Source: an uncultured beta proteobacterium (GTDB taxonomy: Bacteria > Pseudomonadota > Gammaproteobacteria > Burkholderiales > Rhodocyclaceae). Taken from it: a stretch of 58,184 nt of DNA. Below are positions 1 to 58,184 of this stretch, piece by piece. The notes under the pieces are model-generated. The model searched no databases. It was given only the letters and a program-made list of their open reading frames with translations, and was not told the DNA's origin. Position numbers and translations under genes: made by a program. How positions within the stretch are numbered: the first letter of the stretch is position 1; each line of letters starts with the position of its first letter. The stretch covers positions 1-58,184 of the forward strand of contig CAJBYR010000280.1 in assembly GCA_903959855.1 (NCBI GenBank), given 5' to 3'.

Positions 1-2
1 CA

Positions 3-287
3 TCGGCTGGTTCCGGTGATGGCTCGGGCAAGGCCGACACCGAGGGCAAGACGGAGGGCTCTGGCAAGACCGATGGAGCAAGTACCGGATCAACCGGCCG
101 TGGCAAGGACGGCGGCGGAACGGATACGGGCGGCAAGACCGCCGCTCAGGAGTCATCAGGCAGTTCGGCCGCTCCAAAACAGACCGTACAGGGAAGTCAA
201 TCGGCCGCAACGCCTCCCCCCGCACCTCCGCCATCAGGCCTGACAACATCGCAGTCCAGTACCGGCCCTGATTGTTCCGTGCAGTAG
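3..287 (+). CDS. C-terminal fragment of a Gly/Ser/Lys-rich low-complexity protein (5' truncated)
   Basis: Frame 3 is open from the window edge to a TAG at 285-287 and is absent from the ORF track because no start lies inside the window. The 94 visible residues are dominated by Gly, Ser, Thr, Lys, Asp and Glu (for example GSGKADTEGKTEGSGKTDG) and change to Gln, Ala and Pro near the end (ATPPPAPPPSG). No fold is recognisable. It looks like the disordered tail of a larger secreted or envelope protein. The 75-residue ORF at 16-243 is an arginine-rich frame shadow of it. Function is unknown; I am fairly sure only that this is the coding frame. Confidence 0.5.
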   Translation, partial: SAGSGDGSGKADTEGKTEGSGKTDGASTGSTGRGKDGGGTDTGGKTAAQESSGSSAAPKQTVQGSQSAATPPPAPPPSGLTTSQSSTGPDCSVQ

Positions 288-387
288 GAGGCCTTGTTAC
301 GCCGCCGTTGCTGCACCTGAAGCAACGGCAGACGCTTTTGCACACATGTCAGCACACTGCCCGGCGGAGGGGCTGTGATGTTGCTAT

Positions 388-477
388 TGGCGGATGGGGT
401 GAGATTCGAACTCACGAACGTCTTGCGACGTCGCCGGTTTTCAAGACCGGTGCATTCAACCGCTCTGCCACCCATCC
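388..477 (-). tRNA. serT: tRNA-Ser(UGA)
   Basis: Read on the minus strand, the 90-nt sequence begins GGATGGGTGGCAGAGCGGTT and ends TCC-G-CCA, so the acceptor stem GGATGGG/CCCATCC closes, the discriminator is G and CCA is encoded. The anticodon arm ACCGG-TCTTGAAAA-CCGG places anticodon TGA, which reads UCN serine codons. A long variable arm (cgacgtc-gcaa-gacgt type stem) is typical of class II tRNA-Ser. The T-loop GTTCGAATC is present. It lies downstream of the crotonase operon on the same strand. The short ORFs drawn across it are spurious. Confidence 0.96.
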
Positions 478-526
478 GTCGGGGCGCGGATTTTAGCATC
501 GCGCTTTGCTGCCACGCTCGCGTGGC

Positions 527-1297
527 TCAGCCGAACCTGGAGAAATCCGGTTTGCGCTTTTCGAAGAAGGCGGCAAACGCCTCCTTGGCTTCCGGCGACA
601 CCAGGCGCTGACGAAATACATCCGCCTCGGCGCGCATGGTTTCGCCAATCAATACCTGTTGCGATCGCTTCAGTAGTTGTTTGGTGAGTCGTATCGACGC
701 CGCCGGCTGTGCCACCAGCTTGCGGCAGCGCTCAAGGGCGTGCTCAATCACTTGTCCGTCCGGCAGTACGGCATTCACCAGTCCCAGTTCGAAGGCAGTC
801 TGGGCATTGAAAACTTCGCCCAGCATCAACAGCTCCGCAGCGCGGGCGTATCCGGCGCGCAAGGGTAGCAAAAGGCTGGATGCAGCTTCGGGAGTCAGGC
901 CCAGATTGGCGAAGGGCAGGGCGAACCGGGTGCCCGCTCCCGCATAGGCCAGGTCGCAATGCAGCAGCATGGTGGTGCCGACGCCAACTGCAACGCCTTC
1001 GACGGCGGCGACAAATGGCTTTTCGAGCTCCGAGAAGCCCTTGATGAAGCGGAACACCGGTGCGCTGTCGTCCATCGGCGGTGTCGCAAGAAAGTCGGCC
1101 AGATCGTTGCCCGCGGTAAAGCTGCCGCCGCTACCCGAGATCAGGATCACGCGCACGGCAGGATCCTTTTCCGCATCGGCGAGGGCATCGGCCATCGACT
1201 GGTACATGGCGGCGGTCAGCGCGTTTTTCTTCTCCGGCCGCGCCATCTCGATGTGGCAAATGCCATTGAGCACCGCAACATTCACTGCGCTCGTCAT
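527..1297 (-). CDS. Enoyl-CoA hydratase/isomerase (crotonase) family protein
   Basis: A 256-residue crotonase-fold protein, the normal family length. The first oxyanion-hole segment is seen as GSFTAGNDL and the second as VAVGVGTTMLLHCDLAYAG. In classical hydratases the second segment carries a catalytic Glu (GGGxE); here that position is Thr, while the other Glu in LGLTPEAASSL is kept. That single-Glu arrangement is closer to enoyl-CoA isomerases or specialised crotonases than to a standard hydratase. The start overlaps the end of the upstream GST gene by four bases (ATGA), so it is the third gene of an acyl-CoA ligase/GST/crotonase operon, probably in fatty-acid or aromatic-acid degradation. 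The exact substrate cannot be read from the sequence. Confidence 0.9.
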   Translation of the reverse strand: MTSAVNVAVLNGICHIEMARPEKKNALTAAMYQSMADALADAEKDPAVRVILISGSGGSFTAGNDLADFLATPPMDDSAPVFRFIKGFSELEKPFVAAVEGVAVGVGTTMLLHCDLAYAGAGTRFALPFANLGLTPEAASSLLLPLRAGYARAAELLMLGEVFNAQTAFELGLVNAVLPDGQVIEHALERCRKLVAQPAASIRLTKQLLKRSQQVLIGETMRAEADVFRQRLVSPEAKEAFAAFFEKRKPDFSRFG

Positions 1298-1959
1298 TTC
1301 TTTAACCGTGACATGTAGGTTTCCATTGCGGATTTGCGATCGTCATTGACTTTCAGGGCATGGGGACGCTCGCCGATCATTTTGAGGTAGGCCTTGGCCT
1401 GTGGCAGAAGTTCATCGATGAAATCCCGGCCATAAATCTTGCGTGTGCTTTGGCTGATCAGGGGCAAATGTACCCAGGCGGCGCAGTCGGCGTGGGTGAA
1501 GTGGTCACCGCCGATGAACGGGGAGAAGCGGGCCAGGCGAGCCAGGCTGCGCAAACCTTTCTCCAGTAACGGTGCGACTTCGGCTTTGGTTTCGTCAGAC
1601 ACCGTGCCGCCGAAGAATGCCTCTTTGTACAGACGGCGTGCAGGCAATTCCAGATGCAGCTCGATATGCTCGATCAACTCGCGGCAACGGGCCCGGGCAT
1701 ACAGGTCCTGCGGATACAAAGGGGGCTCGGGCCAGCTGTCCTCGATGAATTCGGTGAGTACCTGGGATTCGCTGAGCACACCTTTCAGTGTGCGCAGGAA
1801 GGGCACCTTCCCCATCGGCGACTCACTGAGCATTTCCTCGTTTTGCGAGGGGTACGCGACGGCTTCGGAAAAAGGGACGCCTTTTTCCAGGAGAGACAGC
1901 TTGACCTTGTTGTAGTAGTTGCTGACGGCAAAGCCGCAGAGGGTGATTGGTGTAGTCAA
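1294..1959 (-). CDS. Glutathione S-transferase family protein (TTG start)
   Basis: About 221 residues with the thioredoxin-like GST N-terminal domain ([32 protein letters not shown], then [12 protein letters not shown] for glutathione gamma-glutamyl contacts) followed by the all-helical C-terminal domain. The track starts it at 2052, inside the upstream ligase and without homology-like sequence. A TTG at 1959 follows the ligase stop directly and has a GGAG-type ribosome site in CCTGGAGCCTGA, so I prefer that start. It sits between an acyl-CoA ligase and a crotonase in one operon, which suggests an accessory role such as detoxifying or isomerising an intermediate of the same pathway. Substrate unknown. 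Confidence 0.87.
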
Positions 1960-1960
1960 T

Positions 1961-3586
1961 TCAGGCTCCAGGAAAACGGTATTCGCGCAGCCGGTCGCGC
2001 AGCTGCAGCTTGGACAACTTGCCGGTCGCGGTGTGCGGCAGATCGTCGACAAAGATTACGTCGTCAGGTATCCACCATTTGGCGACCTTCCCGTCATAGA
2101 AGGCGATCAATTCATCGCGGCCGACTTCCTGCCCCGGCTTCTTGACGACGACCAGCAGCGGGCGTTCGTCCCACTTCGGGTGCGCGGCGCCGATCACGGC
2201 AGCTTCGGCCACCGCAGGGTGGGCGACCGCAATATTTTCCAGATCGATCGAGGATATCCATTCGCCGCCGGACTTGATGACGTCCTTGGAGCGATCGGTG
2301 ATCTGCATGTAGCCGTCGGGATCGATGGTGGCAACGTCGCCGGTGGGAAACCAGCCGTCGCGCAGCGGATTGCCGCCTTCGCTCTTGAAATAGCCGCTGG
2401 TAATCCAGGGGCCGCGCACCATCAGGTCGCCAAAGGCCTTGCCATCGTTGGGCAGGGTAGTGCCGTCACCATCGACGATCTTCAGTTCGACACCGAAGAT
2501 TCCGCGGCCCTGCTTGAGGCGAATGCGATCACGTTCCTCCGCAGAGAGGGCGAGGTGCTTGAACTTGTAGGTGTTGACCGTGCCCAGCGGGCTCATCTCC
2601 GTCATGCCCCAGGCATGCAGCACGGTGATGCCGAAATGCTCGTCGAAGGCGCGGATCATGGCCGGCGGTGCCGCGGAGCCGCCGATCACCAGCCGCTTGA
2701 CGGTGGATAGCTTGAGCTTGTTGCCCTGCAGATATTGCAGCAGACCGAGCCAGATGGTCGGCACGCCGGCAGACATGGTCACGCCTTCCTCTTCGAACAT
2801 CGCATAGAGGCTGGCGCCGTCCAGGTGCGGCCCCGGCATGACGAGCTTGGCGCCGGTCAGGGCGCAGGCATAGGGCAGGCCCCAGGCATTGACGTGGAAC
2901 ATCGGCACCACGGGCAGGATGCAGTCGCGGGCCGAACCGCCGAGTGCGTCCGGCAGGCTGGAACCATAGGCATGGAGTACCGTCGAGCGATGCGAATACA
3001 GCACCCCCTTGGGGTTGCCGGTGGTTCCCGAGGTGTAGCACAGCGAGGATGCCGTGTTCTCGTCGAACTCCGGCCACTCGAAATCGTCGCCTTGTGCGGC
3101 AACGAGGTCTTCGTAGCACTGCAAGCCTGGAATCGTGTTTTCCGGAATCTCGTCGCGCTTGCACAGGATGACCCAGCTCTTGACGCCCGGACAGTGGGGA
3201 ATCAGTGCCTCGACCAGCTTGACGAAGGTGACGTCAAAAAAGATGAAGCGATCGTCGGCGTGATTGACGATGTAGGAAATCTGCTCGGGAAACAGGCGCG
3301 GGTTGATGGTGTGGCAGATCGCCGCCATGCCCGAAACGGCGTAATAGATTTCAAAGTGCCGGTGCGTGTTCCAGGCCAGCGTGCCTATCCGGTCCTCGGC
3401 CTTGACGCCGAGAGCGATCAGGGCCTTTGCCAACTGGCGCGAGCGCTTGGCGGCGGCGGCATAGGTGTAGCGATGGGTGCCGCCGACCGCCAGGCGGGAC
3501 ACGATTTCGGTATCGCCGTGATTCGCTTCGGCATGCCGCAGCAGTCCGGAAATCATGAGCGGCTGATTCATCATCAGGCCAAGCAT
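1961..3586 (-). CDS. Acyl-CoA synthetase (AMP-dependent, medium/long-chain type)
   Basis: A 541-residue member of the adenylate-forming enzymes, which activate carboxylic acids to acyl-AMP and then acyl-CoA. The P-loop [12 protein letters not shown], the A5 motif GMTEMSPLG, the A7/A8 hinge [21 protein letters not shown] and the catalytic A10 lysine in HTATGKLSK are all intact. Its opening and overall organisation resemble the fatty-acid/methylthiopropionate ligase group rather than acetyl-CoA synthetase. The ATG at 3586 is preceded by GAGGAGATGTTCAG, a good ribosome site. It is the first gene of the operon that continues with the GST and crotonase, consistent with fatty-acid or related acid catabolism. 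Confidence 0.92.
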
Positions 3587-3691
3587 CTGAACATCTCCTC
3601 TCTGTGTTGCTGGTCGTGCGCCAGCCTAGGGGAGGCAACCATAGCACTGGATGCGTCCGCGAACAATCCGCTTACTTCAGTATCGAGTGTT

Positions 3692-3710
3692 GGTTCCGCT
3701 TAGTGGAACC
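3692..3710. repeat. Short inverted repeat (hairpin) between queD and the ligase operon
   Basis: GGTTCC-gcttagt-GGAACC forms six-base perfect arms in the 149-base gap between the ends of queD and the start of the acyl-CoA ligase gene. There is no T tract on either side, so it is not a standard intrinsic terminator. It could be an operator or an RNA hairpin; nothing else supports a function. Confidence 0.3.
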
Positions 3711-3735
3711 GTACCTGGCCGGATGTGGCGCGGTA

Positions 3736-4179
3736 TCAGGGGCGCCCGGCGTCGGCCCAGCAGTTCGGCGTTTCGTAAAGCCGCACGCGTTCCAGCTGAA
3801 GATGGTTGCCGTAAGTATCGCGGTAGAGCGGGTCGAGTATGGCAAAGGCCAGGCTGGCGAGGTTCTCGGCGGTGGGCACGCGATCAAGCACCACCGTCTT
3901 GTGCTCCGGGAGGCTGGCAAGAAACCCGACCACCGGCAGATCCTTGCACCAGACCAGGAAGGCGTGATCCCAGAGGTCGACGACGTGGCGCTTGGCGATA
4001 GCCTTGACCTCGGAAAAGTCCATCACCATGCCGTCGTCCGGGCGCTCGGAGGCGTCGATGACTCCTCCGCTGAGCGTGATTTCGAGCGCATAGCGGTGCC
4101 CGTGCAAGTGCCGGCACTGGCTTTGGTGATTCGGGATTCGATGGCCCGCGTCGAATTCGAGGCGGCGGGTTATGCGCAT
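3736..4179 (-). CDS. queD: 6-carboxytetrahydropterin synthase (QueD-like)
   Basis: About 147 residues from the ATG at 4179, the normal length for the 6-pyruvoyl-tetrahydropterin synthase/QueD family. The zinc site appears as FDAGHRIP with HLHGHRY, and the catalytic Cys in HQSQCRHLHGH is present. The LDRVPTAENLASLAF segment matches the family pattern in which a Glu binds the pterin. QueD converts dihydroneopterin triphosphate to 6-carboxytetrahydropterin in queuosine/7-deazaguanine synthesis. The track start at 4311 would add 44 low-quality residues. The gene diverges from a radical SAM gene at 4305; that neighbour does not look like QueE by its CxxxCxxC spacing, so a shared pathway is not established. 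Confidence 0.88.
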   Translation of the reverse strand: MRITRRLEFDAGHRIPNHQSQCRHLHGHRYALEITLSGGVIDASERPDDGMVMDFSEVKAIAKRHVVDLWDHAFLVWCKDLPVVGFLASLPEHKTVVLDRVPTAENLASLAFAILDPLYRDTYGNHLQLERVRLYETPNCWADAGRP

Positions 4180-4304
4180 GGTCGGGGTCGCCCGGATTGT
4201 GGCAAAGTGTCCGCGATCGGCAGCGGACGAAGCTGCCGGATTATAGCGGCGGCAAATCGCCGTCCCGCCAGCGCCGACTTTCAAAATTGCCCACGCAACC
4301 CCGC

Positions 4305-5150
4305 ATGCCATCCAAAGCGCTCAGCACTACAGACCACTCCCGCGACAGCGCCGGCATGCGCTATGTATATCCGGTGATCTCCCGACGAGCCGGCGGCGTA
4401 TCGGTCGGGATCAACCTGAATCCCAACAACGCCTGCAACTGGCGCTGCATGTATTGCCAGGTTCCCGATCTCGTCCGCGGCGGGCCGCCGCCAATCGACC
4501 TTGGCTTGCTTGAGAGCGAACTGGATGGCTTCCTGCATTCGGCGACGGCAGGCGATTTCATGGCGACGCGCGTGCCTGCAGATTCGCGCCGTCTGGTCGA
4601 TGTGGCGTTTTCCGGCAACGGCGAACCGACCAGCGCCGCCGAGTTTGCCGGAGCGGTGGCGCTCGTCGGACGTGTGCTGGCGCAGCATGGATTGAGCGAT
4701 TCCATGCCGGTGCGTGTCATCACCAACGGCAGCCTGCTCGATCGCAAGGTGGTGCAGCACGGGCTTGCCCTGGTCGGAGGCATGGGCGGCGAAGTGTGGT
4801 TCAAGCTCGATGCCGGCTCGGCGGCTGGCATGGCGCGCATCAACGGCAGCCGCCTGCGCCCGGAGGCCGTCGCGCGGCGGCTGACCTTGTGCGCAGGCCT
4901 GGCCCCGACCTGGGTGCAGACCTGCCTGTTCAGCCTTGACGGCGCCGCGCCGGAAGAGCTTGAACTACGGGCTTACCTGGACTTGCTGCTACCCGTCGCC
5001 CCGTTGCTTGCCGGCGTGCATTTGTACGGTCTGGCGCGGCCTTCGATGCAACCCGAGGCGCCGCGATTGGGGCGCCTGCCGCAAGCCTGGATGGAGGGCT
5101 TTGCCGGGCGGCTCAGGGCCGGTGGCCTGGTCGTCCGGGTGAGCATCTGA
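4305..5150 (+). CDS. Radical SAM protein (COG0731/wyosine-synthetase-like Fe-S oxidoreductase)
   Basis: From the ATG at 4305 the protein has 281 residues. The radical SAM cluster motif CNWRCMYC lies at residues 44-51 (CxxxCxxC) within GINLNPNNACNWRCMYCQV, followed by a GNGEPT segment typical of SAM binding. The phrase around the cluster is reminiscent of the COG0731 group related to tRNA wyosine synthetases, but no wyosine pathway is expected in a bacterium, so the substrate is open. It is divergent from queD with about 125 bases between starts. A hairpin directly follows the stop. The track start at 4197 adds sequence that overlaps the queD start and is unlikely. Confidence 0.8.
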   Translation: MPSKALSTTDHSRDSAGMRYVYPVISRRAGGVSVGINLNPNNACNWRCMYCQVPDLVRGGPPPIDLGLLESELDGFLHSATAGDFMATRVPADSRRLVDVAFSGNGEPTSAAEFAGAVALVGRVLAQHGLSDSMPVRVITNGSLLDRKVVQHGLALVGGMGGEVWFKLDAGSAAGMARINGSRLRPEAVARRLTLCAGLAPTWVQTCLFSLDGAAPEELELRAYLDLLLPVAPLLAGVHLYGLARPSMQPEAPRLGRLPQAWMEGFAGRLRAGGLVVRVSI

Positions 5151-5187
5151 ATCGGCTTGTCGGCGAGCCGATCCAGCCTTTTCTGTG
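5151..5187 (+). terminator. Possible intrinsic terminator after the radical SAM gene
   Basis: ATCGGCT-tgtcggcg-AGCCGAT makes a seven-base perfect stem immediately after the stop codon, followed by a poor T-rich stretch (ccagccttttctg). It fits a weak intrinsic terminator before lysC. Confidence 0.4.
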
Positions 5188-5254
5188 CATCCGTTAAAAA
5201 CAAGCGCGGGTGACCTCGGGTAAAATCTGCGTTTTCGTTCGGCAGAGCATTTCG

Positions 5255-6493
5255 ATGGCATTGATTGTTCAAAAATACGGCGGGACCTCGATGGGCTCGC
5301 CCGAGCGCATCCGCAACGTCGCCCGGCGCGTTGCGCGCTGGAAGGCGCAGGGGCACCAGCTGGTGGTGGTGGTTTCGGCGATGAGCGGCGAAACCAATCG
5401 CCTGATCGCTTTGGCCAGGGATGTTTCGCCGCAGCCCGACGGGCGTGAGCTGGACGTCATGATTTCCACCGGCGAGCAGGTGACCATCGCCTTGCTGGCG
5501 ATGGCGCTCAAGGACATCGGCGTCGAGGCCCGCAGTTACACCGGCGGGCAGGTCAAGGTCCTGACCGACGCGACCTACACCAAGGCGCGCATCCTTCACA
5601 TTGACGAAAGCAACATGCGCCGCGATCTCGACAAGGGGACCGTGGTCATCGTCGCCGGCTTCCAGGGTGTCGACGAGGACGGAAACATCACCACCCTCGG
5701 CCGTGGCGGCTCGGATACCTCCGGCGTCGCCCTGGCGGCCGCGCTCAAGGCGGAGGAGTGCCAGATCTATACGGATGTCGACGGCGTATACACCACCGAT
5801 CCACGCATCGTTCCCGAGGCGCGCAAGCTGGAACGCGTCACCTTCGAGGAAATGCTGGAGTTGGCCAGCCTCGGCTCCAAAGTCCTGCAGATCCGTTCTG
5901 TGGAATTTGCCGGCAAATACAAGGTCAAGCTGCGCGTGCTTTCCAGTCTTGAGGAAGAGGGAAAGGAGACGTCCGGCACGCTGATTACTTTCGAGGAAGA
6001 CAAGAACATGGAACAACCGATCATTTCCGGCATCGCCTTCAATCGCGATGAAGCCAAGCTGACCGTGCTGGGCGTGCCTGACCGTCCCGGCATCGCCTAT
6101 CAGATCCTCGGTCCGATCGCCGAGAACAACATCGACGTCGACATGATCATCCAGAACGTCGGGCATGACGGCACCACGGATTTCTCGTTCACCGTGAATC
6201 GCGGCGACTATGCGCGTACCCGCACCATGCTGGAAGAGCAGATTTGCCCTGCCGTCGGTGCCCGTGCGATCAATGGCGACAACAAGATCTGTAAGGTGTC
6301 CGCGGTCGGCGTCGGCATGCGTTCGCATCCCGGTGTGGCGAGCAAGATGTTCCGTACCCTCGCCGAGGAGGGCATCAACATCCAGATGATTTCCACATCC
6401 GAAATCAAGATATCGGTGGTGGTGGACGAGAAGTATCTGGAGCTCGCCGTGCGCGTCCTGCATCGCGCTTTTGGCCTCGATCAGGCGCCCTGA
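5255..6493 (+). CDS. lysC: Aspartate kinase
   Basis: The 412-residue protein catalyses ATP-dependent phosphorylation of aspartate, the first step to lysine, threonine and methionine. It starts with the family signature ALIVQKYGGTSMG, followed by STGEQVTIALLAMAL, GGSDTSGVALAAAL and the two C-terminal ACT domains (VTFEEMLELASLGSKVLQ precedes them; LGVPDRPGIAYQIL and VGVGMRSHPGVASKMF are the ACT cores), which give feedback regulation. The ATG at 5255 gives the standard start; the track start at 5210 adds 15 residues of upstream sequence. It is a single-gene unit between two terminator-like hairpins. The 612-residue minus ORF 4973-6811 is its antisense shadow. Confidence 0.97.
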   Translation: MALIVQKYGGTSMGSPERIRNVARRVARWKAQGHQLVVVVSAMSGETNRLIALARDVSPQPDGRELDVMISTGEQVTIALLAMALKDIGVEARSYTGGQVKVLTDATYTKARILHIDESNMRRDLDKGTVVIVAGFQGVDEDGNITTLGRGGSDTSGVALAAALKAEECQIYTDVDGVYTTDPRIVPEARKLERVTFEEMLELASLGSKVLQIRSVEFAGKYKVKLRVLSSLEEEGKETSGTLITFEEDKNMEQPIISGIAFNRDEAKLTVLGVPDRPGIAYQILGPIAENNIDVDMIIQNVGHDGTTDFSFTVNRGDYARTRTMLEEQICPAVGARAINGDNKICKVSAVGVGMRSHPGVASKMFRTLAEEGINIQMISTSEIKISVVVDEKYLELAVRVLHRAFGLDQAP

Positions 6494-6510
6494 AGCGTCG
6501 TCGCGGCGGT

Positions 6511-6540
6511 AAAAGCCCCAGCATTGCGCCGGGGTTTTTT
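6511..6540. terminator. Intrinsic terminator shared by lysC and the convergent minus operon
   Basis: AAAAGCCCC-agcattgcgcc-GGGGTTTTTT: a CCCC/GGGG stem flanked by A and T runs, so it can act in both directions. It lies exactly between the ends of lysC (plus) and the flavodoxin-like gene (minus). Confidence 0.75.
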
Positions 6541-7032
6541 CTAGTAGATGCCCAAGGCGATGCCGGTCGCGAGTTGGGCTCCCAGATCGTGGCAGCGCAC
6601 CAGGTCTCCGGCTGCGATTGCCTTGGGTGCAAGAATTTCGTCCGGAGTCTGGGCGCGCGTGCAGACGATCAGCGGTTCGGCCACCGGCTTCAGGCGCCAC
6701 CCCGTGGCGATGCGCGCGATTTGGCGCGCGGCGTTGCTGCCGTCGCTGCCTGCGCAGATCAGTGACGCATACGGTCGGCCGTTGATCCGATCCAGCGCCG
6801 GATAGTAGCAACGGTCGAAAAAGTCCTTCATCACGCCCGAGATCGCCGCAAGATTTTCCGGGGTGGCGAACACATAGCCCTGCGCGTCGATCACGTCGTC
6901 CGGTGTTGCTTCCGGCGCGCGCAAAAGGCGCGTCGAAACACCGGTTTCCTGTTGCGCACCGGCAACAAGCGCTTCTGCCATTTGCCGTGTGCCATCGGTC
7001 ATCGAGTGGAAAACCACCAGCAGCGTCTTCAC
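6541..7032 (-). CDS. Flavodoxin/NAD(P)H-dependent FMN reductase-like protein
   Basis: 163 residues from a GTG at 7032. The N-terminus KTLLVVFHSMTDGTRQMAEAL is the flavodoxin-fold FMN phosphate loop, and YVFATPENLAAISGVMKDFFDRCYYP is the second conserved segment found in flavodoxin-like reductases. The track start at 7254 overlaps cytochrome c4 and is rejected. It is the last gene of the five-gene cytochrome operon, 14 bases behind the c4 stop. A soluble FMN protein at the end of a cytochrome operon may be a quinone or metal reductase, but no such specificity can be read here. Confidence 0.82.
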   Translation of the reverse strand: MKTLLVVFHSMTDGTRQMAEALVAGAQQETGVSTRLLRAPEATPDDVIDAQGYVFATPENLAAISGVMKDFFDRCYYPALDRINGRPYASLICAGSDGSNAARQIARIATGWRLKPVAEPLIVCTRAQTPDEILAPKAIAAGDLVRCHDLGAQLATGIALGIY

Positions 7033-7046
7033 GGCTTGCGCCTGCC

Positions 7047-7655
7047 TCAATCGAGGCCGGAGAGGAAGTGGCTGACTGCCCGAATTTCCTGATCCGTCAT
7101 CTTCGACGCCACGGAATGCATCAGGGTCTGGTCGGTGGTTCGCGAGCGTTCGATGAACCGGCGCAGCTGCAGCTCCAGGTAGTCGGCATGCTGTCCGGCC
7201 AGGCGCGGCAACATCTGGCCGCCGCGTGCGGTCGGACCGTGACAGACATAGCACGCAGCAACTCCACTGGCCGGGTTGCCCTGCATATAGAGGGCACGTC
7301 CCAGGGCGCCAAGCTGTTCGTCAGTGACGGGTGTCGGCTTCAGCGGCCGGGTGCTGAAGTAGCGGGCCAGTTGCACAATATCGTCGCCGCTCAGATCGGC
7401 CAGTTGCGGCTCCATGACAGGGCTGCGGCGCGCCCTGCTCTTGAAGTTGAACATCTGCTGCACCAGGTAATTGGCATTCTGGCCGCTCAATTTGGGAAAC
7501 ATCGCGTTGTTTCCCTGGCCGCCTTGTCCGTGACAGGATTCGCAACGTTCGCTGGCGATTTTTTCGATCCGCTCCGGGCCCGGAGGGGCCGCGGCGAGGC
7601 TGGTCGTCGCGATGGCCAGAAGCAGCAGTGAACTTGCGCTGAGCTTGATTCGCAT
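7047..7655 (-). CDS. Diheme cytochrome c4
   Basis: 202 residues starting at MRIKLSASS with a Sec signal peptide ending near SLAAA. Two class I domains each carry one heme: CESCH at about residue 38 and CYVCH near 135. The segments following them (FPKLSGQNANYLVQQMFNFKSRARR and LPRLAGQHADYLELQLRRF) are the classic duplicated cytochrome c4 repeat, and distal Met ligands are available in SPVMEP and TLMHSVA. It is a periplasmic electron carrier, usually delivering electrons to terminal oxidases. The track start at 7703 is too early. It sits between the M48 protease gene (37-base gap) and the flavodoxin-like gene. Confidence 0.93.
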   Translation of the reverse strand: MRIKLSASSLLLLAIATTSLAAAPPGPERIEKIASERCESCHGQGGQGNNAMFPKLSGQNANYLVQQMFNFKSRARRSPVMEPQLADLSGDDIVQLARYFSTRPLKPTPVTDEQLGALGRALYMQGNPASGVAACYVCHGPTARGGQMLPRLAGQHADYLELQLRRFIERSRTTDQTLMHSVASKMTDQEIRAVSHFLSGLD

Positions 7656-7692
7656 TGCGGTGTCTCCGTTTGAGTTTGCTTTCCGGCAGCGT

Positions 7693-8598
7693 TCAGTTCC
7701 CACTATGCATCAATTGCCTGAGATTCTCGATGCGTTCCTCGCCGCCGGGGTGGGTGCTGAGGAATGGCATCCCCGAACTGCCGCTGGCGGCAAGCAGGTG
7801 GCGTTGCAGGCGGATGGCCCCGTCAGCAGCAAACCCCGCCTTGCGCATGTAGTCGAGGCCGGCGCGATCCGCCTCGCGCTCGTCGTCCCGGCTGTAGGCA
7901 CGGGTGGCCAGTACCGCCGTGGCATCTGTGGCCATGCTGGCGAAAGGCAAGCCGAACGCCGACAGCACAGCGCCCGCGAGGGAACTCGCCACCTCCGTGC
8001 GCTGGCGCCGGTCAATCTGCTTTTTGAGATGTTCGAGGCGCAAATGCGCCAGTTCATGACCGATCAGCGCCGCCCAGGCATCGTCATCGTCCGCCAGTAG
8101 TCTGACCATGCCCTGGCTGATGGCAATTGTGGGTTGGCTGTCGTTATAGAAAGCGAAGGCATTGACGGCGCCCGAGGCCAGAATTGCCAGTTCCGGTTTC
8201 GGTACTCCGTCATGTGTTTGCAGCAATCTATCGGCGATGGCCTTAATTTTCCGGGCCATGGATGTATCCATGGCGCCGTGGATGCCCTGGGGGCTGCGCA
8301 GCACGATGGCGGGTTGATCGACGCGCGCCAGTTCGTCGAGGCTCCAGAGAGTCATCCCGGTGTCCCCTTGATGAGCCGCCTGCCTGTGATTTGGCGGCGA
8401 CTGGCCTTGGTGCGAGACTCCGGGTGCGGCGCAGCCGGCGGTCATTGTTGTCACGGCGAGAACCACCAGCAGCAAGCTTGCCTGCGATGCCCGTGCTCGC
8501 GGCCCGGTGATCAATCCCTGCAATGTCGGAGAGTCGCAGCGCTTCCTGCGGAACGGATTTGATTCCGCTGGCAACACGAAAGTCGGCGCCGGTGCCAC
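7693..8598 (-). CDS. M48-family metalloprotease, predicted lipoprotein
   Basis: 301 residues from a GTG at 8598, six bases after the stop of the preceding cytochrome gene. A hydrophobic stretch ending in a lipobox (VTTMTAGC) suggests an outer-membrane lipoprotein; an internal start nearer this signal is possible. The zinc site is complete: HELAH (HExxH) plus the downstream EREAD Glu ligand about 60 residues later. This is the M48 architecture of periplasmic proteases such as BepA/LoiP that act on outer-membrane proteins. Placement between multiheme cytochrome genes suggests quality control of envelope cytochromes or their conduit, which is inference. Confidence 0.88.
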   Translation of the reverse strand: MAPAPTFVLPAESNPFRRKRCDSPTLQGLITGPRARASQASLLLVVLAVTTMTAGCAAPGVSHQGQSPPNHRQAAHQGDTGMTLWSLDELARVDQPAIVLRSPQGIHGAMDTSMARKIKAIADRLLQTHDGVPKPELAILASGAVNAFAFYNDSQPTIAISQGMVRLLADDDDAWAALIGHELAHLRLEHLKKQIDRRQRTEVASSLAGAVLSAFGLPFASMATDATAVLATRAYSRDDEREADRAGLDYMRKAGFAADGAIRLQRHLLAASGSSGMPFLSTHPGGEERIENLRQLMHSGN

Positions 8599-8603
8599 GG
8601 TGA

Positions 8604-9599
8604 TCAGGGACGCTGTCCCGGTGGATTCGGCGGCGAATCCGGCAATGGATGAAAGGCGCGGCTGACATAGTCTGCAATCGCGCCGATCTCGCCCGGGGAG
8701 AAGACATTTTTCCAGGCCGGCATCGATGTATTTGGCAGGCCGTCGCCGACCACGGCGATGAAGCGCGGGCGTGTCATCTGTGCCATGAATGCCGGGTCAC
8801 GCAGGTTTCGTGGATGGGGCTCGAGAAAGCTGCCGATCCAGTTTTTGCCGGTGCCGTCGGCGGCGTGGCAAAAGGCGCAATTTCCCTGAAACAGCTTTTC
8901 GCCGAGACGCTCCGAACGCGTCAAACCCTTCAGTCTGGGGCGCACATCGTGCATTGCATAGGGACTGGCGCTTGCGATCGCATCGGGCTTTGGCGGTGCC
9001 GTGAAGGAAAAATTGTTGCGCGGGTAGGAAAGCGGCCGGGCGTCCCATGTTGAGCCATCGCGCTCGCCGGGGCCGCGGTCATGACAAGTGATGCAGGTAC
9101 CGAGGAACAGCCGCTTGCCACGGGCCTGTTCCGCCGTGAGGCTTTCCCAGCTCTGGCTCATGGCGATCTCGCTGGTGGCAAACGGAAACGCAATCCGGTA
9201 GCGCTCGTGGTCCGGCCAGCCGTTTTCCGGCGTGTGGTAGCGGGTATTGACCGCCTTGCTGACCACGAACTCGTCATGTACGAAGCGCGCGACCGAGGTG
9301 ATTTCAGCCTCGGACAGAACGCTCGCAAACGACTTCATCGCCGTTCCCGGCCGCCCGACCTTCAGCGTGGCGACAATGCGAGCCTCGGGCAGGCTGGCGG
9401 GGGTCGCGGCAGTGAAATCGGCCGGCGGCGGGGTCAGGAAACTCGCCGCAACGGTTTTGGCGTTGCCGGAATAGCCGTGGCAGAAGTAACAGCGGAAATT
9501 GTAGATCGCGCGTCCGTCGGAGCCTGGCTCTGGAGCCGGCGCCGGACGGGCCGGAAACGGCAGCAAAAAAAGAACGACGACAAGCAGCAATCCTCTCAT
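8604..9599 (-). CDS. Triheme c-type cytochrome, periplasmic
   Basis: 331 residues with a signal peptide (LLLVVVLFLLPFPARPAPA). Three CxxCH motifs mark three class I-like domains: CYFCH near the N-terminus, CITCH in the middle and CAFCH in the last third. Each is followed by a region with a possible distal Met (GRPGTAMKSF, TSMPAWKNVF). The N-terminal domain (PPPADFTAA, KVGRPGTAMKSF, SEAEITSVARFV) parallels that of the neighbouring gene at 9615, so the two arose by duplication. It lies second in the minus operon, 15 bases after that paralogue. Probably a soluble or loosely membrane-bound electron carrier; the partner is unknown. Confidence 0.87.
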   Translation of the reverse strand: MRGLLLVVVLFLLPFPARPAPAPEPGSDGRAIYNFRCYFCHGYSGNAKTVAASFLTPPPADFTAATPASLPEARIVATLKVGRPGTAMKSFASVLSEAEITSVARFVHDEFVVSKAVNTRYHTPENGWPDHERYRIAFPFATSEIAMSQSWESLTAEQARGKRLFLGTCITCHDRGPGERDGSTWDARPLSYPRNNFSFTAPPKPDAIASASPYAMHDVRPRLKGLTRSERLGEKLFQGNCAFCHAADGTGKNWIGSFLEPHPRNLRDPAFMAQMTRPRFIAVVGDGLPNTSMPAWKNVFSPGEIGAIADYVSRAFHPLPDSPPNPPGQRP

Positions 9600-9614
9600 C
9601 GGGTCAAACAGTGC

Positions 9615-10679
9615 TTACTTTGATTTGCCCTGCTTTTGCCCCGGCATGACGAAGCGCTGGAAGACAAATTCGGAGACATTGGCAATTTCCTGATTGCTTA
9701 GAACCTTGTTCCAGGCGGGCATTTCGGTGCCGAGGCGGCCCGTTGCAGTCGCCGCGTAGATTGCCGGCCGGTTGAATGCCGACGTAAACGCGGGGTCGAT
9801 GAAGATCCGTGGTTTCGGGTTGATGAAATAGGCGCGGGGCCCCTGGCCATCTCCCTTGGCGCCATGGCAGGTGGCACAGTTGGCCATGTAAAAGCGGCCG
9901 CCTGCAACCGCATCGCCCTTCAGGCTGTTGGGCATCGGCTGTTTCATGTCGGCCCCCGACGACTTGGCCGCGGGCAATGCCGCCCCGGTCTTTCGTCCGG
10001 CATGGGCGCTGGTGCCGGAAATTTCGGTCTGCGGCACCATCAAGGCGCTGCGCACATAGTCCACCACCGCTTCTATATCGGGCGCTTGCAGGCGGCTGCC
10101 GAACCCTGCCATCGCCGAACCGGGCCTGCCCATGGTGACGGAAGCAATCATGCGCTCGCGGGTCAATTCGGCTCGCGCCTGGGGGGAGGCAAGATCGCGC
10201 GCCGGCTTCGAGCCGCCGATTGCAAGTTCGCTGCCTTGTCCTTGCGCCCCGTGGCAGGTAATGCAGTTCTGCGCATAGAGGGTCTTGCCGCGTTGCAGCC
10301 GTGGATCAAGGGCCACGATCATGAACGTGCGGCGGATGTAGTCCGTGACCAATACGATTTCAGCAGGGCTGAGCTGGGTCTTCCAGCCGACCATGGCCGT
10401 GCCGGGTTTGCCATGGGTGATGATCGTGATCATCGCCTCGCGGGTCAATTCGCCGGCGGTGGTGAAATCCCGTGGCGGCGGATTCAGGCTGTTGCGCGCG
10501 CGGCTGCGTCCGTCGCCCCGGTCGCCATGGCAGACCGAGCAATAGTTGTGATACAGAGCATCCGGTCTTGATTCGGTACCTTTGGCGACACGTTCGCCGG
10601 CGAGAGCGGGAAAAGACCCGAAAAATCCCAGCATCGCGAGAACAAGAGCGATGCGGAAAGGGGAAATTAGGAATGGCAT
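9615..10679 (-). CDS. Triheme c-type cytochrome, periplasmic (paralogue of the next gene)
   Basis: 354 residues from the ATG at 10679 (MPFLISPFRIALVLAML, a Sec signal peptide ending at ALA-GE). Three heme sites, CSVCH, CITCH and CATCH, each head a class I cytochrome domain, with Met-containing loops GTAMVGW, GSAMAGFG and TEMPAW that probably supply distal ligands. The middle is linked by a low-complexity stretch before the third domain. The track start at 10742 adds 21 residues upstream of the signal peptide. First gene of the five-gene minus operon; a weaker sigma-54-like site lies upstream at 10767-10782. Likely function is periplasmic electron transfer. Confidence 0.88.
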   Translation of the reverse strand: MPFLISPFRIALVLAMLGFFGSFPALAGERVAKGTESRPDALYHNYCSVCHGDRGDGRSRARNSLNPPPRDFTTAGELTREAMITIITHGKPGTAMVGWKTQLSPAEIVLVTDYIRRTFMIVALDPRLQRGKTLYAQNCITCHGAQGQGSELAIGGSKPARDLASPQARAELTRERMIASVTMGRPGSAMAGFGSRLQAPDIEAVVDYVRSALMVPQTEISGTSAHAGRKTGAALPAAKSSGADMKQPMPNSLKGDAVAGGRFYMANCATCHGAKGDGQGPRAYFINPKPRIFIDPAFTSAFNRPAIYAATATGRLGTEMPAWNKVLSNQEIANVSEFVFQRFVMPGQKQGKSK

Positions 10680-10766
10680 GTTGATTGTGGCCTTGAAAAT
10701 GTTCCGGGGATGAGTCGCGCAGAGCCGACATGGTAGAGCCAATTCGCGCTTTGGAGCAATTCTGGA

Positions 10767-10782
10767 AGCAGGTATCGCACCG
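10767..10782 (-). promoter_or_regulatory. Weak sigma-54-like promoter for the minus cytochrome operon
   Basis: Minus strand CGGTGCGATACCTGCT keeps the invariant GG-N10-GC spacing but only part of the TGGCAC and TTGCW boxes. It would start transcription about 75 bases before the ATG at 10679. It lies back to back with the better plus-strand site at 10793. Confidence 0.3.
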
Positions 10783-10792
10783 GACTTCGCTA

Positions 10793-10808
10793 TGGCGTGA
10801 ATCTTGCG
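10793..10808 (+). promoter_or_regulatory. Sigma-54 (-24/-12) promoter for the central cytochrome locus
   Basis: TGGCGTGAATCTTGCG against the consensus TGGCAC-N5-TTGCW: TGGC and TTGC are exact, and GG and GC are ten bases apart. The predicted transcript would begin near 10819, about 68 bases ahead of the c5-type cytochrome gene. Confidence 0.55.
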
Positions 10809-10886
10809 TAATTTCTCGGACGATTTCGGGCCGGCACGCCCTCGCTGCTGAGATGCCGGCTATGTCATAGAGGCCTGCACGCTGAC

Positions 10887-11270
10887 ATGAATTCAGTTTT
10901 TATCCGTATTTTATTGGTTCTCTCGCCATTGGTCCTGTGGATCTTTTCGCTCGGGCCGTCCGACGGAATTGCCACTGCGGCCGACAAGAACATCGGGCGG
11001 GACATATTCCTGCAAAACTGTGCGGCCTGCCATCTCCATGGCGTCGCCCAGGCGCCGCGGGTCGGCAATTTTGCGGAGTGGGAGCCACGGCTCGCCGCCG
11101 GGCGCAGCAATCTGCTGAATTCGGTATTGCGCGGCAAGGGCGGGATGCCGCCCAAGGGCGGCAATGCGTCGATTTCTGACGCACAGGCGGCCGCCGCGTT
11201 AGACTATGTCGTCGCACAGGTTCTGGCGCTTGACCGCGACGCACAAGTGGCCAGCAGATCCGGGATGTAG
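10887..11270 (+). CDS. Monoheme cytochrome c, c5-like
   Basis: 127 residues with an N-terminal hydrophobic segment (FIRILLVLSPLVLWIFSL) that is a signal peptide or anchor. One heme site, CAACH at residues 45-49, followed by APRVGNFAEWEPRL and the distal-ligand loop GGMPPKGGNASISD, which is the hallmark of the cytochrome c5/c555 group. It is first in a plus-strand unit with a tetraheme cytochrome and an NHL lipoprotein behind it. A near-identical c5 module is fused to a triheme domain in the gene at 18854. Probably a periplasmic carrier feeding the multiheme system. Confidence 0.88.
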   Translation: MNSVFIRILLVLSPLVLWIFSLGPSDGIATAADKNIGRDIFLQNCAACHLHGVAQAPRVGNFAEWEPRLAAGRSNLLNSVLRGKGGMPPKGGNASISDAQAAAALDYVVAQVLALDRDAQVASRSGM

Positions 11271-11338
11271 AGCGGTGTCCCCGATTTGAAAAAGGCCAGA
11301 GTGCAGCTAACCGGGCTTCAGTCGCATGTATTTCGGAA

Positions 11339-12172
11339 ATGTCTGACTATCAATTTCAAAAAATTCCCGGACGGGACCAGGCGCGGCGTGAGCGGGGTTT
11401 CCTTGCACGGTTTCCAGTGCTGATGCGAGGCGGCAATTGTCGTCGGGCAACGGTTTGGCTGGTTGCGATCCTGCTCGCCACCAGTGTCAATGCGGACGTC
11501 AGGGAGACGCCGCACAATCTCATCCGTTCCCGCGACAAGAGTGTCAGCGAGAAGCAGGTGTGCGTTTTCTGCCATACCCCCATGGATGCGATGGGCGACG
11601 CCGCGGCGGGTAGCGGCAGCGGCGTAAAGCCAAGCTGGCAGCAGTCGCTGGGCAAGGAGTTTGCATTCACGATTTACGATGACATCGGGCGGCTCGGGAT
11701 CGGCAAGCCGTCCGTCGGGTCCCAGTCGCTGGCCTGTCTATCCTGTCACGATTCAAACCAGGCCTACAGCGTGGGCCGCACCTCCGCCGATCATCCGTTC
11801 GGGGTTCCCTACCGCGGCGCCAAAGGGGTCGGGCTGCAGAATTTCGCTGCGATGACCCGTGAATCAGAATCGATTGCGCCATTCCGGGTGGCGCAGCATT
11901 TGTTGTCGCTCGAGGATTTTCGCGATGTCAGTCAGGGTACGGTCGAAGGGCGGACTATCTTCTGGGTATCGAGCAGGGGTGTTACGGTGCGCCGCACGCG
12001 CAGCGACCTGCCGCTGTATGCCCGCAGCACCGGCGATCCGCTGCTTGAAGGCGATCTGTCCGTCCCGCACATCGAATGCAGCAGTTGCCATGATCCGCAT
12101 ACCAAGAACGATGCTTTCCTGCGGGTTTCGGCAACTGGTAGTCAGTTATGCCTGACCTGCCATGACAAATAG
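11339..12172 (+). CDS. Tetraheme cytochrome c, OmcE-like module 1
   Basis: 277 residues with four heme sites in the order CVFCH, CLSCH, CSSCH, CLTCH. The N-terminus after the signal region reads ADVRETPHNL and the protein ends TGSQLCLTCHDK. The same opening (KHNL/PHNL, then CVFCHTP) and closing (CLxCHxK) occur in the genes at 13647 and 37153 and in the N-terminal part of the 11-heme protein, so this is one family. Four hemes in about 250 residues with a C-terminal heme matches the filament-forming OmcE type of Geobacter, but filament formation is inference. The start is uncertain: an internal ATG at 11423 would give a cleaner signal peptide. Confidence 0.82.
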   Translation: MSDYQFQKIPGRDQARRERGFLARFPVLMRGGNCRRATVWLVAILLATSVNADVRETPHNLIRSRDKSVSEKQVCVFCHTPMDAMGDAAAGSGSGVKPSWQQSLGKEFAFTIYDDIGRLGIGKPSVGSQSLACLSCHDSNQAYSVGRTSADHPFGVPYRGAKGVGLQNFAAMTRESESIAPFRVAQHLLSLEDFRDVSQGTVEGRTIFWVSSRGVTVRRTRSDLPLYARSTGDPLLEGDLSVPHIECSSCHDPHTKNDAFLRVSATGSQLCLTCHDK

Positions 12173-12217
12173 GCGGAGATACCCTATGCTTTTAAAAATT
12201 CTTTACGGAGTCGCTCG

Positions 12218-13348
12218 ATGAGTTCGGAAATCCGCTGGGTTGAAAATGTGGCGATTCTGGTGGTCCTGTTCGGCTTGTCGGCCTGCGTTACGGTCGAAAA
12301 GCGCGACCTGGACAAGGTCGGGCGAGCCGCCCGGGTTCTGGTTTACCCGTCGCCGCCCGATGAACCGCGGTACGCCTTCGAGCGGGCGATCCGCTCGAGT
12401 GCCGATGTGATCCCGGAAGAAGACGAATCCGCATTGCGTCGCGCATTGACCGGCGGCAGCGGCGCTACCGCAGAGCGACTGAACAAGCCCTATGCAATCG
12501 CGGTTCACAAAGGCAAGATTTTCGTTTCCGATTCGGTCGGCCGGGCTGTGCGTGTGTTCGATGTTCCCGGCCAACGGTATTACAAGGTCGGCGACGAAGA
12601 CGGTCAGGGCAAAATCGCCAAGCCGCTGGGCATCGATCTCGACGGCCAGGGCAATCTTTATGTCGCAGACGCTACCCAGAAAGTCATCCTGGTGTTTGAT
12701 AACGAGGGCAAGTTTTTGCGCAAGTTCGGCGGGCCCAAGCAGTTTGATCGCTTGTCCAGCGTGACAGTCGACGATGCAGGAGAAAAAGTTTACGTGGTCG
12801 ACATCGGTGGCGTTTCCTCGGATCAGCACCGGGTGCGCGTGTTCAATGCCCGCAGCGGTGTGCATCTTTACGACATCGGCAAACGCGGTGAAGGCCCCGG
12901 CGAATTCAACCTGCCGCGCGACGTGGCGCTGGGCAAGGACGGCCGCATCTACGTGGTCGATGGCGGCAATTTCCGGGTGCAGATTTTCGACAAGGACGGC
13001 AAGTATCTGAAGAGCTTCGGTTCGGTGGGCAAGCAACTGGGCAACTTCGCCCGGCCCAAGGAGATTGCCACCGACCGCGAGGGCAACGTGTTTGTTGCCG
13101 ACACCGCATTCGGCAACTTCCAGATATTTACCGCAGAAGGCGAATTGCTCATGTTCGTCGGTGACCGCTCCGAGCAGGATCAGCCTGCCGGCTACATGCT
13201 GCCGTCCGGTATTGCCGTGGATGAAGATGGCAGGGTGTATTTTGTCGATCAGTGGTTTGCGCGGATCGACGTATTCCGGCCCTACAAGCTCAAGGAGTCC
13301 GAGGGCTACCTCGGCGCCCGGGCCAAGCCGAAGGTGGCGAAGAAATAG
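12218..13348 (+). CDS. NHL-repeat beta-propeller lipoprotein
   Basis: 376 residues. The signal peptide ends in a lipobox (FGLSAC) at about residue 22. From about residue 90 there are repeated NHL blades of the pattern KPLGIDLDGQGNLYVADATQKVILVFDNEGKF, LPRDVALGKDGRIYVVDGGNFRVQIF and RPKEIATDREGNVFVADTAFGNFQIF, enough for a six-bladed propeller. The start has GGAG upstream. It follows the first tetraheme gene by 45 bases and precedes the sigma-54 promoter of the second. NHL propellers accompany multiheme cytochromes in extracellular electron-transfer loci, where they are thought to act as scaffold or assembly proteins; that role is inferred here. Confidence 0.87.
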   Translation: MSSEIRWVENVAILVVLFGLSACVTVEKRDLDKVGRAARVLVYPSPPDEPRYAFERAIRSSADVIPEEDESALRRALTGGSGATAERLNKPYAIAVHKGKIFVSDSVGRAVRVFDVPGQRYYKVGDEDGQGKIAKPLGIDLDGQGNLYVADATQKVILVFDNEGKFLRKFGGPKQFDRLSSVTVDDAGEKVYVVDIGGVSSDQHRVRVFNARSGVHLYDIGKRGEGPGEFNLPRDVALGKDGRIYVVDGGNFRVQIFDKDGKYLKSFGSVGKQLGNFARPKEIATDREGNVFVADTAFGNFQIFTAEGELLMFVGDRSEQDQPAGYMLPSGIAVDEDGRVYFVDQWFARIDVFRPYKLKESEGYLGARAKPKVAKK

Positions 13349-13540
13349 CCGCGAAATGAACCGGTCTGTAGCGGTTTCTTGTCAAATCCGAGAATCGCAT
13401 TCCCAGTTTTGAAAAAATTCTCAAAGGCGCCGTCTCGCGGTGGAGGAATACCGTGTGTTCCCGAAGGGTTGGATGTGGCGTTTTCTTTGGCGCGCCTTAA
13501 AAATTACATAATTTCAGAGGCTTGCCTGCCGCTGGTGGCT

Positions 13541-13558
13541 GGAACCTCAAAAGGTTCC
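13541..13558. promoter_or_regulatory. Perfect inverted repeat upstream of the sigma-54 promoter
   Basis: GGAACCT-caaa-AGGTTCC has seven-base perfect arms and ends 25 bases before the -24 element at 13583. There is no following T run. It could bind a regulator or fold in the read-through transcript from the upstream NHL gene. Confidence 0.35.
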
Positions 13559-13582
13559 GGAATGCCCTGAAATGCGGTCGGC

Positions 13583-13598
13583 TGGCACAAATGCTGCT
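13583..13598 (+). promoter_or_regulatory. Sigma-54 (-24/-12) promoter of the tetraheme cytochrome gene
   Basis: TGGCACAAATGCTGCT: the -24 box TGGCAC is exact, GG and GC are ten bases apart, and the -12 box differs by one base (CTGCT for TTGCW). It stands about 50 bases ahead of the ATG at 13647, with AGGAGA as ribosome site. Confidence 0.65.
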
Positions 13599-13646
13599 TT
13601 ATGTTGCTCGTGACTTGCTTTAACTAATAACTGTCAGGAGAAAATC

Positions 13647-14516
13647 ATGAGCAGAATCAGAAGCGGGCTGATCGGCTGGGCATCGGGGGCAGTGCTTGCT
13701 CTTACCCTTGGCATGCCGGGCATTGCGGCCGCAGGGATTGCCAATACCAAACACAATCTGACCTCGGCCGGTCCGGGTGTAAATAAGACGACTGGTACCG
13801 ACCAGATCTGCGTGTTTTGCCACACGCCCCACGGTTCGAATCTGGCAGTGTCGGCTCCACTTTGGAATAAGGCATTGCCGGCCAGTTCGTATAAAACCTA
13901 CAATTCCACAGGGGACGGTGGTGGTTCGGGCGTTGCCACGACGGCAACTAACTCCATCGATGGCCAGATCTTGGCCGTAGGCTCCGTGTCGCTGGCCTGT
14001 CTGTCCTGCCATGATGGTTCGCAGGCCATGGACAATATGGTTAATGCCCCCGGGTCCGGTAGCACGGCGATTGGCACTGGGGGTTGGTCGGGAGCGAACC
14101 AGGCGACAGGTGCTATAAAGGCTGGATTGTTTTCAAACTTGGGTGTCGATCTTAATAACGATCATCCGATCGGAATCCAGTACTGCGGTGGTGGTGTAAC
14201 GGGTGGCGCGACCACGTCGGCCGCGGCTGATGCCACTGTCAGTTGCAACGATGCCGACTTTGTGACGACCGTGAAAAACGCGAAGATAAATGGTCAGCAA
14301 GTGTTCTGGGTGGAGCGTGATGGAACCGCGACCAAGCGCGGCAAGGAAGACATCATTCTCTACACCCGCGATTTCACCAGCGCGTTAGCAACCCCTTCCG
14401 TTGAGTGCGGAAGCTGTCATGACCCGCACGTTGAAACAAAGGGCACGGACAACGTTAATTTCATGCGCGTAACGACATCCGGTTCGCAAATCTGCCTGGC
14501 CTGTCACGTAAAGTAA
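13647..14516 (+). CDS. Tetraheme cytochrome c, OmcE-like module 2 (candidate nanowire subunit)
   Basis: 289 residues with a clear signal peptide (MPGIAAAG). Mature N-terminus IANTKHNL, then CVFCHTPHG, CLSCHDG, CGSCHDPH and a terminal CLACHVK. The His in KHNL and other His residues (NDHPIG, HDPHV) are candidates for bis-His ligation. Two extra cysteines (QYCGG and VSCND), absent from its paralogues, may form a disulfide in a Gly/Thr/Ala-rich insertion. The gene has its own sigma-54 promoter, a strong ribosome site (AGGAG) and a strong terminator at 14600, so it is a monocistronic, probably highly expressed unit. That is what one expects of a structural filament protein, but this remains to be shown. 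Confidence 0.88.
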   Translation: MSRIRSGLIGWASGAVLALTLGMPGIAAAGIANTKHNLTSAGPGVNKTTGTDQICVFCHTPHGSNLAVSAPLWNKALPASSYKTYNSTGDGGGSGVATTATNSIDGQILAVGSVSLACLSCHDGSQAMDNMVNAPGSGSTAIGTGGWSGANQATGAIKAGLFSNLGVDLNNDHPIGIQYCGGGVTGGATTSAAADATVSCNDADFVTTVKNAKINGQQVFWVERDGTATKRGKEDIILYTRDFTSALATPSVECGSCHDPHVETKGTDNVNFMRVTTSGSQICLACHVK

Positions 14517-14599
14517 GCGGTCGAAGCCTGACGCAAGTCGCGAACAGGTGCGGAGGGCCGGGTAGCCGGGTGCTGCTCTGAATCCTGCGGCCTAACTCC

Positions 14600-14631
14600 A
14601 GCCCCAAAGGAAACTTTGGGGCTGTTTTTTT
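14600..14631 (+). terminator. Strong intrinsic terminator after the tetraheme cytochrome gene
   Basis: AGCCCCAAAG-gaaa-CTTTGGGGCT forms a perfect ten-base stem with a GNRA-type tetraloop, followed by GTTTTTTT. It isolates the tetraheme gene from the PPIase gene downstream. Confidence 0.92.
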
Positions 14632-14882
14632 GTCCTTACGCTGGACGCGTGTCTCGCCAGCCCTAACGAAACGCGCATCTTCATCAAACCATGTGGCGGC
14701 GGATTCCCGGATCCGGGGGCGGGCGGGTTTCGACGCCCGGGCATGGCTCGTGTGCAAGTTCAGTGGGCATCAGTCGCGGCCGGTATCACGCTCGCTCTGC
14801 CGTCCTTGCGCGATTTGACCGGCAGACCACTAGAATCGGGCCTTGATGTTTTTTGTGTGTGGCCCCTCAGGAAAGGCAAATA
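14632..14882 (+). other. Intergenic region upstream of the PPIase gene
   Basis: About 250 bases between the terminator and the isomerase start. I see GC-rich palindromes (CCCGGATCCGGG near 14706 and a GGGCG/CGCCC pair just after it) and AGGAAAGG just before the ATG at 14883, but no convincing promoter and no coding frame. Confidence 0.4.
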
Positions 14883-15938
14883 ATGAACAAGACATGGAAG
14901 TCATGTGCCGCTTTGGCGGCAGTGCTGTGTTGCTGGCTGAGCGCTGCGGCCGTTCGGGCGCAGGCTGTTTCCCCTCCCGCTGCTCCCCCCGCGGCGGCAG
15001 CCATGCCGGCGGCGGCTCCGGCGGCGGTGCCTCCGGTAGCGCCCCCCCAGCCGCTGTATGCTACCGTCAATGGCAAGCCGATCATGCAGGGCGAGTTCCA
15101 TGCCGCCTACGCCAATCATTTGCGGCAGAAGTTCTACCACGGTCAGGTGCCGCAGGAGCGTCTGCTTGAAGCACGCAAGGAAGTCAGCGACAAACTGATA
15201 GACCGGATACTCTTTCTGGAGGAAATCCAGCGCCGCGGCATCACTGCCGATCCGGCGGAGCTGGATCGGCGTGTGCAGGACTACGACCAGCGCTACGCCA
15301 ACAATCCAAACTGGCAGCGCAGTCGCGAGCTGATGTTGCCCGGCCTGCGCGAGAAACTTGCCGAGCAACTCGCCATCGGGCAACTTGAACAATCCGTCAG
15401 CAAGGTTCCGCTTCCCACAGGGGAAGAAGTCAGGGCTTTTTACGCCGCCCGGCCGGAGCTATTTACCGAGCCCGAGAAGTTCCGCTTGCATTCGATTCTG
15501 CTTGCTGTCGATCCCTCGTCGGCGCGTCCGGTGTGGGATGCCGCAACGCGGGAAGGGGAAGGTATCGTTCGCCGGATTCGTGCCGGTGCTGATTTTTCGG
15601 AGCAGGCGCGACTGTTTTCCAAAGATGCGAGCGCGGAAAGCGGTGGCGACCTGGGCTACCTGCACCGGGGCATGCTGCCCGATTCATTGCAGGCCCGGCT
15701 GGAAGAGTTCAAGTTGGGCGAAGTCGGTGGCCCCATCGAAATGCTGCAGGGCGTGGGCGTCTTCCGGCTTGACGAGCGGGTGCCGCCGAAATTGAATGAC
15801 TTCGATCGGGTGGCGGCGCGCGCGCACGATCTGCTGCATCGCGACCGGCAGACCCAGGCATGGAGCGATCTCGTCGCGAAACTTCGCCGCGATGCCGTGA
15901 TCGTGATTCACGAGCCCGCACCGGTAGCTGCCCAGTAA
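14883..15938 (+). CDS. Parvulin-type peptidyl-prolyl isomerase (PpiC/SurA-like), periplasmic
   Basis: 351 residues from the ATG at 14883 (RBS AGGAAAGG). Signal peptide to about residue 30, an Ala/Pro-rich spacer, then a SurA-like N-terminal helical domain (YATVNGKPIMQGEF, KEVSDKLIDRILFLEEIQRRGI) and a parvulin domain with FRLHSILLAVD, ADFSEQARLFSKDASAESGGDLGYLHRGMLPDSLQ. Isomerases of this type fold outer-membrane barrels and exported proteins. The gene directly precedes a large beta-barrel candidate, and PPIases recur next to multiheme nanowire cytochromes in other bacteria, so a role in folding the barrel or cytochromes is likely. The track start at 14853 adds ten residues ahead of the RBS. 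Confidence 0.9.
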   Translation: MNKTWKSCAALAAVLCCWLSAAAVRAQAVSPPAAPPAAAAMPAAAPAAVPPVAPPQPLYATVNGKPIMQGEFHAAYANHLRQKFYHGQVPQERLLEARKEVSDKLIDRILFLEEIQRRGITADPAELDRRVQDYDQRYANNPNWQRSRELMLPGLREKLAEQLAIGQLEQSVSKVPLPTGEEVRAFYAARPELFTEPEKFRLHSILLAVDPSSARPVWDAATREGEGIVRRIRAGADFSEQARLFSKDASAESGGDLGYLHRGMLPDSLQARLEEFKLGEVGGPIEMLQGVGVFRLDERVPPKLNDFDRVAARAHDLLHRDRQTQAWSDLVAKLRRDAVIVIHEPAPVAAQ

Positions 15939-16009
15939 GCGGAGCAGCGCCTGTGCATCGTGGCGGGTGTCGCCAACGCGTCAAGTGGGTGCCGGTACGG
16001 CCTTAGCCC

Positions 16010-18373
16010 GTGAGGCGCGGCGTTCGCTTGTTCCGGCACCGGACTCTCTCCCGCCTGCTGCTCGGCGCATTCGGCGGAGCAGCGGTCTGCGGCGGGTTTG
16101 CATGGGCGGCAGACGGCCCGGTCAATGTGTCAGCACCGGGCACGGGCAACCGCGATGGCACTGACGAAAACAAGCAAGCCGGTCTTGTATTGCGTTTGTC
16201 GCCGCGGCTTGGCAAGTCGCGGCTTCGCTTACCGACCGATCGGTCACCGGTGCTCAGGCCCGACATCGCCGATGTACCGGTGCTTTCGCTTTCGTACCGG
16301 CTCGACAAGCGTGCATCGGGCGCTGTCGTGGCCGGGAGGGCTCCGGCTGTTGCCGCCGCATCGGCAGCGGATCTGCCTGCGCAAGAGAGCACCGGTGTGA
16401 TGATGGCGGCTACTGCGTATAGCCCCGGCTCGCCGGTCAGCCGGCTGGTCGAGGGTGAAGAACTGCCCGAGCCCGAGGCGCCGGTTCCGTTTGACCCGCA
16501 GCCCACGACGGTGCCGCGCGCGACCGCAAACCGCGAGGCATCCCGTGGCGGGGAACAAGGGCGGGATGCGGATGGCCTTCCGGACCTGAGCGCCGAGACT
16601 TGGGTCATGGCGCCGATACGCTGGAGCGGCATGACCAACACAAGTCTCAATGCCTTCGACGCCGGCGGGGGCTCGCAAAGTTTAAGTGATACCAATGCAA
16701 TCAGCCTGCAAGCCAACAGTTTCATCATGGCGCCTTACATCGCCCAATGGACCGGGGCGGTCGGCTACAGCGGCGCGAACAGCCGATCGACTTCGGCGAG
16801 CGGCCCGACCTTGAAGAGCGCAAGTTCGGCCTTGAATTACGCCGCAGGCGTGAGTGTTTTTCCGCAAAGCCGGTTTCCCCTCAGCATGAATATCGGCCGC
16901 TCTACCAGCGAATCGAAGTCCGGTGGCGGTGCGTCTTCGACGATCAGTTCGACGTTTACCGCCAACCAGGAATACCGGACGGACGAGGGGCGCGACCGCT
17001 ACACCGCAAACTTCGCCCGGAGCACCTACGGCAGTGGCAGCAACACCAGCCTCACTTCATCCCTGCAAGGGAGTTTTTCGACCTCCCGCGACTATGAATA
17101 CGAGCATCTGCTGGAAGGGCGGCACGCGATCACGGCCAACTTCGGCATGTCTTCCGCCACTGCTGACCTCATCGGTCAGAAGTCACAAACGTTCAATGCA
17201 AACCTCAGTCACGGCTGGACAGTGTATGAAGATCTGAGTTTCGCCAACCGGCTGAATCTGATCCGCAACCAGGTTGTCGTGGCCCAGGGCAATGCGTTAA
17301 CGCAGGCGGATTCGACCTTGCTCCTCGGGGCAAGCTCTTTTTCGTGGCGTCCGTTCGAAGATGAACCCCTGCGCTTATCCGGTGGCGGAAATTTCAGCCA
17401 GACCAAGACCATGGCGAATGGCACTGCAGTGGATATGCAGAATCTGGGCGCTTCGTTATCGGCCACCTACCAGTTCAACCAGCAGCTCTCCTTTGCCGGA
17501 AATGCCTCGCTGGTGTCAACCTCATCAGCCAGCATACATACCCTAGTGACCACCCAGGGTGCTACGGCGAGTTATAGCGGGATGCCCCTCAAGTTCGGAG
17601 ATTTCAACTATCAGTGGGGTCTTGGCGGCGGAGTCAATAACTCGACCTCGAGTGCGGGGGGAGGGGGTGTTTCGGCGAGCGTATCGGCCAACCACGGACT
17701 CAGTCGTCCTTACCTGATCGATGAAGGGAATGTGATAAATCTGAATGCGGGGCAGAGTGTTTCTGTAAGTCGGGCGTCGTCGAGCCTCAATACCGGTATC
17801 TCCAATACCTTGGGGGCTTCCTGGAGTACCCGATATGGTGATCAACTGACCGGCAATCTCAGCGCCAATCTGGCGGACAATACGAACCTGGGTGCGGATG
17901 GCCAAACCCGGTTTCAGACCATGAGCCTGCTTGGTAACGGAATTTATCAGGTTAGCTCGCGGGCGGCAGTGTCCCTGAATACCAACCTGAACTGGAGCCA
18001 GAGCGGTGGCGGAGGGGGGGCTTCTTCGACGCAGGCGCTGAACGGCGTTGTCGTCGATACGCGTGCATCCCAGCTTTCCGGTTCAGTCGGGATCTCCTAT
18101 TCGCACCGCAGCCCTTTTTCGATTCCATTTCTTGAATACACTGCTAGCGCGATTTGGACAGGCAGCCAGTCGGGCCGGCGAATCGTGGGGGGGGATGCCC
18201 AGTCAAGTCAGATCCAGTCAAGCGGTTCGTTTCAGCAGTTCGCCAATTACCGGCTCGGGCGGTTGGTATTCAGCCTGAGCAATTCGATCATTGGTCAGGG
18301 TGGCAGGAAAAGTGCTTCATTGTTCGGGTCGGTCACCCGGGAGTTTGACGGATTTTTTGACGGACGCTGGTAA
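16010..18373 (+). CDS. Large outer-membrane beta-barrel protein (candidate porin of a porin-cytochrome conduit)
   Basis: 787 residues from a GTG, with a signal peptide ending AWAADG. Residues to about 200 are low-complexity Pro/Ala/Arg-rich. From about 200 to the end the sequence alternates polar and non-polar residues with many Ser, Asn, Gly and aromatic girdle residues (for example SFSWRPFEDEPLRLSGGGNFSQ, GIYQVSSRAAVSLNTNLNWS), the pattern of a barrel with long strands, probably more than 20. It ends in an aromatic residue (FFDGRW), compatible with a BAM signal. No cytochrome motif is present. Position between a PPIase and triheme cytochromes suggests the transmembrane sheath or secretion pore of the electron conduit. 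Family not identified. Confidence 0.78.
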   Translation: MRRGVRLFRHRTLSRLLLGAFGGAAVCGGFAWAADGPVNVSAPGTGNRDGTDENKQAGLVLRLSPRLGKSRLRLPTDRSPVLRPDIADVPVLSLSYRLDKRASGAVVAGRAPAVAAASAADLPAQESTGVMMAATAYSPGSPVSRLVEGEELPEPEAPVPFDPQPTTVPRATANREASRGGEQGRDADGLPDLSAETWVMAPIRWSGMTNTSLNAFDAGGGSQSLSDTNAISLQANSFIMAPYIAQWTGAVGYSGANSRSTSASGPTLKSASSALNYAAGVSVFPQSRFPLSMNIGRSTSESKSGGGASSTISSTFTANQEYRTDEGRDRYTANFARSTYGSGSNTSLTSSLQGSFSTSRDYEYEHLLEGRHAITANFGMSSATADLIGQKSQTFNANLSHGWTVYEDLSFANRLNLIRNQVVVAQGNALTQADSTLLLGASSFSWRPFEDEPLRLSGGGNFSQTKTMANGTAVDMQNLGASLSATYQFNQQLSFAGNASLVSTSSASIHTLVTTQGATASYSGMPLKFGDFNYQWGLGGGVNNSTSSAGGGGVSASVSANHGLSRPYLIDEGNVINLNAGQSVSVSRASSSLNTGISNTLGASWSTRYGDQLTGNLSANLADNTNLGADGQTRFQTMSLLGNGIYQVSSRAAVSLNTNLNWSQSGGGGGASSTQALNGVVVDTRASQLSGSVGISYSHRSPFSIPFLEYTASAIWTGSQSGRRIVGGDAQSSQIQSSGSFQQFANYRLGRLVFSLSNSIIGQGGRKSASLFGSVTREFDGFFDGRW

Positions 18374-18431
18374 CGTCAACCCGGCCGCTACGGGTTGTGG
18401 AAAATTCAGGTTTGCTGAGGGAAGGATCTAT

Positions 18432-18842
18432 ATGTTTGGAAAATCTGCTGTGCAACGGCTGTTGCTTGTCGCGATGGCCCTGGCAACAGTGTTTCTGGTC
18501 GACATCGACGAGGCGCGGGCCGAGTATGGAGACGTCGTGATAAATAATTATTCCGACGCCGCGGGGATGCGCCCCGCGATATTTCCGCACTGGTTCCATC
18601 GTGTGCGCTTCCGGTGCAAGGTCTGCCATGCCGACCTTGGATTCAAGTTCAAGGCCGGAGGCAACGAAATCAACATGGTGAAGATCATCGATGGCCAGTT
18701 CTGCGGGGCTTGCCATAACGGCGAGCTTGCCTGGTCGGTGGAAAACTGCAACCTTTGCCATTCCGGCAAGCCGGGAACGCCGACGCAGGTTCACGAAAGC
18801 ACGGTCCAGAAACTTGCCCCTGCGGCGCTTCAAAAGAAATAG
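18432..18842 (+). CDS. Triheme c7-like cytochrome
   Basis: 136 residues from the ATG at 18432 (RBS GAAGGA). Signal peptide to EARA, then EYGDVVINNYSDAAGMRPAIFPHWFHRVRFRCKVCH. Three heme sites, CKVCH, CGACH and CNLCH, in under 70 residues, with His residues in FPHWFH as distal ligands, match the c(7)-type triheme domain found in extracellular electron-transfer loci. It is a close paralogue of the gene at 21290. Likely periplasmic carrier that loads electrons onto the outer-membrane conduit. First of a run of closely spaced genes to 26354. The track start at 18291 lies inside the barrel gene and is rejected. Confidence 0.88.
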   Translation: MFGKSAVQRLLLVAMALATVFLVDIDEARAEYGDVVINNYSDAAGMRPAIFPHWFHRVRFRCKVCHADLGFKFKAGGNEINMVKIIDGQFCGACHNGELAWSVENCNLCHSGKPGTPTQVHESTVQKLAPAALQKK

Positions 18843-18853
18843 GGGGTGCGATC

Positions 18854-19822
18854 ATGAAACTGGAACGAATCATTCTTGCTTGCGTATCCCTGGCCGGATT
18901 TGCAAACACGACGCTGGCTGCGGATGCCGGCAAGGACCTTTATACCAAGACCTGTGCGGTATGTCATGCTGCGGGCATCGCCGGCGCGCCGCGCTACGGC
19001 AATGCTGCCGAGTGGCAACCGCGCATCGCCACCGGTGTGGCGCGCTTGTACAGCAATGCCATTCAGGGTACGTCCAAGGGTATGCCACCCAAGGGGGGAA
19101 ATGCCGAAGCGTCGGATGGCGACATCAAAGCGGCGGTTGACTATATGCTGGCGTCGGTCAAGGGCGGGGCGGCGAAGCCGGCGCCGGCCGTGGCGGCGGC
19201 CCCTGCAAAGCCCGCTGCGGCGGCAGCAACGGCTGCGCCGGCGGCAGCGCCGACGGCAGCGGTCGATCCATCCTCGAATACCTCGGGGGTGCCGGCAGCC
19301 GATATCAACTCCTTCAATCGCCTGTTGCGGCCGATCGGAAAACGCAATCCACCGCCGGTGGAAGATGGCATTCACGATCCGGCCAATGACGGCACGTTAG
19401 CGCTGATGGCACCCCTGGCCGCCTATGGTCCGTTGCCGAAAAGCCTGGCAGGAAACCGGGTCAACTGGGTCAAGGCGATCGAAGAGAACAAGATCAATCC
19501 GCGCTGGGACCGCAACGATCAGGCGGCGACTCCGGTGGTCATCGATCTCAACATCGTCCGCGAAGTCAAGGGTTCAATGCCGGATGTGGTTTATCCGCAC
19601 AAGCAGCACACCGAGTGGCTCGACTGCTCGAATTGCCACCCGGCCATCTTCGTTCCGCAGAAAGGCGCCAATGCGATCAGCATGGCTGCGATCCTGCTCG
19701 GTGAAAAGTGCGGCGTCTGTCACGGCAAAGTGGCTTTCCCGGTTTCGGAATGCCGGCTGTGCCATTCAAAGAAAAAGGACTTTCGACCTGCTCAGGCCCA
19801 AGCGGCTGCTGCGCCAAAGTGA
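18854..19822 (+). CDS. Fusion cytochrome: c5-type monoheme domain plus c7-like triheme domain
   Basis: 322 residues with a signal peptide (MKLERIILACVSLAGFANTTLA). The first domain has CAVCH and the c5 loop KGMPPKGGNAEASDGD. A linker of about 45 residues rich in Ala and Pro follows. The second domain has VYPHKQHTEWLDCSNCH, CGVCH and CRLCH, a bis-His triheme c7 module like those at 20733 and 54967. One polypeptide therefore joins a Met/His c5 heme of presumably high potential to three low-potential hemes. The start follows the previous stop by 11 bases. Probably a periplasmic relay; the fusion implies that the separate c5 protein (10887) and c7 proteins interact. Confidence 0.88.
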   Translation: MKLERIILACVSLAGFANTTLAADAGKDLYTKTCAVCHAAGIAGAPRYGNAAEWQPRIATGVARLYSNAIQGTSKGMPPKGGNAEASDGDIKAAVDYMLASVKGGAAKPAPAVAAAPAKPAAAAATAAPAAAPTAAVDPSSNTSGVPAADINSFNRLLRPIGKRNPPPVEDGIHDPANDGTLALMAPLAAYGPLPKSLAGNRVNWVKAIEENKINPRWDRNDQAATPVVIDLNIVREVKGSMPDVVYPHKQHTEWLDCSNCHPAIFVPQKGANAISMAAILLGEKCGVCHGKVAFPVSECRLCHSKKKDFRPAQAQAAAAPK

Positions 19823-19835
19823 TTAAGGAATAGCC

Positions 19836-20726
19836 ATGAAGACGATTCACGTAGCTCTGATTTGCCTGCTGCTGAGTGGCGGTGCTTTTGCTCAGGCCAC
19901 CGCAGCAACCCCTGACAGTGCGGCGTCGCGCCTGGCCGGCAACAAGATCGACAAAGGCCAGCTTGCTTCGAATCTTGATTCCGTCGGCAAGCTGCTGGAG
20001 ACTTCCTCGGCAGCCCGCCAGATCGAGTCAAGCAAGGCGCCGGAAGCGTTGCAGCGGCGGGATCGTGCCCGCGAGCTTTACAGTAACGCCAAGGCCGCGC
20101 TCGAGCAGGGCAATCTGGAAAAGGCCTCCGCCCTGCTGGCCGAAACCCGATCGGTCTTTTTCGACGCGGTCCGGTTTGCGGCACCGGAAGAAGTCACTGC
20201 AAAAAAGCTCGAAAATGACTATCTGCTGCGCCTTGAAAGCGTGCAGGCATTGCTGGGCGCCTACAAGCGGGTTTCAGGTGAAAAATCGGCCGGGGGCGTT
20301 ACCGATACTGTCGCTCAGATCGAGAAATCGATGGCCGCAGGCGCACTTCTGGCGAAAGATCGCAAGTTCAAGGAGGCGCGTGCCGAGGTCGACCGCGGCT
20401 ATCTGGTGGCCAAGGCGGGGCTGACCACGCTGCGCAGCGGCGATACCTTGACGCGGTCCTTGAACTTCGCCAACAAGGAAGAAGAGTTTCATTATGAAAT
20501 TGACCGGAACAATACCCATCAGATGCTGATCAAAGTGCTTGTTGATGAGCAAAAGTCTTCCGGTGAGATGGTCAGGAGCTTTCTATCCAAGGCAGCTGAG
20601 TTGCGGGTCAAGGCCGATGCTGCGGCCACCCGCAAGGATTACGCCGAAGCGGTAAAGCTGCTTGAGGATTCGACCTCCGAACTGGTCCGTGCGATTCGAA
20701 ATGCAGGAATATACATACCGGGATAA
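19836..20726 (+). CDS. Periplasmic helical protein of unknown function
   Basis: 296 residues with a signal peptide ending at AFAQA. The rest is predicted almost entirely helical, with repeats resembling TPR or coiled-coil hairpins (RDRARELYSNAKAALEQGNLEKASALLAE, DRKFKEARAEVDRGYLVAKAGL, AATRKDYAEAVKLLEDSTSELVRAIRNAG). No heme motif or catalytic site is seen. It is embedded between triheme cytochrome genes with 13 and 6 base gaps, so it is surely co-transcribed. It might hold cytochromes together or serve as an assembly chaperone, but I do not recognise the family. Confidence 0.75.
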   Translation: MKTIHVALICLLLSGGAFAQATAATPDSAASRLAGNKIDKGQLASNLDSVGKLLETSSAARQIESSKAPEALQRRDRARELYSNAKAALEQGNLEKASALLAETRSVFFDAVRFAAPEEVTAKKLENDYLLRLESVQALLGAYKRVSGEKSAGGVTDTVAQIEKSMAAGALLAKDRKFKEARAEVDRGYLVAKAGLTTLRSGDTLTRSLNFANKEEEFHYEIDRNNTHQMLIKVLVDEQKSSGEMVRSFLSKAAELRVKADAAATRKDYAEAVKLLEDSTSELVRAIRNAGIYIPG

Positions 20727-20732
20727 CCCCTA

Positions 20733-21293
20733 GTGCCGACGTGGATCATTGTTGCAGCTTTGCTTTTGGTGAACGCCCCGGTACTGGCCGGGCCATGGGA
20801 CAAACTGCGCGAGGATGGCGTCCATGATCCGCGCAGCCCGGCGATCAACCGGCTGCAGGAGCCGGGAGATGCCCTGTCGAAACTTACCCCTGACAGCGCC
20901 GGAAACATGGTGCGCTGGGTTCAGTCGCTTGAAAAAGGCGAAATAAACCCGCGCGCCAATCTGCGGCCGGACACCAAGATCCGGCTCTATGATTCCGATG
21001 TGATGCTCAATCTGAATGGCGGGATGCCGATGGTGAAATTCCCGCACCGTCAGCACACGCTGTGGCTTGATTGCGCAAATTGCCACGACCATTTGTTCAA
21101 GGCCGAGGCAGGAGCCAACAAGCTCTCGATGCTGGCGATTCTGAACGGCGAGCAATGCGGGGTCTGCCATGGCGCGGTGTCCTTTCCCCTGACCGAGTGT
21201 TTCCGCTGCCACAACACTGCCAAGCCGGGCGGCAAGCCACCCCGGCCGAGCCTGCCGATTGCAATCCCGGCCGGTGCAGTCCCACCGAAGTGA
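20733..21293 (+). CDS. Triheme c7-like cytochrome
   Basis: 186 residues from a GTG, with signal peptide MPTWIIVAALLLVNAPVLAG. A leading segment GPWDKLREDGVHDPRSPAINRLQEP, then WVQSLEKGEINPRANL, precedes three hemes: KFPHRQHTLWLDCANCH, CGVCH and CFRCH. The same layout (KGEINPRA, FPHxxHTxWLDCxNCH, GEQCGVCHG) is seen in the second half of the fusion gene at 18854 and in the gene at 54967, so these three form one subgroup of triheme proteins. Likely a periplasmic electron carrier. Its stop overlaps the GTG of the next gene. Confidence 0.88.
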   Translation: MPTWIIVAALLLVNAPVLAGPWDKLREDGVHDPRSPAINRLQEPGDALSKLTPDSAGNMVRWVQSLEKGEINPRANLRPDTKIRLYDSDVMLNLNGGMPMVKFPHRQHTLWLDCANCHDHLFKAEAGANKLSMLAILNGEQCGVCHGAVSFPLTECFRCHNTAKPGGKPPRPSLPIAIPAGAVPPK

Positions 21294-21679
21294 GCCAGGT
21301 GCGGCGAATCCTTCAGGTTTGTCTGCTGCTGATTCCGGCCCTGGTTGCCGGGATTCCGCCGGCAGCGGCCGAGTATGCTGACGTGGTCCTCAATCGTCGG
21401 GCGGAAAAGGAGGGCATGCGTCCGGTCATATTCCCCCACTGGTTTCATCGCATCCGCTTTCGCTGCAAGGTATGCCACCAGGAGTTGGGTTTCAAAATGC
21501 GTGTCGGCAGCAACGATGTCAGGATGTCGGATATCGTCGAAGGAAAATTTTGCGGTGCGTGCCACAACGGCGATGTTGCCTGGGCACCGGACCAATGTGA
21601 TCTGTGTCATTCGGCCAAGCGCGGCTTGCCCACGGGAATATATGGCGGTCATGAGACTCTCGGCCCCGGACGCTGGTAG
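21290..21679 (+). CDS. Triheme c7-like cytochrome (paralogue of 18432)
   Basis: 129 residues from a GTG that overlaps the previous stop (GTGA). Signal peptide (ILQVCLLLIPALVAGIPPAAA), then EYADVVLNRRAEKEGMRPVIFPHWFHRIRFRCKVCH, CGACH and CDLCH. The mature part is highly similar to the protein at 18432 (shared MRPxIFPHWFHRxRFRCKVCH and KFCGACHNG), so the locus carries two copies of this subtype. The long track ORF from 21071 includes upstream frame sequence and is not used. Another GTG at 21299 is an alternative start. Confidence 0.85.
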   Translation: MSQVRRILQVCLLLIPALVAGIPPAAAEYADVVLNRRAEKEGMRPVIFPHWFHRIRFRCKVCHQELGFKMRVGSNDVRMSDIVEGKFCGACHNGDVAWAPDQCDLCHSAKRGLPTGIYGGHETLGPGRW

Positions 21680-22598
21680 GCGCCGTGCATTCCTCTGCCG
21701 CTCGGCCGCCACCGCGCTGGCGCTTGGCATGGCCGGCTGCAGTGCGGCGGCGCCGGCGAAGCCGCGACGGGAACTGTGGCTTGATCCGGTGTTCGGTCTT
21801 TCCGGCGCGCGCCTGACGGACAAAACGGATCCCACCGGATTTCCTTTGCCCGGTGGTAAAGAGAGCTTCGTGTACTTCCAGTTTCCGGTCGCTGTTGTCG
21901 CCAGCCTTGAATCGATCTTTATTGCCGATGCAGGAACCGGCCGCTTGTTCCGCTACGTTCAGAGCAGCGGCCTGATGACGGCGATCCCCGGCGTCAGGGT
22001 TCGTCCCGGAATGCGATTGCAGGCCGCACTCGACGGCACGGTGTTTGCGCTGGATGCCATGGGTGGGGAAATCTCACGGTATTCAATGCAGGGCATTCCA
22101 CTGCCCGCGATGCAGCCGCGCATGCCGGGCAGCCGCTACCTGGATTTTGCGATTGATCTGCAAAGCGGAACGGTTCTTGCGGTTGACGCCGTATATCGGG
22201 TGGTGGACCGGATCGAGCCCATGGGTCGTATCGCCATTGTTCATATGAACCTTGGCACAACAGGCCCGCTGGCCCTCGATGGTTCGCTGCTGGTGGTTGC
22301 CGACGCGCAATGCAAATGTGTCAGCGAATGGCGCGGCGGACGCATGCTGCGAAGGCTTGCGGTCGGCTTGATCCGGTTGCCCAAGGCTCTGGCCGCGGAA
22401 AAGGGGGAAATTTATGTCCTGGATGGATTTGATCGCAGCATTTCGCGTGTCTCTGAGGGCGGGCTGGAAACCATCATCGCGGCCGACCTCAATCTGGTTT
22501 CTCCGGAGCAGATGACCGTCGCCGGTGGCATGATGTATGTGGCCGACGGTGCTGGTCGCAAAGTGATGGCTTTTAAAATCCGACGGCGTCAGGACTGA
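21651..22598 (+). CDS. NHL-like beta-propeller lipoprotein with a Tat-like signal
   Basis: About 315 residues from an ATG at 21651, overlapping the previous gene. The N-terminus GRRRAFLCRSAATALALGMAGC combines a twin-arginine-like motif with a lipobox, so it may be a Tat-exported lipoprotein. Blade-like repeats follow (SIFIADAGTGRLFRYV, GEIYVLDGFDRSISRV, MMYVADGAGRKVMAF), fewer and more diverged than in its neighbours. No heme motif. It overlaps by four bases the next NHL gene. As with the other propellers here, a scaffold role for cytochromes is inferred from location. An alternative start is the ATG at 21642. Confidence 0.78.
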   Translation: MRLSAPDAGRRRAFLCRSAATALALGMAGCSAAAPAKPRRELWLDPVFGLSGARLTDKTDPTGFPLPGGKESFVYFQFPVAVVASLESIFIADAGTGRLFRYVQSSGLMTAIPGVRVRPGMRLQAALDGTVFALDAMGGEISRYSMQGIPLPAMQPRMPGSRYLDFAIDLQSGTVLAVDAVYRVVDRIEPMGRIAIVHMNLGTTGPLALDGSLLVVADAQCKCVSEWRGGRMLRRLAVGLIRLPKALAAEKGEIYVLDGFDRSISRVSEGGLETIIAADLNLVSPEQMTVAGGMMYVADGAGRKVMAFKIRRRQD

Positions 22599-23686
22599 TG
22601 ACACTGCGTCATTTACTGCTTGTTGTTATGTTTCTTGGATTGTTGTCCGGCTGTGCCGGCCAGGCCAGGAAGAACCTGTTCGTCATTGACGTGGATCAGA
22701 CCCAAAAAGGGCATCTGATGTTTCCGCCGGATATCGATGGCGATGTTCCGCGTTACGTCTACCTCGGCCATCTTTACGGAGACCGGAATTTCATCGATCC
22801 CGAGCCCAGAGGCCCCGGTTTGCTGGAAACCCTGGGGCGGATTCTGGATTTCATCAAGGGTGATGCGCCGCCACGCGAACTCTACCGGCCGCAAACGGGT
22901 GTAATCGACGAGGCGGGCCGGATTATGGTCGTCGATCGGGGAAGCCCTGGGGTGTTTGTGTTCGACGAAACCAAGGCGACCCTGGAGTTGTGGCAGCAGG
23001 CCGTGGGCTCGCAGATGTTCGTGAGTCCGGTCGGTATTGCCCTGGGGCCGGACGGCTTGCTGCTGGTGGCGGATAGCGAACTGGCGTTCGTTGCACAGCT
23101 TGACCGGCAAGGGAATCCCGCAAGCACCATCGGCAAAGGCCACTTGACCCGTCCGACCGGGATTGCCTACGAGGCATCGACCCGGCGCATCTTTGTTGCC
23201 GATACCGCCGATCATCAGATCAAACTGTTCGACTTGCAAGGCAAACTGCTCGACGTCTGGGGCGAGCGCGGCGACGGACCGGGCGAGTTCAACTTTCCGA
23301 CCTTCATCACTGTGCGCGACGGGAAACTTTATGTCTCAGATACGATCAATGCCCGGGTTCAGGTGCTGTCTACCGTAGACGGCAAGCATCTTGCAACGGT
23401 TGGCAAACTCGGGATGTACGTTGGTAACATGGTTCGACCCAAGGGTGTGGCTGTTGATGGCGAGGGAAATATTTATGTGGTTGAGTCTTTTTATGATCAT
23501 TTGCTGGTCTATAACTCCCGTGGCGAGTTCCTGATGCCGATCGGGGGCGTCGGCAGCGAGCCAGGCCAGTTTCACCTGCCATCCGGTGTCTGGATCGACG
23601 CGCGCAATCGCGTGTTCGTCGCGGATGGCCTGAACAGTCGTGTCTCTGTATTTCAGTTCCTGGGTGGAGGATCGGAGAGTGAATAG
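22598..23686 (+). CDS. NHL-repeat beta-propeller lipoprotein
   Basis: 362 residues with a lipobox signal (MFLGLLSGC) cleaved at about residue 19. It has well-formed NHL blades: SPVGIALGPDGLLLVADSELAFVAQL, RPTGIAYEASTRRIFVADTADHQIKLF, FPTFITVRDGKLYVSDTINARVQVL, RPKGVAVDGEGNIYVVESFYDHLLVY and LPSGVWIDARNRVFVADGLNSRVSVF. It resembles the protein at 12218 throughout (both share GDGPGEFN/GEGPGEFN). The start overlaps the previous stop (ATGA) and the end overlaps the 11-heme gene by eight bases, so translation is probably coupled to that cytochrome. Confidence 0.9.
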   Translation: MTLRHLLLVVMFLGLLSGCAGQARKNLFVIDVDQTQKGHLMFPPDIDGDVPRYVYLGHLYGDRNFIDPEPRGPGLLETLGRILDFIKGDAPPRELYRPQTGVIDEAGRIMVVDRGSPGVFVFDETKATLELWQQAVGSQMFVSPVGIALGPDGLLLVADSELAFVAQLDRQGNPASTIGKGHLTRPTGIAYEASTRRIFVADTADHQIKLFDLQGKLLDVWGERGDGPGEFNFPTFITVRDGKLYVSDTINARVQVLSTVDGKHLATVGKLGMYVGNMVRPKGVAVDGEGNIYVVESFYDHLLVYNSRGEFLMPIGGVGSEPGQFHLPSGVWIDARNRVFVADGLNSRVSVFQFLGGGSESE

Positions 23687-26354
23687 GTTCTGGTTGCGGG
23701 TGGTTCTGCTGCTGGCCATTGGCGCCTTGAGCATTCCGTTCGCCCGTGCCGAACGCCAGTCAAAAGTCAGCGAAACCAAGCACAACCTGTCTACGAGCAG
23801 CGCGGACGGAAACACCAAATCCGGGACCGAAAGCCAGATTTGCGTCTTCTGCCATACGCCGCACGGCGCCAATACGACGAATGTTTCGCCACTGTGGAAC
23901 CGTGCCACCTCCGGCGCAACCTACAACGCGTACTCCTCCGAATCGCTGGACGCCAGATTCGTCCTGGCCAGCAACTGGCTGGGCCAACCGCTGGGAAGTT
24001 CGAAACTGTGCCTCTCGTGCCACGATGGCACGATTGCGCTGGGCAATGTCGTCAATGCCCCCGGTGCAGGTGCCGGCAGCGCCATCTCTGTTGCGGGCAG
24101 CACAACAACCACAATGCCGGCCGGCACCAACACCGATGGCGCCTCCCCGGCTCAATCGGGCTATACGCGTCTGATCGGCAGCGATCTGCGAAACGATCAT
24201 CCGATCTCGATCACCTATGACAGTACGCTGGCCGCACGGGACGGCGAACTGCGTGTGCCGAACGCCCAGCAGCAGATTACGGGCCTGGCGCAAAACAGCA
24301 ATCATCCCCTGGTCGGGCCGCGCGCTCCGGGTCAAGGCAGCGGCATCGGCAACTCGGCCGCCAGCAGCGGATTGTATGGTACGAAATCGACGCGCCCGGT
24401 GCTGCCCCTGGAAAACACCACCGGCGCTGGCAGCGGCACCGGGCAAGTGCAATGCACCACCTGTCACGATCCGCACATCAAGGAAACCGACCTCACAGCC
24501 GAGAAGAACATCAAGTTTTTGCGGCGGCCGCGTTTCCAGCTGGATGTAGCGACCGGCAACTACCAGGACGGCAAAGACATCATCTGCCTTGCCTGTCACG
24601 ACAAAGGCGGCGAAAGCTGGGCCCGCTCGGCGCATGCCAATAGTCAAGTTGCCCAGCAAACTTACAAAGATGCAGCCGCCAACCTTCGCGAATTTCCATT
24701 GAACATTCCCGTCTGGAAGGCCTCCTGCCTGAATTGCCACGATACGCACACCGTCAGCGGCGCGCGGCGCCTGACACGCGGTGGTGTGCTCAGCGGCACC
24801 AGCACCCCGGCGCTGGAAGAAACATGCTACCAGTGCCACCGCAGTACCGGTTCGATCCTCAACTCGGTGACCACGGTGCCGGATATATGGGCTGATTTTC
24901 AGCTGGCCCGCAAAATGCCGATCACTGCCGCCAACGAGCAAACCAGGCACGACATCGGCGGAAATTTTAACGACACCTATTTGGGAACGGGAACGTCGGG
25001 ATCAAATTGCACCGGCGCTACCAACAAGTGCGGTGCCGATTTTGTCGAGGCTGTTGAGTTTCTCGGCCCGCCTCCGGGTCACCTTTCCGGTAAGGCGACC
25101 AACTCCAATCGCCATGCCGAATGCACGGATTGCCACAACCCGCACCGGGTGGTGAAGAATCGTCTTTTTTATGGATCGGCGAGCGGGTCGTACAATATCA
25201 CTGCGCCGCAATCCGAGGGGACACACAATCATACGGACACCGCGATGCTGCATACCAATGTTGCTTCGGGAGTTTTGCGGGGAACCTGGGGGGTCGAACC
25301 GAGTTATTCGAGCGCATCTTTTCATAGCCTAGCTAGCGATTTCAAGGTTCGTCGCGGCGACCCGGGTATCGATTTTGTAGCGAATGATTCTACCCCCGAC
25401 GACAAGGGCTTTGTGACGCGCGAATATCAGGTGTGTCTCAAGTGCCATTCTTCTTATGCCTATGGCAGCACGCCGCCGGACTTGGGCGTTTCCACGCCAA
25501 GCGGAACCAACGGCCTGACAAAATACACGGACCAGGCCAAGGAATTTCAGGCACCGGACGCTCACAGAGGCGAACCCCTCAGCGTCGGAAATGCCGGTGG
25601 ATCGGTTGGATACAACGCGAACAACCACCGCTCGTGGCACCCGGTGATGCGTTCAACCGGCCGCGACGCCGGGAGTCGCGATTTGAATGCCGACAATGCG
25701 TTCCGGCTACCGTTCCGGAATGTCGGCACCCAAACCATGTACTGCAGCGATTGCCATGGGAGCAACACGGGCGGCACTACAGCGATCCCGGCGGGAACAA
25801 ACCAGTCCGCCGGCGAGGGCTCCGCCTGGGGGCCGCACGGCTCAGGCAATGATTTCATTTTAAAAGGAGTATGGACCGGTAATACCGGGCACAACACTGC
25901 CAATGCGCTTTGTCTGAAATGCCACAACCCCATAAGTTCAACGGGTTTTAATGGGCCTGTAGGGAATTTGCATGACGAACATCAAAAACGGATCGGGGGA
26001 ACCCTGCAATGTACCTGGTGCCATATCGCCGTACCGCATGGCTGGAAGAACAAGGCCTTGCTCGTCAATTTGAACGATGTGGGCGGCGAGGTGCCGGGTT
26101 ACTTGGCGACTGACAGTTTTGAGGTCGCCATTCAAAATAGCGCTGACAACTATACGGCGCCGCCATATTATCTGGAGGCAAAAAACAAGATTCGTTCTTT
26201 CGCGCAAAGTGGTAGTTGGGTAGAAGGCAACTGTGGATCATCGAATGTTGCAGGGAAAACGATCATCGCGAATAGTCAGGGCGGCACTAGTAATCGCGCA
26301 GGGTCAGGGAAAAACTGGATGACAGCGGGTGTCTGCAATTCGGGCATGCCGTAG
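23679..26354 (+). CDS. Eleven-heme c-type cytochrome with an OmcE-like N-terminal tetraheme module
   Basis: 891 residues from a GTG at 23679, with signal peptide (LLLAIGALSIPFARA). Eleven CxxCH sites in order: CVFCH, CLSCH, CTTCH, CLACH, CLNCH, CYQCH, CTDCH, CLKCH, CSDCH, CLKCH, CTWCH. The first 300 residues repeat the tetraheme pattern (ETKHNLS, CVFCHTPHGA, CLSCHDG, CTTCHDPH, CLACHDK). Seven more hemes follow in a different arrangement with many His residues, ending in a heme-free Ser/Asn-rich tail with a Cys pair. It is the largest cytochrome of the locus and probably surface-exposed or terminal in the chain. Its start lies inside the end of the NHL gene. The 396-residue antisense ORF is a shadow. 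Confidence 0.9.
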   Translation: MNRFWLRVVLLLAIGALSIPFARAERQSKVSETKHNLSTSSADGNTKSGTESQICVFCHTPHGANTTNVSPLWNRATSGATYNAYSSESLDARFVLASNWLGQPLGSSKLCLSCHDGTIALGNVVNAPGAGAGSAISVAGSTTTTMPAGTNTDGASPAQSGYTRLIGSDLRNDHPISITYDSTLAARDGELRVPNAQQQITGLAQNSNHPLVGPRAPGQGSGIGNSAASSGLYGTKSTRPVLPLENTTGAGSGTGQVQCTTCHDPHIKETDLTAEKNIKFLRRPRFQLDVATGNYQDGKDIICLACHDKGGESWARSAHANSQVAQQTYKDAAANLREFPLNIPVWKASCLNCHDTHTVSGARRLTRGGVLSGTSTPALEETCYQCHRSTGSILNSVTTVPDIWADFQLARKMPITAANEQTRHDIGGNFNDTYLGTGTSGSNCTGATNKCGADFVEAVEFLGPPPGHLSGKATNSNRHAECTDCHNPHRVVKNRLFYGSASGSYNITAPQSEGTHNHTDTAMLHTNVASGVLRGTWGVEPSYSSASFHSLASDFKVRRGDPGIDFVANDSTPDDKGFVTREYQVCLKCHSSYAYGSTPPDLGVSTPSGTNGLTKYTDQAKEFQAPDAHRGEPLSVGNAGGSVGYNANNHRSWHPVMRSTGRDAGSRDLNADNAFRLPFRNVGTQTMYCSDCHGSNTGGTTAIPAGTNQSAGEGSAWGPHGSGNDFILKGVWTGNTGHNTANALCLKCHNPISSTGFNGPVGNLHDEHQKRIGGTLQCTWCHIAVPHGWKNKALLVNLNDVGGEVPGYLATDSFEVAIQNSADNYTAPPYYLEAKNKIRSFAQSGSWVEGNCGSSNVAGKTIIANSQGGTSNRAGSGKNWMTAGVCNSGMP

Positions 26355-26469
26355 CTCCGAGACATTCTCCCGATTTAAGTCCGTCTGCCATTGTCCGCGA
26401 AGCAAGTCGGACGCTTTCGTGGTGATCAATGGAAGCACCACTGCAGCGCGGTTACCGGCCACACCCATG

Positions 26470-27516
26470 TCACCCTTCTTGATGGACAGCGAGGACGTTC
26501 AGCACATTCCTGAGCGCGCCGGGTTTGAAACCGAAAACAAGATTGCACTCAATGAAACTGTCGCACCAGCATCCGCCGCAATCAGGTGCCTGAAGTTTTT
26601 CCAGTGCGTGGGCGAAGCCCAGTTCGGTGGTACTCCAGCCCTTGACCGCGCCCTGAAGATAGTTGCAGGGATAAAGCATCCCGTCCGGTGAAATCGAACA
26701 GAAGAGTTGCGCGGCATGGCAGCGCAAGCGGCCGGCATGCCAGGCGCCCTGCTTTTGTTGCGGTTGCTGCCGACCCCAATGGTCGCGATAGAAGGCAAAC
26801 AGATCCGTCGAGCTTGCTAGTGGCGTCGCCGGACGGTCGCGCTCGACGATCAGATAGTTCATGGCGGCGGTAAATGCTTCAGGATCGGGGAGCAGCTCTG
26901 CGGCATTGCGCGACTGCAGTCCTTCTTTCATCACCGGTAAAAAAGTCGCCCTGATGCCCTCCCGTGTTGCCAGCGCGATCACTTCAGGTATCAACCCGAT
27001 ATTGTTACGACCCAGCACGGTGGTGGTCCATACTTCGATGTTCGCAGCTCGCGCAGCACGGATGGCGGCGATGGCTCGGGCGTAAGACCCTTTGCCTCTG
27101 GCCTTATCGTGCACTGCTTGCGGGCCATCAAGGCTGATCGCAAGGAAGTCCAGCCCCGCGAGTTCTCCAATACGGCGCGGGATTTGTAACCCATTGCTTA
27201 CCAGATTGACGGTCAGACCGCGTCTTTTGGCATGACTGATGATGTTCCCCAGGTCGCGTCGTAGCATGGGTTCGCCACCCCCGAGACTGAGGCGTTCGGT
27301 ACCGGCATCGGCAACCTGGTCGATCAGTTGCAACACCGTTGCCGTGTCCATTTCGGGCGGTGGGTTGCTCCAGACGCCGCAGTATGCGCAGCGCAGGTTG
27401 CAGCGGTAGGTCAGCAACAGGTTGACGATCAGCGGTATGCGGGCGACACCGCTGCGACCCTTGAGAATCTTCCAGGCGGTTCCCGCAGGGGAGTGCCGAT
27501 AGCGCGCAAAGCTCAC
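26470..27516 (-). CDS. Radical SAM enzyme with SPASM/twitch-like C-terminal cysteines
   Basis: 348 residues from a GTG at 27516 that overlaps the preceding stop (GTGA). The radical SAM motif CNLRCAYC is at residues 39-46 in IVNLLLTYRCNLRCAYCGVW, followed by LSLGGGEPMLRRDL and ISLDGP, the standard SAM-binding strands. A C-terminal Cys set (CHAAQLFCSISPDGMLYPCNY and CGGCWCDSFIEC) suggests auxiliary iron-sulfur clusters as in SPASM or twitch proteins. Last gene of a four-gene minus operon with another radical SAM, a GT2-radical SAM fusion and a GT87-like protein. The substrate is unknown; context points to a sugar, lipid or peptide modification. Confidence 0.87.
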   Translation of the reverse strand: MSFARYRHSPAGTAWKILKGRSGVARIPLIVNLLLTYRCNLRCAYCGVWSNPPPEMDTATVLQLIDQVADAGTERLSLGGGEPMLRRDLGNIISHAKRRGLTVNLVSNGLQIPRRIGELAGLDFLAISLDGPQAVHDKARGKGSYARAIAAIRAARAANIEVWTTTVLGRNNIGLIPEVIALATREGIRATFLPVMKEGLQSRNAAELLPDPEAFTAAMNYLIVERDRPATPLASSTDLFAFYRDHWGRQQPQQKQGAWHAGRLRCHAAQLFCSISPDGMLYPCNYLQGAVKGWSTTELGFAHALEKLQAPDCGGCWCDSFIECNLVFGFKPGALRNVLNVLAVHQEG

Positions 27517-28484
27517 TTGTTCGTTACCCGCGTTTGCCGATCCAGCAGCGATCGCGTCACGAAAGCGAATGGATTCTGTACCCAGGCCGCATTGCGGTGG
27601 TAGCAGTTCCACCAACACCTGCACTGGTCGGGAACGGCCTGCGGCAGCGTACGCAAGGCGCTCTCGATATCCGTCGTGTCATGATGCAAGGGCGCGCCGA
27701 CGGCGGGCGTATCCTGACAAGGCAACAAACGACCGTCGCTATCGATCGCGAGATAGGCTTTGCCAGCCATGCAATGGACTGCGGCGCGGCCTTCCACAAA
27801 CGGCACGAAGCCCGCAATGTAGTCGTCCGGTTCGTCGATGGCCATGCCGGAACGCTTCAGGGCTAGAAGTTCATCCTGCAGCGCTTTCAGGCCGGCGACT
27901 TTTTCGGGTGTATCAAATGCGTTCAGCGGCCCCGGGCGCTGCACCAGTTGCAGGTTGAGCGGGATGTGGTAACGGGCCAGTTCGTGGGCGACCCCGATGA
28001 TGGAATTGACATTGCGGCTGGTGATGACGGCCGTACCGCGCAATTCAAAGGATCTTCGCCTGGCATACTCCGCCATCAAGGGGAGCTTCCCGTAGGCGCT
28101 CTTGAGCGATGCATCCGAGTCGCCGCTGTGGTCGATCGAGAAGTTGAGGTAATCGAGGCCTTGCATCGCCTGCAGATGGCTTTCACTCAGGGTTCTGGCG
28201 TTGGTGCACAGACCGGCGATACCTAGTTCCGACAGTGCATTGATGACCTCGGGCAGACCCTTGTACAGCAGCGGCTCGCCCCCGGACACGGTGAAAATCG
28301 AAAAGCGGTGGGCGATACGGCGGGCGATCTTGATCCAGTCCTGTGGAGACAGGTCCGCGCTTTTCCCGTACGCCGTGCAGTAGCTGCAGGTCAGATCGCA
28401 ACGCCGGGTGACAATGAGATTGACTGCGGCACTGCGTTGCCAGGCGGCGCGCAATGTAGCGTTGGCCCATTTTCTGATACGCAT
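27513..28484 (-). CDS. Radical SAM enzyme
   Basis: 323 residues. CDLTCSYC at residues 29-36 gives the 4Fe-4S site, FTVSGGEPLLYKGL the SAM-binding glycine motif, and FSIDHSGDSDAS a strand-4 region. The C-terminal part contains cysteines in HCMAGKAYLAIDSDGRLLPCQD and QCRCWWNCYH, similar in placement to SPASM proteins. It lies one base after the GT2-radical SAM gene and overlaps the next radical SAM gene by four, so the products are made together. I do not recognise the specific subfamily or substrate. Confidence 0.87.
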   Translation of the reverse strand: MRIRKWANATLRAAWQRSAAVNLIVTRRCDLTCSYCTAYGKSADLSPQDWIKIARRIAHRFSIFTVSGGEPLLYKGLPEVINALSELGIAGLCTNARTLSESHLQAMQGLDYLNFSIDHSGDSDASLKSAYGKLPLMAEYARRRSFELRGTAVITSRNVNSIIGVAHELARYHIPLNLQLVQRPGPLNAFDTPEKVAGLKALQDELLALKRSGMAIDEPDDYIAGFVPFVEGRAAVHCMAGKAYLAIDSDGRLLPCQDTPAVGAPLHHDTTDIESALRTLPQAVPDQCRCWWNCYHRNAAWVQNPFAFVTRSLLDRQTRVTNK

Positions 28485-28485
28485 C

Positions 28486-30627
28486 TCAGGGTCTGCCCGG
28501 GCTTTGCCGGGCGGCCGGAGCGAAGAAGCGCCACAGGCGCCAGGGACGATAACTCACGGTGGCAAGGATGGCGCATTCAAACGAGCAGCGGCATTCGGTG
28601 GCAGCGATGTAGTCAGTGACCCGCCGCGCTTGCGGACTGGAAAGGAGGGCGCCAAGGTGGTCACCGTGGGCGTCAAGTCGGCCGAGGACAAAGTCGTTGT
28701 GTGTGGCGGCATGTTGCGGACGCACGATGTGAATCATCTCGCAGGGCAGTACCGTGCCGTCCGCATGAATCACCGCCAGGCGGCGTCCGGCCAGACATGT
28801 GCCGCAAGGCCAGGGAGATTCCGGGTGGCGCACGATCAGGGACATAGTGCGGTCGAGAGCGGTCAGGAGCCGCGTCAGCCCGGATATGCTTTGCGGGGGG
28901 CCACTGGGGGCAGCGAGCAGGGCACAGGCTGCATCGTAGCTTGCATCATCGATACCGCCCAGACTTGGATCGGCAGGGACACCACGCAGCCGGTTCAACT
29001 CGATCTGATCAGGCCGGAAATTGCGCAGGGTTGCGAGCGTGGCCTCAAGACGGCTGTGATTCGCTGCGGTGAGTGTCAGGCAGATATGCATGCGCAGTTG
29101 GGGCAGCCATTGGCGCGCTTCGTCAAGTAAGGTCAGCGAATGTTCGACCTTGCGATACAGACCGGGCAGTCCGCGTAACCTGTCGTGTTCGTCCCCGAGG
29201 TCGTCAACGGAGATCTTGATGATGATGCGTGCGCGCGGTCCGGCAGCGGCAAGCCTTGGCAGCAGGCGTTCGAGCCGTTTGGGGTAGGAGCCGTTGCTGG
29301 CGATGCTGAATGAGCGTACTCCAGCCGCGTAATACGCACCCAATACCTCGGCGATGTCGTCGCGCAACAATGGTTCGCCCCCGGTCAGCGATACGTGACC
29401 TAGGGGACCGGCGCTGGCCGCAATGCGCTGAATGCGCGGCAGGTCAAGTTCGTCGGCAGCGCCGATGCGCTGGCGCTGAGGGCTGTCAAAACAATGCGCG
29501 CAGTGGGCGTTGCAGCGGTGGGTCAGGAAGTGGATCAGGTAACCGCCGGCACCGGGGGTGACGAGGCTTTTCAGGTAGCGAAAGAACATGGCGGCGTCGA
29601 TGGTCTTGCGTTGCACGGGCAGTCGTACCGTGTCCATGACGCCGAGCAGTCCGCCGGCCACCAACGCCAGCGTGGCAACAAAGTGAAAGACCGCTACGAG
29701 TGGCAGGCTGAAGAGCGGCATGGTTTGCAGCAGGCGCGCGAGAAAGCGATGCGACCGCACGGTGGAGATCGTCAGCATGGCAATCCCGGCGGCGCTTAGC
29801 GCGGGTGCGAGAACGCCTCCCGCTAGAAACGCCACACCCAGCAAGAACAGCAGCCGCGCAGCGCCTTCACGCTGCCCGCCCATGACGTCGCTGAACTGCC
29901 GGTAGCGATGGATCAGGTGCATGTAACAGCGCGTCCGGAGCACAAGTTCCGACGCGTAATGGTACAAGCCTGGCTGTCGGTGTTCCACCCGCAACGTGCC
30001 GGAAAACCAATGTCGGTAACCGGCCTGGCCGAGACGAAGGCCCAAGTCGACATCTTCCAGCGTCATCCGTGGGTTTTCGATAAAGCCACCTACGGCTTCG
30101 AAGGCTGCTTTGCGCACGCCACAGACACAGCCATTGAGGTTGCCTGGCGCCCATTGGTCGATGATCGATTCCCGCATGGAGGCCTCGGCGGCGTCGAGAT
30201 AGCGGGAAAACACATCCTGGGCTAGATTGTTGTCGCGGTAACAACCGGAGAACGCTCCACAGTCAGGATGCTCGCGCATCAATGTGGCGCAGCGCTGAAG
30301 AAAATCGGCTTCGCACACGCGCGTGTCGGCGTCGAGAAAGATCAGCACCTCACCCCGCGCGGCTGTTGCTCCGGTGTTGCGTGCTGCGCCGGCACCCCGG
30401 CGCACCGGATGCGTGAGCAGTCTGATCCAAGGGTAGGCGGCGAGCATGGCGGCGGTATCGTCAGTGGATGCGTCATCGACGACAATGAATTCGCAACCAC
30501 CTGTAGTTGCGAGTTGTTGGCGGCAAAGGGAATCGAGCAGTGCGCCGATGAATGGCGCACCGTTGCGAACCGGCACGATCACTGACAGTAAGGGAGGCGG
30601 CAGCGCCGGGGCATTTGAACCGGTCAT
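28486..30627 (-). CDS. Fusion of a GT2 glycosyltransferase, membrane segments and a radical SAM domain
   Basis: 713 residues. Residues 12-240 are a family 2 glycosyltransferase: SVIVPVRNG, FIVVDDASTDDT, the DxD region IFLDADT at about 96-102, and NGCVCGVRKAAFEAVGGF with LEDVDLGLRL. Residues 258-335 hold two to three hydrophobic segments. Residues 360-700 are a radical SAM domain with CNAHCAHC at 372-379, SLTGGEPLLRDDI and C-terminal cysteines (CGTCLAGRR, LPCEM, ECRCSFEC). There is no frameshift or internal stop, so this is a real single polypeptide. It overlaps the GT87-like gene by four bases. The fusion implies sequential action on one membrane-associated substrate. I know of no described enzyme with this layout. 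Confidence 0.87.
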   Translation of the reverse strand: MTGSNAPALPPPLLSVIVPVRNGAPFIGALLDSLCRQQLATTGGCEFIVVDDASTDDTAAMLAAYPWIRLLTHPVRRGAGAARNTGATAARGEVLIFLDADTRVCEADFLQRCATLMREHPDCGAFSGCYRDNNLAQDVFSRYLDAAEASMRESIIDQWAPGNLNGCVCGVRKAAFEAVGGFIENPRMTLEDVDLGLRLGQAGYRHWFSGTLRVEHRQPGLYHYASELVLRTRCYMHLIHRYRQFSDVMGGQREGAARLLFLLGVAFLAGGVLAPALSAAGIAMLTISTVRSHRFLARLLQTMPLFSLPLVAVFHFVATLALVAGGLLGVMDTVRLPVQRKTIDAAMFFRYLKSLVTPGAGGYLIHFLTHRCNAHCAHCFDSPQRQRIGAADELDLPRIQRIAASAGPLGHVSLTGGEPLLRDDIAEVLGAYYAAGVRSFSIASNGSYPKRLERLLPRLAAAGPRARIIIKISVDDLGDEHDRLRGLPGLYRKVEHSLTLLDEARQWLPQLRMHICLTLTAANHSRLEATLATLRNFRPDQIELNRLRGVPADPSLGGIDDASYDAACALLAAPSGPPQSISGLTRLLTALDRTMSLIVRHPESPWPCGTCLAGRRLAVIHADGTVLPCEMIHIVRPQHAATHNDFVLGRLDAHGDHLGALLSSPQARRVTDYIAATECRCSFECAILATVSYRPWRLWRFFAPAARQSPGRP

Positions 30628-31907
30628 CCCGGCACGGTTTCTGACGGCACGGGGGGGGCATTCGCATCCGTTGATGCCAATGCGCCGCGGTAGCGATGAA
30701 GTGCGAGCAACAGCATGGTGAGGACGAAAAGAGTTCCGATCTGGACGTCCATATAAATGGCGCTTGGGCGAATCAGGTGCAGCGATGCAAAGCTCGCAAT
30801 CAGGATGACCATTTCCGTAACGCGAGCGCCGCGTTGGTGCATGTCAAGCCAGATCCATGCCATTGCCGGGACTAGCAGCATGAGATCGTAAAGATAAACG
30901 CTCGGCACCGCCAACAGTGTTGTCAGGCAGAGGATTGCCGACTGCAGACCCAGCGTGTCGCGGCGGGCGCGCCCACACCACCATGTCCATGCCACTATCA
31001 GGCTCATTATCGCTGCGCTGGCGATCTGCGCTAGCCATGCACTGTCAATCGATCCGCCGGCAAGACGCATTGTGGATATGATCGAAACCATCGGTTTGAA
31101 GTTGTATGCGCCAATCCCGAAGCCCTCCACCAGGTAAACCGAGGTTCCGATGAAGCCAAACCACGGGTCGTCGCCAAAGGCGATCAGGCTGAAAATAATG
31201 GTTGCGATAACGGTGGCTGAGGCGGCGCCAAAGACGCGCCAGTGACCGCCGCAAGCAAGCGCCAGAGGAATCAGGATGCCAAAGTGCGGCTTGACGCCGG
31301 CCAAACCTATACAAATGCCGGCCAGCATGGGGCGTGGAACAAGCCACGCCAGGCCCAGTCCGATGAAACCGGCGGTCAGGAAGCCGGTCTGACCATACAT
31401 GATGTTGTAAAACACCGGAGGGGCTGCCAGCCCAATCAACCAGAAGCTCTGGCCCTGAAGAATGGCGCGCAATGCAGCCAGATAAGGAATAGCGGTAACC
31501 GCCAGCCAGGCACACCAGGCGGAAAAATATGAAAGGTAAGCCAAGGGAATGGCGGCGAGGATAAAAGTTGGCGGATACATCCACGGGTGAAAGCCTATCG
31601 TGCGTGCCTGCTTTTCGCTAAGATTTCCGCCATATGCGGCTTGTGCTCCGCGCAGACCCGCTTGATACATCTCTTTCGGAATGTAAAGGTCGGATGCAGG
31701 TTGCTGCTTTACCAGCATCGATGCCGCGTAAAGCGAGGTGAAGTCAGTGAGCAAGGGCGCTTCGCCCCGCGCCGCAGAGCGTCGGCCATCGATGTGCAAA
31801 TAGCCGACGATAATCAGGTAGCCTATGAAAATTGCCACACCCAATACCGCCCAGGGTCTCGATCTCCAGCGTTGTGCTGCAGGGTCAACAGTCATGTTTT
31901 TATCCAT
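30624..31907 (-). CDS. GT87/DUF2029-like polytopic membrane glycosyltransferase
   Basis: 427 residues with about ten predicted membrane segments. The first periplasmic loop contains LLTDFTSLYAASML and HPWMYPPTF, and AGFIGLGLAWLVPRPMLAGICIGLAGVKPHFGILIPLAL matches the core of the GT-C family 87 (polyprenyl-phosphate-mannose-dependent transferases). Such proteins transfer a sugar from a lipid carrier on the periplasmic side. It is the first gene of the four-gene minus operon and diverges from the GT9 gene at 32100. Exact sugar and acceptor unknown. Confidence 0.82.
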   Translation of the reverse strand: MDKNMTVDPAAQRWRSRPWAVLGVAIFIGYLIIVGYLHIDGRRSAARGEAPLLTDFTSLYAASMLVKQQPASDLYIPKEMYQAGLRGAQAAYGGNLSEKQARTIGFHPWMYPPTFILAAIPLAYLSYFSAWCAWLAVTAIPYLAALRAILQGQSFWLIGLAAPPVFYNIMYGQTGFLTAGFIGLGLAWLVPRPMLAGICIGLAGVKPHFGILIPLALACGGHWRVFGAASATVIATIIFSLIAFGDDPWFGFIGTSVYLVEGFGIGAYNFKPMVSIISTMRLAGGSIDSAWLAQIASAAIMSLIVAWTWWCGRARRDTLGLQSAILCLTTLLAVPSVYLYDLMLLVPAMAWIWLDMHQRGARVTEMVILIASFASLHLIRPSAIYMDVQIGTLFVLTMLLLALHRYRGALASTDANAPPVPSETVPG

Positions 31908-31938
31908 AACACCGCATGCTAACTCACGGCATTTCTAT

Positions 31939-31952
31939 CTGCCAGTTGGCAG
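31939..31952. promoter_or_regulatory. Palindrome between the divergent glycosyltransferase operons
   Basis: CTGCCA-gt-TGGCAG is a perfect 14-base palindrome in the 192-base gap between the divergent starts at 31907 and 32100. Its position fits an operator serving both operons. No clear -35/-10 or -24/-12 box was found in the gap. Confidence 0.35.
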
Positions 31953-32099
31953 TGCCGGGCGCGGCGAATGAGCCGATTTTCGAAGTCAGATTTTCCGCCG
32001 CCCTGCGGGAGCGGGCGGTATGTATAGCATCGGACTGGTCGAGAGTCGGCGGTGGCCCTACGCCGATGGGGTGCTTGTGTATGCCATACGAGGGCGCCC

Positions 32100-33359
32100 G
32101 TGAGTACTGAAACCATGCGCTGGCTGGACCGCTGGCTGGGCATTCCACTGTGTTTTTTGCTGTCGCTCGGTGTGTGGTGGCGCAACCGGTTTGCATCGGC
32201 ATCGGCCGGCGGGATGCAGCCGAGGAGGGTGCTGTGCATACAACTTGCGGAAATGGGCAGCCTGGTGCTGGCCGGCCCTGCAGTTCATTGGCTGCGAACG
32301 CGCGGGGTGACGCCGTTTGTTGTCAGCTTCGCGCGCAATCGCGACTGCGTGGCGTTGGCGGGGTTGGCGCCGGATGAGCACGTTTTCCTCTGGCGCACCG
32401 ATAACGCACAGGTTTTTGCGGCTGACTTTCTGCGCTTTTTGCGCTGGGCCTGGCAACTGCGCTTTGACGCCGCCATTGACTTTGAGCCCTGTTCGCGCTT
32501 TTCGGCATTGCTTTGCCTGTTGGCCGGTGCGCGGCTGCGCAGCGGTTTTGCGCATGACGGTGCGTATCGTGGCCGCCTTTACAATCTGCCCGTCCGTTAC
32601 CGCGAAGATTGTCATATCAGCGAGAACTTCCTGGCGCTTGCGGCGACCTTGTTGCCCGATGAGTCGTCGCAGGGCATTCCGGGGCACGAGGCGGCCTGGC
32701 GCGAGCAGCTTGTCGCCCCGGGCGAGGTGGATGCGGTGCCTATCGCTCGGGTTCTGGCGCAAGCGTTTCCGGCTGTTGCATGGTCATGTCGCCTGATCCT
32801 TTTTAACCCGAACGCCGGCGACCTGTTGCCGCAGCGACGCTGGCCCGCCGGGCGCTACGTGCGGCTGGCGCAAGCCGTGTTGCAACGCCATCCGGAGGCC
32901 TGCGTCGGGTTCATCGGGGCGGTGGCCGATGACGTGGCGGTTTCGGCAATGGTTGCCGCGGTGGCTTCGCCACGCTGTGCCAGCCTGGCCGGGGCCGTAT
33001 CGGTCAGTAGCCTGCCGCAACTGTTTGCACGTAGCTGCCTGCTCGTCAGCAACGACTCGGGGCCGGCCCATATTGCCTCGCTGTCGCAGACCCCGACGCT
33101 GGTTTTGTTCGGTCCGGAAACCCCGCGGCTGTATCTGCCGTTGGGGAGGGCGCGCGCGCTTTACGCGGCCTTGCCATGTTCGCCGTGCATTCGCCCGGCG
33201 AACCAGAGGCGCAGCAGCTGTCAGGACAACCTGTGCATGCAGGCGATTCAGGTTGAAGATGTCCTGACCGAAATCGACGCGATGCTGGATGGCGATTGCC
33301 CGAATGATCGGCGTGTTGCCAGCGCCGACATTCATCCGTCCATGATGGATCCGGCATGA
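32100..33359 (+). CDS. Glycosyltransferase family 9 (heptosyltransferase-like)
   Basis: 419 residues from a GTG at 32100 (RBS GAGGG); an ATG at 32115 is possible. A short N-terminal membrane-proximal segment (LGIPLCFLLSLGVWW) precedes RRVLCIQLAEMGSLVLAGPAVHWLR, the GT9 N-domain start. The donor-binding C-domain shows ILFNPNAGDLLPQRRWP and LLVSNDSGPAHIASLSQTPTLVLFGPETP, which are the classic heptosyltransferase motifs, followed by a Cys-rich stretch (CSPCIRPANQRRSSCQDNLCM) seen in the family. It heads the plus-strand operon with an aminotransferase and a radical SAM protein. Confidence 0.88.
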   Translation: MSTETMRWLDRWLGIPLCFLLSLGVWWRNRFASASAGGMQPRRVLCIQLAEMGSLVLAGPAVHWLRTRGVTPFVVSFARNRDCVALAGLAPDEHVFLWRTDNAQVFAADFLRFLRWAWQLRFDAAIDFEPCSRFSALLCLLAGARLRSGFAHDGAYRGRLYNLPVRYREDCHISENFLALAATLLPDESSQGIPGHEAAWREQLVAPGEVDAVPIARVLAQAFPAVAWSCRLILFNPNAGDLLPQRRWPAGRYVRLAQAVLQRHPEACVGFIGAVADDVAVSAMVAAVASPRCASLAGAVSVSSLPQLFARSCLLVSNDSGPAHIASLSQTPTLVLFGPETPRLYLPLGRARALYAALPCSPCIRPANQRRSSCQDNLCMQAIQVEDVLTEIDAMLDGDCPNDRRVASADIHPSMMDPA

Positions 33360-34555
33360 TTCCCCGGCGACGTATCGACATCGGCTGGGCCGATGTCGCA
33401 GATCTGCTTCGCGGTATCGGCGACAGCCCGTTCGATGCGGCCCGCCTGGTTGGCGAGTTCGAGGCTAGGTGTTCCGTTTTGCTTGGCGGCCGGCCGGTGC
33501 GCGCTACCGCAAGCGGGCGCGATGCGCTGGATCTGATTTTCGAGGGCTTGGGCTTGCGCGCCGGCGATGAACTTGTGGTACCTGCATATACCTTGGGCGA
33601 ATTGATTGTTCGCATGCAGAACAGGGGCCTGCGTCCGGTGGCCGCCGATGTCGATAGCGAAACCTTTACGGTGACTCCGGCCAGTGTTGCGCGGGCCATT
33701 ACGCCGCGTACCCGCGCGGTCATCGCCCTGCATGTGTTTGGTGCCCCTTGCGATATCCGCGGCATCGGTGCGCTTGCAGCCGGGCGTGGCCTGCCGCTGA
33801 TCGAGGACTGTGCCCACGCTTTTGGCGCCCGGGTTGGTGGCGAGCCGGCAGGGGCTTTCGGTACTGCGGCGCTGTTCAGCCTGGAAGTGGCGAAGCCGGT
33901 AAGCGCATTCGGCGGCGGTTTGCTGGTGTCGGCGAACCGGGAGTTGCATGGGGTGGCTGCTGCGCAACTCGCCCAGCGGCGATACAGCCCGTGGCCTGTC
34001 ACACGCAAGACCGCGCTGAAATGCGTCGAGGAGCTGATGGTGCGCAGCCCGGCGTACGGCATCGCCGCGCGCTTGATGTTCCGCGACAAGGGAACGGGTG
34101 GTTTCGAGCGGCTATATCGTGGCCTGCATGACCGGGTAAGGCCGGTGGATGTTACCTTCAGCGGTTTTCAGGCCCGTCGCGGAATGCGCCGGTTGGCTGG
34201 CCTGGCAATGCGCACCGGGGAGCTGAATGCGCTTTGGGCGCAGTTGGCCGCGGGGCTCCCGCCCGGCTTTCTGCCGCAGTCGCGTGCGCGCCATGGTGAA
34301 CCGGCAGCCTACAATTTTGTCGCCCGCTACACCGGTGATATTTCACAACTGCGCCGGCGTGCCCAGATGATGGGGCTTGATCTGGCCATTCATGGCGAGG
34401 TGCTCGATGATGTCGCCGCGATGCTGGGCCAGACAGACTGTCCCGGCGCGGCAAAGGTGTTTGCGCAGGCCGTGGCGATTCCGCTGCACCGGGGCATTGA
34501 TGCACGACGCCTGCAGCGTATCGTTGCTATCCTGGCAAAGGCAGCCCGGTCATGA
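33356..34555 (+). CDS. DegT/DnrJ/EryC1/StrS-type PLP aminotransferase
   Basis: 399 residues, overlapping the GT9 stop by four bases. The fold type I core is visible: ATASGRDALDLIFEGLGLRAGDELVVPAYTL, then VDSETFTVTP, LPLIEDCAHAFGA, and the PLP lysine at about residue 180 in FSLEVAKPVSAFGGG. These enzymes aminate keto-sugars in amino-sugar synthesis. The region before the lysine (SLEVAKPVS) departs from the usual SFxxxK spacing, so catalysis could be altered. It is sandwiched by a glycosyltransferase and a radical SAM enzyme, which fits a modified amino-sugar pathway. Confidence 0.86.
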   Translation: MIPRRRIDIGWADVADLLRGIGDSPFDAARLVGEFEARCSVLLGGRPVRATASGRDALDLIFEGLGLRAGDELVVPAYTLGELIVRMQNRGLRPVAADVDSETFTVTPASVARAITPRTRAVIALHVFGAPCDIRGIGALAAGRGLPLIEDCAHAFGARVGGEPAGAFGTAALFSLEVAKPVSAFGGGLLVSANRELHGVAAAQLAQRRYSPWPVTRKTALKCVEELMVRSPAYGIAARLMFRDKGTGGFERLYRGLHDRVRPVDVTFSGFQARRGMRRLAGLAMRTGELNALWAQLAAGLPPGFLPQSRARHGEPAAYNFVARYTGDISQLRRRAQMMGLDLAIHGEVLDDVAAMLGQTDCPGAAKVFAQAVAIPLHRGIDARRLQRIVAILAKAARS

Positions 34556-35997
34556 GTGATGTCGCGCTGCTGCGGGTGGACCGCATCGGTGGTGCTGGCG
34601 GGCATCCGCGTCATCTGCATCCGGCCCTCGACTTGAAAATTCTTGAGGCCTCGCTGTCGCAAGGCGCCGCGATCGCTTCACCTCTGGTGGATGGCTGGCT
34701 GATCAAAGGGGGGCCGTCGGCCTGGGTGGAGCAGGCATTGGCCGGGAGGCCCCGGCTGGCAGTGATCAAGGGAGAAACGTGGTGCCTGGCCGAAGCCCTT
34801 GAGTGCGGGCGGCGACTGCGTCAGGCAGGGGTCACCACCATCGCCATCGGGCAGCAGGTAGCCCATGTCCAGCGAGCGCCGCGCCCTGACTGGCATGAGG
34901 CATTCGACCTGGCGCTGGCCGGCGAGCCCGAAGAGGAACTTATCGGCAGTCTGCCCCGTCTGCTGCAGGGTGACAGATCGACGTTCGATGATTACAGGCG
35001 GCGCTTCGAAACGGGCCATCAATTCGAGGTCGTGGAGCCGGACCGGTTGCCGCGTCCCGGATACTCGGCTGCTGAACAGCTGGCGTTTGCCTTCCCCTTT
35101 CCGTTGCCGGGTCAGCGCTTGCGGCGATGGGCTTATGTCTTGAGTGCGCGCGGTTGCCCGCATCGCTGCCGGCACTGCTCGACCGTGGTGCGCAAGAGTT
35201 CGGGCGAGCGCCTGCGCAAGCGTGACCCGTCGCAGGTGGCCGACGAGGTGGCGATGCATCTCGCCGCCGGTGCCGATGCCATTGCCTTCGAGGATGATAC
35301 CTTTCTGGTCGACAGACGCCATTTTCTGGCCATTTGCGAGGAGTTGTCACGGCGCAATATCCTGGTGCCCTGGATCGCCAATGCCCGTCCTGATGAGCTC
35401 GATGCGGAGCGGGTCGATGCTGCCGCCGCCGTCGGAGCGCGTCTTTTGAAGCTGGGCATCGAAACCGCGACACCGCGTCTTATCGAACTGATGGGCAAGG
35501 CGCGCGATGGCACAGCCTGGCGACGGCAGAGCGAAGAAGGCCTTGCGCGCCTGAAGCGGCGTGGCATTGCCTCGGTGGGACTGTTTCTGGTCGGTTTGCC
35601 GACGGAGACCGCAGCCGAAGTGGAGGAGACGGTGCGCTGGGCGCAAGCCCTGGCACCGGACTATGTGCAGGTGCAGATTTTCCGCAGCTATCCCGATATT
35701 CCATGGTGGCAACAACTCGCCCCGGAAGTGCGCGATGCCGATGCGGCGTATCACTACGGCCCCATCCGTAACACAGCGGCGGCGATTCCGCCGCAAGTGC
35801 TGCCGCTGCTGCAGCGCGATTTCTACCGGCGCTATTACTTGCGCGCCGGTTTCATGTTTTCTCATGCCTCTCGTTATTGGCGACATTACTGCAAGCCCGA
35901 AGGAATTGTGGCAACGCTGGCGCGGCTGCGCTACATGATGCGGCATGAGCCGGTGTTGCAGCTTCGCGGTGAAGGGGCGCAGTCTCGTGCAGACTGA
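34552..35997 (+). CDS. Radical SAM enzyme with N-terminal B12-binding-like domain
   Basis: 481 residues, overlapping the aminotransferase stop (ATGA). The first 160 residues (LHPALDLKILEASL, WLIKGGPSAWVEQ, VTTIAIGQQVAH, FDLALAGEPEEELIGSL) resemble the Rossmann-like B12-binding domain of class B radical SAM proteins, though the cobalamin His motif DxHxxG is not clear. The radical SAM cluster CPHRCRHC lies at 202-209, followed by AFEDDTFLVDRRHF and LGIETATPRLIELMGKARD, typical of the Elp3/MiaB-like SAM fold. Such enzymes often methylate unactivated carbons or cyclise. Its end overlaps the ResB-like gene by 11 bases, linking this operon to cytochrome assembly. Confidence 0.84.
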   Translation: MSDVALLRVDRIGGAGGHPRHLHPALDLKILEASLSQGAAIASPLVDGWLIKGGPSAWVEQALAGRPRLAVIKGETWCLAEALECGRRLRQAGVTTIAIGQQVAHVQRAPRPDWHEAFDLALAGEPEEELIGSLPRLLQGDRSTFDDYRRRFETGHQFEVVEPDRLPRPGYSAAEQLAFAFPFPLPGQRLRRWAYVLSARGCPHRCRHCSTVVRKSSGERLRKRDPSQVADEVAMHLAAGADAIAFEDDTFLVDRRHFLAICEELSRRNILVPWIANARPDELDAERVDAAAAVGARLLKLGIETATPRLIELMGKARDGTAWRRQSEEGLARLKRRGIASVGLFLVGLPTETAAEVEETVRWAQALAPDYVQVQIFRSYPDIPWWQQLAPEVRDADAAYHYGPIRNTAAAIPPQVLPLLQRDFYRRYYLRAGFMFSHASRYWRHYCKPEGIVATLARLRYMMRHEPVLQLRGEGAQSRAD

Positions 35998-37021
35998 TCC
36001 TGAAGTCCGGGTGGCGGAAGCGGGCGCTTCTGCTGCAGCGGAAAAATTCACGCCGATCTGGCGGGTGCTTGCTGTTCTCGGATCGCTGCGGTTGACCCTT
36101 GTCAGCCTGCTCCTGCTGCTCGCGTCGGTTGTTTATATCTATGACAGCGGAGGCGAGGCCGAAGTGACCTTGCCATTGGCGTTTCCCGTGGTGATGTTGA
36201 CGAGTAACCTGCTCGCGGCGATTTTGACCAACAAGACCTTCCGCCGGCAACTTCCCTTACTGGTGTTTCATCTGGCGTTGCTGGCCATCATCGTCCTGGC
36301 GGCTGTGGGACGGATGACTTATCTGCGGGCGACCAGCGAAGTGTTGACCGGAGGCGAATACCTCGCCATGGATCGCATCGAGGCCGGGCCCTGGCACAGG
36401 GGCGCAAGGGATGCCGTGCATTTCGAGAATCTCGGCTTTCAGATTCAGTACAAGGCCGGATTGCAGCGTCACGCAACACGGAATCAGGTGCGCTGGCGGG
36501 ACGAAACCGGAATCCGGCGTACGGCGGATATCGGCGACCAGGTACCGCTGGTCATCCATGGCTATCGCTTTTACACATCGTCGAATAAGGGGTTCGCCGC
36601 CGTGTTCCGCTGGGAGCCGAACCAGGGCGAGGTCCAGACGGGATCAGTGATTTTTCCGAGCTACCCGTCCGCCAAGGACGACCAGTCGGCCATCTGGCGG
36701 CTGGCGGGCGAGGAGATTCGCGTCCGCTTGATCATTCCACAGAAACTTATCGACCCGGAGAACGAAGCCTGGTTTCGCATGCCCGATCAGCATGAAGTAA
36801 GCCTCGACTCGTCGTGGCGGGTCGCCACCTTGAAATCCGGCGAATCCATGCTGATACCCGCAGGCCGCATCGTCTATGTCGGCCTGACGACCTGGATGGG
36901 TTACAACGTGTTCTACGACTGGACGATGTCCTGGTTGCTTGCCGCCTGCAGTCTGGCCGTGTTGTCGCTGGGCTGGCACTTCTGGCGCAAATTCGCAGCA
37001 CGACCCTGGCAGGCAGAATAG
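35987..37021 (+). CDS. ResB-like cytochrome c biogenesis protein (System II, short form)
   Basis: 344 residues from a GTG at 35987 (RBS GAAGGGG). Three N-terminal membrane segments (WRVLAVLGSLRLTLVSLLLLLASVVYIY; VVMLTSNLLAAILTNKTF; LPLLVFHLALLAIIVLAAVG), a large periplasmic part with the IHGYRFYTSSNKGF stretch common in ResB, and a final membrane segment after LTTWMGYNVFYDW. ResB partners CcsA to export heme and attach it to apocytochromes. It is shorter than typical ResB (500-700 residues). The only CcsA in the window is 3.6 kb downstream at 40639. Translation is coupled to the radical SAM gene. Confidence 0.82.
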   Translation: MQTDPEVRVAEAGASAAAEKFTPIWRVLAVLGSLRLTLVSLLLLLASVVYIYDSGGEAEVTLPLAFPVVMLTSNLLAAILTNKTFRRQLPLLVFHLALLAIIVLAAVGRMTYLRATSEVLTGGEYLAMDRIEAGPWHRGARDAVHFENLGFQIQYKAGLQRHATRNQVRWRDETGIRRTADIGDQVPLVIHGYRFYTSSNKGFAAVFRWEPNQGEVQTGSVIFPSYPSAKDDQSAIWRLAGEEIRVRLIIPQKLIDPENEAWFRMPDQHEVSLDSSWRVATLKSGESMLIPAGRIVYVGLTTWMGYNVFYDWTMSWLLAACSLAVLSLGWHFWRKFAARPWQAE

Positions 37022-37152
37022 GGACGCCCCCCTTGGTCCGTTGCAGATTTGCCGGGCGCTCCACGACTCAAGACCGGGCGAGTTTCCGGTGCTTCAATCC
37101 ACCATTCGTCAATGGCGGTATCGAATGGTTCGCGAGAGGCGCGCTACCGTTT

Positions 37153-37821
37153 CTACTTGGTGTGGCAGGCAAGGCAAACCTGGCTGCCACTATTGGAGCC
37201 TTGTCGCAGAAAAGTTGCCGCCGTGCCAAGGTGAGGGTTGTGGCAGGTTGCACACTCAACCTTGCTGTTATAAAGCGGCAAAGTTGTCGATGGCTTGAAG
37301 TCTTCCGCCAATGACAAACCTGCGTAGAGCATGCCTATCGGATGGTCGTCGTTCAGGTCGGTGCCGATTTTCGCCCAACCTGTGATTTTGCCTCCGACCT
37401 GGCCATCGCCACCATCGCCGAGCCGGCCGCCTGCGGCGCCAAATCCTCCGACACCGGGGGAGTTGATCACGGTGTCAGTGGTTTGGGTTCCGTCATGACA
37501 CGTCAGGCAGGCTGTCGATACGCTGGCAGATGCCGGAAAGACGCCGCCGTTGTAGGTCTTGTTCCATAGCGGCGCATTCTGGGCAACACTCGACCCGTGA
37601 GGCGTGTGACAGAAGACGCAAACTTGCGTGGTCGCCTGCACGCCGGCCTTCTGTGTGCTGCTGAGGTCGTGCTTGCTACCGACTACCCCCTGTGCGTGGG
37701 ACAAAGGTAGGTACAAAACCAGGCACAAGACCGAAATGAGAGCCTTCATGAGAGATTGCAGCACCAGTCTGCTGCGGCCTGCAAGGGGAATCGGTTTGAA
37801 GGCGCTTAATAGTTGTTTCAT
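37153..37821 (-). CDS. Tetraheme cytochrome c, OmcE-like module 3 (minimal form)
   Basis: 222 residues from the ATG at 37821 (RBS GGGGAGAG). A later ATG at residue 25 begins a second plausible signal peptide (MKALISVLCLVLYLPLSHAQ), so the true start could be there, giving about 198 residues. Mature sequence GVVGSKHDLSSTQ, then CVFCHTPHGS, CLTCHDG, CATCHNPH and a terminal CLACHTK. This is the most compact member of the tetraheme family here and the closest in size to a mature filament cytochrome such as OmcE. It stands alone, convergent with the ResB-like gene, with its own sigma-54 site. Confidence 0.87.
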   Translation of the reverse strand: MKQLLSAFKPIPLAGRSRLVLQSLMKALISVLCLVLYLPLSHAQGVVGSKHDLSSTQKAGVQATTQVCVFCHTPHGSSVAQNAPLWNKTYNGGVFPASASVSTACLTCHDGTQTTDTVINSPGVGGFGAAGGRLGDGGDGQVGGKITGWAKIGTDLNDDHPIGMLYAGLSLAEDFKPSTTLPLYNSKVECATCHNPHLGTAATFLRQGSNSGSQVCLACHTK

Positions 37822-37915
37822 TTTCAAATCTCTCCCCGAAGTGAGATGTGCTTATGCTTTTTTATATGGCTACAGTGCCTGACGCTAGCTGACGGGATGC
37901 GTTTCGGGGGTTAGA

Positions 37916-37931
37916 AGCAAATGCTATGCCG
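37916..37931 (-). promoter_or_regulatory. Sigma-54 (-24/-12) promoter of the minimal tetraheme cytochrome
   Basis: Minus strand CGGCATAGCATTTGCT: GG-N10-GC spacing is exact, GGCA and TTGCT match the consensus, two bases of the -24 box differ. It would start transcription about 85 bases upstream of the ATG at 37821. The 317-base gap 37822-38138 holds no gene; the rest is AT-richer than the coding surroundings and shows nothing else I can name. Confidence 0.55.
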
Positions 37932-38138
37932 AAGTATTTTTTGTGATATTTGCTTTGGATATGGCCAGTGTGTGTGGAATACCCATGTCTAAGTTAGTGC
38001 GTTTCCCGGAATTGAGAAGTTGCGACCCTAGCGCTCTCGATTTTGAGAAGCTTTTGCCTCCGGCAAGCAAGCCCGTCGTCCGATAGGGCTACAGCCTGCT
38101 CCTTTGTGTCTTGATCAGAGAGTCCTGACCGCAGGAGG

Positions 38139-39737
38139 CTAGTTTTCGGCTGAGCGTCGTTTTGCCTCGGCACGCGCTGCGCGGGCTGCATGATTTTGCG
38201 GATAGGTGTCAAGCAGGAGATCCAATTCACGAATAGCCTGCATCCAGATTTCCCGCTTTTCGATGGGGCGCCAGGATTGCGCGATATCGGAACGCGCAAA
38301 CATCAGCCCGGCCGGTTCGGTGTTGACCAGCACCCATTTGTCTTGCCGGGCCAATTCTTGCGCAAGCGGAACGAATTCACCCGAATATGGCAATGTTGCG
38401 GGTGTCAGTATGAACTTGACGTCATAACGCGAAAGGAGTGACTTCCAGTCATTATCTGCGCGCATCACGCGATCATGATATTCAGAGGCGAATGAACTGC
38501 GTACGAAGTGTCCATCGACCGCAACCTTGTAGCTGGGGCCGAGTTCCCATGCGAGATATCCGCCATGATGGAAAAAATTCATCACATTGCCGCCAGTACT
38601 CATTTGCCGAATCATCACGGCAGCGCGGGAAAATACCGTTTCTGCGGCGACCCCGTAGCCCCATCGCTCGGCAGCAATCAGACCCGCCAGGGCATAGATT
38701 CCCAATATGCCGGCAATCCACCGCAATCGAAATGTGGTGAAAAATTGGCCATGACGATGAACTGCATGGTGCAGCGCCCTCGATAACGGGACGGCGATCA
38801 TCATGGCGAATAATCCGATGTTTCTTGCATAAATCCAGGCAACTGCTGCAAAGGCCGCAATCAGCAGCCAATCAGCAATGCGCTGCACGGGCGCGAAAAA
38901 CAAAGCTGCCATCGCCAGGATCAGGGTGAAGATAAAGTGCCATCGATATTCTGTCTTGAGTGCAGGCAAATACTCGACCAGATCCGAATTGAAGTTGATC
39001 AGGCTGCGCAGGATGACCAGGAACTGCTCCCAGCCGTTCGGGTTCAGCCAGGGCACCGCGATCAACAAAAGAACAATGCCCAGTACAAACCACAATTCCC
39101 GTGCCTTGCTTGTATGACGGTTGCGGGCAAGCTCAAAAATATACTGCGCAAGGTAACAAGCGAAGACGATTAACAGCAGTACTGCCGAGGTATGAAACAA
39201 GGACAGAACGGCAACCATGGGGGGCAACCAGAGCAAACGAAGACTTATGCGGTCTTTCAGCCACGCTTCGAGGATGAAAATCTCGGTGCCAAGAAAAACA
39301 AACAGAAGATTCTCCGGGCGATAAACAAAGCGGAATTCGGCCAGCAAATACACCAGAAGTCCGACGATGATGGAAGTTTCAATGCGGTTAGATGCTGGCT
39401 CCCTGTTTTGTGCGGCCATCAGGAGCATGAAGATTGCAGATGTCGCCAGGGCCGCATTGAATGCAGCCATGGCAAAAAAGCCGCCTATTTGATGCACTAA
39501 AAAATATAAAACGCCAAAGCCGATCGCCGAAAATGTTGCCGGTTCTCCCTGTGCCGGAAAGATATAGAACTCGGTTAGAGGTATTCTGCTTGAGGCGACG
39601 ATTTCACGTCCCTGGACCAGGTAGAACCAGATGTCCGGATCGGAAATCTGCCGGAACGACAATAAAAACAAGACACCCGCAAATCCAAGTAGTGACAGGG
39701 TTGCCCTACTAACTGATGGATCCGAGTTCAGGTTCAT
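38139..39737 (-). CDS. GT-C-like polytopic membrane protein
   Basis: 532 residues from the ATG at 39737. About ten membrane segments. The first loop reads ISDPDIWFYLVQGREIVASSRIPLTEFYIF, which resembles a large family of GT-C-fold membrane proteins whose opening carries a DPDxWxHLxxG-type motif. A soluble C-terminal part includes STGGNVMNFFHHGGYLAWEL and VDGHFVRS, similar to the periplasmic portion of lipid-linked sugar transferases. It is not clearly assignable to a numbered GT family. It could glycosylate exported proteins such as the neighbouring cytochromes, which is speculation. No operon partner; downstream lies the tetraheme promoter region. Confidence 0.7.
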   Translation of the reverse strand: MNLNSDPSVSRATLSLLGFAGVLFLLSFRQISDPDIWFYLVQGREIVASSRIPLTEFYIFPAQGEPATFSAIGFGVLYFLVHQIGGFFAMAAFNAALATSAIFMLLMAAQNREPASNRIETSIIVGLLVYLLAEFRFVYRPENLLFVFLGTEIFILEAWLKDRISLRLLWLPPMVAVLSLFHTSAVLLLIVFACYLAQYIFELARNRHTSKARELWFVLGIVLLLIAVPWLNPNGWEQFLVILRSLINFNSDLVEYLPALKTEYRWHFIFTLILAMAALFFAPVQRIADWLLIAAFAAVAWIYARNIGLFAMMIAVPLSRALHHAVHRHGQFFTTFRLRWIAGILGIYALAGLIAAERWGYGVAAETVFSRAAVMIRQMSTGGNVMNFFHHGGYLAWELGPSYKVAVDGHFVRSSFASEYHDRVMRADNDWKSLLSRYDVKFILTPATLPYSGEFVPLAQELARQDKWVLVNTEPAGLMFARSDIAQSWRPIEKREIWMQAIRELDLLLDTYPQNHAARAARAEAKRRSAEN

Positions 39738-39889
39738 GACGATTATTTTGACGGCCGCGCTGATCAAGCGGCCGCAATTGCCGGCAACTGATTAAACTCG
39801 AACTGAAATCTCATTTTTCATTGAGTGGGGAGTTGTCGGTGCGCCTCGGGGTGCGGAATTCTCCCGCGTACCGGCTATGCTGAAACAAT

Positions 39890-40531
39890 TCAGCGCTTTC
39901 GTCGCCGGCCTTTCTGCGGTGCCAACTGATCCTGTGCCGAAAAAAAATGGGCGATGGCAGTAAGTTCTTCATCCAGCAGACCCCGATAGGCATCGTCCAT
40001 CAGGTAGGGAAACGGCCTTTCCTTAGACTTGAAAGCCAGTGTCTGCGCGATCAGGTAGTCCAATGACTGCCCGGCAGTCAATGGCGCTTCCTTGTCGGAT
40101 TCGCGCCCGTTGTCCAGATGGCAATCTGCGCAGCGTTTCAGGTAGAGGGCTTCGCCACGTGCTACGAGGTCCGGGTTGGTCACCGATTTCGGGCGCACGG
40201 CTTTTTGCTGCGCGTAGTGTTTTGCCAGCAACTCTACGCTGCCGGAGGGAATTTCCCGGTGGATGCGGACCTTGGGCGCCCGCTTGCCCTGGCGAAAGGC
40301 TTCAATCATGGCGACCAGCAACGCTTCGGGCTGGCCGTTAAGATGCGGCATGTCGGGTTCGACGCCGATGCCATCGGTTCCATGGCATTCGCTACAATTG
40401 TCGGTCAGATTTTTGTTTGCAGTTTCCTGCGCCAGGATCGGGGCGGAACCAAAAATTATGGCTGCGGTCAGTAACCACGTACTTCCAATGCGGCAATTCA
40501 TGGCGGCAGCGTGCAGGGAGTGTTTTTTCAT
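39890..40531 (-). CDS. Diheme cytochrome c, c4-like
   Basis: 213 residues from an ATG at 40531; the start at 40501 (MNCRIG) is an alternative. Signal peptide ends at ILAQE. Two heme sites, CSECH and CADCH, head two class I domains with the c4-like segments MPHLNGQPEALLVAMIEAFRQGKR and APLTAGQSLDYLIAQTLAFKSKERP. A clear Met distal ligand is present only in the second domain (YLMDDAYRG), so ligation may differ from classical c4. The C-terminus is basic (KGRRRKR). A sigma-54 site lies 36 bases upstream of the ATG. Divergent from ccsA. Confidence 0.85.
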   Translation of the reverse strand: MKKHSLHAAAMNCRIGSTWLLTAAIIFGSAPILAQETANKNLTDNCSECHGTDGIGVEPDMPHLNGQPEALLVAMIEAFRQGKRAPKVRIHREIPSGSVELLAKHYAQQKAVRPKSVTNPDLVARGEALYLKRCADCHLDNGRESDKEAPLTAGQSLDYLIAQTLAFKSKERPFPYLMDDAYRGLLDEELTAIAHFFSAQDQLAPQKGRRRKR

Positions 40532-40566
40532 ACCTAATGATATTTGACTAATTATTGTGATCATCG

Positions 40567-40582
40567 TGCAATTCTACTGCCG
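40567..40582 (-). promoter_or_regulatory. Sigma-54 (-24/-12) promoter of the c4-like cytochrome gene
   Basis: Minus strand CGGCAGTAGAATTGCA: exact TTGCA, GGCA in the -24 box and correct GG-N10-GC spacing. The transcript would begin about 25 bases before the ATG at 40531. It lies in the 107-base gap to the divergent ccsA gene. Confidence 0.55.
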
Positions 40583-40638
40583 CCAAATGCTTGCCGGTTC
40601 CGTCAGTCGCGATTCTGTGGCGTGGTGATCGTCTAGCT

Positions 40639-41454
40639 ATGGAACAGCTGGAGTTACAGATACTTTGGGCGGCAGTTGTGGCCTATGTGTTGTCCGGAGT
40701 CGTGGCGATTTTCGGCGTTGTCTTGAAGAAGGAGCCGCATCGCTTTGTGCTGGGTGCGCTTATTCTGGGTTTGGTGTTGCTCAGTGCTTCGCTGGGGCTT
40801 CGCTGGGGGCGTTTGGGGCACGGGCCATTCATCACAATGTTCGAGATTCTGGCGAGCAATGTATGGAGTTTCGGACTGATCTTCGGCATTGCTTACTGGC
40901 GTTACCCGTCGATACGTGGAACAGCGGCCGTGGTGATGCCGATCATATTTGTCATGTTGGGCTGGATGACGCTTTCCAGTACCCACGAGGGGCATTTTCC
41001 ACAAACCTTCCGTACCCCATGGTTGTATATCCATGTCGGTTTGTCCAAGGTATTCCTTGGTACGGTATTGGTGGCGGTAGGTATGGCAGGGGTGATCCTG
41101 TTGCGCCGTGCCGGCATCGGCGTGTCGCGTTTCGCCGGGCTACCGACGGATGAGCGCCTCGACGATCTGGCCTATCGGTTCATGGCGCTGGGCATAATTT
41201 TTCAGACGCTGATGCTGATTTCCGGCGCGATCTGGGCGCAGGATGCCTGGGGCCGGTACTGGGCCTGGGATCCGCTGGAAACATGGTCCTTCATCACCTG
41301 GATCATGCTGGCCTTCGCCTTGCATTGGCGTTTGACCATGAAAAGCTCGCTGGTGGTCGGTTCGTGGATGATTCTTGCAGTCTTCGTCTTCGCTTTCCTG
41401 ACCTTCTTCGGCATCCCCTTCGTGTCCGATTCGCCGCACAAAGGTGCGGTATGA
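40639..41454 (+). CDS. ccsA: Cytochrome c biogenesis protein CcsA (System II heme-handling protein)
   Basis: 271 residues with about eight membrane segments. The heme-binding WWD-type motif is WAQDAWGRYWAWDPLETWSFITW, characteristic of CcsA/CcsB. His residues flanking it (STHEGHFPQ, YIHVGLSK and ALHWRL) are candidate heme ligands. With ResB it exports heme and ligates it to CxxCH motifs. The ResB-like partner is at 35987. The stop overlaps the start of the next gene (ATGA), tying it to the oxidase-like protein. The track start at 40591 is upstream of an in-frame, RBS-poor region; the ATG at 40639 fits the family length. Confidence 0.92.
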   Translation: MEQLELQILWAAVVAYVLSGVVAIFGVVLKKEPHRFVLGALILGLVLLSASLGLRWGRLGHGPFITMFEILASNVWSFGLIFGIAYWRYPSIRGTAAVVMPIIFVMLGWMTLSSTHEGHFPQTFRTPWLYIHVGLSKVFLGTVLVAVGMAGVILLRRAGIGVSRFAGLPTDERLDDLAYRFMALGIIFQTLMLISGAIWAQDAWGRYWAWDPLETWSFITWIMLAFALHWRLTMKSSLVVGSWMILAVFVFAFLTFFGIPFVSDSPHKGAV

Positions 41455-42824
41455 GGCTCGCTGCCATGCTGCCACAACATCGTCACGAGGCATCGGGGCA
41501 ACTGGCGCTGGGCTGGCTGGTGCTTGCGACAGCCGCCGTGGCGGCTTCGGCGCTGTTCGCCATCCTGATCGTGATGGCGCGCGTTCCCGGAATCGGGTCG
41601 CTGTTTCCCGGAACCGAGTTTTATCGCGTGGCCTTGACGCTGCATGTCGACTTGTCGCAATGGGTCTGGTTCATGGCTTTTGCCGGCATGCTCTGGAGCC
41701 TGGCGGCGCGTCGGGCGCCAGGGCCGTGGGCCTGGGCGGCGCTGGCGCTGGCGACGCTGGGTGCCCTGCTGATGGCGGTGTCTCCGGCCTTTGGCGCGGT
41801 GCGTCCGCTGATGAGCAATTACATGCCGGTGCTCGACAGCCCGGTGTTTCTGGCAGGGCTTGCGATCTACGGCCTGGCGGTGCTGATCAGCGCACTGGTC
41901 GCGTTGCTTGATGCCGCGCCGGTTTTCCGGCGTGCCGCCGGCACTGATATCACATATGACTCTCAGGACACCGTGATGAGCCTTGGCTTGCAGCTGGCGG
42001 CGGCTGTGGTCCTGGTCGCGCTGGCGGTGCTGGCCGTTACCTGGTGGCAAGTATCGGCCACCCTGAGCGGCCATGCGCTGTTCGAAACCCTGTTCTGGGG
42101 CCCCGGCCACATCTGGCAATTTTGTCTGACGACGCTGATGCTGCTGGCCTGGCTGGGCCTTTGTCCGCCGGCGCTGGCCTTGCCGTCAGCGCCAAGGCTC
42201 AGGCTGCTGCTGCTGCTGGGCGCTGCGCCGGCGCTGGTGTCGCCCTTGCTGCTGGTGCTGGCGCCGGAGAGCCCCGAATATTTTTCCGCCTTCACCCGGT
42301 TGATGCAATGGACCAGCTGGGAAATACCGCTGTTTCTCGGCAGCCTGCTGATAGTGCTGCACCGGCGCAGCAGGATGATCCCGGCCACGGGGCTGGCCCT
42401 GTCGCTGCTGCTGCTGGTCTGCGGCATCGTGCTGGGCACCATCATCGACGGGCAGACTACGCTGGTCACCGCGCACTATCACGGCACCATCGGCGCCGTG
42501 ACGCTGGCCTTCATGGGGCTGACCCACGGCGTGCTGCCGCTGCTGGGGCATGCCATGCCGCCGCAACCACGCATCGGGCTGCAACTGAGGCTCTACGGCT
42601 ACGGCATCCTGATGATGATGGCCGGTCTGGCCGGCGCCGGCCTGATGGGTGCGCCACGCAAGATGGCCGGAAATGTTGGCATCGAGTTCAGTGTCGAAAC
42701 AGTGTCGCGGGTGTTCCTCGGCATTGGCGGCAGCCTGGCCACCGCAGGCATCCTGATGTTCCTCTATCTGGTGCTGCGCCAGATGTGGCCGGGCGCTGCG
42801 CTGCGGGGGGCGCATCATGGCTGA
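41451..42824 (+). CDS. Heme-copper oxidase subunit I-like membrane protein lacking the CuB His-His pair
   Basis: 457 residues and about twelve membrane segments. His65 (LTLHVDLSQWVW) sits where the low-spin heme ligand of helix II is expected. GPGHIWQF (His220) resembles the helix VI CuB ligand region. AHYHGTIGA (His342, His344) matches the HxH of helix X that ligates both hemes in heme-copper oxidases. No adjacent His pair for CuB is found in the intervening helix VII region. So the protein could bind two hemes but not a normal copper site. It is translationally coupled to ccsA and to the TPR gene. Possibly a quinol- or cytochrome-linked heme protein rather than an oxidase. Confidence 0.72.
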   Translation: MRLAAMLPQHRHEASGQLALGWLVLATAAVAASALFAILIVMARVPGIGSLFPGTEFYRVALTLHVDLSQWVWFMAFAGMLWSLAARRAPGPWAWAALALATLGALLMAVSPAFGAVRPLMSNYMPVLDSPVFLAGLAIYGLAVLISALVALLDAAPVFRRAAGTDITYDSQDTVMSLGLQLAAAVVLVALAVLAVTWWQVSATLSGHALFETLFWGPGHIWQFCLTTLMLLAWLGLCPPALALPSAPRLRLLLLLGAAPALVSPLLLVLAPESPEYFSAFTRLMQWTSWEIPLFLGSLLIVLHRRSRMIPATGLALSLLLLVCGIVLGTIIDGQTTLVTAHYHGTIGAVTLAFMGLTHGVLPLLGHAMPPQPRIGLQLRLYGYGILMMMAGLAGAGLMGAPRKMAGNVGIEFSVETVSRVFLGIGGSLATAGILMFLYLVLRQMWPGAALRGAHHG

Positions 42825-43380
42825 GACCATTCTCCCCGGCCGGCGTGGACGGGATCTGCGCATCATCGGGTTGGTCGTTACCGTGGCGCTGGTGACGGGT
42901 GGAGGGTATCTGCTTGACCGGTGGATTAACGGTACCGATCGTCCCGACCTAAAGGCGCATGTTGATGCCAAGCGTACGGAAGAGATCGATCTTCGCTTCA
43001 AGCAAGGGGTGATCATGCTCCACTCCAAGCAGTACGAGCATGCGATGACTGCCTTTCATCGTGTGCTGCAACTGGCGCCGAACATGCCGGAAGCTCACGT
43101 AAATATGGGCTTTGCCATGTTGGGTCAAAAACGCTTCAAGGAGGCCCTTGATTTTTTTGACGGCGCGACCGAGCTCAATCGCAACCAGCTGAATGCCTAT
43201 TACGGCATGGCCGAGGCGTACGAGGGGCTGGGTGACTATCGCGGCGCACTGGAGTCAATGGAAGCCTGGCTGCATCGGGCCAAGGCCGATGACCCCTTCC
43301 GTCGTAAGGGGGAGGCTGCGGTGTGGGAGTGGCGAGAACGTCTCAAGAAGGATATTCCGCCCGCTTCGGGGAAAAAATAG
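42817..43380 (+). CDS. Membrane-anchored TPR protein
   Basis: 187 residues. One N-terminal membrane helix (IIGLVVTVALVTGGGYLL) and a periplasmic part with two to three tetratricopeptide repeats (RFKQGVIMLHSKQYEHAMTAFHRVLQLAPNMPEAHVNMGFAMLGQKRFKEALDFF...). TPR proteins such as NrfG or the CcmI C-terminus hold apocytochromes for heme attachment. The gene overlaps the oxidase-like gene by eight bases and is followed by a sigma-54 site and ccmF, so a role in presenting apocytochromes is reasonable but unproven. Confidence 0.8.
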   Translation: MAETILPGRRGRDLRIIGLVVTVALVTGGGYLLDRWINGTDRPDLKAHVDAKRTEEIDLRFKQGVIMLHSKQYEHAMTAFHRVLQLAPNMPEAHVNMGFAMLGQKRFKEALDFFDGATELNRNQLNAYYGMAEAYEGLGDYRGALESMEAWLHRAKADDPFRRKGEAAVWEWRERLKKDIPPASGKK

Positions 43381-43384
43381 GTGT

Positions 43385-43400
43385 TGGCGCGAAGCTTGCG
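43385..43400 (+). promoter_or_regulatory. Sigma-54 (-24/-12) promoter of the ccmFGHI operon
   Basis: TGGCGCGAAGCTTGCG: TGGC and TTGC are exact and GG-N10-GC spacing is correct. It lies just behind the TPR stop and about 63 bases before the ccmF ATG (RBS GGAG). Confidence 0.55.
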
Positions 43401-43462
43401 TTTAGGCCAATAGTTGGATAATGCAAGTCAATGATCAACAAAGCTGCAAACGGAGCAACTGA

Positions 43463-45436
43463 ATGATTCCTGAACTTGGCCAGTTTTCACTGATCCTGGC
43501 GCTGGCAGTTGCCTTGGTGCAGGGCGTCGTGCCCCTCGTCGGCAGCTTGCGCGGTGATTTGCGCTTGATGAGCATCGCCCGACCTGCTGCTGCGGCGCAG
43601 TTTCTGGTGATGGTTACTGCCTTTTCCTGCCTGGTGATCTCCTTCGTCACCAACGATTTCTCGGTGCTGTATGTCGCGCAGAACTCGAACTCGATGTTGC
43701 CCACCTTCTATAAGGTGACAGCTGTCTGGGGGGGGCACGAGGGTTCGATGCTGCTCTGGGTTTTCATCCTTTCGCTGTGGACGGTGGCAGTGGCGGCATT
43801 CAGTCAGCGCCTGCCGTTGCAGACGGTGGTCAACGCACTGGCTGTCATGGGTCTGATCGCAGTCGGCTTTTTGCTTTTTCTGCTGTTCACTTCAAACCCG
43901 TTTGATCGCCTTATACCGGCGGCCGTCGATGGCCGCGACCTCAATCCGCTGCTCCAGGATGTCGGCATGGCGATTCATCCGCCCTTGTTGTATATCGGTT
44001 ACGTGGGCTTTGCCGTTGCTTTCGCTTTTGCTCTCTCGGCTCTGATTTCGGGCAGGCTGGACGCTGCCTGGGCTCGCTGGTCGCGGCCATGGACCACGGT
44101 GGCCTGGCTGTTCCTGACATTGGGTATTGCCATCGGGTCCTGGTGGGCATACTACGAACTGGGCTGGGGCGGCTGGTGGTTCTGGGATCCGGTGGAAAAC
44201 GCCTCGTTCATGCCGTGGTTGGTCGGCACGGCGCTGATGCACTCTTTGGCCGTAACCGAAAAGCGCGGCGGATTCAAGAGTTGGACCGTGCTGCTGGCGA
44301 TCATGGCTTTTTCTCTTTCGCTGCTTGGTACCTTTCTGGTACGTTCCGGTGTGCTGAGTTCGGTTCACGCCTTTGCTACCGATCCGAAACGCGGCGTGTT
44401 CATACTGGGCTTTCTGGTTGCGGTCATCGGCATCTCTCTGATTCTTTATGCGTGGCGCGCGCCGTCGGTGGGGCTGGGGGGCAAGTTCGAGTTGTGGTCG
44501 CGCGAGACTTTCCTGCTGGTGAATAACGTGCTGCTGGTAGTCGCGGCGGGGGCAGTTCTGCTGGGCACGCTTTATCCGTTGTTCCTCGATGCGCTCGGAC
44601 TTGGAAAGGTGTCAGTCGGGCCGCCTTATTTCGAGGCGGTTTTTGCACCACTGATGGCTCCCCTTGTGCTGTTGATGGGGCTGGGTCCCTTTGCCCGCTG
44701 GAAGCAGGCACGTCTGATCGATTTCTGGCCGCGCTTGCGTTGGGCGGTGGGATTCTCCTTGGCTGCGGCGATTGCGTTGCCGTTGCTGCTGGGGCGTTGG
44801 TCACCACTGATTGCCTTTGGCCTGCTGCTCGGGTTCTGGGCGGTTGCTTCGAGCGTTACCGTGCTGGCAGAGCATCTGCGCGAGCGCGGTGGAAACGCTT
44901 CATTCGGCAAGCGGTTGGCATCGGTGCCTTTGGCGAAATGGGGCATGTTGTTGGCTCATGTCGGCATCGGTGTTTTCATATTTGGAGTTACCCTGGTCAA
45001 GGGCTACGAGACGGCGAGCGAAGTCAAGATGCAGCCTGGAGAAAAGGCGACGGCAGGTGGCTATGAGTTTCAGCTCATGGAAATCGGCGAGCGGCGCGGC
45101 CCCAACTACATGGCGGTGCGCGCTACGATGAACGTTACTCGCGGCGGTGTTCCGGTGACAGTGATGTATCCGGAGAAGCGCATGTACTTTGTGCAAAAAA
45201 TGCCAATGACCGAAGCGGCGATCGATACCAATATTTTTCGTGATCTTTACATCTCGCTGGGTGAGCCTGTCGACGCTACCTGGATCGTGCGTGTGCAGCA
45301 CAAGCCTCTGGTCAGCTGGATCTGGGGCGGTTGCCTCCTGATGGCCCTGGGCGGATTGCTGGCGGCATCTGATCGCAGATACCGGATTCAGAAACGCGAG
45401 GATGTCGCGGACATCGGCCGCGTGGTCACAGTTTAA
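43463..45436 (+). CDS. ccmF: Cytochrome c heme lyase subunit CcmF
   Basis: 657 residues and about fourteen membrane segments, the usual CcmF size. The WWD domain appears as ELGWGGWWFWDPVENASFMPW, with VWGGHEGSMLLW and AIHPPLLYIGYVG and ALMHSLAVTEKRG nearby as conserved heme-handling segments, and a periplasmic C-terminal region (MYPEKRMYFVQKMPMTEAAI). CcmF takes heme from CcmE and, with CcmH and CcmI, attaches it to apocytochrome. Here it is first in a four-gene operon ccmF-G-H-I. CcmABCDE are not in the window; the alternative is a NrfE-like specialised ligase for multiheme cytochromes. Confidence 0.94.
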   Translation: MIPELGQFSLILALAVALVQGVVPLVGSLRGDLRLMSIARPAAAAQFLVMVTAFSCLVISFVTNDFSVLYVAQNSNSMLPTFYKVTAVWGGHEGSMLLWVFILSLWTVAVAAFSQRLPLQTVVNALAVMGLIAVGFLLFLLFTSNPFDRLIPAAVDGRDLNPLLQDVGMAIHPPLLYIGYVGFAVAFAFALSALISGRLDAAWARWSRPWTTVAWLFLTLGIAIGSWWAYYELGWGGWWFWDPVENASFMPWLVGTALMHSLAVTEKRGGFKSWTVLLAIMAFSLSLLGTFLVRSGVLSSVHAFATDPKRGVFILGFLVAVIGISLILYAWRAPSVGLGGKFELWSRETFLLVNNVLLVVAAGAVLLGTLYPLFLDALGLGKVSVGPPYFEAVFAPLMAPLVLLMGLGPFARWKQARLIDFWPRLRWAVGFSLAAAIALPLLLGRWSPLIAFGLLLGFWAVASSVTVLAEHLRERGGNASFGKRLASVPLAKWGMLLAHVGIGVFIFGVTLVKGYETASEVKMQPGEKATAGGYEFQLMEIGERRGPNYMAVRATMNVTRGGVPVTVMYPEKRMYFVQKMPMTEAAIDTNIFRDLYISLGEPVDATWIVRVQHKPLVSWIWGGCLLMALGGLLAASDRRYRIQKREDVADIGRVVTV

Positions 45437-45445
45437 GGAGCTTCG

Positions 45446-45976
45446 ATGCGGCGTTTCCTGTTTCCTCTGGTAGTGTTCATTGTCCTTGCAGGCTTTCTCG
45501 CGGCTGGCCTGCGCCTGAATCCGCGCGAGGTTCCATCGCCCTTGATCGGCAAGCCGGTGCCGAACTTTCGTTTGGTGCAGTTGCATACCAGTGACAAGTT
45601 CATTGCACCTGAAGACCTTCGCGGAAAAGTCTGGCTACTTAATGTCTGGGCCTCGTGGTGTGTGTCCTGCCGCCAGGAACATCCGGTACTCATAGAGCTG
45701 GATCGACAGAAGAGAATCACCATCATTGGCCTCAATTACAAGGACGAGCGCTCGGCGGCGATCAACTGGTTGCAACAGCATGGGGGCGATCCCTATCTGG
45801 TGTCAGCGGTTGATGCGGATGGTCGGGTTGGCATCGACTTCGGTGTCTATGGAGTGCCGGAAACATTCCTGATCGACAAGAACGGCGTTATTCGCTACAA
45901 GCATATCGGTCCGGTGACGGCTGAAGTCCTGAAAGCCAAGATTTTGCCGTTGGCCGACGAGCTCTCCCGTGGTTAA
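45446..45976 (+). CDS. ccmG: Thiol:disulfide oxidoreductase CcmG/DsbE
   Basis: 176 residues with a single N-terminal membrane anchor (FPLVVFIVLAGFLAAGLRL). The thioredoxin fold carries WASWCVSCRQEHP, the CcmG active site, preceded by LIGKPVPNFRLVQL and followed by the cis-Pro segment GVPETFLIDKNG. It keeps apocytochrome cysteines reduced for heme attachment, acting with CcmH. RBS AAGGAG nine bases after the ccmF stop. The stop overlaps the ccmH start region. Confidence 0.94.
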   Translation: MRRFLFPLVVFIVLAGFLAAGLRLNPREVPSPLIGKPVPNFRLVQLHTSDKFIAPEDLRGKVWLLNVWASWCVSCRQEHPVLIELDRQKRITIIGLNYKDERSAAINWLQQHGGDPYLVSAVDADGRVGIDFGVYGVPETFLIDKNGVIRYKHIGPVTAEVLKAKILPLADELSRG

Positions 45977-46493
45977 GATGAGCATGGCTTCGAATGCCTG
46001 GTTGCTAAAGTCGGCGCTGGTGCTACGGCGGTCGTTGCTGGTGCTGCTGTTGATTCCCGGGCTGCAGCAGGCATTGGCCGCGGACGGGATGGCTAAGCCT
46101 GTGGGTGAGCCGGTAATTGAGGCTCGCGTCAACAAACTTGCCGAGGAGTTGCGTTGCCTTACCTGCATGGGGCAAAGTATCGCGGATTCGCAGTCCTCTT
46201 TCTCGAGCGACATGAAGCGGGAGATTCGCGACATGATTCGGGCGGGCAAGAATGACCGCGAGATCATGGATTTCATGGTTCAGCGTTATGGCGACTTCGT
46301 ACTGTACCGCCCGCCTGTAAAGAGCACCACATGGCTGCTCTGGGGCGGCCCGTTCCTGATCCTGATCCTGAGCTTGATCTTCCTGATGCTGAAGCTGAAA
46401 AAGCGCGCCGGGCAGACGGCTGCGGAGCTCACCGCGACAGAGCATCAGGAGGCCGTGCGACTGCTGGGTAAGCGTGAGGGTGATCATTCATGA
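45969..46493 (+). CDS. ccmH: Cytochrome c biogenesis protein CcmH
   Basis: About 174 residues from a GTG at 45969, or 171 from the ATG at 45978. Signal peptide, then the redox motif ELRCLTCMGQSIADSQSSFSSDMKREIRDMI, in which the canonical LRCxxCQNQ is changed to LRCLTCMGQ, followed by the conserved RYGDFVLYRPPVK and a C-terminal membrane helix (LLWGGPFLILILSLIFLML). It reduces apocytochrome disulfides and forms the lyase complex with CcmF and CcmI. It overlaps both neighbours, so the operon is tightly coupled. Confidence 0.93.
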   Translation: MVKMSMASNAWLLKSALVLRRSLLVLLLIPGLQQALAADGMAKPVGEPVIEARVNKLAEELRCLTCMGQSIADSQSSFSSDMKREIRDMIRAGKNDREIMDFMVQRYGDFVLYRPPVKSTTWLLWGGPFLILILSLIFLMLKLKKRAGQTAAELTATEHQEAVRLLGKREGDHS

Positions 46494-47731
46494 GCACCTT
46501 CGTTGTTGTCGCAGTTTTGTTGACTCTTTCCGTTCTGGCGCTGCTGCTCGTGCCACTGCTGTTCAAGGAGCGCAAGCCGTACGTAGGCAGTGCCAGCGAG
46601 CTCAGCATCGCGGTGCTGCGTGACCAATTGAGTGACCTTGAAAGTCAGCGCAAGGCCGGTTTGCTGGACCCCCAGTTATTCGTTGAGGAACAGGCCGAAT
46701 TGGAACGTCGTGCCTTGGAAGATACAACTACCGCCCGCTCAACGACCTCCTATTCATCCTCGCGGAAAATGATAATTGTGGTCGCGATCGGCGTGATCGT
46801 GCCGGCGCTGACGCTTGGTCTGTATTTCTTTCTCGGCTCACCGGATACGCTGAAAGCGAAGCCTGCGGCGGACCCGACCGGCAACCATGCCTTGTCGCCC
46901 CAACAGATTCAGTCGATGGCGGACAAGCTGGCCGAACGGTTGCAAAGTAACCCCGATGATGGCGAGGGGTGGTTGATTCTGGGGCGCTCTTATACAACTT
47001 TGGGGCGCTACCCGGAAGCGGCGGCGGCCTTGGGGCGTGCAACTGCGCTGCTGCCGCCCAATCCCAACCTGCTTGCGGATTACGCTGATGTCGTGGCCAT
47101 GGCCCAGGGTCGCAGGCTTGCCGGCGAACCGGAGAAGATCATTGCCCGTGCCCTGAGTATCAATCCACGGCACATCAAGTCGTTGGCGCTGGCTGGTTCA
47201 GCGTCATTTGAACGCGGCGATTATGGCAACGCTGTCCAAACCTGGCGTACCATTTTGACCCTGGTTCCGCCCGACTCGAATGTTGCCCAGACTATCGGCA
47301 CCAGTATTGCCGATGCCGAACGCAGACTGGGAATTGCTGGTGTCCCATCGGTATCTGCCCCCGCTTCGCCTCAGGTCGCATCAGTCGCGGCATCGGTTTC
47401 CGGCACCGTGGTGCTAGCGCCGGAGTTGGTCGGCAAGATGCCTGCAAATGGCACTCTGTTCATTTTTGCCCGCGCCGTCGATGGATCGAGAGTTCCCCTT
47501 GCCATGTCACGGGTAAATCCGATAAAACTTCCTTACGCATTTACCCTCAATGACTCGATGTCGATGGCACCGAATGTACGCCTTTCTTCAGCGAAGTCGG
47601 TCGTGATTGGCGCACGCATATCGCTTGCCGGCGAGGCCTTGGCGAAACCTGGTGACTATGAGGGCTTCTCAGCACCCGTGAAAGTGGGTGCGGAAGGCAT
47701 CACGGTAACAATCGGCGCAATCGTCAAGTGA
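46490..47731 (+). CDS. ccmI: Cytochrome c biogenesis protein CcmI (TPR apocytochrome chaperone)
   Basis: 413 residues, overlapping ccmH (ATGA). Two N-terminal membrane helices (FVVVAVLLTLSVLALLLVPLLF and MIIVVAIGVIVPALTLGLYFFLG) flank a cytoplasmic loop with ELSIAVLRDQLSDLESQRKAGLL, the CcmI signature. A TPR domain follows (SMADKLAERLQSNPDDGEGWLILGRSYTTLGRYPEAAAALGRA...) and a C-terminal beta domain (GTVVLAPELVGKMPANGTLFIFARA) typical of the fused form. It binds the apocytochrome C-terminus for the CcmFH lyase. End of the operon. Confidence 0.92.
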   Translation: MSTFVVVAVLLTLSVLALLLVPLLFKERKPYVGSASELSIAVLRDQLSDLESQRKAGLLDPQLFVEEQAELERRALEDTTTARSTTSYSSSRKMIIVVAIGVIVPALTLGLYFFLGSPDTLKAKPAADPTGNHALSPQQIQSMADKLAERLQSNPDDGEGWLILGRSYTTLGRYPEAAAALGRATALLPPNPNLLADYADVVAMAQGRRLAGEPEKIIARALSINPRHIKSLALAGSASFERGDYGNAVQTWRTILTLVPPDSNVAQTIGTSIADAERRLGIAGVPSVSAPASPQVASVAASVSGTVVLAPELVGKMPANGTLFIFARAVDGSRVPLAMSRVNPIKLPYAFTLNDSMSMAPNVRLSSAKSVVIGARISLAGEALAKPGDYEGFSAPVKVGAEGITVTIGAIVK

Positions 47732-47779
47732 GCACTTTTCACTCTTGCGCCGCCAACACCCGCTCCATATGGATATGTT

Positions 47780-48343
47780 TCAGCGATGTGGCTTGGAGCG
47801 CTGGGTGGATTTTTCAGCGGTTTCCATGGCTTTGCGTGCTTCGACATGCCCCTTGCCTGCAGCAGTGCGAAACCAGCGGATCGCTTCATTTCGATCTTCA
47901 ATAACGCCTTTGCCAGCAAGAAAAAGCAAGCCCAGCGTGTAGGCGGCCTCGGCGTGTCCGGCACTTGCCGCCTGAAAGTACCAGATGGCTGCTTCCCGGT
48001 CCGGGTCGGCGACACTTTTCGCCGCGCTGCTGCCGAACAGGTAGGCATGTGCGATCTGGTACATGGCTTCGGCATTCCCGGTGGCGGCGGATTTTTTCCA
48101 CCAGTAGATCGCCATGTTCTCGTCTTCGGCAACACCTCGACCCTGATAATAGAGATCTCCAAGGCGAAACTGAGCCAGGGGGTTCCCTTCGCTGGCGAGT
48201 TTAAGGAGAACTTCTGTAGCCTTCGGGTTGCTGCCGGCCTCCAGCGCTTTGAGGGCGTCATCCAGAGGCGATGCGCTGCTGGCTTGAGGATGTGGCAGCA
48301 GTACTATCAACATAGCCAACGAAGCAAACCATTTGACGGACAT
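47780..48343 (-). CDS. Sel1-repeat periplasmic protein
   Basis: 187 residues with a signal peptide (MLIVLLPHPQASSAS) and RBS AAGGA. Three to four Sel1 repeats: AQFRLGDLYYQGRGVAEDENMAIYWWKKSAATGNAEAMYQIAHAYLFGS..., EAAYTLGLLFLAGKGVIEDRNEAIRWFRTAAGKGH. Sel1 proteins are protein-interaction adaptors. It is convergent with ccmI and divergent from the histidine kinase gene at 48446. A second Sel1 protein opens the operon at 51727, so Sel1 scaffolds occur twice near cytochromes. Partner unknown. Confidence 0.85.
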   Translation of the reverse strand: MSVKWFASLAMLIVLLPHPQASSASPLDDALKALEAGSNPKATEVLLKLASEGNPLAQFRLGDLYYQGRGVAEDENMAIYWWKKSAATGNAEAMYQIAHAYLFGSSAAKSVADPDREAAIWYFQAASAGHAEAAYTLGLLFLAGKGVIEDRNEAIRWFRTAAGKGHVEARKAMETAEKSTQRSKPHR

Positions 48344-48445
48344 CAGTTTTCCTTGTCGTTTATGCGTTGCAGACTAATCGGACATTTCCGATAATTGTAC
48401 CGTCCCTCCCGTCGCTTCTGATATTTGAACGCATATTCATGATCC

Positions 48446-49972
48446 ATGTCGCAGCATAGTCAGCCCAACGTCGAACAAGTGCCAGAGCCTTCAGATCCGA
48501 AGCCAGGCGGGGGCTTGGGGACAAGCTTTAACCAGAAGGGCTCCAGGATTCTGGGTGGTCTGGTCATTTACCTGACTCTGGCGACTGGCGTTATTGGCTG
48601 GGAGAGAAAGCTGCTCTTCGAAGCGGTAAATCAGCTGGAGGCGGTCCACGTGCTGGAAGAGCAGCAACTCGCGCTGAACATTGCTGTTTCTCATGCCATC
48701 CTGACGGTGAACGAAAACTATTTTTCGGAAGATCTCGCTGCTGCGGCGCGACTACTAAACCTGGAGATCAATGGTGTAGTGTCGAAGCTTGCCCGGATGG
48801 AGGTCGAGTCAGGTGACTTGGGTGCTTACATTGCCAATCTGAACAGATTCAATGCGCAGCTTCAGCTGAATCCAACGCGCACTACGATTGCTGAATTGCG
48901 CGAGGAGTTCCATCAACTGGTACTCCGCCTCGATCTCATGACTACAGGAGTTCGTGAGCGGAAAGCGGCTGTTTTGGCCGGATATCGCGACGTTTTCAGG
49001 CGACTGACCACCGAATTGTTTGCGCTTATGATCATTGGAGTCGCAAGCATCGGCTGGCTCAGCACCATATTCTTCAGGCAGCTCTCGCGCGATATCGGCC
49101 TCGTCAAGGTTCGTGCTGGAGAGATAGTGAGGGGGTATCGAGGCCCGCCGCTGGCCGTGACTCGCAAGGATGAGCTAGGTGTTTTGATGTTGGCTGTCAA
49201 TGATATGGAAGCTGAACTCAGTTCGCGCGACAGCCAATTGGAACTGAGCAGGCAGCAACACTTCCATACAGAAAAAATGGCCGCAGTGGGCTCGCTTGCT
49301 GCAGCGGTGGCGCATGAAATAAATAATCCTCTTGCCGCCATCGTCGGCCTGGCTGAGAATCTGGTCAATGAAAGGGCGCAGGGTAGCCACAAGGGACGCG
49401 CGGCGGATGATCAGATCGATCTAATCCTCGAACAGGCGCGACGTGTAATGTCGATCACCCGTCAGATCGGGGAGTTTTCGTTGCAGCGTCCGCTGGTGCC
49501 GACATTTATCGACCTGAATGGCCTGATCAAGAGCACATGTGCCTTCATCAGTTTTGACAAGCGCTTTCGCGGGATAGCCATGAAACAGGAACTTGCCGAC
49601 GATCTGCCGGCGCTGTTGGTAATTTCGGACCATATTGTGCAGGTGTTAATGAACGTGTTGATCAACGCAGCCGATGCGCTCGAAGGGCGCGAGGATAGCG
49701 CTCCGTCGATCCTGGTAGAAACTCGCCTTGAGATCGGTTCGGTGATTCTCAGCGTGTCTGATAATGGTCCGGGAATTGCTTCGGAAAACCTGGGTCGGGT
49801 CTTTGATGCGCATTTCACTACCAAGCCCCCGGGGCGGGGCTCCGGACTTGGTTTGTCGTTGTGCCGCAGCCTGGTCCAGCAGGATGGTGGTGACATACAA
49901 GTACGCTCTGTTTCTGGGCAAGGTGCCACAGTGCGGATTATTCTGCCGATTCCAGCTGATACGGTGCATTAG
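48446..49972 (+). CDS. Membrane-bound sensor histidine kinase (NtrB/ZraS-like)
   Basis: 508 residues. An N-terminal membrane helix (LGGLVIYLTLATGVIGW), a periplasmic helical domain of about 130 residues with no known ligand site, a second helix (LFALMIIGVASIGWLSTIFF), a HAMP-like linker, then the phospho-acceptor box AAVAHEINNPLAAIVGLAENL with His290, N box NVLINAADAL, and G boxes VSDNGPGIASEN and GRGSGLGLSLCRSLV. This is the class that partners NtrC-type regulators. It sits 10 bases before such a regulator. The periplasmic sensor could report redox or envelope state. Confidence 0.93.
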   Translation: MSQHSQPNVEQVPEPSDPKPGGGLGTSFNQKGSRILGGLVIYLTLATGVIGWERKLLFEAVNQLEAVHVLEEQQLALNIAVSHAILTVNENYFSEDLAAAARLLNLEINGVVSKLARMEVESGDLGAYIANLNRFNAQLQLNPTRTTIAELREEFHQLVLRLDLMTTGVRERKAAVLAGYRDVFRRLTTELFALMIIGVASIGWLSTIFFRQLSRDIGLVKVRAGEIVRGYRGPPLAVTRKDELGVLMLAVNDMEAELSSRDSQLELSRQQHFHTEKMAAVGSLAAAVAHEINNPLAAIVGLAENLVNERAQGSHKGRAADDQIDLILEQARRVMSITRQIGEFSLQRPLVPTFIDLNGLIKSTCAFISFDKRFRGIAMKQELADDLPALLVISDHIVQVLMNVLINAADALEGREDSAPSILVETRLEIGSVILSVSDNGPGIASENLGRVFDAHFTTKPPGRGSGLGLSLCRSLVQQDGGDIQVRSVSGQGATVRIILPIPADTVH

Positions 49973-49982
49973 GAGAAACTGA

Positions 49983-51395
49983 GTGCATGTACTGATCATC
50001 GATGACGAGTTGGCTCTGCGGCAAATCATTGCGGCTACGGTACGTCGTGCCGGCTATTCTGCAGACATAGCTGTCGGCGTCAAGGACGCAGCAGCGAAGC
50101 TGGTTCGCGGCGATATCGATGTCGCAATATGCGATATCAGGATGCAAGATGGCGACGGGGTCGATCTTGTGCGCAGCATGAAGAGCTCCGGAGTTCCAAC
50201 GCTTTTTATCATGGTTACGGCTTTCGCTTCGGTACAGACCGCTGTTGAGGCCCTGCGTGCGGGTGCGATGGATTACATGGTCAAGCCCGTAGACAGCGAG
50301 GAACTGCTTTACCGGTTGCGACAAGCGCAGACCTTGCTGGGCTTGAAGGCTGAAAACGTTGCACTTCGAAAAATCGTAAGTGGCGAGCGCGGCGATAGCC
50401 GTTTCAAATTTACCTCATCATCGATGGCTGCCGTTGAGCGCCTCGCAACCCGCGTCGCTGCTATCGATAGCACTGTTCTGATTACAGGCGAAAGCGGTAC
50501 CGGCAAAGGAGTCCTCGCGCGGTTCATTCATGATCAGAGCCGGCGCGCAGAGGCTCCATTCATTCCGGTTAACTGCAGTGCAATTCCCGAGAACCTGCTT
50601 GAGAGCGAGCTTTTCGGGCACACCAAGGGGGCCTTCTCCGGAGCTGCTCAGGCGCGAAAGGGCCTATTTGCTCAGGCGGACACCGGCACATTGTTTCTGG
50701 ATGAGATTGGCGAGCTCCCTCTGCACATGCAGACGAAAATGTTGCACGTGATCGAGGACAAGGAAATTCGTCCGGTCGGAGGCGAGCAGTTGCGAAAGGT
50801 AGATACGCGAATTGTAGTGGCGACCAATCGGGACCTGCCGATGATGGTAGCGGCAGGGAGCTTTCGCGAGGATCTTTTTTTCCGGATTTCGCAATTTCAC
50901 ATTGATATTCCACCGCTGCGGAATCGCGGTGAAGATATTTTGCGCCTGATCAACTTTTTCTTGGATGCGGCCAAACAAAAGGGCGAAACCAACATTGAGC
51001 TTGATTCTGCCGCGGAGGAATTGCTGCTGGAGTATCCGTGGCCCGGCAATGTTCGCGAACTCGAGAACGTAATTGGCCGCGCCATGATCATGTCTGATGG
51101 CGGGAAAATCACTATCGGGGATCTGCCGCCGAGCTTGTCTATTAGAACCGGGAAATTCGAAGGTGAGCAGAAGTCGCCTTTGGCGAGTCGAAGCTTGCGT
51201 GATCAAATTCGGCAGGCAGAAGCTGATATTATTTTTCGGGTTCTGACGGAGTGTGACGGCGATAGGAAAGCCGCTGCACGTCAGCTTGAAATAGGGCTCT
51301 CGAGTCTTTACCGTAAGCTGGAGGAGTTTGAAGCTTTGGGACAGGGGCTTGTTCGTACCAACGAAGACTTTCGACGATCCGAGCGAAATGGATAA
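49983..51395 (+). CDS. NtrC-family sigma-54-dependent response regulator
   Basis: 470 residues from a GTG. Receiver domain with IDDE and phosphorylation site Asp51 (VAICDIRM), Lys in MVKPVD. AAA+ domain with Walker A GESGTGKG, the sigma-54 contact loop GAFSGA (the usual GAFTGA with Thr to Ser), Walker B TLFLDEIGEL, and the arginine region NRDLPMMVAAGSFREDLFFRI. The C-terminal Fis-type helix-turn-helix is GDRKAAARQLEIGLSSLYRKLEEF. It activates sigma-54 promoters from distant enhancer sites. Five such promoters precede cytochrome units in this window, making it their likely activator, though no binding site has been identified. Confidence 0.94.
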   Translation: MHVLIIDDELALRQIIAATVRRAGYSADIAVGVKDAAAKLVRGDIDVAICDIRMQDGDGVDLVRSMKSSGVPTLFIMVTAFASVQTAVEALRAGAMDYMVKPVDSEELLYRLRQAQTLLGLKAENVALRKIVSGERGDSRFKFTSSSMAAVERLATRVAAIDSTVLITGESGTGKGVLARFIHDQSRRAEAPFIPVNCSAIPENLLESELFGHTKGAFSGAAQARKGLFAQADTGTLFLDEIGELPLHMQTKMLHVIEDKEIRPVGGEQLRKVDTRIVVATNRDLPMMVAAGSFREDLFFRISQFHIDIPPLRNRGEDILRLINFFLDAAKQKGETNIELDSAAEELLLEYPWPGNVRELENVIGRAMIMSDGGKITIGDLPPSLSIRTGKFEGEQKSPLASRSLRDQIRQAEADIIFRVLTECDGDRKAAARQLEIGLSSLYRKLEEFEALGQGLVRTNEDFRRSERNG

Positions 51396-51726
51396 GTGCA
51401 GGAATCATCAACGATAGAATGCGATCCGAGGTGCAGGTCTTCTTTCTAAGTGCGGCTTATTCTGGAGTAAGTGCGGTGCCGGTAACGGGAAAGGATTCCG
51501 GGCGCGCTGCGCCGGATAGAGTCCTGCTCGGTGAGCGTTGCACGGCGATCGTGACGTGAAGGTGCGAGAGGGTGATAACTAACTGCAGGTGAAAAAGCAG
51601 TTTGCTATCCGGCGATATCCGGAGTTGGACAAGGCGGTTCGATTGCTATCCAGCATATTTTGCGGTGGTGTGTCCTGGTCTGATTTTTCGACTGAAGAGC
51701 AATTCGGTGCAACTGAGGTGGACTTA
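51396..51726 (+). other. Intergenic region ahead of the second cytochrome operon
   Basis: About 330 bases after the regulator stop. The reading frame of the following Sel1 gene stays open back to a GTG at 51589, but the signal peptide begins at 51727, so this part is probably leader. I see no sigma-54 match with proper spacing. A CCGGGCGCGC-TGCGCCGG palindromic stretch near 51508 is the only structure. Confidence 0.4.
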
Positions 51727-52395
51727 ATGGTGAGTACTAATTTCTACAAAAGTTTGGCCGGGGCGGCAACTGCCGTGGTTTTATGCTTTGGTTTCGGCTC
51801 GATTCCCGCATTGGCCGGCCCCGATGAGGATTTTGCAGAGGGAAAGATTTCATATCAGAGAGCTGATTTTTCAACTGCAATTCCCGTGCTGCGCAGGGCT
51901 GCTGAAGCAGGGCATAGCGATGCACAGGTACTCTTGGCTTCGATTCTTGATGCCGCTGATTCGGATGACGAGGCGGTAGCTTGGTACAAAAAAGCTGCTG
52001 ATAAGGGTAATCCTGACGGGATTTTCGGTCTTGCCGGCATGCTTTTTTCGGGCGAAGGTGCTGCGAAGGACGTTAAGGCAGCCAGAGAGTTGTACACGCG
52101 TGCTGCGGAGACCGGGCACAAGGGGGCAATCGCCGCCCTTGCTCAAGGATATATACGTGGTGATCTTGATATCCCTGAGAGCGAGCGAGTCGGGAAGGTG
52201 GCGCTGAAATGGATTTCCCTGGCAGCTGACGATGGGATATTGGTCGCTTTGGATGCACTTGAGCAGGCGTATCGTGTTGGTGGTTATGGATTGCCACCGG
52301 ATGTCGCAAAGGCAAACGAATTAAAAAAGAAGAGCGATAAGATCAGGGGAGTCAAAGAAGGAAAGAAGGGGCGTCGTCGTGGAGAAGCCAAATGA
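51727..52395 (+). CDS. Sel1-repeat periplasmic protein
   Basis: 222 residues from the ATG at 51727 (RBS AGGTGG). Signal peptide to ALAG. Three to four Sel1 repeats (AAEAGHSDAQVLLASILDAADSDDEAVAWYKKAADKGNPDGIFGLAGMLFSGEGAAKDVKAARELYTRAAETGHKGAIAALAQGYIRG). Basic C-terminus (KEGKKGRRRGEAK). It is the first gene of an operon with a monoheme cytochrome, two propellers and a triheme protein, overlapping the cytochrome start by four bases. Likely a scaffold for those proteins. Confidence 0.85.
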   Translation: MVSTNFYKSLAGAATAVVLCFGFGSIPALAGPDEDFAEGKISYQRADFSTAIPVLRRAAEAGHSDAQVLLASILDAADSDDEAVAWYKKAADKGNPDGIFGLAGMLFSGEGAAKDVKAARELYTRAAETGHKGAIAALAQGYIRGDLDIPESERVGKVALKWISLAADDGILVALDALEQAYRVGGYGLPPDVAKANELKKKSDKIRGVKEGKKGRRRGEAK

Positions 52396-52706
52396 AGATT
52401 AAATTGGGCACTGGAATCCGGATTGTCGGACTCGTTGCTGCTCTGCTGCCTGATGTTGCACTTGCACTGGACTTGATGCGCGGGCAGCGGGTCTACAACA
52501 CACATTGTGCGGTTTGCCATGGAATGAACGGTATCCCCGTAATTCAGCAAGCGCCTAGCTTTGCTTCGAAGGAGCGTCTGATGCAACCGGATATGGTGCT
52601 ACTCCAGTCAGTAAAGATGGGGAAGTCGATCATGCCTCCATTCATGGGAATATTGAACAACGATGAGATTCTGGATGCTCTCAACTATGCACGGACGCTT
52701 CGCTGA
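52392..52706 (+). CDS. Small monoheme cytochrome c
   Basis: 104 residues. Signal peptide (IVGLVAALLPDVALA), one heme site CAVCHGMNG about residue 39, and a probable distal Met in GKSIMPPFMG followed by the terminal helix NDEILDALNYARTL. This is a minimal class I cytochrome of the c6/cbb3-CcoP type. It overlaps the Sel1 gene (ATGA). Probably a periplasmic carrier for the associated triheme protein. Confidence 0.9.
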   Translation: MKIKLGTGIRIVGLVAALLPDVALALDLMRGQRVYNTHCAVCHGMNGIPVIQQAPSFASKERLMQPDMVLLQSVKMGKSIMPPFMGILNNDEILDALNYARTLR

Positions 52707-52719
52707 AGGAGTTTCATCG

Positions 52720-53781
52720 ATGTGCTTGTTTATTCGCGGTGCCATTGCGCTGACTGTAATGTACCTATGTACGTTACCTGCTGCGGTTATGGCACAAGGT
52801 GTCGAGAAGGTTGTTGAAAAGTTTGAAACCGGAAGCGGAACCTACGTTCGCTCGCTGCTTTATAACAAAGCAGGGAATTCGTTGTGGGTGGGAACTTCGG
52901 TTGGCGTGATGGAGATCGATCTCAAGACTATGTCGCCGAGAAATACCTTCACTCGAAACGATGGTCTGGCCAATGAGTACGTGTTTGCAGTTGGAATCGA
53001 TTCGGCAGGGTACACGTGGTTTGGGACCAATGCCGGTGGCGCATCGCGGTACAAGGACGGAAAGTGGAAGACCTATTTCCCGATGCATGGTCTTGCTGAC
53101 TACTGGATCTATTCGTTCGCCAATGACAAGAAAGGAAACCTCTGGATTGGTACCTGGGCTGGTGCCAATCTCTTTAACGTCAAGACCGGTAAATTTACTA
53201 CCTATGTAAAGGAGTTGATCAACGAATGGGTCTATGGCCTGGGGGTCGATAAGGACGGACGTGTCTGGTTTGGCACTGAAGGTGGTGTCTCGATGTACGA
53301 TGGGACGCGCTGGAAGTCCTGGACTCACAAAGATGGATTGGGCGCAGAAAACCCGGAGAACCTTCCCGCGAGTCCGAATACGGGCCTTGGCACCCGATCC
53401 CGCCATGATCTTGCGACGGAAGTGCAGGGGGCGGGATCATACAATCCCAACTACGTATTTTCGATTCTTGTGGCCAAGGACAACAGCATTTGGGCCGGCA
53501 CCTGGGGCGGCGGGGTCAGTCGTTGGGATGGTAAGAAATGGTCCAGTCTTTCGTCGGTAAATGGGCTGGCTGGAAACATTGTCTATTCTGTTGCTCAAGA
53601 TGGCGACGGGATTTTTTGGTTCGGCACCAACAAGGGCGTATCGCGTTTCGACGGGAAAAACTGGCGGACCATCGGCACCTCTGACGGGTTGCTCGACGAG
53701 CATGTATATTCAATTGCACTGACTCCGGGCAATGTGTGGGCCGGTACGAAGCGTGGTGTAGCCAGGATAGCGACAAAATGA
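52720..53781 (+). CDS. Periplasmic Reg_prop beta-propeller protein 1
   Basis: 353 residues from the ATG at 52720 (RBS AAGGAG). Signal peptide ends AVMAQG. Blades of the two-component-regulator-propeller type repeat: NSLWVGTSVGVMEIDLKT, GYTWFGTNAGGASRYKDGKWKTY, GNLWIGTWAGANLFNVKTGKFTTY, GRVWFGTEGGVSMYDGTRWKSW, SIWAGTWGGGVSRWDGKKW and FWFGTNKGVSRFDGKNWRTI. In regulators these form periplasmic sensor heads, but here the protein has no kinase or other domain. It overlaps the next propeller by four bases. In this context it may be an electron-transfer scaffold equivalent to the NHL proteins. Confidence 0.88.
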   Translation: MCLFIRGAIALTVMYLCTLPAAVMAQGVEKVVEKFETGSGTYVRSLLYNKAGNSLWVGTSVGVMEIDLKTMSPRNTFTRNDGLANEYVFAVGIDSAGYTWFGTNAGGASRYKDGKWKTYFPMHGLADYWIYSFANDKKGNLWIGTWAGANLFNVKTGKFTTYVKELINEWVYGLGVDKDGRVWFGTEGGVSMYDGTRWKSWTHKDGLGAENPENLPASPNTGLGTRSRHDLATEVQGAGSYNPNYVFSILVAKDNSIWAGTWGGGVSRWDGKKWSSLSSVNGLAGNIVYSVAQDGDGIFWFGTNKGVSRFDGKNWRTIGTSDGLLDEHVYSIALTPGNVWAGTKRGVARIATK

Positions 53782-55001
53782 ACATGAAAATTATCGCTTC
53801 GACTATGCGATCGGTCCCATCAATCATTGCGCTTGCATTGGCCTTGGGCACCGCAGGTGGAAGTTCAATAGCAGCTGATTCCGCAGCACGAGGTACGCCT
53901 TCCGGAAATCCTTCAATGGGTGCAAGCCACCCGCCTGTTGCGCCGCCTGTTCGCGAAGGGAAGGTTACCGTCGATCCGGCGGCCAAATTTACGCATTTCA
54001 GAGTTGGCAACAAGAACGTAAAGTCCTTGTATACCGACAGTGGCGTAGTTTGGGTTGGTACGTCCGGTGGTTTGATTCGCTACGATACAAAAGATGACAG
54101 TTTCAAGCTGTTCGATACCAAGAATGGCCTGCTTTCCAATGGCATGTTTTTCGTTGGCAAGGTCAAGGGGCGTATCGCGGTCGGTACCTATGGTGGCGGG
54201 CTGTCCTTGCTCGACGAGAAAACCGGAAATTGGCAGACCTACAATATTCCGGAAGGCCTTGGCGACGCGTTTATTTATGACGTTATCACAGCAAAAAACG
54301 GTGATATCTGGATCGCAACCTGGTCCGGAGCCAACCGTGTTCGGGGTGGTGATCTCGACAACCGCAGCAAGTGGGATCTCTATACCGTAGACAACACCAG
54401 AGGAGGGCTACCCAACGACTGGGTTTATGGTCTAGCCGAAGGTAAGGATGGCGATATCTGGCTGGCAACCGAAGGTGGAATGGCTCGATTCGCCAAAGGT
54501 CGCTGGGAAAACTGGAATCACGCGAAGGGTATGGGGGCATCCTATGATCGCGTAAAAAAGGATATTGCCTTCAAGAACGACCCGAGCAAGCAGTCGGTAC
54601 ATCACGCCAAGCAGAAGGAAGAAATGGGGCTGCAGGATGTCGATGTGGCATACAACCCCAACTATATAGTAGCGCTTGAGGTTGATTCGTCGGGACAGGT
54701 GTGGGCCGGCACGTGGGGCGGCGGTCTATCGAGGTTCGATGGACGGCGCTGGCAGAGCTATACCACTGCCGAAGGTTTGCCGGGAAACCATGTATTTGCT
54801 CTGCATATCGATCGCAAAGGTGAGCTCTGGATCGGCACCAATAGTGGGCTCGCGCGCTGGCAAAAGGGCAAGTTTTCGAAAGCATTGACTACTGCGGATG
54901 GGTTATTCGCGAATAACATTTTTGCCATGACTTCGTCTCCGGACGGGTCTCTTTGGGTTGGCAGCTATGGTGGGGTTGCTCATTTGCGGCCCGGAAAATA
55001 G
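53778..55001 (+). CDS. Periplasmic Reg_prop beta-propeller protein 2
   Basis: 407 residues. Signal peptide (IIALALALGTAGGSSIAADS), a Pro/Gly-rich spacer, then propeller blades with WVGTSGGLIRYDTKDDSFKLF, GDIWIATWSGANRV, GDIWLATEGGMARFAKGRWENW, GQVWAGTWGGGLSRFDGRRWQSY and GELWIGTNSGLARWQKGKF. It is a paralogue of the preceding protein, sharing the YNPNY and AGTWGGG motifs, with a charged insertion (KNDPSKQSVHHAKQKEEMG) between blades. The ATG overlaps the previous stop. The end overlaps the triheme gene. Confidence 0.88.
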   Translation: MNMKIIASTMRSVPSIIALALALGTAGGSSIAADSAARGTPSGNPSMGASHPPVAPPVREGKVTVDPAAKFTHFRVGNKNVKSLYTDSGVVWVGTSGGLIRYDTKDDSFKLFDTKNGLLSNGMFFVGKVKGRIAVGTYGGGLSLLDEKTGNWQTYNIPEGLGDAFIYDVITAKNGDIWIATWSGANRVRGGDLDNRSKWDLYTVDNTRGGLPNDWVYGLAEGKDGDIWLATEGGMARFAKGRWENWNHAKGMGASYDRVKKDIAFKNDPSKQSVHHAKQKEEMGLQDVDVAYNPNYIVALEVDSSGQVWAGTWGGGLSRFDGRRWQSYTTAEGLPGNHVFALHIDRKGELWIGTNSGLARWQKGKFSKALTTADGLFANNIFAMTSSPDGSLWVGSYGGVAHLRPGK

Positions 55002-55653
55002 TGGGCTGCCCGGATTGGGCGCGGTTCTGCAGCTGCTAGGCATTTCGTGCGGTTTGCTTTTGTTACTGAGTTTCGGGTCTGCATATGGCTTCGCGCTGGG
55101 AGCAGAGAGCTCCGTGCTGGCGTTCCTTAAAGCTGCGCCGAATGTTGTTCCCGCTGAGCCCCTCACCGACAAAAGTGCTTCCGCCGAAGATGAAGTGCAT
55201 CCGGCACGTCGGGCGATAGAGAACAATCCGATTTATGATGAAACCAATCCCGAATATTCGCGATTGCAGCGCATTGACGAGGCAACCCGCAATCTGAAGC
55301 GTGATGCCATTGGATTTCCCGATTGGATGGCGGCGCTGCGTTCCGGCGCAATTTCACCCAGGGCCGGCCTTTCCGATCGAGAGAAAATGAATGTGTTCGA
55401 TATGGATGTGGTAATGAAGAACACAAAGGAAATGCCCTATGTGCTATTCCCGCATCAGTCTCATACGCTTTGGCTGGATTGTTCAAACTGTCATCCGGTA
55501 CCCTTTTTGCCAAGAACCGGCTCCAATCCCATTTCTATGGCTCAGATTTTTCGCGGCGAATATTGCGGCATGTGCCATGATCGCGTCGCCTTCATTACAT
55601 TTTTCTCTTGCAGTAGATGCCATAGCGTGTCGCAGGAAAGGTCGCCTAAGTAG
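54967..55653 (+). CDS. Triheme c7-like cytochrome, membrane-anchored or exported
   Basis: About 228 residues from the ATG at 54967; the TTG at 54958 and a TTG further down are alternatives. A hydrophobic segment (LQLLGISCGLLLLLSFGSAYGFA) serves as signal or anchor. The soluble part has a helical region with WMAALRSGAISPRAGL, then VLFPHQSHTLWLDCSNCH, CGMCH and CSRCH, the same layout as the triheme proteins at 18854 and 20733. Last gene of the 51.7-55.7 kb operon. Likely the terminal carrier of this second module. Confidence 0.84.
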   Translation: MVGLLICGPENSGLPGLGAVLQLLGISCGLLLLLSFGSAYGFALGAESSVLAFLKAAPNVVPAEPLTDKSASAEDEVHPARRAIENNPIYDETNPEYSRLQRIDEATRNLKRDAIGFPDWMAALRSGAISPRAGLSDREKMNVFDMDVVMKNTKEMPYVLFPHQSHTLWLDCSNCHPVPFLPRTGSNPISMAQIFRGEYCGMCHDRVAFITFFSCSRCHSVSQERSPK

Positions 55654-55750
55654 GTCAGCTTGCCGGCAATTCCGCAGAACCGGAAATTTGATGTGGTCGC
55701 CTAAAACTGCCGAGCAAACCTGCCATGATTTTTGCTAGAGTATGGGCCGG

Positions 55751-55767
55751 CCCCCAACCTGTGGGGG
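55751..55767 (+). promoter_or_regulatory. Hairpin in the HiPIP leader
   Basis: CCCCCA-acctg-TGGGGG forms a six-base GC stem 23 bases before the HiPIP ATG and just ahead of its GGAG ribosome site. It may stabilise the 5' end of an abundant transcript or affect translation; no ligand class is recognisable. Confidence 0.35.
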
Positions 55768-55789
55768 ACTTTACCTGGAGAACGAAAGA

Positions 55790-56053
55790 ATGGATCAGTC
55801 CCGTCGTAACATGCTAAAGCTGGGCGGCGCCGCGCTCGCGATGATTCCCGTAGTTGCGATCGCTGCGAAGAACGATGCAATGCGTACTTCGATGAAGTAC
55901 AAGGACACCCCCGAGGGTGACAAGAGCTGCGCTAACTGCGTGCAGTTTGTTCCCGGCAAGTCGGCTACGGATGCCGGCGGCTGCAAGATTTTCCCGGGCG
56001 ACACCGAAGTTTCCCCGAAAGGTTACTGCGTTGCATGGGCCAAGAAGGCCTGA
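55790..56053 (+). CDS. High-potential iron-sulfur protein (HiPIP)
   Basis: 87 residues. The N-terminus SRRNMLKLGGAALAMIPVVAIAA is a twin-arginine signal, as HiPIPs fold with their cluster before export. The mature part (about 60 residues) has four Cys for one 4Fe-4S cluster: CANC, GGC and GYC in the HiPIP spacing, with KGYCVAWAKKA closing the protein. HiPIPs carry electrons at high potential between periplasmic complexes. It has a good RBS (GGAG) and a strong terminator, so it is a separate, probably abundant transcript next to cytochrome operons. Confidence 0.96.
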   Translation: MDQSRRNMLKLGGAALAMIPVVAIAAKNDAMRTSMKYKDTPEGDKSCANCVQFVPGKSATDAGGCKIFPGDTEVSPKGYCVAWAKKA

Positions 56054-56072
56054 TAGGTCTTGCTTCGGCATG

Positions 56073-56100
56073 AAAAGGGGCGGCAACGCCCCTTTTTTTT
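56073..56100 (+). terminator. Strong intrinsic terminator after the HiPIP gene
   Basis: AAAAGGGGCG-gcaa-CGCCCCTTTT followed by TTTT: a ten-base stem with a tetraloop and a run of eight T residues. Confidence 0.93.
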
Positions 56101-56243
56101 CGTCTGGCGCAGGCTCGCTCGCAAGGCCGATTGAATACAAGTCTGTTTAGGCTTCAATTTTGCTTGAACCCTCCTGCCGGATGTTCCCATTGTTTCCGTT
56201 ACCGGTTGAAGGCATCGGATATCCCCTGCCTTCAGGATATTCC

Positions 56244-56267
56244 ACGTTTTACCGTCGAAACGTGGCA
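56244..56267. promoter_or_regulatory. Inverted repeat upstream of the PAS sensor gene
   Basis: CCACGTTT-taccgtcg-AAACGTGG has eight-base perfect arms, 22 bases before the sensor ATG. It looks like an operator for a dimeric regulator. It overlaps TGGCAC, but the matching -12 box is not present, so it is not called a sigma-54 promoter. Confidence 0.4.
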
Positions 56268-56289
56268 CAGGGTTTTCTCATAAATTGGA

Positions 56290-58184
56290 ATGGCTTTGCC
56301 AAACTTGATAAGCAAGCTCAGGGATCTGGTGCCTGGCCGGTTCGGCGCGATCCTGGTTTCGACTCTCGCGGCGGCGCTTTTCGTCATTCCTGTTGGCAGC
56401 TACTACACCCGCGATCATCACGGTCTGGTACCGCGCACTCGGGATGCCAATCGTGACTTGCAACTCCGCCTGGCAGTATCCGAGGCGCTGCTGAGGCAGG
56501 CGCTGGCGATACCGGGAATCCTTGTCGCCGGCACGGCGCCCGCCGCTACTCCCCAATCGTGGGAAGCTGCGGCGCGGGCAGCCCTCACTACCAACCGGAT
56601 TCTTAGCGGTATCGACATCATTCCGGACGGGGTCACAGGAATTCGACTGCGTCCGCAGGGGCAAATCGCCAATCTCGACATTGGTGCGTCTGCCGGTGGA
56701 TTCGATGCAACGCCAAGGATAGCGGCTGCACCCGTGGGAAGCGTCCTCAAACTGGATGGCGCACCTGGAATCTCCAATCCCCCGGGCGCCATTGTCGCGA
56801 CCCAAAGGCTGGTGCAGGAAAGCCCGGGAGCTCAATCGAGGGCATGGGGGCAGGTGGTTGTCGCCGTCTCGGTCGCCGAACTCACGAAATTGATCGGGCT
56901 GGGCGACCTTGCCGGCCAGGGGTATGCGCTGAGTCTCGAACATGTTGCCCCTGGCCAGCGGGCTGCAGCTATTGCTGCAATGGGTGGGGAGATTCGAGGT
57001 GGTGCCATCGTCCATGAAGTCCAGTTTGCTCCGGGGCAGCAACTGCAGTTGCGCGCAAACCTGCCGGTGGCATGGGACGTACCGGCGATCGCGACGGGGG
57101 AACTGTTACTTTTGCTGACCGGGGGACTCCTTGTCGGCCTGCTGACCTATCTTCTATTGCGCAATTCGGCGGAATTGGGGCAACAGGTGGCCGTGCGAAC
57201 CCTTCAGTTGTCCCTTGACAAGGAAGTCCTGAAATCGGAAGTGGATCTGCGCAAGCAGACCGAGGCCGAGCTCAAGGACTCGCATGCCCTGCTCGATTCG
57301 ATTTTCGAGCACATACCGAACATGATTGTCCTCAAGCGTGCGTCCGATCTGAGGGTGGTCCGGGTCAATCGCCTTGGCGAAACCCTGTTGGGTCAATCCA
57401 AAGCATCGCTTCTTGGGCAGTCGAGTCGGGATTTGTACCACGGCGAACAAGCCGAGAACGATACCGAGACCGATCTTGCTGCGATACGCGAGCAAAGTCT
57501 GGTCGAGATTCCAGAACAGCGCATGCAAGTTCCCGGCGAGGCGCCACGCTGGGTGAAGATGCGAAAGATTGCACTGTTCGACAGTGCGGGCAAGCCCTCT
57601 CATGTTCTCGGCATCGGGGAAGACATTACCACTCGCAGAAACCTTGATGAGGCACTGACCGAAAACCTCAACTTTGTCGAACAACTGCTTTCCGCCATTC
57701 CATCACCGGTGTTCTTCAAGGACGCCAAGCTTTGCTATATCGGCGTCAATCAGGCATTCGAGGATTTTTACGGCACCAAGAGCGAGACCCTGATCGGCAA
57801 GAGCGTATACGACATCGCGCCACCGGAACTGGCAGAGGTTTATGACAAGGCGGACAGGGAGTTGTTGGCCAGCGGCGGCCGCCAAACCTACGAAGCCAAG
57901 GTTCGTTGCGCCGATGGCGCCGTCAAGGACGTAATGTTTTTCAAAGCCGTGTTTTCCACGATGCAGGCTGAAGTCGGTGGCATCGTCGGCATTCTTCTCG
58001 ATGTCACCGAACAAAAGGCGGCACAAAGGCATGTATTGAGGCTGAACCGGACTTTGGCCGTCGTCAGTGAAACCAACGAAGCCATTCTGCGTACCCGCAG
58101 TTGCCAGGCGCTGATCCAGAAAACCGTCGAGACCTTGCATGAAAGCGGTGGCTTTCCGCTGGCCTGGGTTTATGCCCAGGAGTA
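56290..58184 (+). CDS. Membrane sensor protein with periplasmic domain and PAS-PAS-GAF-like modules (3' truncated)
   Basis: An ORF of 631 codons from the ATG at 56290 stays open to the window edge; the track omits it and lists only antisense shadows. Order: N-terminal membrane helix (FGAILVSTLAAALFVIPVG), a periplasmic region of about 230 residues that may be CHASE-like, a second helix (LLLLTGGLLVGLLTYLLL), a short coiled coil, a first PAS (LLDSIFEHIPNMIVLKRASDLRVVRVN), a second PAS (QLLSAIPSPVFFKDAKLCYIGVNQAF, FEDFYGTKSETLIGKS) and the start of a GAF-like domain (TLAVVSETNEAILRTRSC). Output is likely a kinase or diguanylate cyclase beyond the edge. No heme-binding site is clear. Confidence 0.9.
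   Translation, partial: MALPNLISKLRDLVPGRFGAILVSTLAAALFVIPVGSYYTRDHHGLVPRTRDANRDLQLRLAVSEALLRQALAIPGILVAGTAPAATPQSWEAAARAALTTNRILSGIDIIPDGVTGIRLRPQGQIANLDIGASAGGFDATPRIAAAPVGSVLKLDGAPGISNPPGAIVATQRLVQESPGAQSRAWGQVVVAVSVAELTKLIGLGDLAGQGYALSLEHVAPGQRAAAIAAMGGEIRGGAIVHEVQFAPGQQLQLRANLPVAWDVPAIATGELLLLLTGGLLVGLLTYLLLRNSAELGQQVAVRTLQLSLDKEVLKSEVDLRKQTEAELKDSHALLDSIFEHIPNMIVLKRASDLRVVRVNRLGETLLGQSKASLLGQSSRDLYHGEQAENDTETDLAAIREQSLVEIPEQRMQVPGEAPRWVKMRKIALFDSAGKPSHVLGIGEDITTRRNLDEALTENLNFVEQLLSAIPSPVFFKDAKLCYIGVNQAFEDFYGTKSETLIGKSVYDIAPPELAEVYDKADRELLASGGRQTYEAKVRCADGAVKDVMFFKAVFSTMQAEVGGIVGILLDVTEQKAAQRHVLRLNRTLAVVSETNEAILRTRSCQALIQKTVETLHESGGFPLAWVYAQE

Follow-up and report, generated by a model that had tools for sequence, protein, structure and literature searches.

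The window analysed here, a 58,184-nucleotide stretch of DNA from an uncultured beta proteobacterium (Rhodocyclaceae), contains a gene in which a GT2 domain, a membrane region and a radical SAM/SPASM domain are joined in one polypeptide. Because 20 of 22 unfused relatives have a GT2 gene directly beside the radical SAM gene (a raw count for this radical SAM group alone), we regard the fusion as one form of a recurrent partnership between GT2 and radical SAM/SPASM proteins. The fusion protein is quite possibly a bifunctional inner-membrane glycan enzyme, whose GT2 domain would load a sugar on a lipid carrier and whose radical SAM domain would alter the lipid-bound sugar.

A GT2 domain and a radical SAM domain share one reading frame

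The single 713-codon reading frame that a preliminary description of the window had claimed, with no strand given, was confirmed and is encoded by the minus strand (Table 1); the plus-strand reading of the same positions has several stops. Both catalytic domains named there were recovered by profile searches. The GT2 domain with its DxD motif matches Glycos_transf_2 (PF00535) at residues 15-135 (E 5e-27; 95.3 bits against a cut-off of 23.3), with GT-A fold matches at Z 20-22. The domain with the CNAHCAHC motif matches Radical_SAM (PF04055) at residues 368-503 (E 2e-12; 47.9 against 29.5 bits). Its CX3CX2C cysteines are kept in all fusions, and it is predicted to cleave SAM.

Further cysteines had been noticed at the C-terminus, and these form the patterns C-x12-G-x4-C (residues 611-629) and CxCxxxC (679-685), kept in nine of nine fusions. 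The SPASM profile PF13186 scores slightly below its cut-off in the fusion protein (P0001, residues 611-680; 20.9 versus 21.5 bits) and is passed by the unfused relatives P0013 (29.4 bits) and P0015 (26.0 bits). The full seven-cysteine SPASM pattern, with two auxiliary clusters, is absent. Since the two patterns above are the only ones present and four cysteines are invariant across the wider family, the C-terminal domain is nearer to the twitch or one-cluster type. Each half of the protein belongs to a known superfamily, and neither scored above the cut-off of a curated equivalog model (NCBIfam).

Table 1. Features of the fusion gene and its neighbourhood, in window coordinates.
Feature	Position	Strand	Evidence or remark
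GT2-membrane-radical SAM/SPASM fusion gene	28486..30627	minus	713 aa, ATG start
GT2 catalytic domain, GT-A fold, residues 1-218	29974..30627	minus	Pfam PF00535 and fold match
DxD of GT2 domain (DAD), residues 99-101	30325-30333	minus	
Hydrophobic membrane region, residues 254-331 (segments 254-291 and 302-331)	29635..29868	minus	hydropathy, model helices
Radical SAM core, residues 358-560	28948..29556	minus	Pfam PF04055 and fold match
CNAHCAHC of radical SAM core, residues 372-379	29491-29514	minus	
SPASM/twitch-type auxiliary Fe-S domain, residues 608-690	28558..28806	minus	PF13186, 20.9 bits; cysteines conserved in fusions
GT87 polyprenyl-phosphate-sugar-dependent transferase (GT-C)	30624..31907	minus	PF09594, E 2.7e-32; 4-bp overlap with fusion gene
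Second radical SAM gene	27513..28484	minus	PF04055, E 2e-12; 1 bp after fusion gene
Third radical SAM gene, start codon uncertain	26470..27624	minus	PF04055, E 4.7e-26
GT9 heptosyltransferase-like gene	32052..33359	plus	PF01075
DegT/DnrJ/EryC1 sugar aminotransferase-like gene	33356..34555	plus	PF01041, E 4.7e-43; conserved with GT9
HpnJ/BchE-like radical SAM gene	34552..35997	plus	PF04055; top NCBIfam match HpnJ, below cut-off; conserved
904-aa cytochrome, 11 x CxxCH	23640..26354	plus	phmmer: 7tfs E 2.7e-17, 9yuq E 8.7e-18
OmcE-like cytochrome	13647-14516	plus	similarity to 7tfs and 9yuq
OmcE-like cytochrome	37153-37827	minus	similarity to 7tfs and 9yuq

Predicted fold and topology

Structure prediction had been proposed for judging if both active sites open onto a common cavity. 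An AlphaFold model from an 8-row alignment did not resolve the radical SAM half, and one from 18 rows gave both domains (mean pLDDT 73), with the relative placement of the active sites not fixed at a pTM of 0.54. Viral contigs held distant GT2 or radical SAM rows only, which were used in the alignment. By fold, the GT2 half is closest to PcManGT (6yv7, Z 22.2) and also matches a Leptospira GT (6p61, Z 21.9), RmlT, TarS and GT2s of that kind. For the radical SAM half the best match is BlsE (7vob; Z 23.4, rmsd 3.4, 297 aligned), which it also matches by sequence (E 6.6e-9), and there are further matches to SkfB (Z 23.1), SuiB (22.3), DesII (21.1) and PqqE (20.3). Because sugar enzymes and peptide maturases match about equally, the fold cannot choose between a sugar and a peptide substrate.

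The two to three membrane helices reported earlier are a fair estimate: there are two hydropathy blocks and three AlphaFold helices (residues 252-270, 275-302 and 305-356). SAM and reductant are not available outside the cytoplasm. Three helices read literally as crossings would place the radical SAM domain there, and if both domains are cytoplasmic despite three helices, a re-entrant or interfacial segment must be assumed. Basic residues border both hydrophobic blocks on their domain-facing sides, which is compatible with two cytoplasmic domains. We therefore favour a hairpin with a re-entrant or interfacial segment as the probable arrangement.

The fusion is conserved in two genera and a distant genome

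A search for two-domain proteins, also suggested earlier, found full-length co-linear fusions (52-55% identity) in seven genomes. These comprised one genome of the same genus (G021) and six of one other genus, including Aromatoleum diolicum (Rhodocyclaceae by NCBI). In another family of the phylum, G1155 encodes a more divergent co-linear fusion that is 741 aa long and shares 25% identity (E 4e-52). The catalytic motifs are intact in all fusions, in nine genomes including the window and G1155. A further 368 genomes from across the class gave no match to the fusion at E 1e-40, and the search for plasmid-borne copies gave partial matches only. Grouping of the Rhodocyclaceae fusions and G1155 as one clade was neither shown nor rejected (AU p 0.265), with long branches. 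The G1155 fusion locus (L168:846-10935) is an apparent XrtA-type exopolysaccharide locus with polysaccharide deacetylase, FemAB-like and Wzz-like genes, as their names were read by eye.

We attach next to no probability to an assembly or sequencing artefact that joined two genes. Most of the distant relatives do consist of two genes, but the same stop-free co-linear fusion is found in seven further assemblies of two genera and in one distant assembly. The preliminary description had named homologues that are all separate as one sign of such an error. This is false for the near relatives, whereas the distant ones have separate but neighbouring genes.

Unfused relatives pair a GT2 gene with the radical SAM gene

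The unfused relatives (n=22), in other families of the phylum, were identified by searching with either the whole fusion or the radical SAM half. They are not independent, as two genera supply 9 of them and G920 and G882 are members of one genus. The GT2 gene is upstream of the radical SAM gene in eight of them, and the overlap, measured in seven, ranges from 1 to 164 bp. Upstream overlapping GT2s with a hydrophobic C-terminal part occur in G115, G254, G186, G061, G105, G920 and G882. A phylum-wide search gave 15 unfused relatives, 13 with an adjacent GT2 gene, which is upstream in G1075 and directly downstream in the rest. Eight of the downstream GT2s fall in one group of ~240 aa that looks DPM1-like. 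An adjacent GT2 gene was absent beside the radical SAM gene in G1097 and G1182.

Since the GT2 and radical SAM genes repeatedly overlap, chance adjacency is implausible. The identity matrices of the two proteins are correlated (r 0.96, Mantel p 0.0002, 11 taxa), which may reflect co-inheritance, though shared species descent alone could produce this r. The preliminary description had suggested that sugar transfer and radical modification happen on the same membrane-bound substrate. The adjacency indicates that the two activities belong together, while the shared substrate is plausible rather than demonstrated.

Near the fusion or the pairs there are often genes for GT-C transferases (GT87, ArnT, PMT-type) or for exopolysaccharide. 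A full ArnT is encoded beside the unfused pair in G882 and G920 (Arnt_C E 1e-31), PMT_2-type membrane proteins in the G254 locus with look-alikes in G186 and G061, and a flippase-like protein (TIGR00374) at the G105 pair. Sulfur-metabolism-like genes (names partly read by eye) are present in the G254, G186 and G061 loci. No GT-C gene was visible at some unfused pairs, such as that of G115, which is on a short contig with transposases.

At loci L156 and L158-L167, in many genomes of a few families (G1081, G1084, G1091, G1100, G1108, G1124, G1145, G1155, G1178 and G1219), a GT2 gene comes after a radical SAM/SPASM gene. At L161-L163 and L165, an apparent carbamoyltransferase gene is next, making a recurrent three-gene unit.

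The fusion gene sits in a glycan cassette within a cytochrome locus

A glycan cassette, inserted in a locus of OmcE-like multihaem cytochromes, holds the fusion gene. The GT87 neighbour of this gene is kept in the fused-gene loci and in G018. Divergent from the fusion gene is a plus-strand run of GT9, DegT, HpnJ/BchE-like radical SAM and ResB genes, of which the GT9 gene is conserved in G021, G018, G007, G464, G708 and G628. Radical SAM proteins of the HpnJ/BchE-like class often bind B12; a B12-binding Pfam domain had no match in this one. Two genomes of the same genus, G018 and G007, lack the fusion in this cytochrome locus but have the GT9, DegT and HpnJ-like genes there, and G018 has GT87 as well. 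G473, G547 and G485 have the core of cytochrome and maturation genes but no glycan cassette. Besides shadow ORFs of larger genes, the compared loci contained no conserved small precursor ORF; a precursor encoded elsewhere is possible. Positions 26470-30627 (minus strand) hold three consecutive radical SAM genes, of which the fusion gene alone recurs in other fusion loci; the second had no match there.

To the left of the fusion gene are OmcE-like cytochromes, two NHL-type proteins, a PPIase and a large protein without a Pfam match. The 904-aa cytochrome is 2.1 kb from the fusion gene and is OmcE-like in its N-terminal part alone. The two further cytochromes match OmcE (7tfs) with E-values of 5.5e-28 and 1.6e-18, and filament formation is at most predicted. 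Amid the cytochrome, PPIase and NHL genes, positions 16010-18373 (plus strand) encode a 787-aa Ser/Gly-rich protein without a Pfam match, conserved in G018 and G007 and more weakly in G473, G547 and G485. It is perhaps the outer-membrane barrel of a cytochrome conduit.

The 904-aa cytochrome occurs in all seven fusion-bearing genomes versus 36 of 395 in the family sample (hypergeometric p 3e-8), a co-occurrence that really represents two lineages because six of the seven belong to one genus. We rejected a strict link between fusion and cytochrome, as 29 of the 36 cytochrome-positive genomes are without the fusion and same-genus loci keep cassette genes without it. In five genomes of the Aromatoleum group (G464, G708, G628, G647 and G749), the 900-aa cytochrome has a LuxE-like acyl-protein synthetase and a second radical SAM gene of B12 type beside it; wherever a long enough stretch was read, this cytochrome occurs twice. 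OmcE filaments are reported to be extensively glycosylated (PMC9473688). There is a slender chance that a radical-modified sugar made by the fusion decorates OmcE-like extracellular cytochromes, with glycan chemistry tuning conduit insulation or assembly. If that link is true, a cassette beside OmcE-like cytochromes would open cytochrome-filament glycosylation to genetics.

Proposed mechanism and alternative substrates

In the mechanism that we propose, the GT2 domain would take a sugar from a nucleotide donor and attach it, at the cytoplasmic face, to an acceptor held in the membrane, most likely polyprenyl-phosphate or a lipid-linked glycan. The radical SAM/SPASM domain, also cytoplasmic, would then modify the lipid-bound sugar through hydrogen abstraction by a 5'-deoxyadenosyl radical, for example in a decarboxylation, dehydration/deamination or epimerisation. 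After flipping, the product may be used by a GT-C enzyme, here the neighbouring GT87, for a surface or secreted glycan. Points for this model are the conservation of the fusion and its motifs, the GT2 genes adjacent to unfused relatives, the GT-C or surface-glycan surroundings, the lack of a conserved precursor ORF in the compared loci, the placing of the basic residues, the sugar-acting enzymes BlsE and DesII among the radical SAM matches and a mannosyltransferase, PcManGT, at the top of those of the GT2 half. Against it stand the peptide-maturase fold matches, the three AlphaFold helices, the pairs without a visible GT-C and the 2 of 22 relatives without an adjacent GT2.

Alternatively, the radical SAM domain could act at the nucleotide-sugar or small-molecule stage and hand its product to the GT2 domain, the fusion then serving for channelling with no shared membrane substrate. 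DesII acts on a nucleotide-sugar-type substrate. The other close fold match that speaks for this unlikely reading, BlsE, acts on a sugar-nucleoside-type substrate (PMC3715490). The cassette also contains a DegT sugar aminotransferase gene, and DegT with radical SAM recalls DesI/DesII, yet DegT was not seen around most unfused pairs and the DesI model scores 111 of 650 bits, far under its cut-off. 

We would give a similarly low probability to a radical SAM/SPASM domain whose target is a RiPP-like peptide, a surface protein or a cytochrome that the GT2 domain glycosylates, as in MftC/MftF. Most SPASM-type proteins act on peptides, and among NCBIfam profiles the GT2 half scores best with MftF (86.6 bits, with 136 bits for P0012). 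The radical SAM half gives scores with peptide maturase profiles and matches the SkfB and SuiB folds, and cytochromes are neighbours of the fusion gene. All these profiles remain far under cut-off, however, the compared loci lack a conserved small precursor ORF, and unfused pairs are found where these cytochromes are missing, in loci related to exopolysaccharide or sulfur. Less probable again is modification of the lipid anchor or another membrane lipid, which the GT2 domain would glycosylate. Additional radical SAM genes of the HpnJ/BchE-like kind do recur in these loci, but the radical SAM half shows no preference for lipid-acting profiles and its fold matches are sugar and peptide enzymes.

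GT2 and radical SAM proteins are common classes, and their conserved partnership, fused in some lineages, points to a class of surface-glycan pathways with radical sugar chemistry for which none of the curated profiles searched has a name. It suggests that, in many bacteria, a GT2 and radical SAM pair produces an unusual surface sugar modified by radical chemistry. The fused form offers a single polypeptide for asking whether glycosyl transfer and radical modification share one lipid-linked substrate. In the literature searched, a coverage that left most subscription papers outside, we found no report of a GT2-radical SAM fusion or pair.

Comparison with known systems

The surroundings of the fusion gene resemble OmcE filament loci in that the window cytochromes at 13647, 23640 and 37153 match OmcE 7tfs, whereas the fusion is found in just 7 of 36 genomes with the 904-aa cytochrome. 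PcManGT, a GT2 from Pyrobaculum calidifontis, shares the GT-A fold and is the best fold match of the GT2 half, but it is 24% identical and has no radical SAM domain. Likewise, the sugar-acting BlsE (cytosylglucuronate decarboxylase) and DesII rank at or near the top of the fold matches for the radical SAM half, with 22% and 12% identity to it, and neither is fused to a GT2. The fusion scores 37 bits against the BlsE equivalog TIGR04466 (cut-off 400).

MftC (radical SAM/SPASM) and MftF (GT2) both act in mycofactocin synthesis, which thus unites the same two protein types in one pathway. In contrast to that system, the fusion is a single protein with a hydrophobic region, C-terminal to the GT2 domain, no precursor peptide was seen, and scores are far under the cut-offs (86.6 bits versus 280 for the MftF equivalog TIGR03965).

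In the ArnC-ArnD-ArnT order, a GT2 membrane transferase, a deformylase acting on a lipid-linked sugar and a GT-C transferase handle undecaprenyl-phosphate aminoarabinose. Here the modifier would be a radical SAM/SPASM domain, fused to the GT2, the GT-C is a GT87 and there is no ArnD; the likeness would be functional only. It would lie in the succession of GT2, modifier of a lipid-linked sugar and GT-C transferase, and a real ArnT stands beside the unfused pair in G882 and G920.
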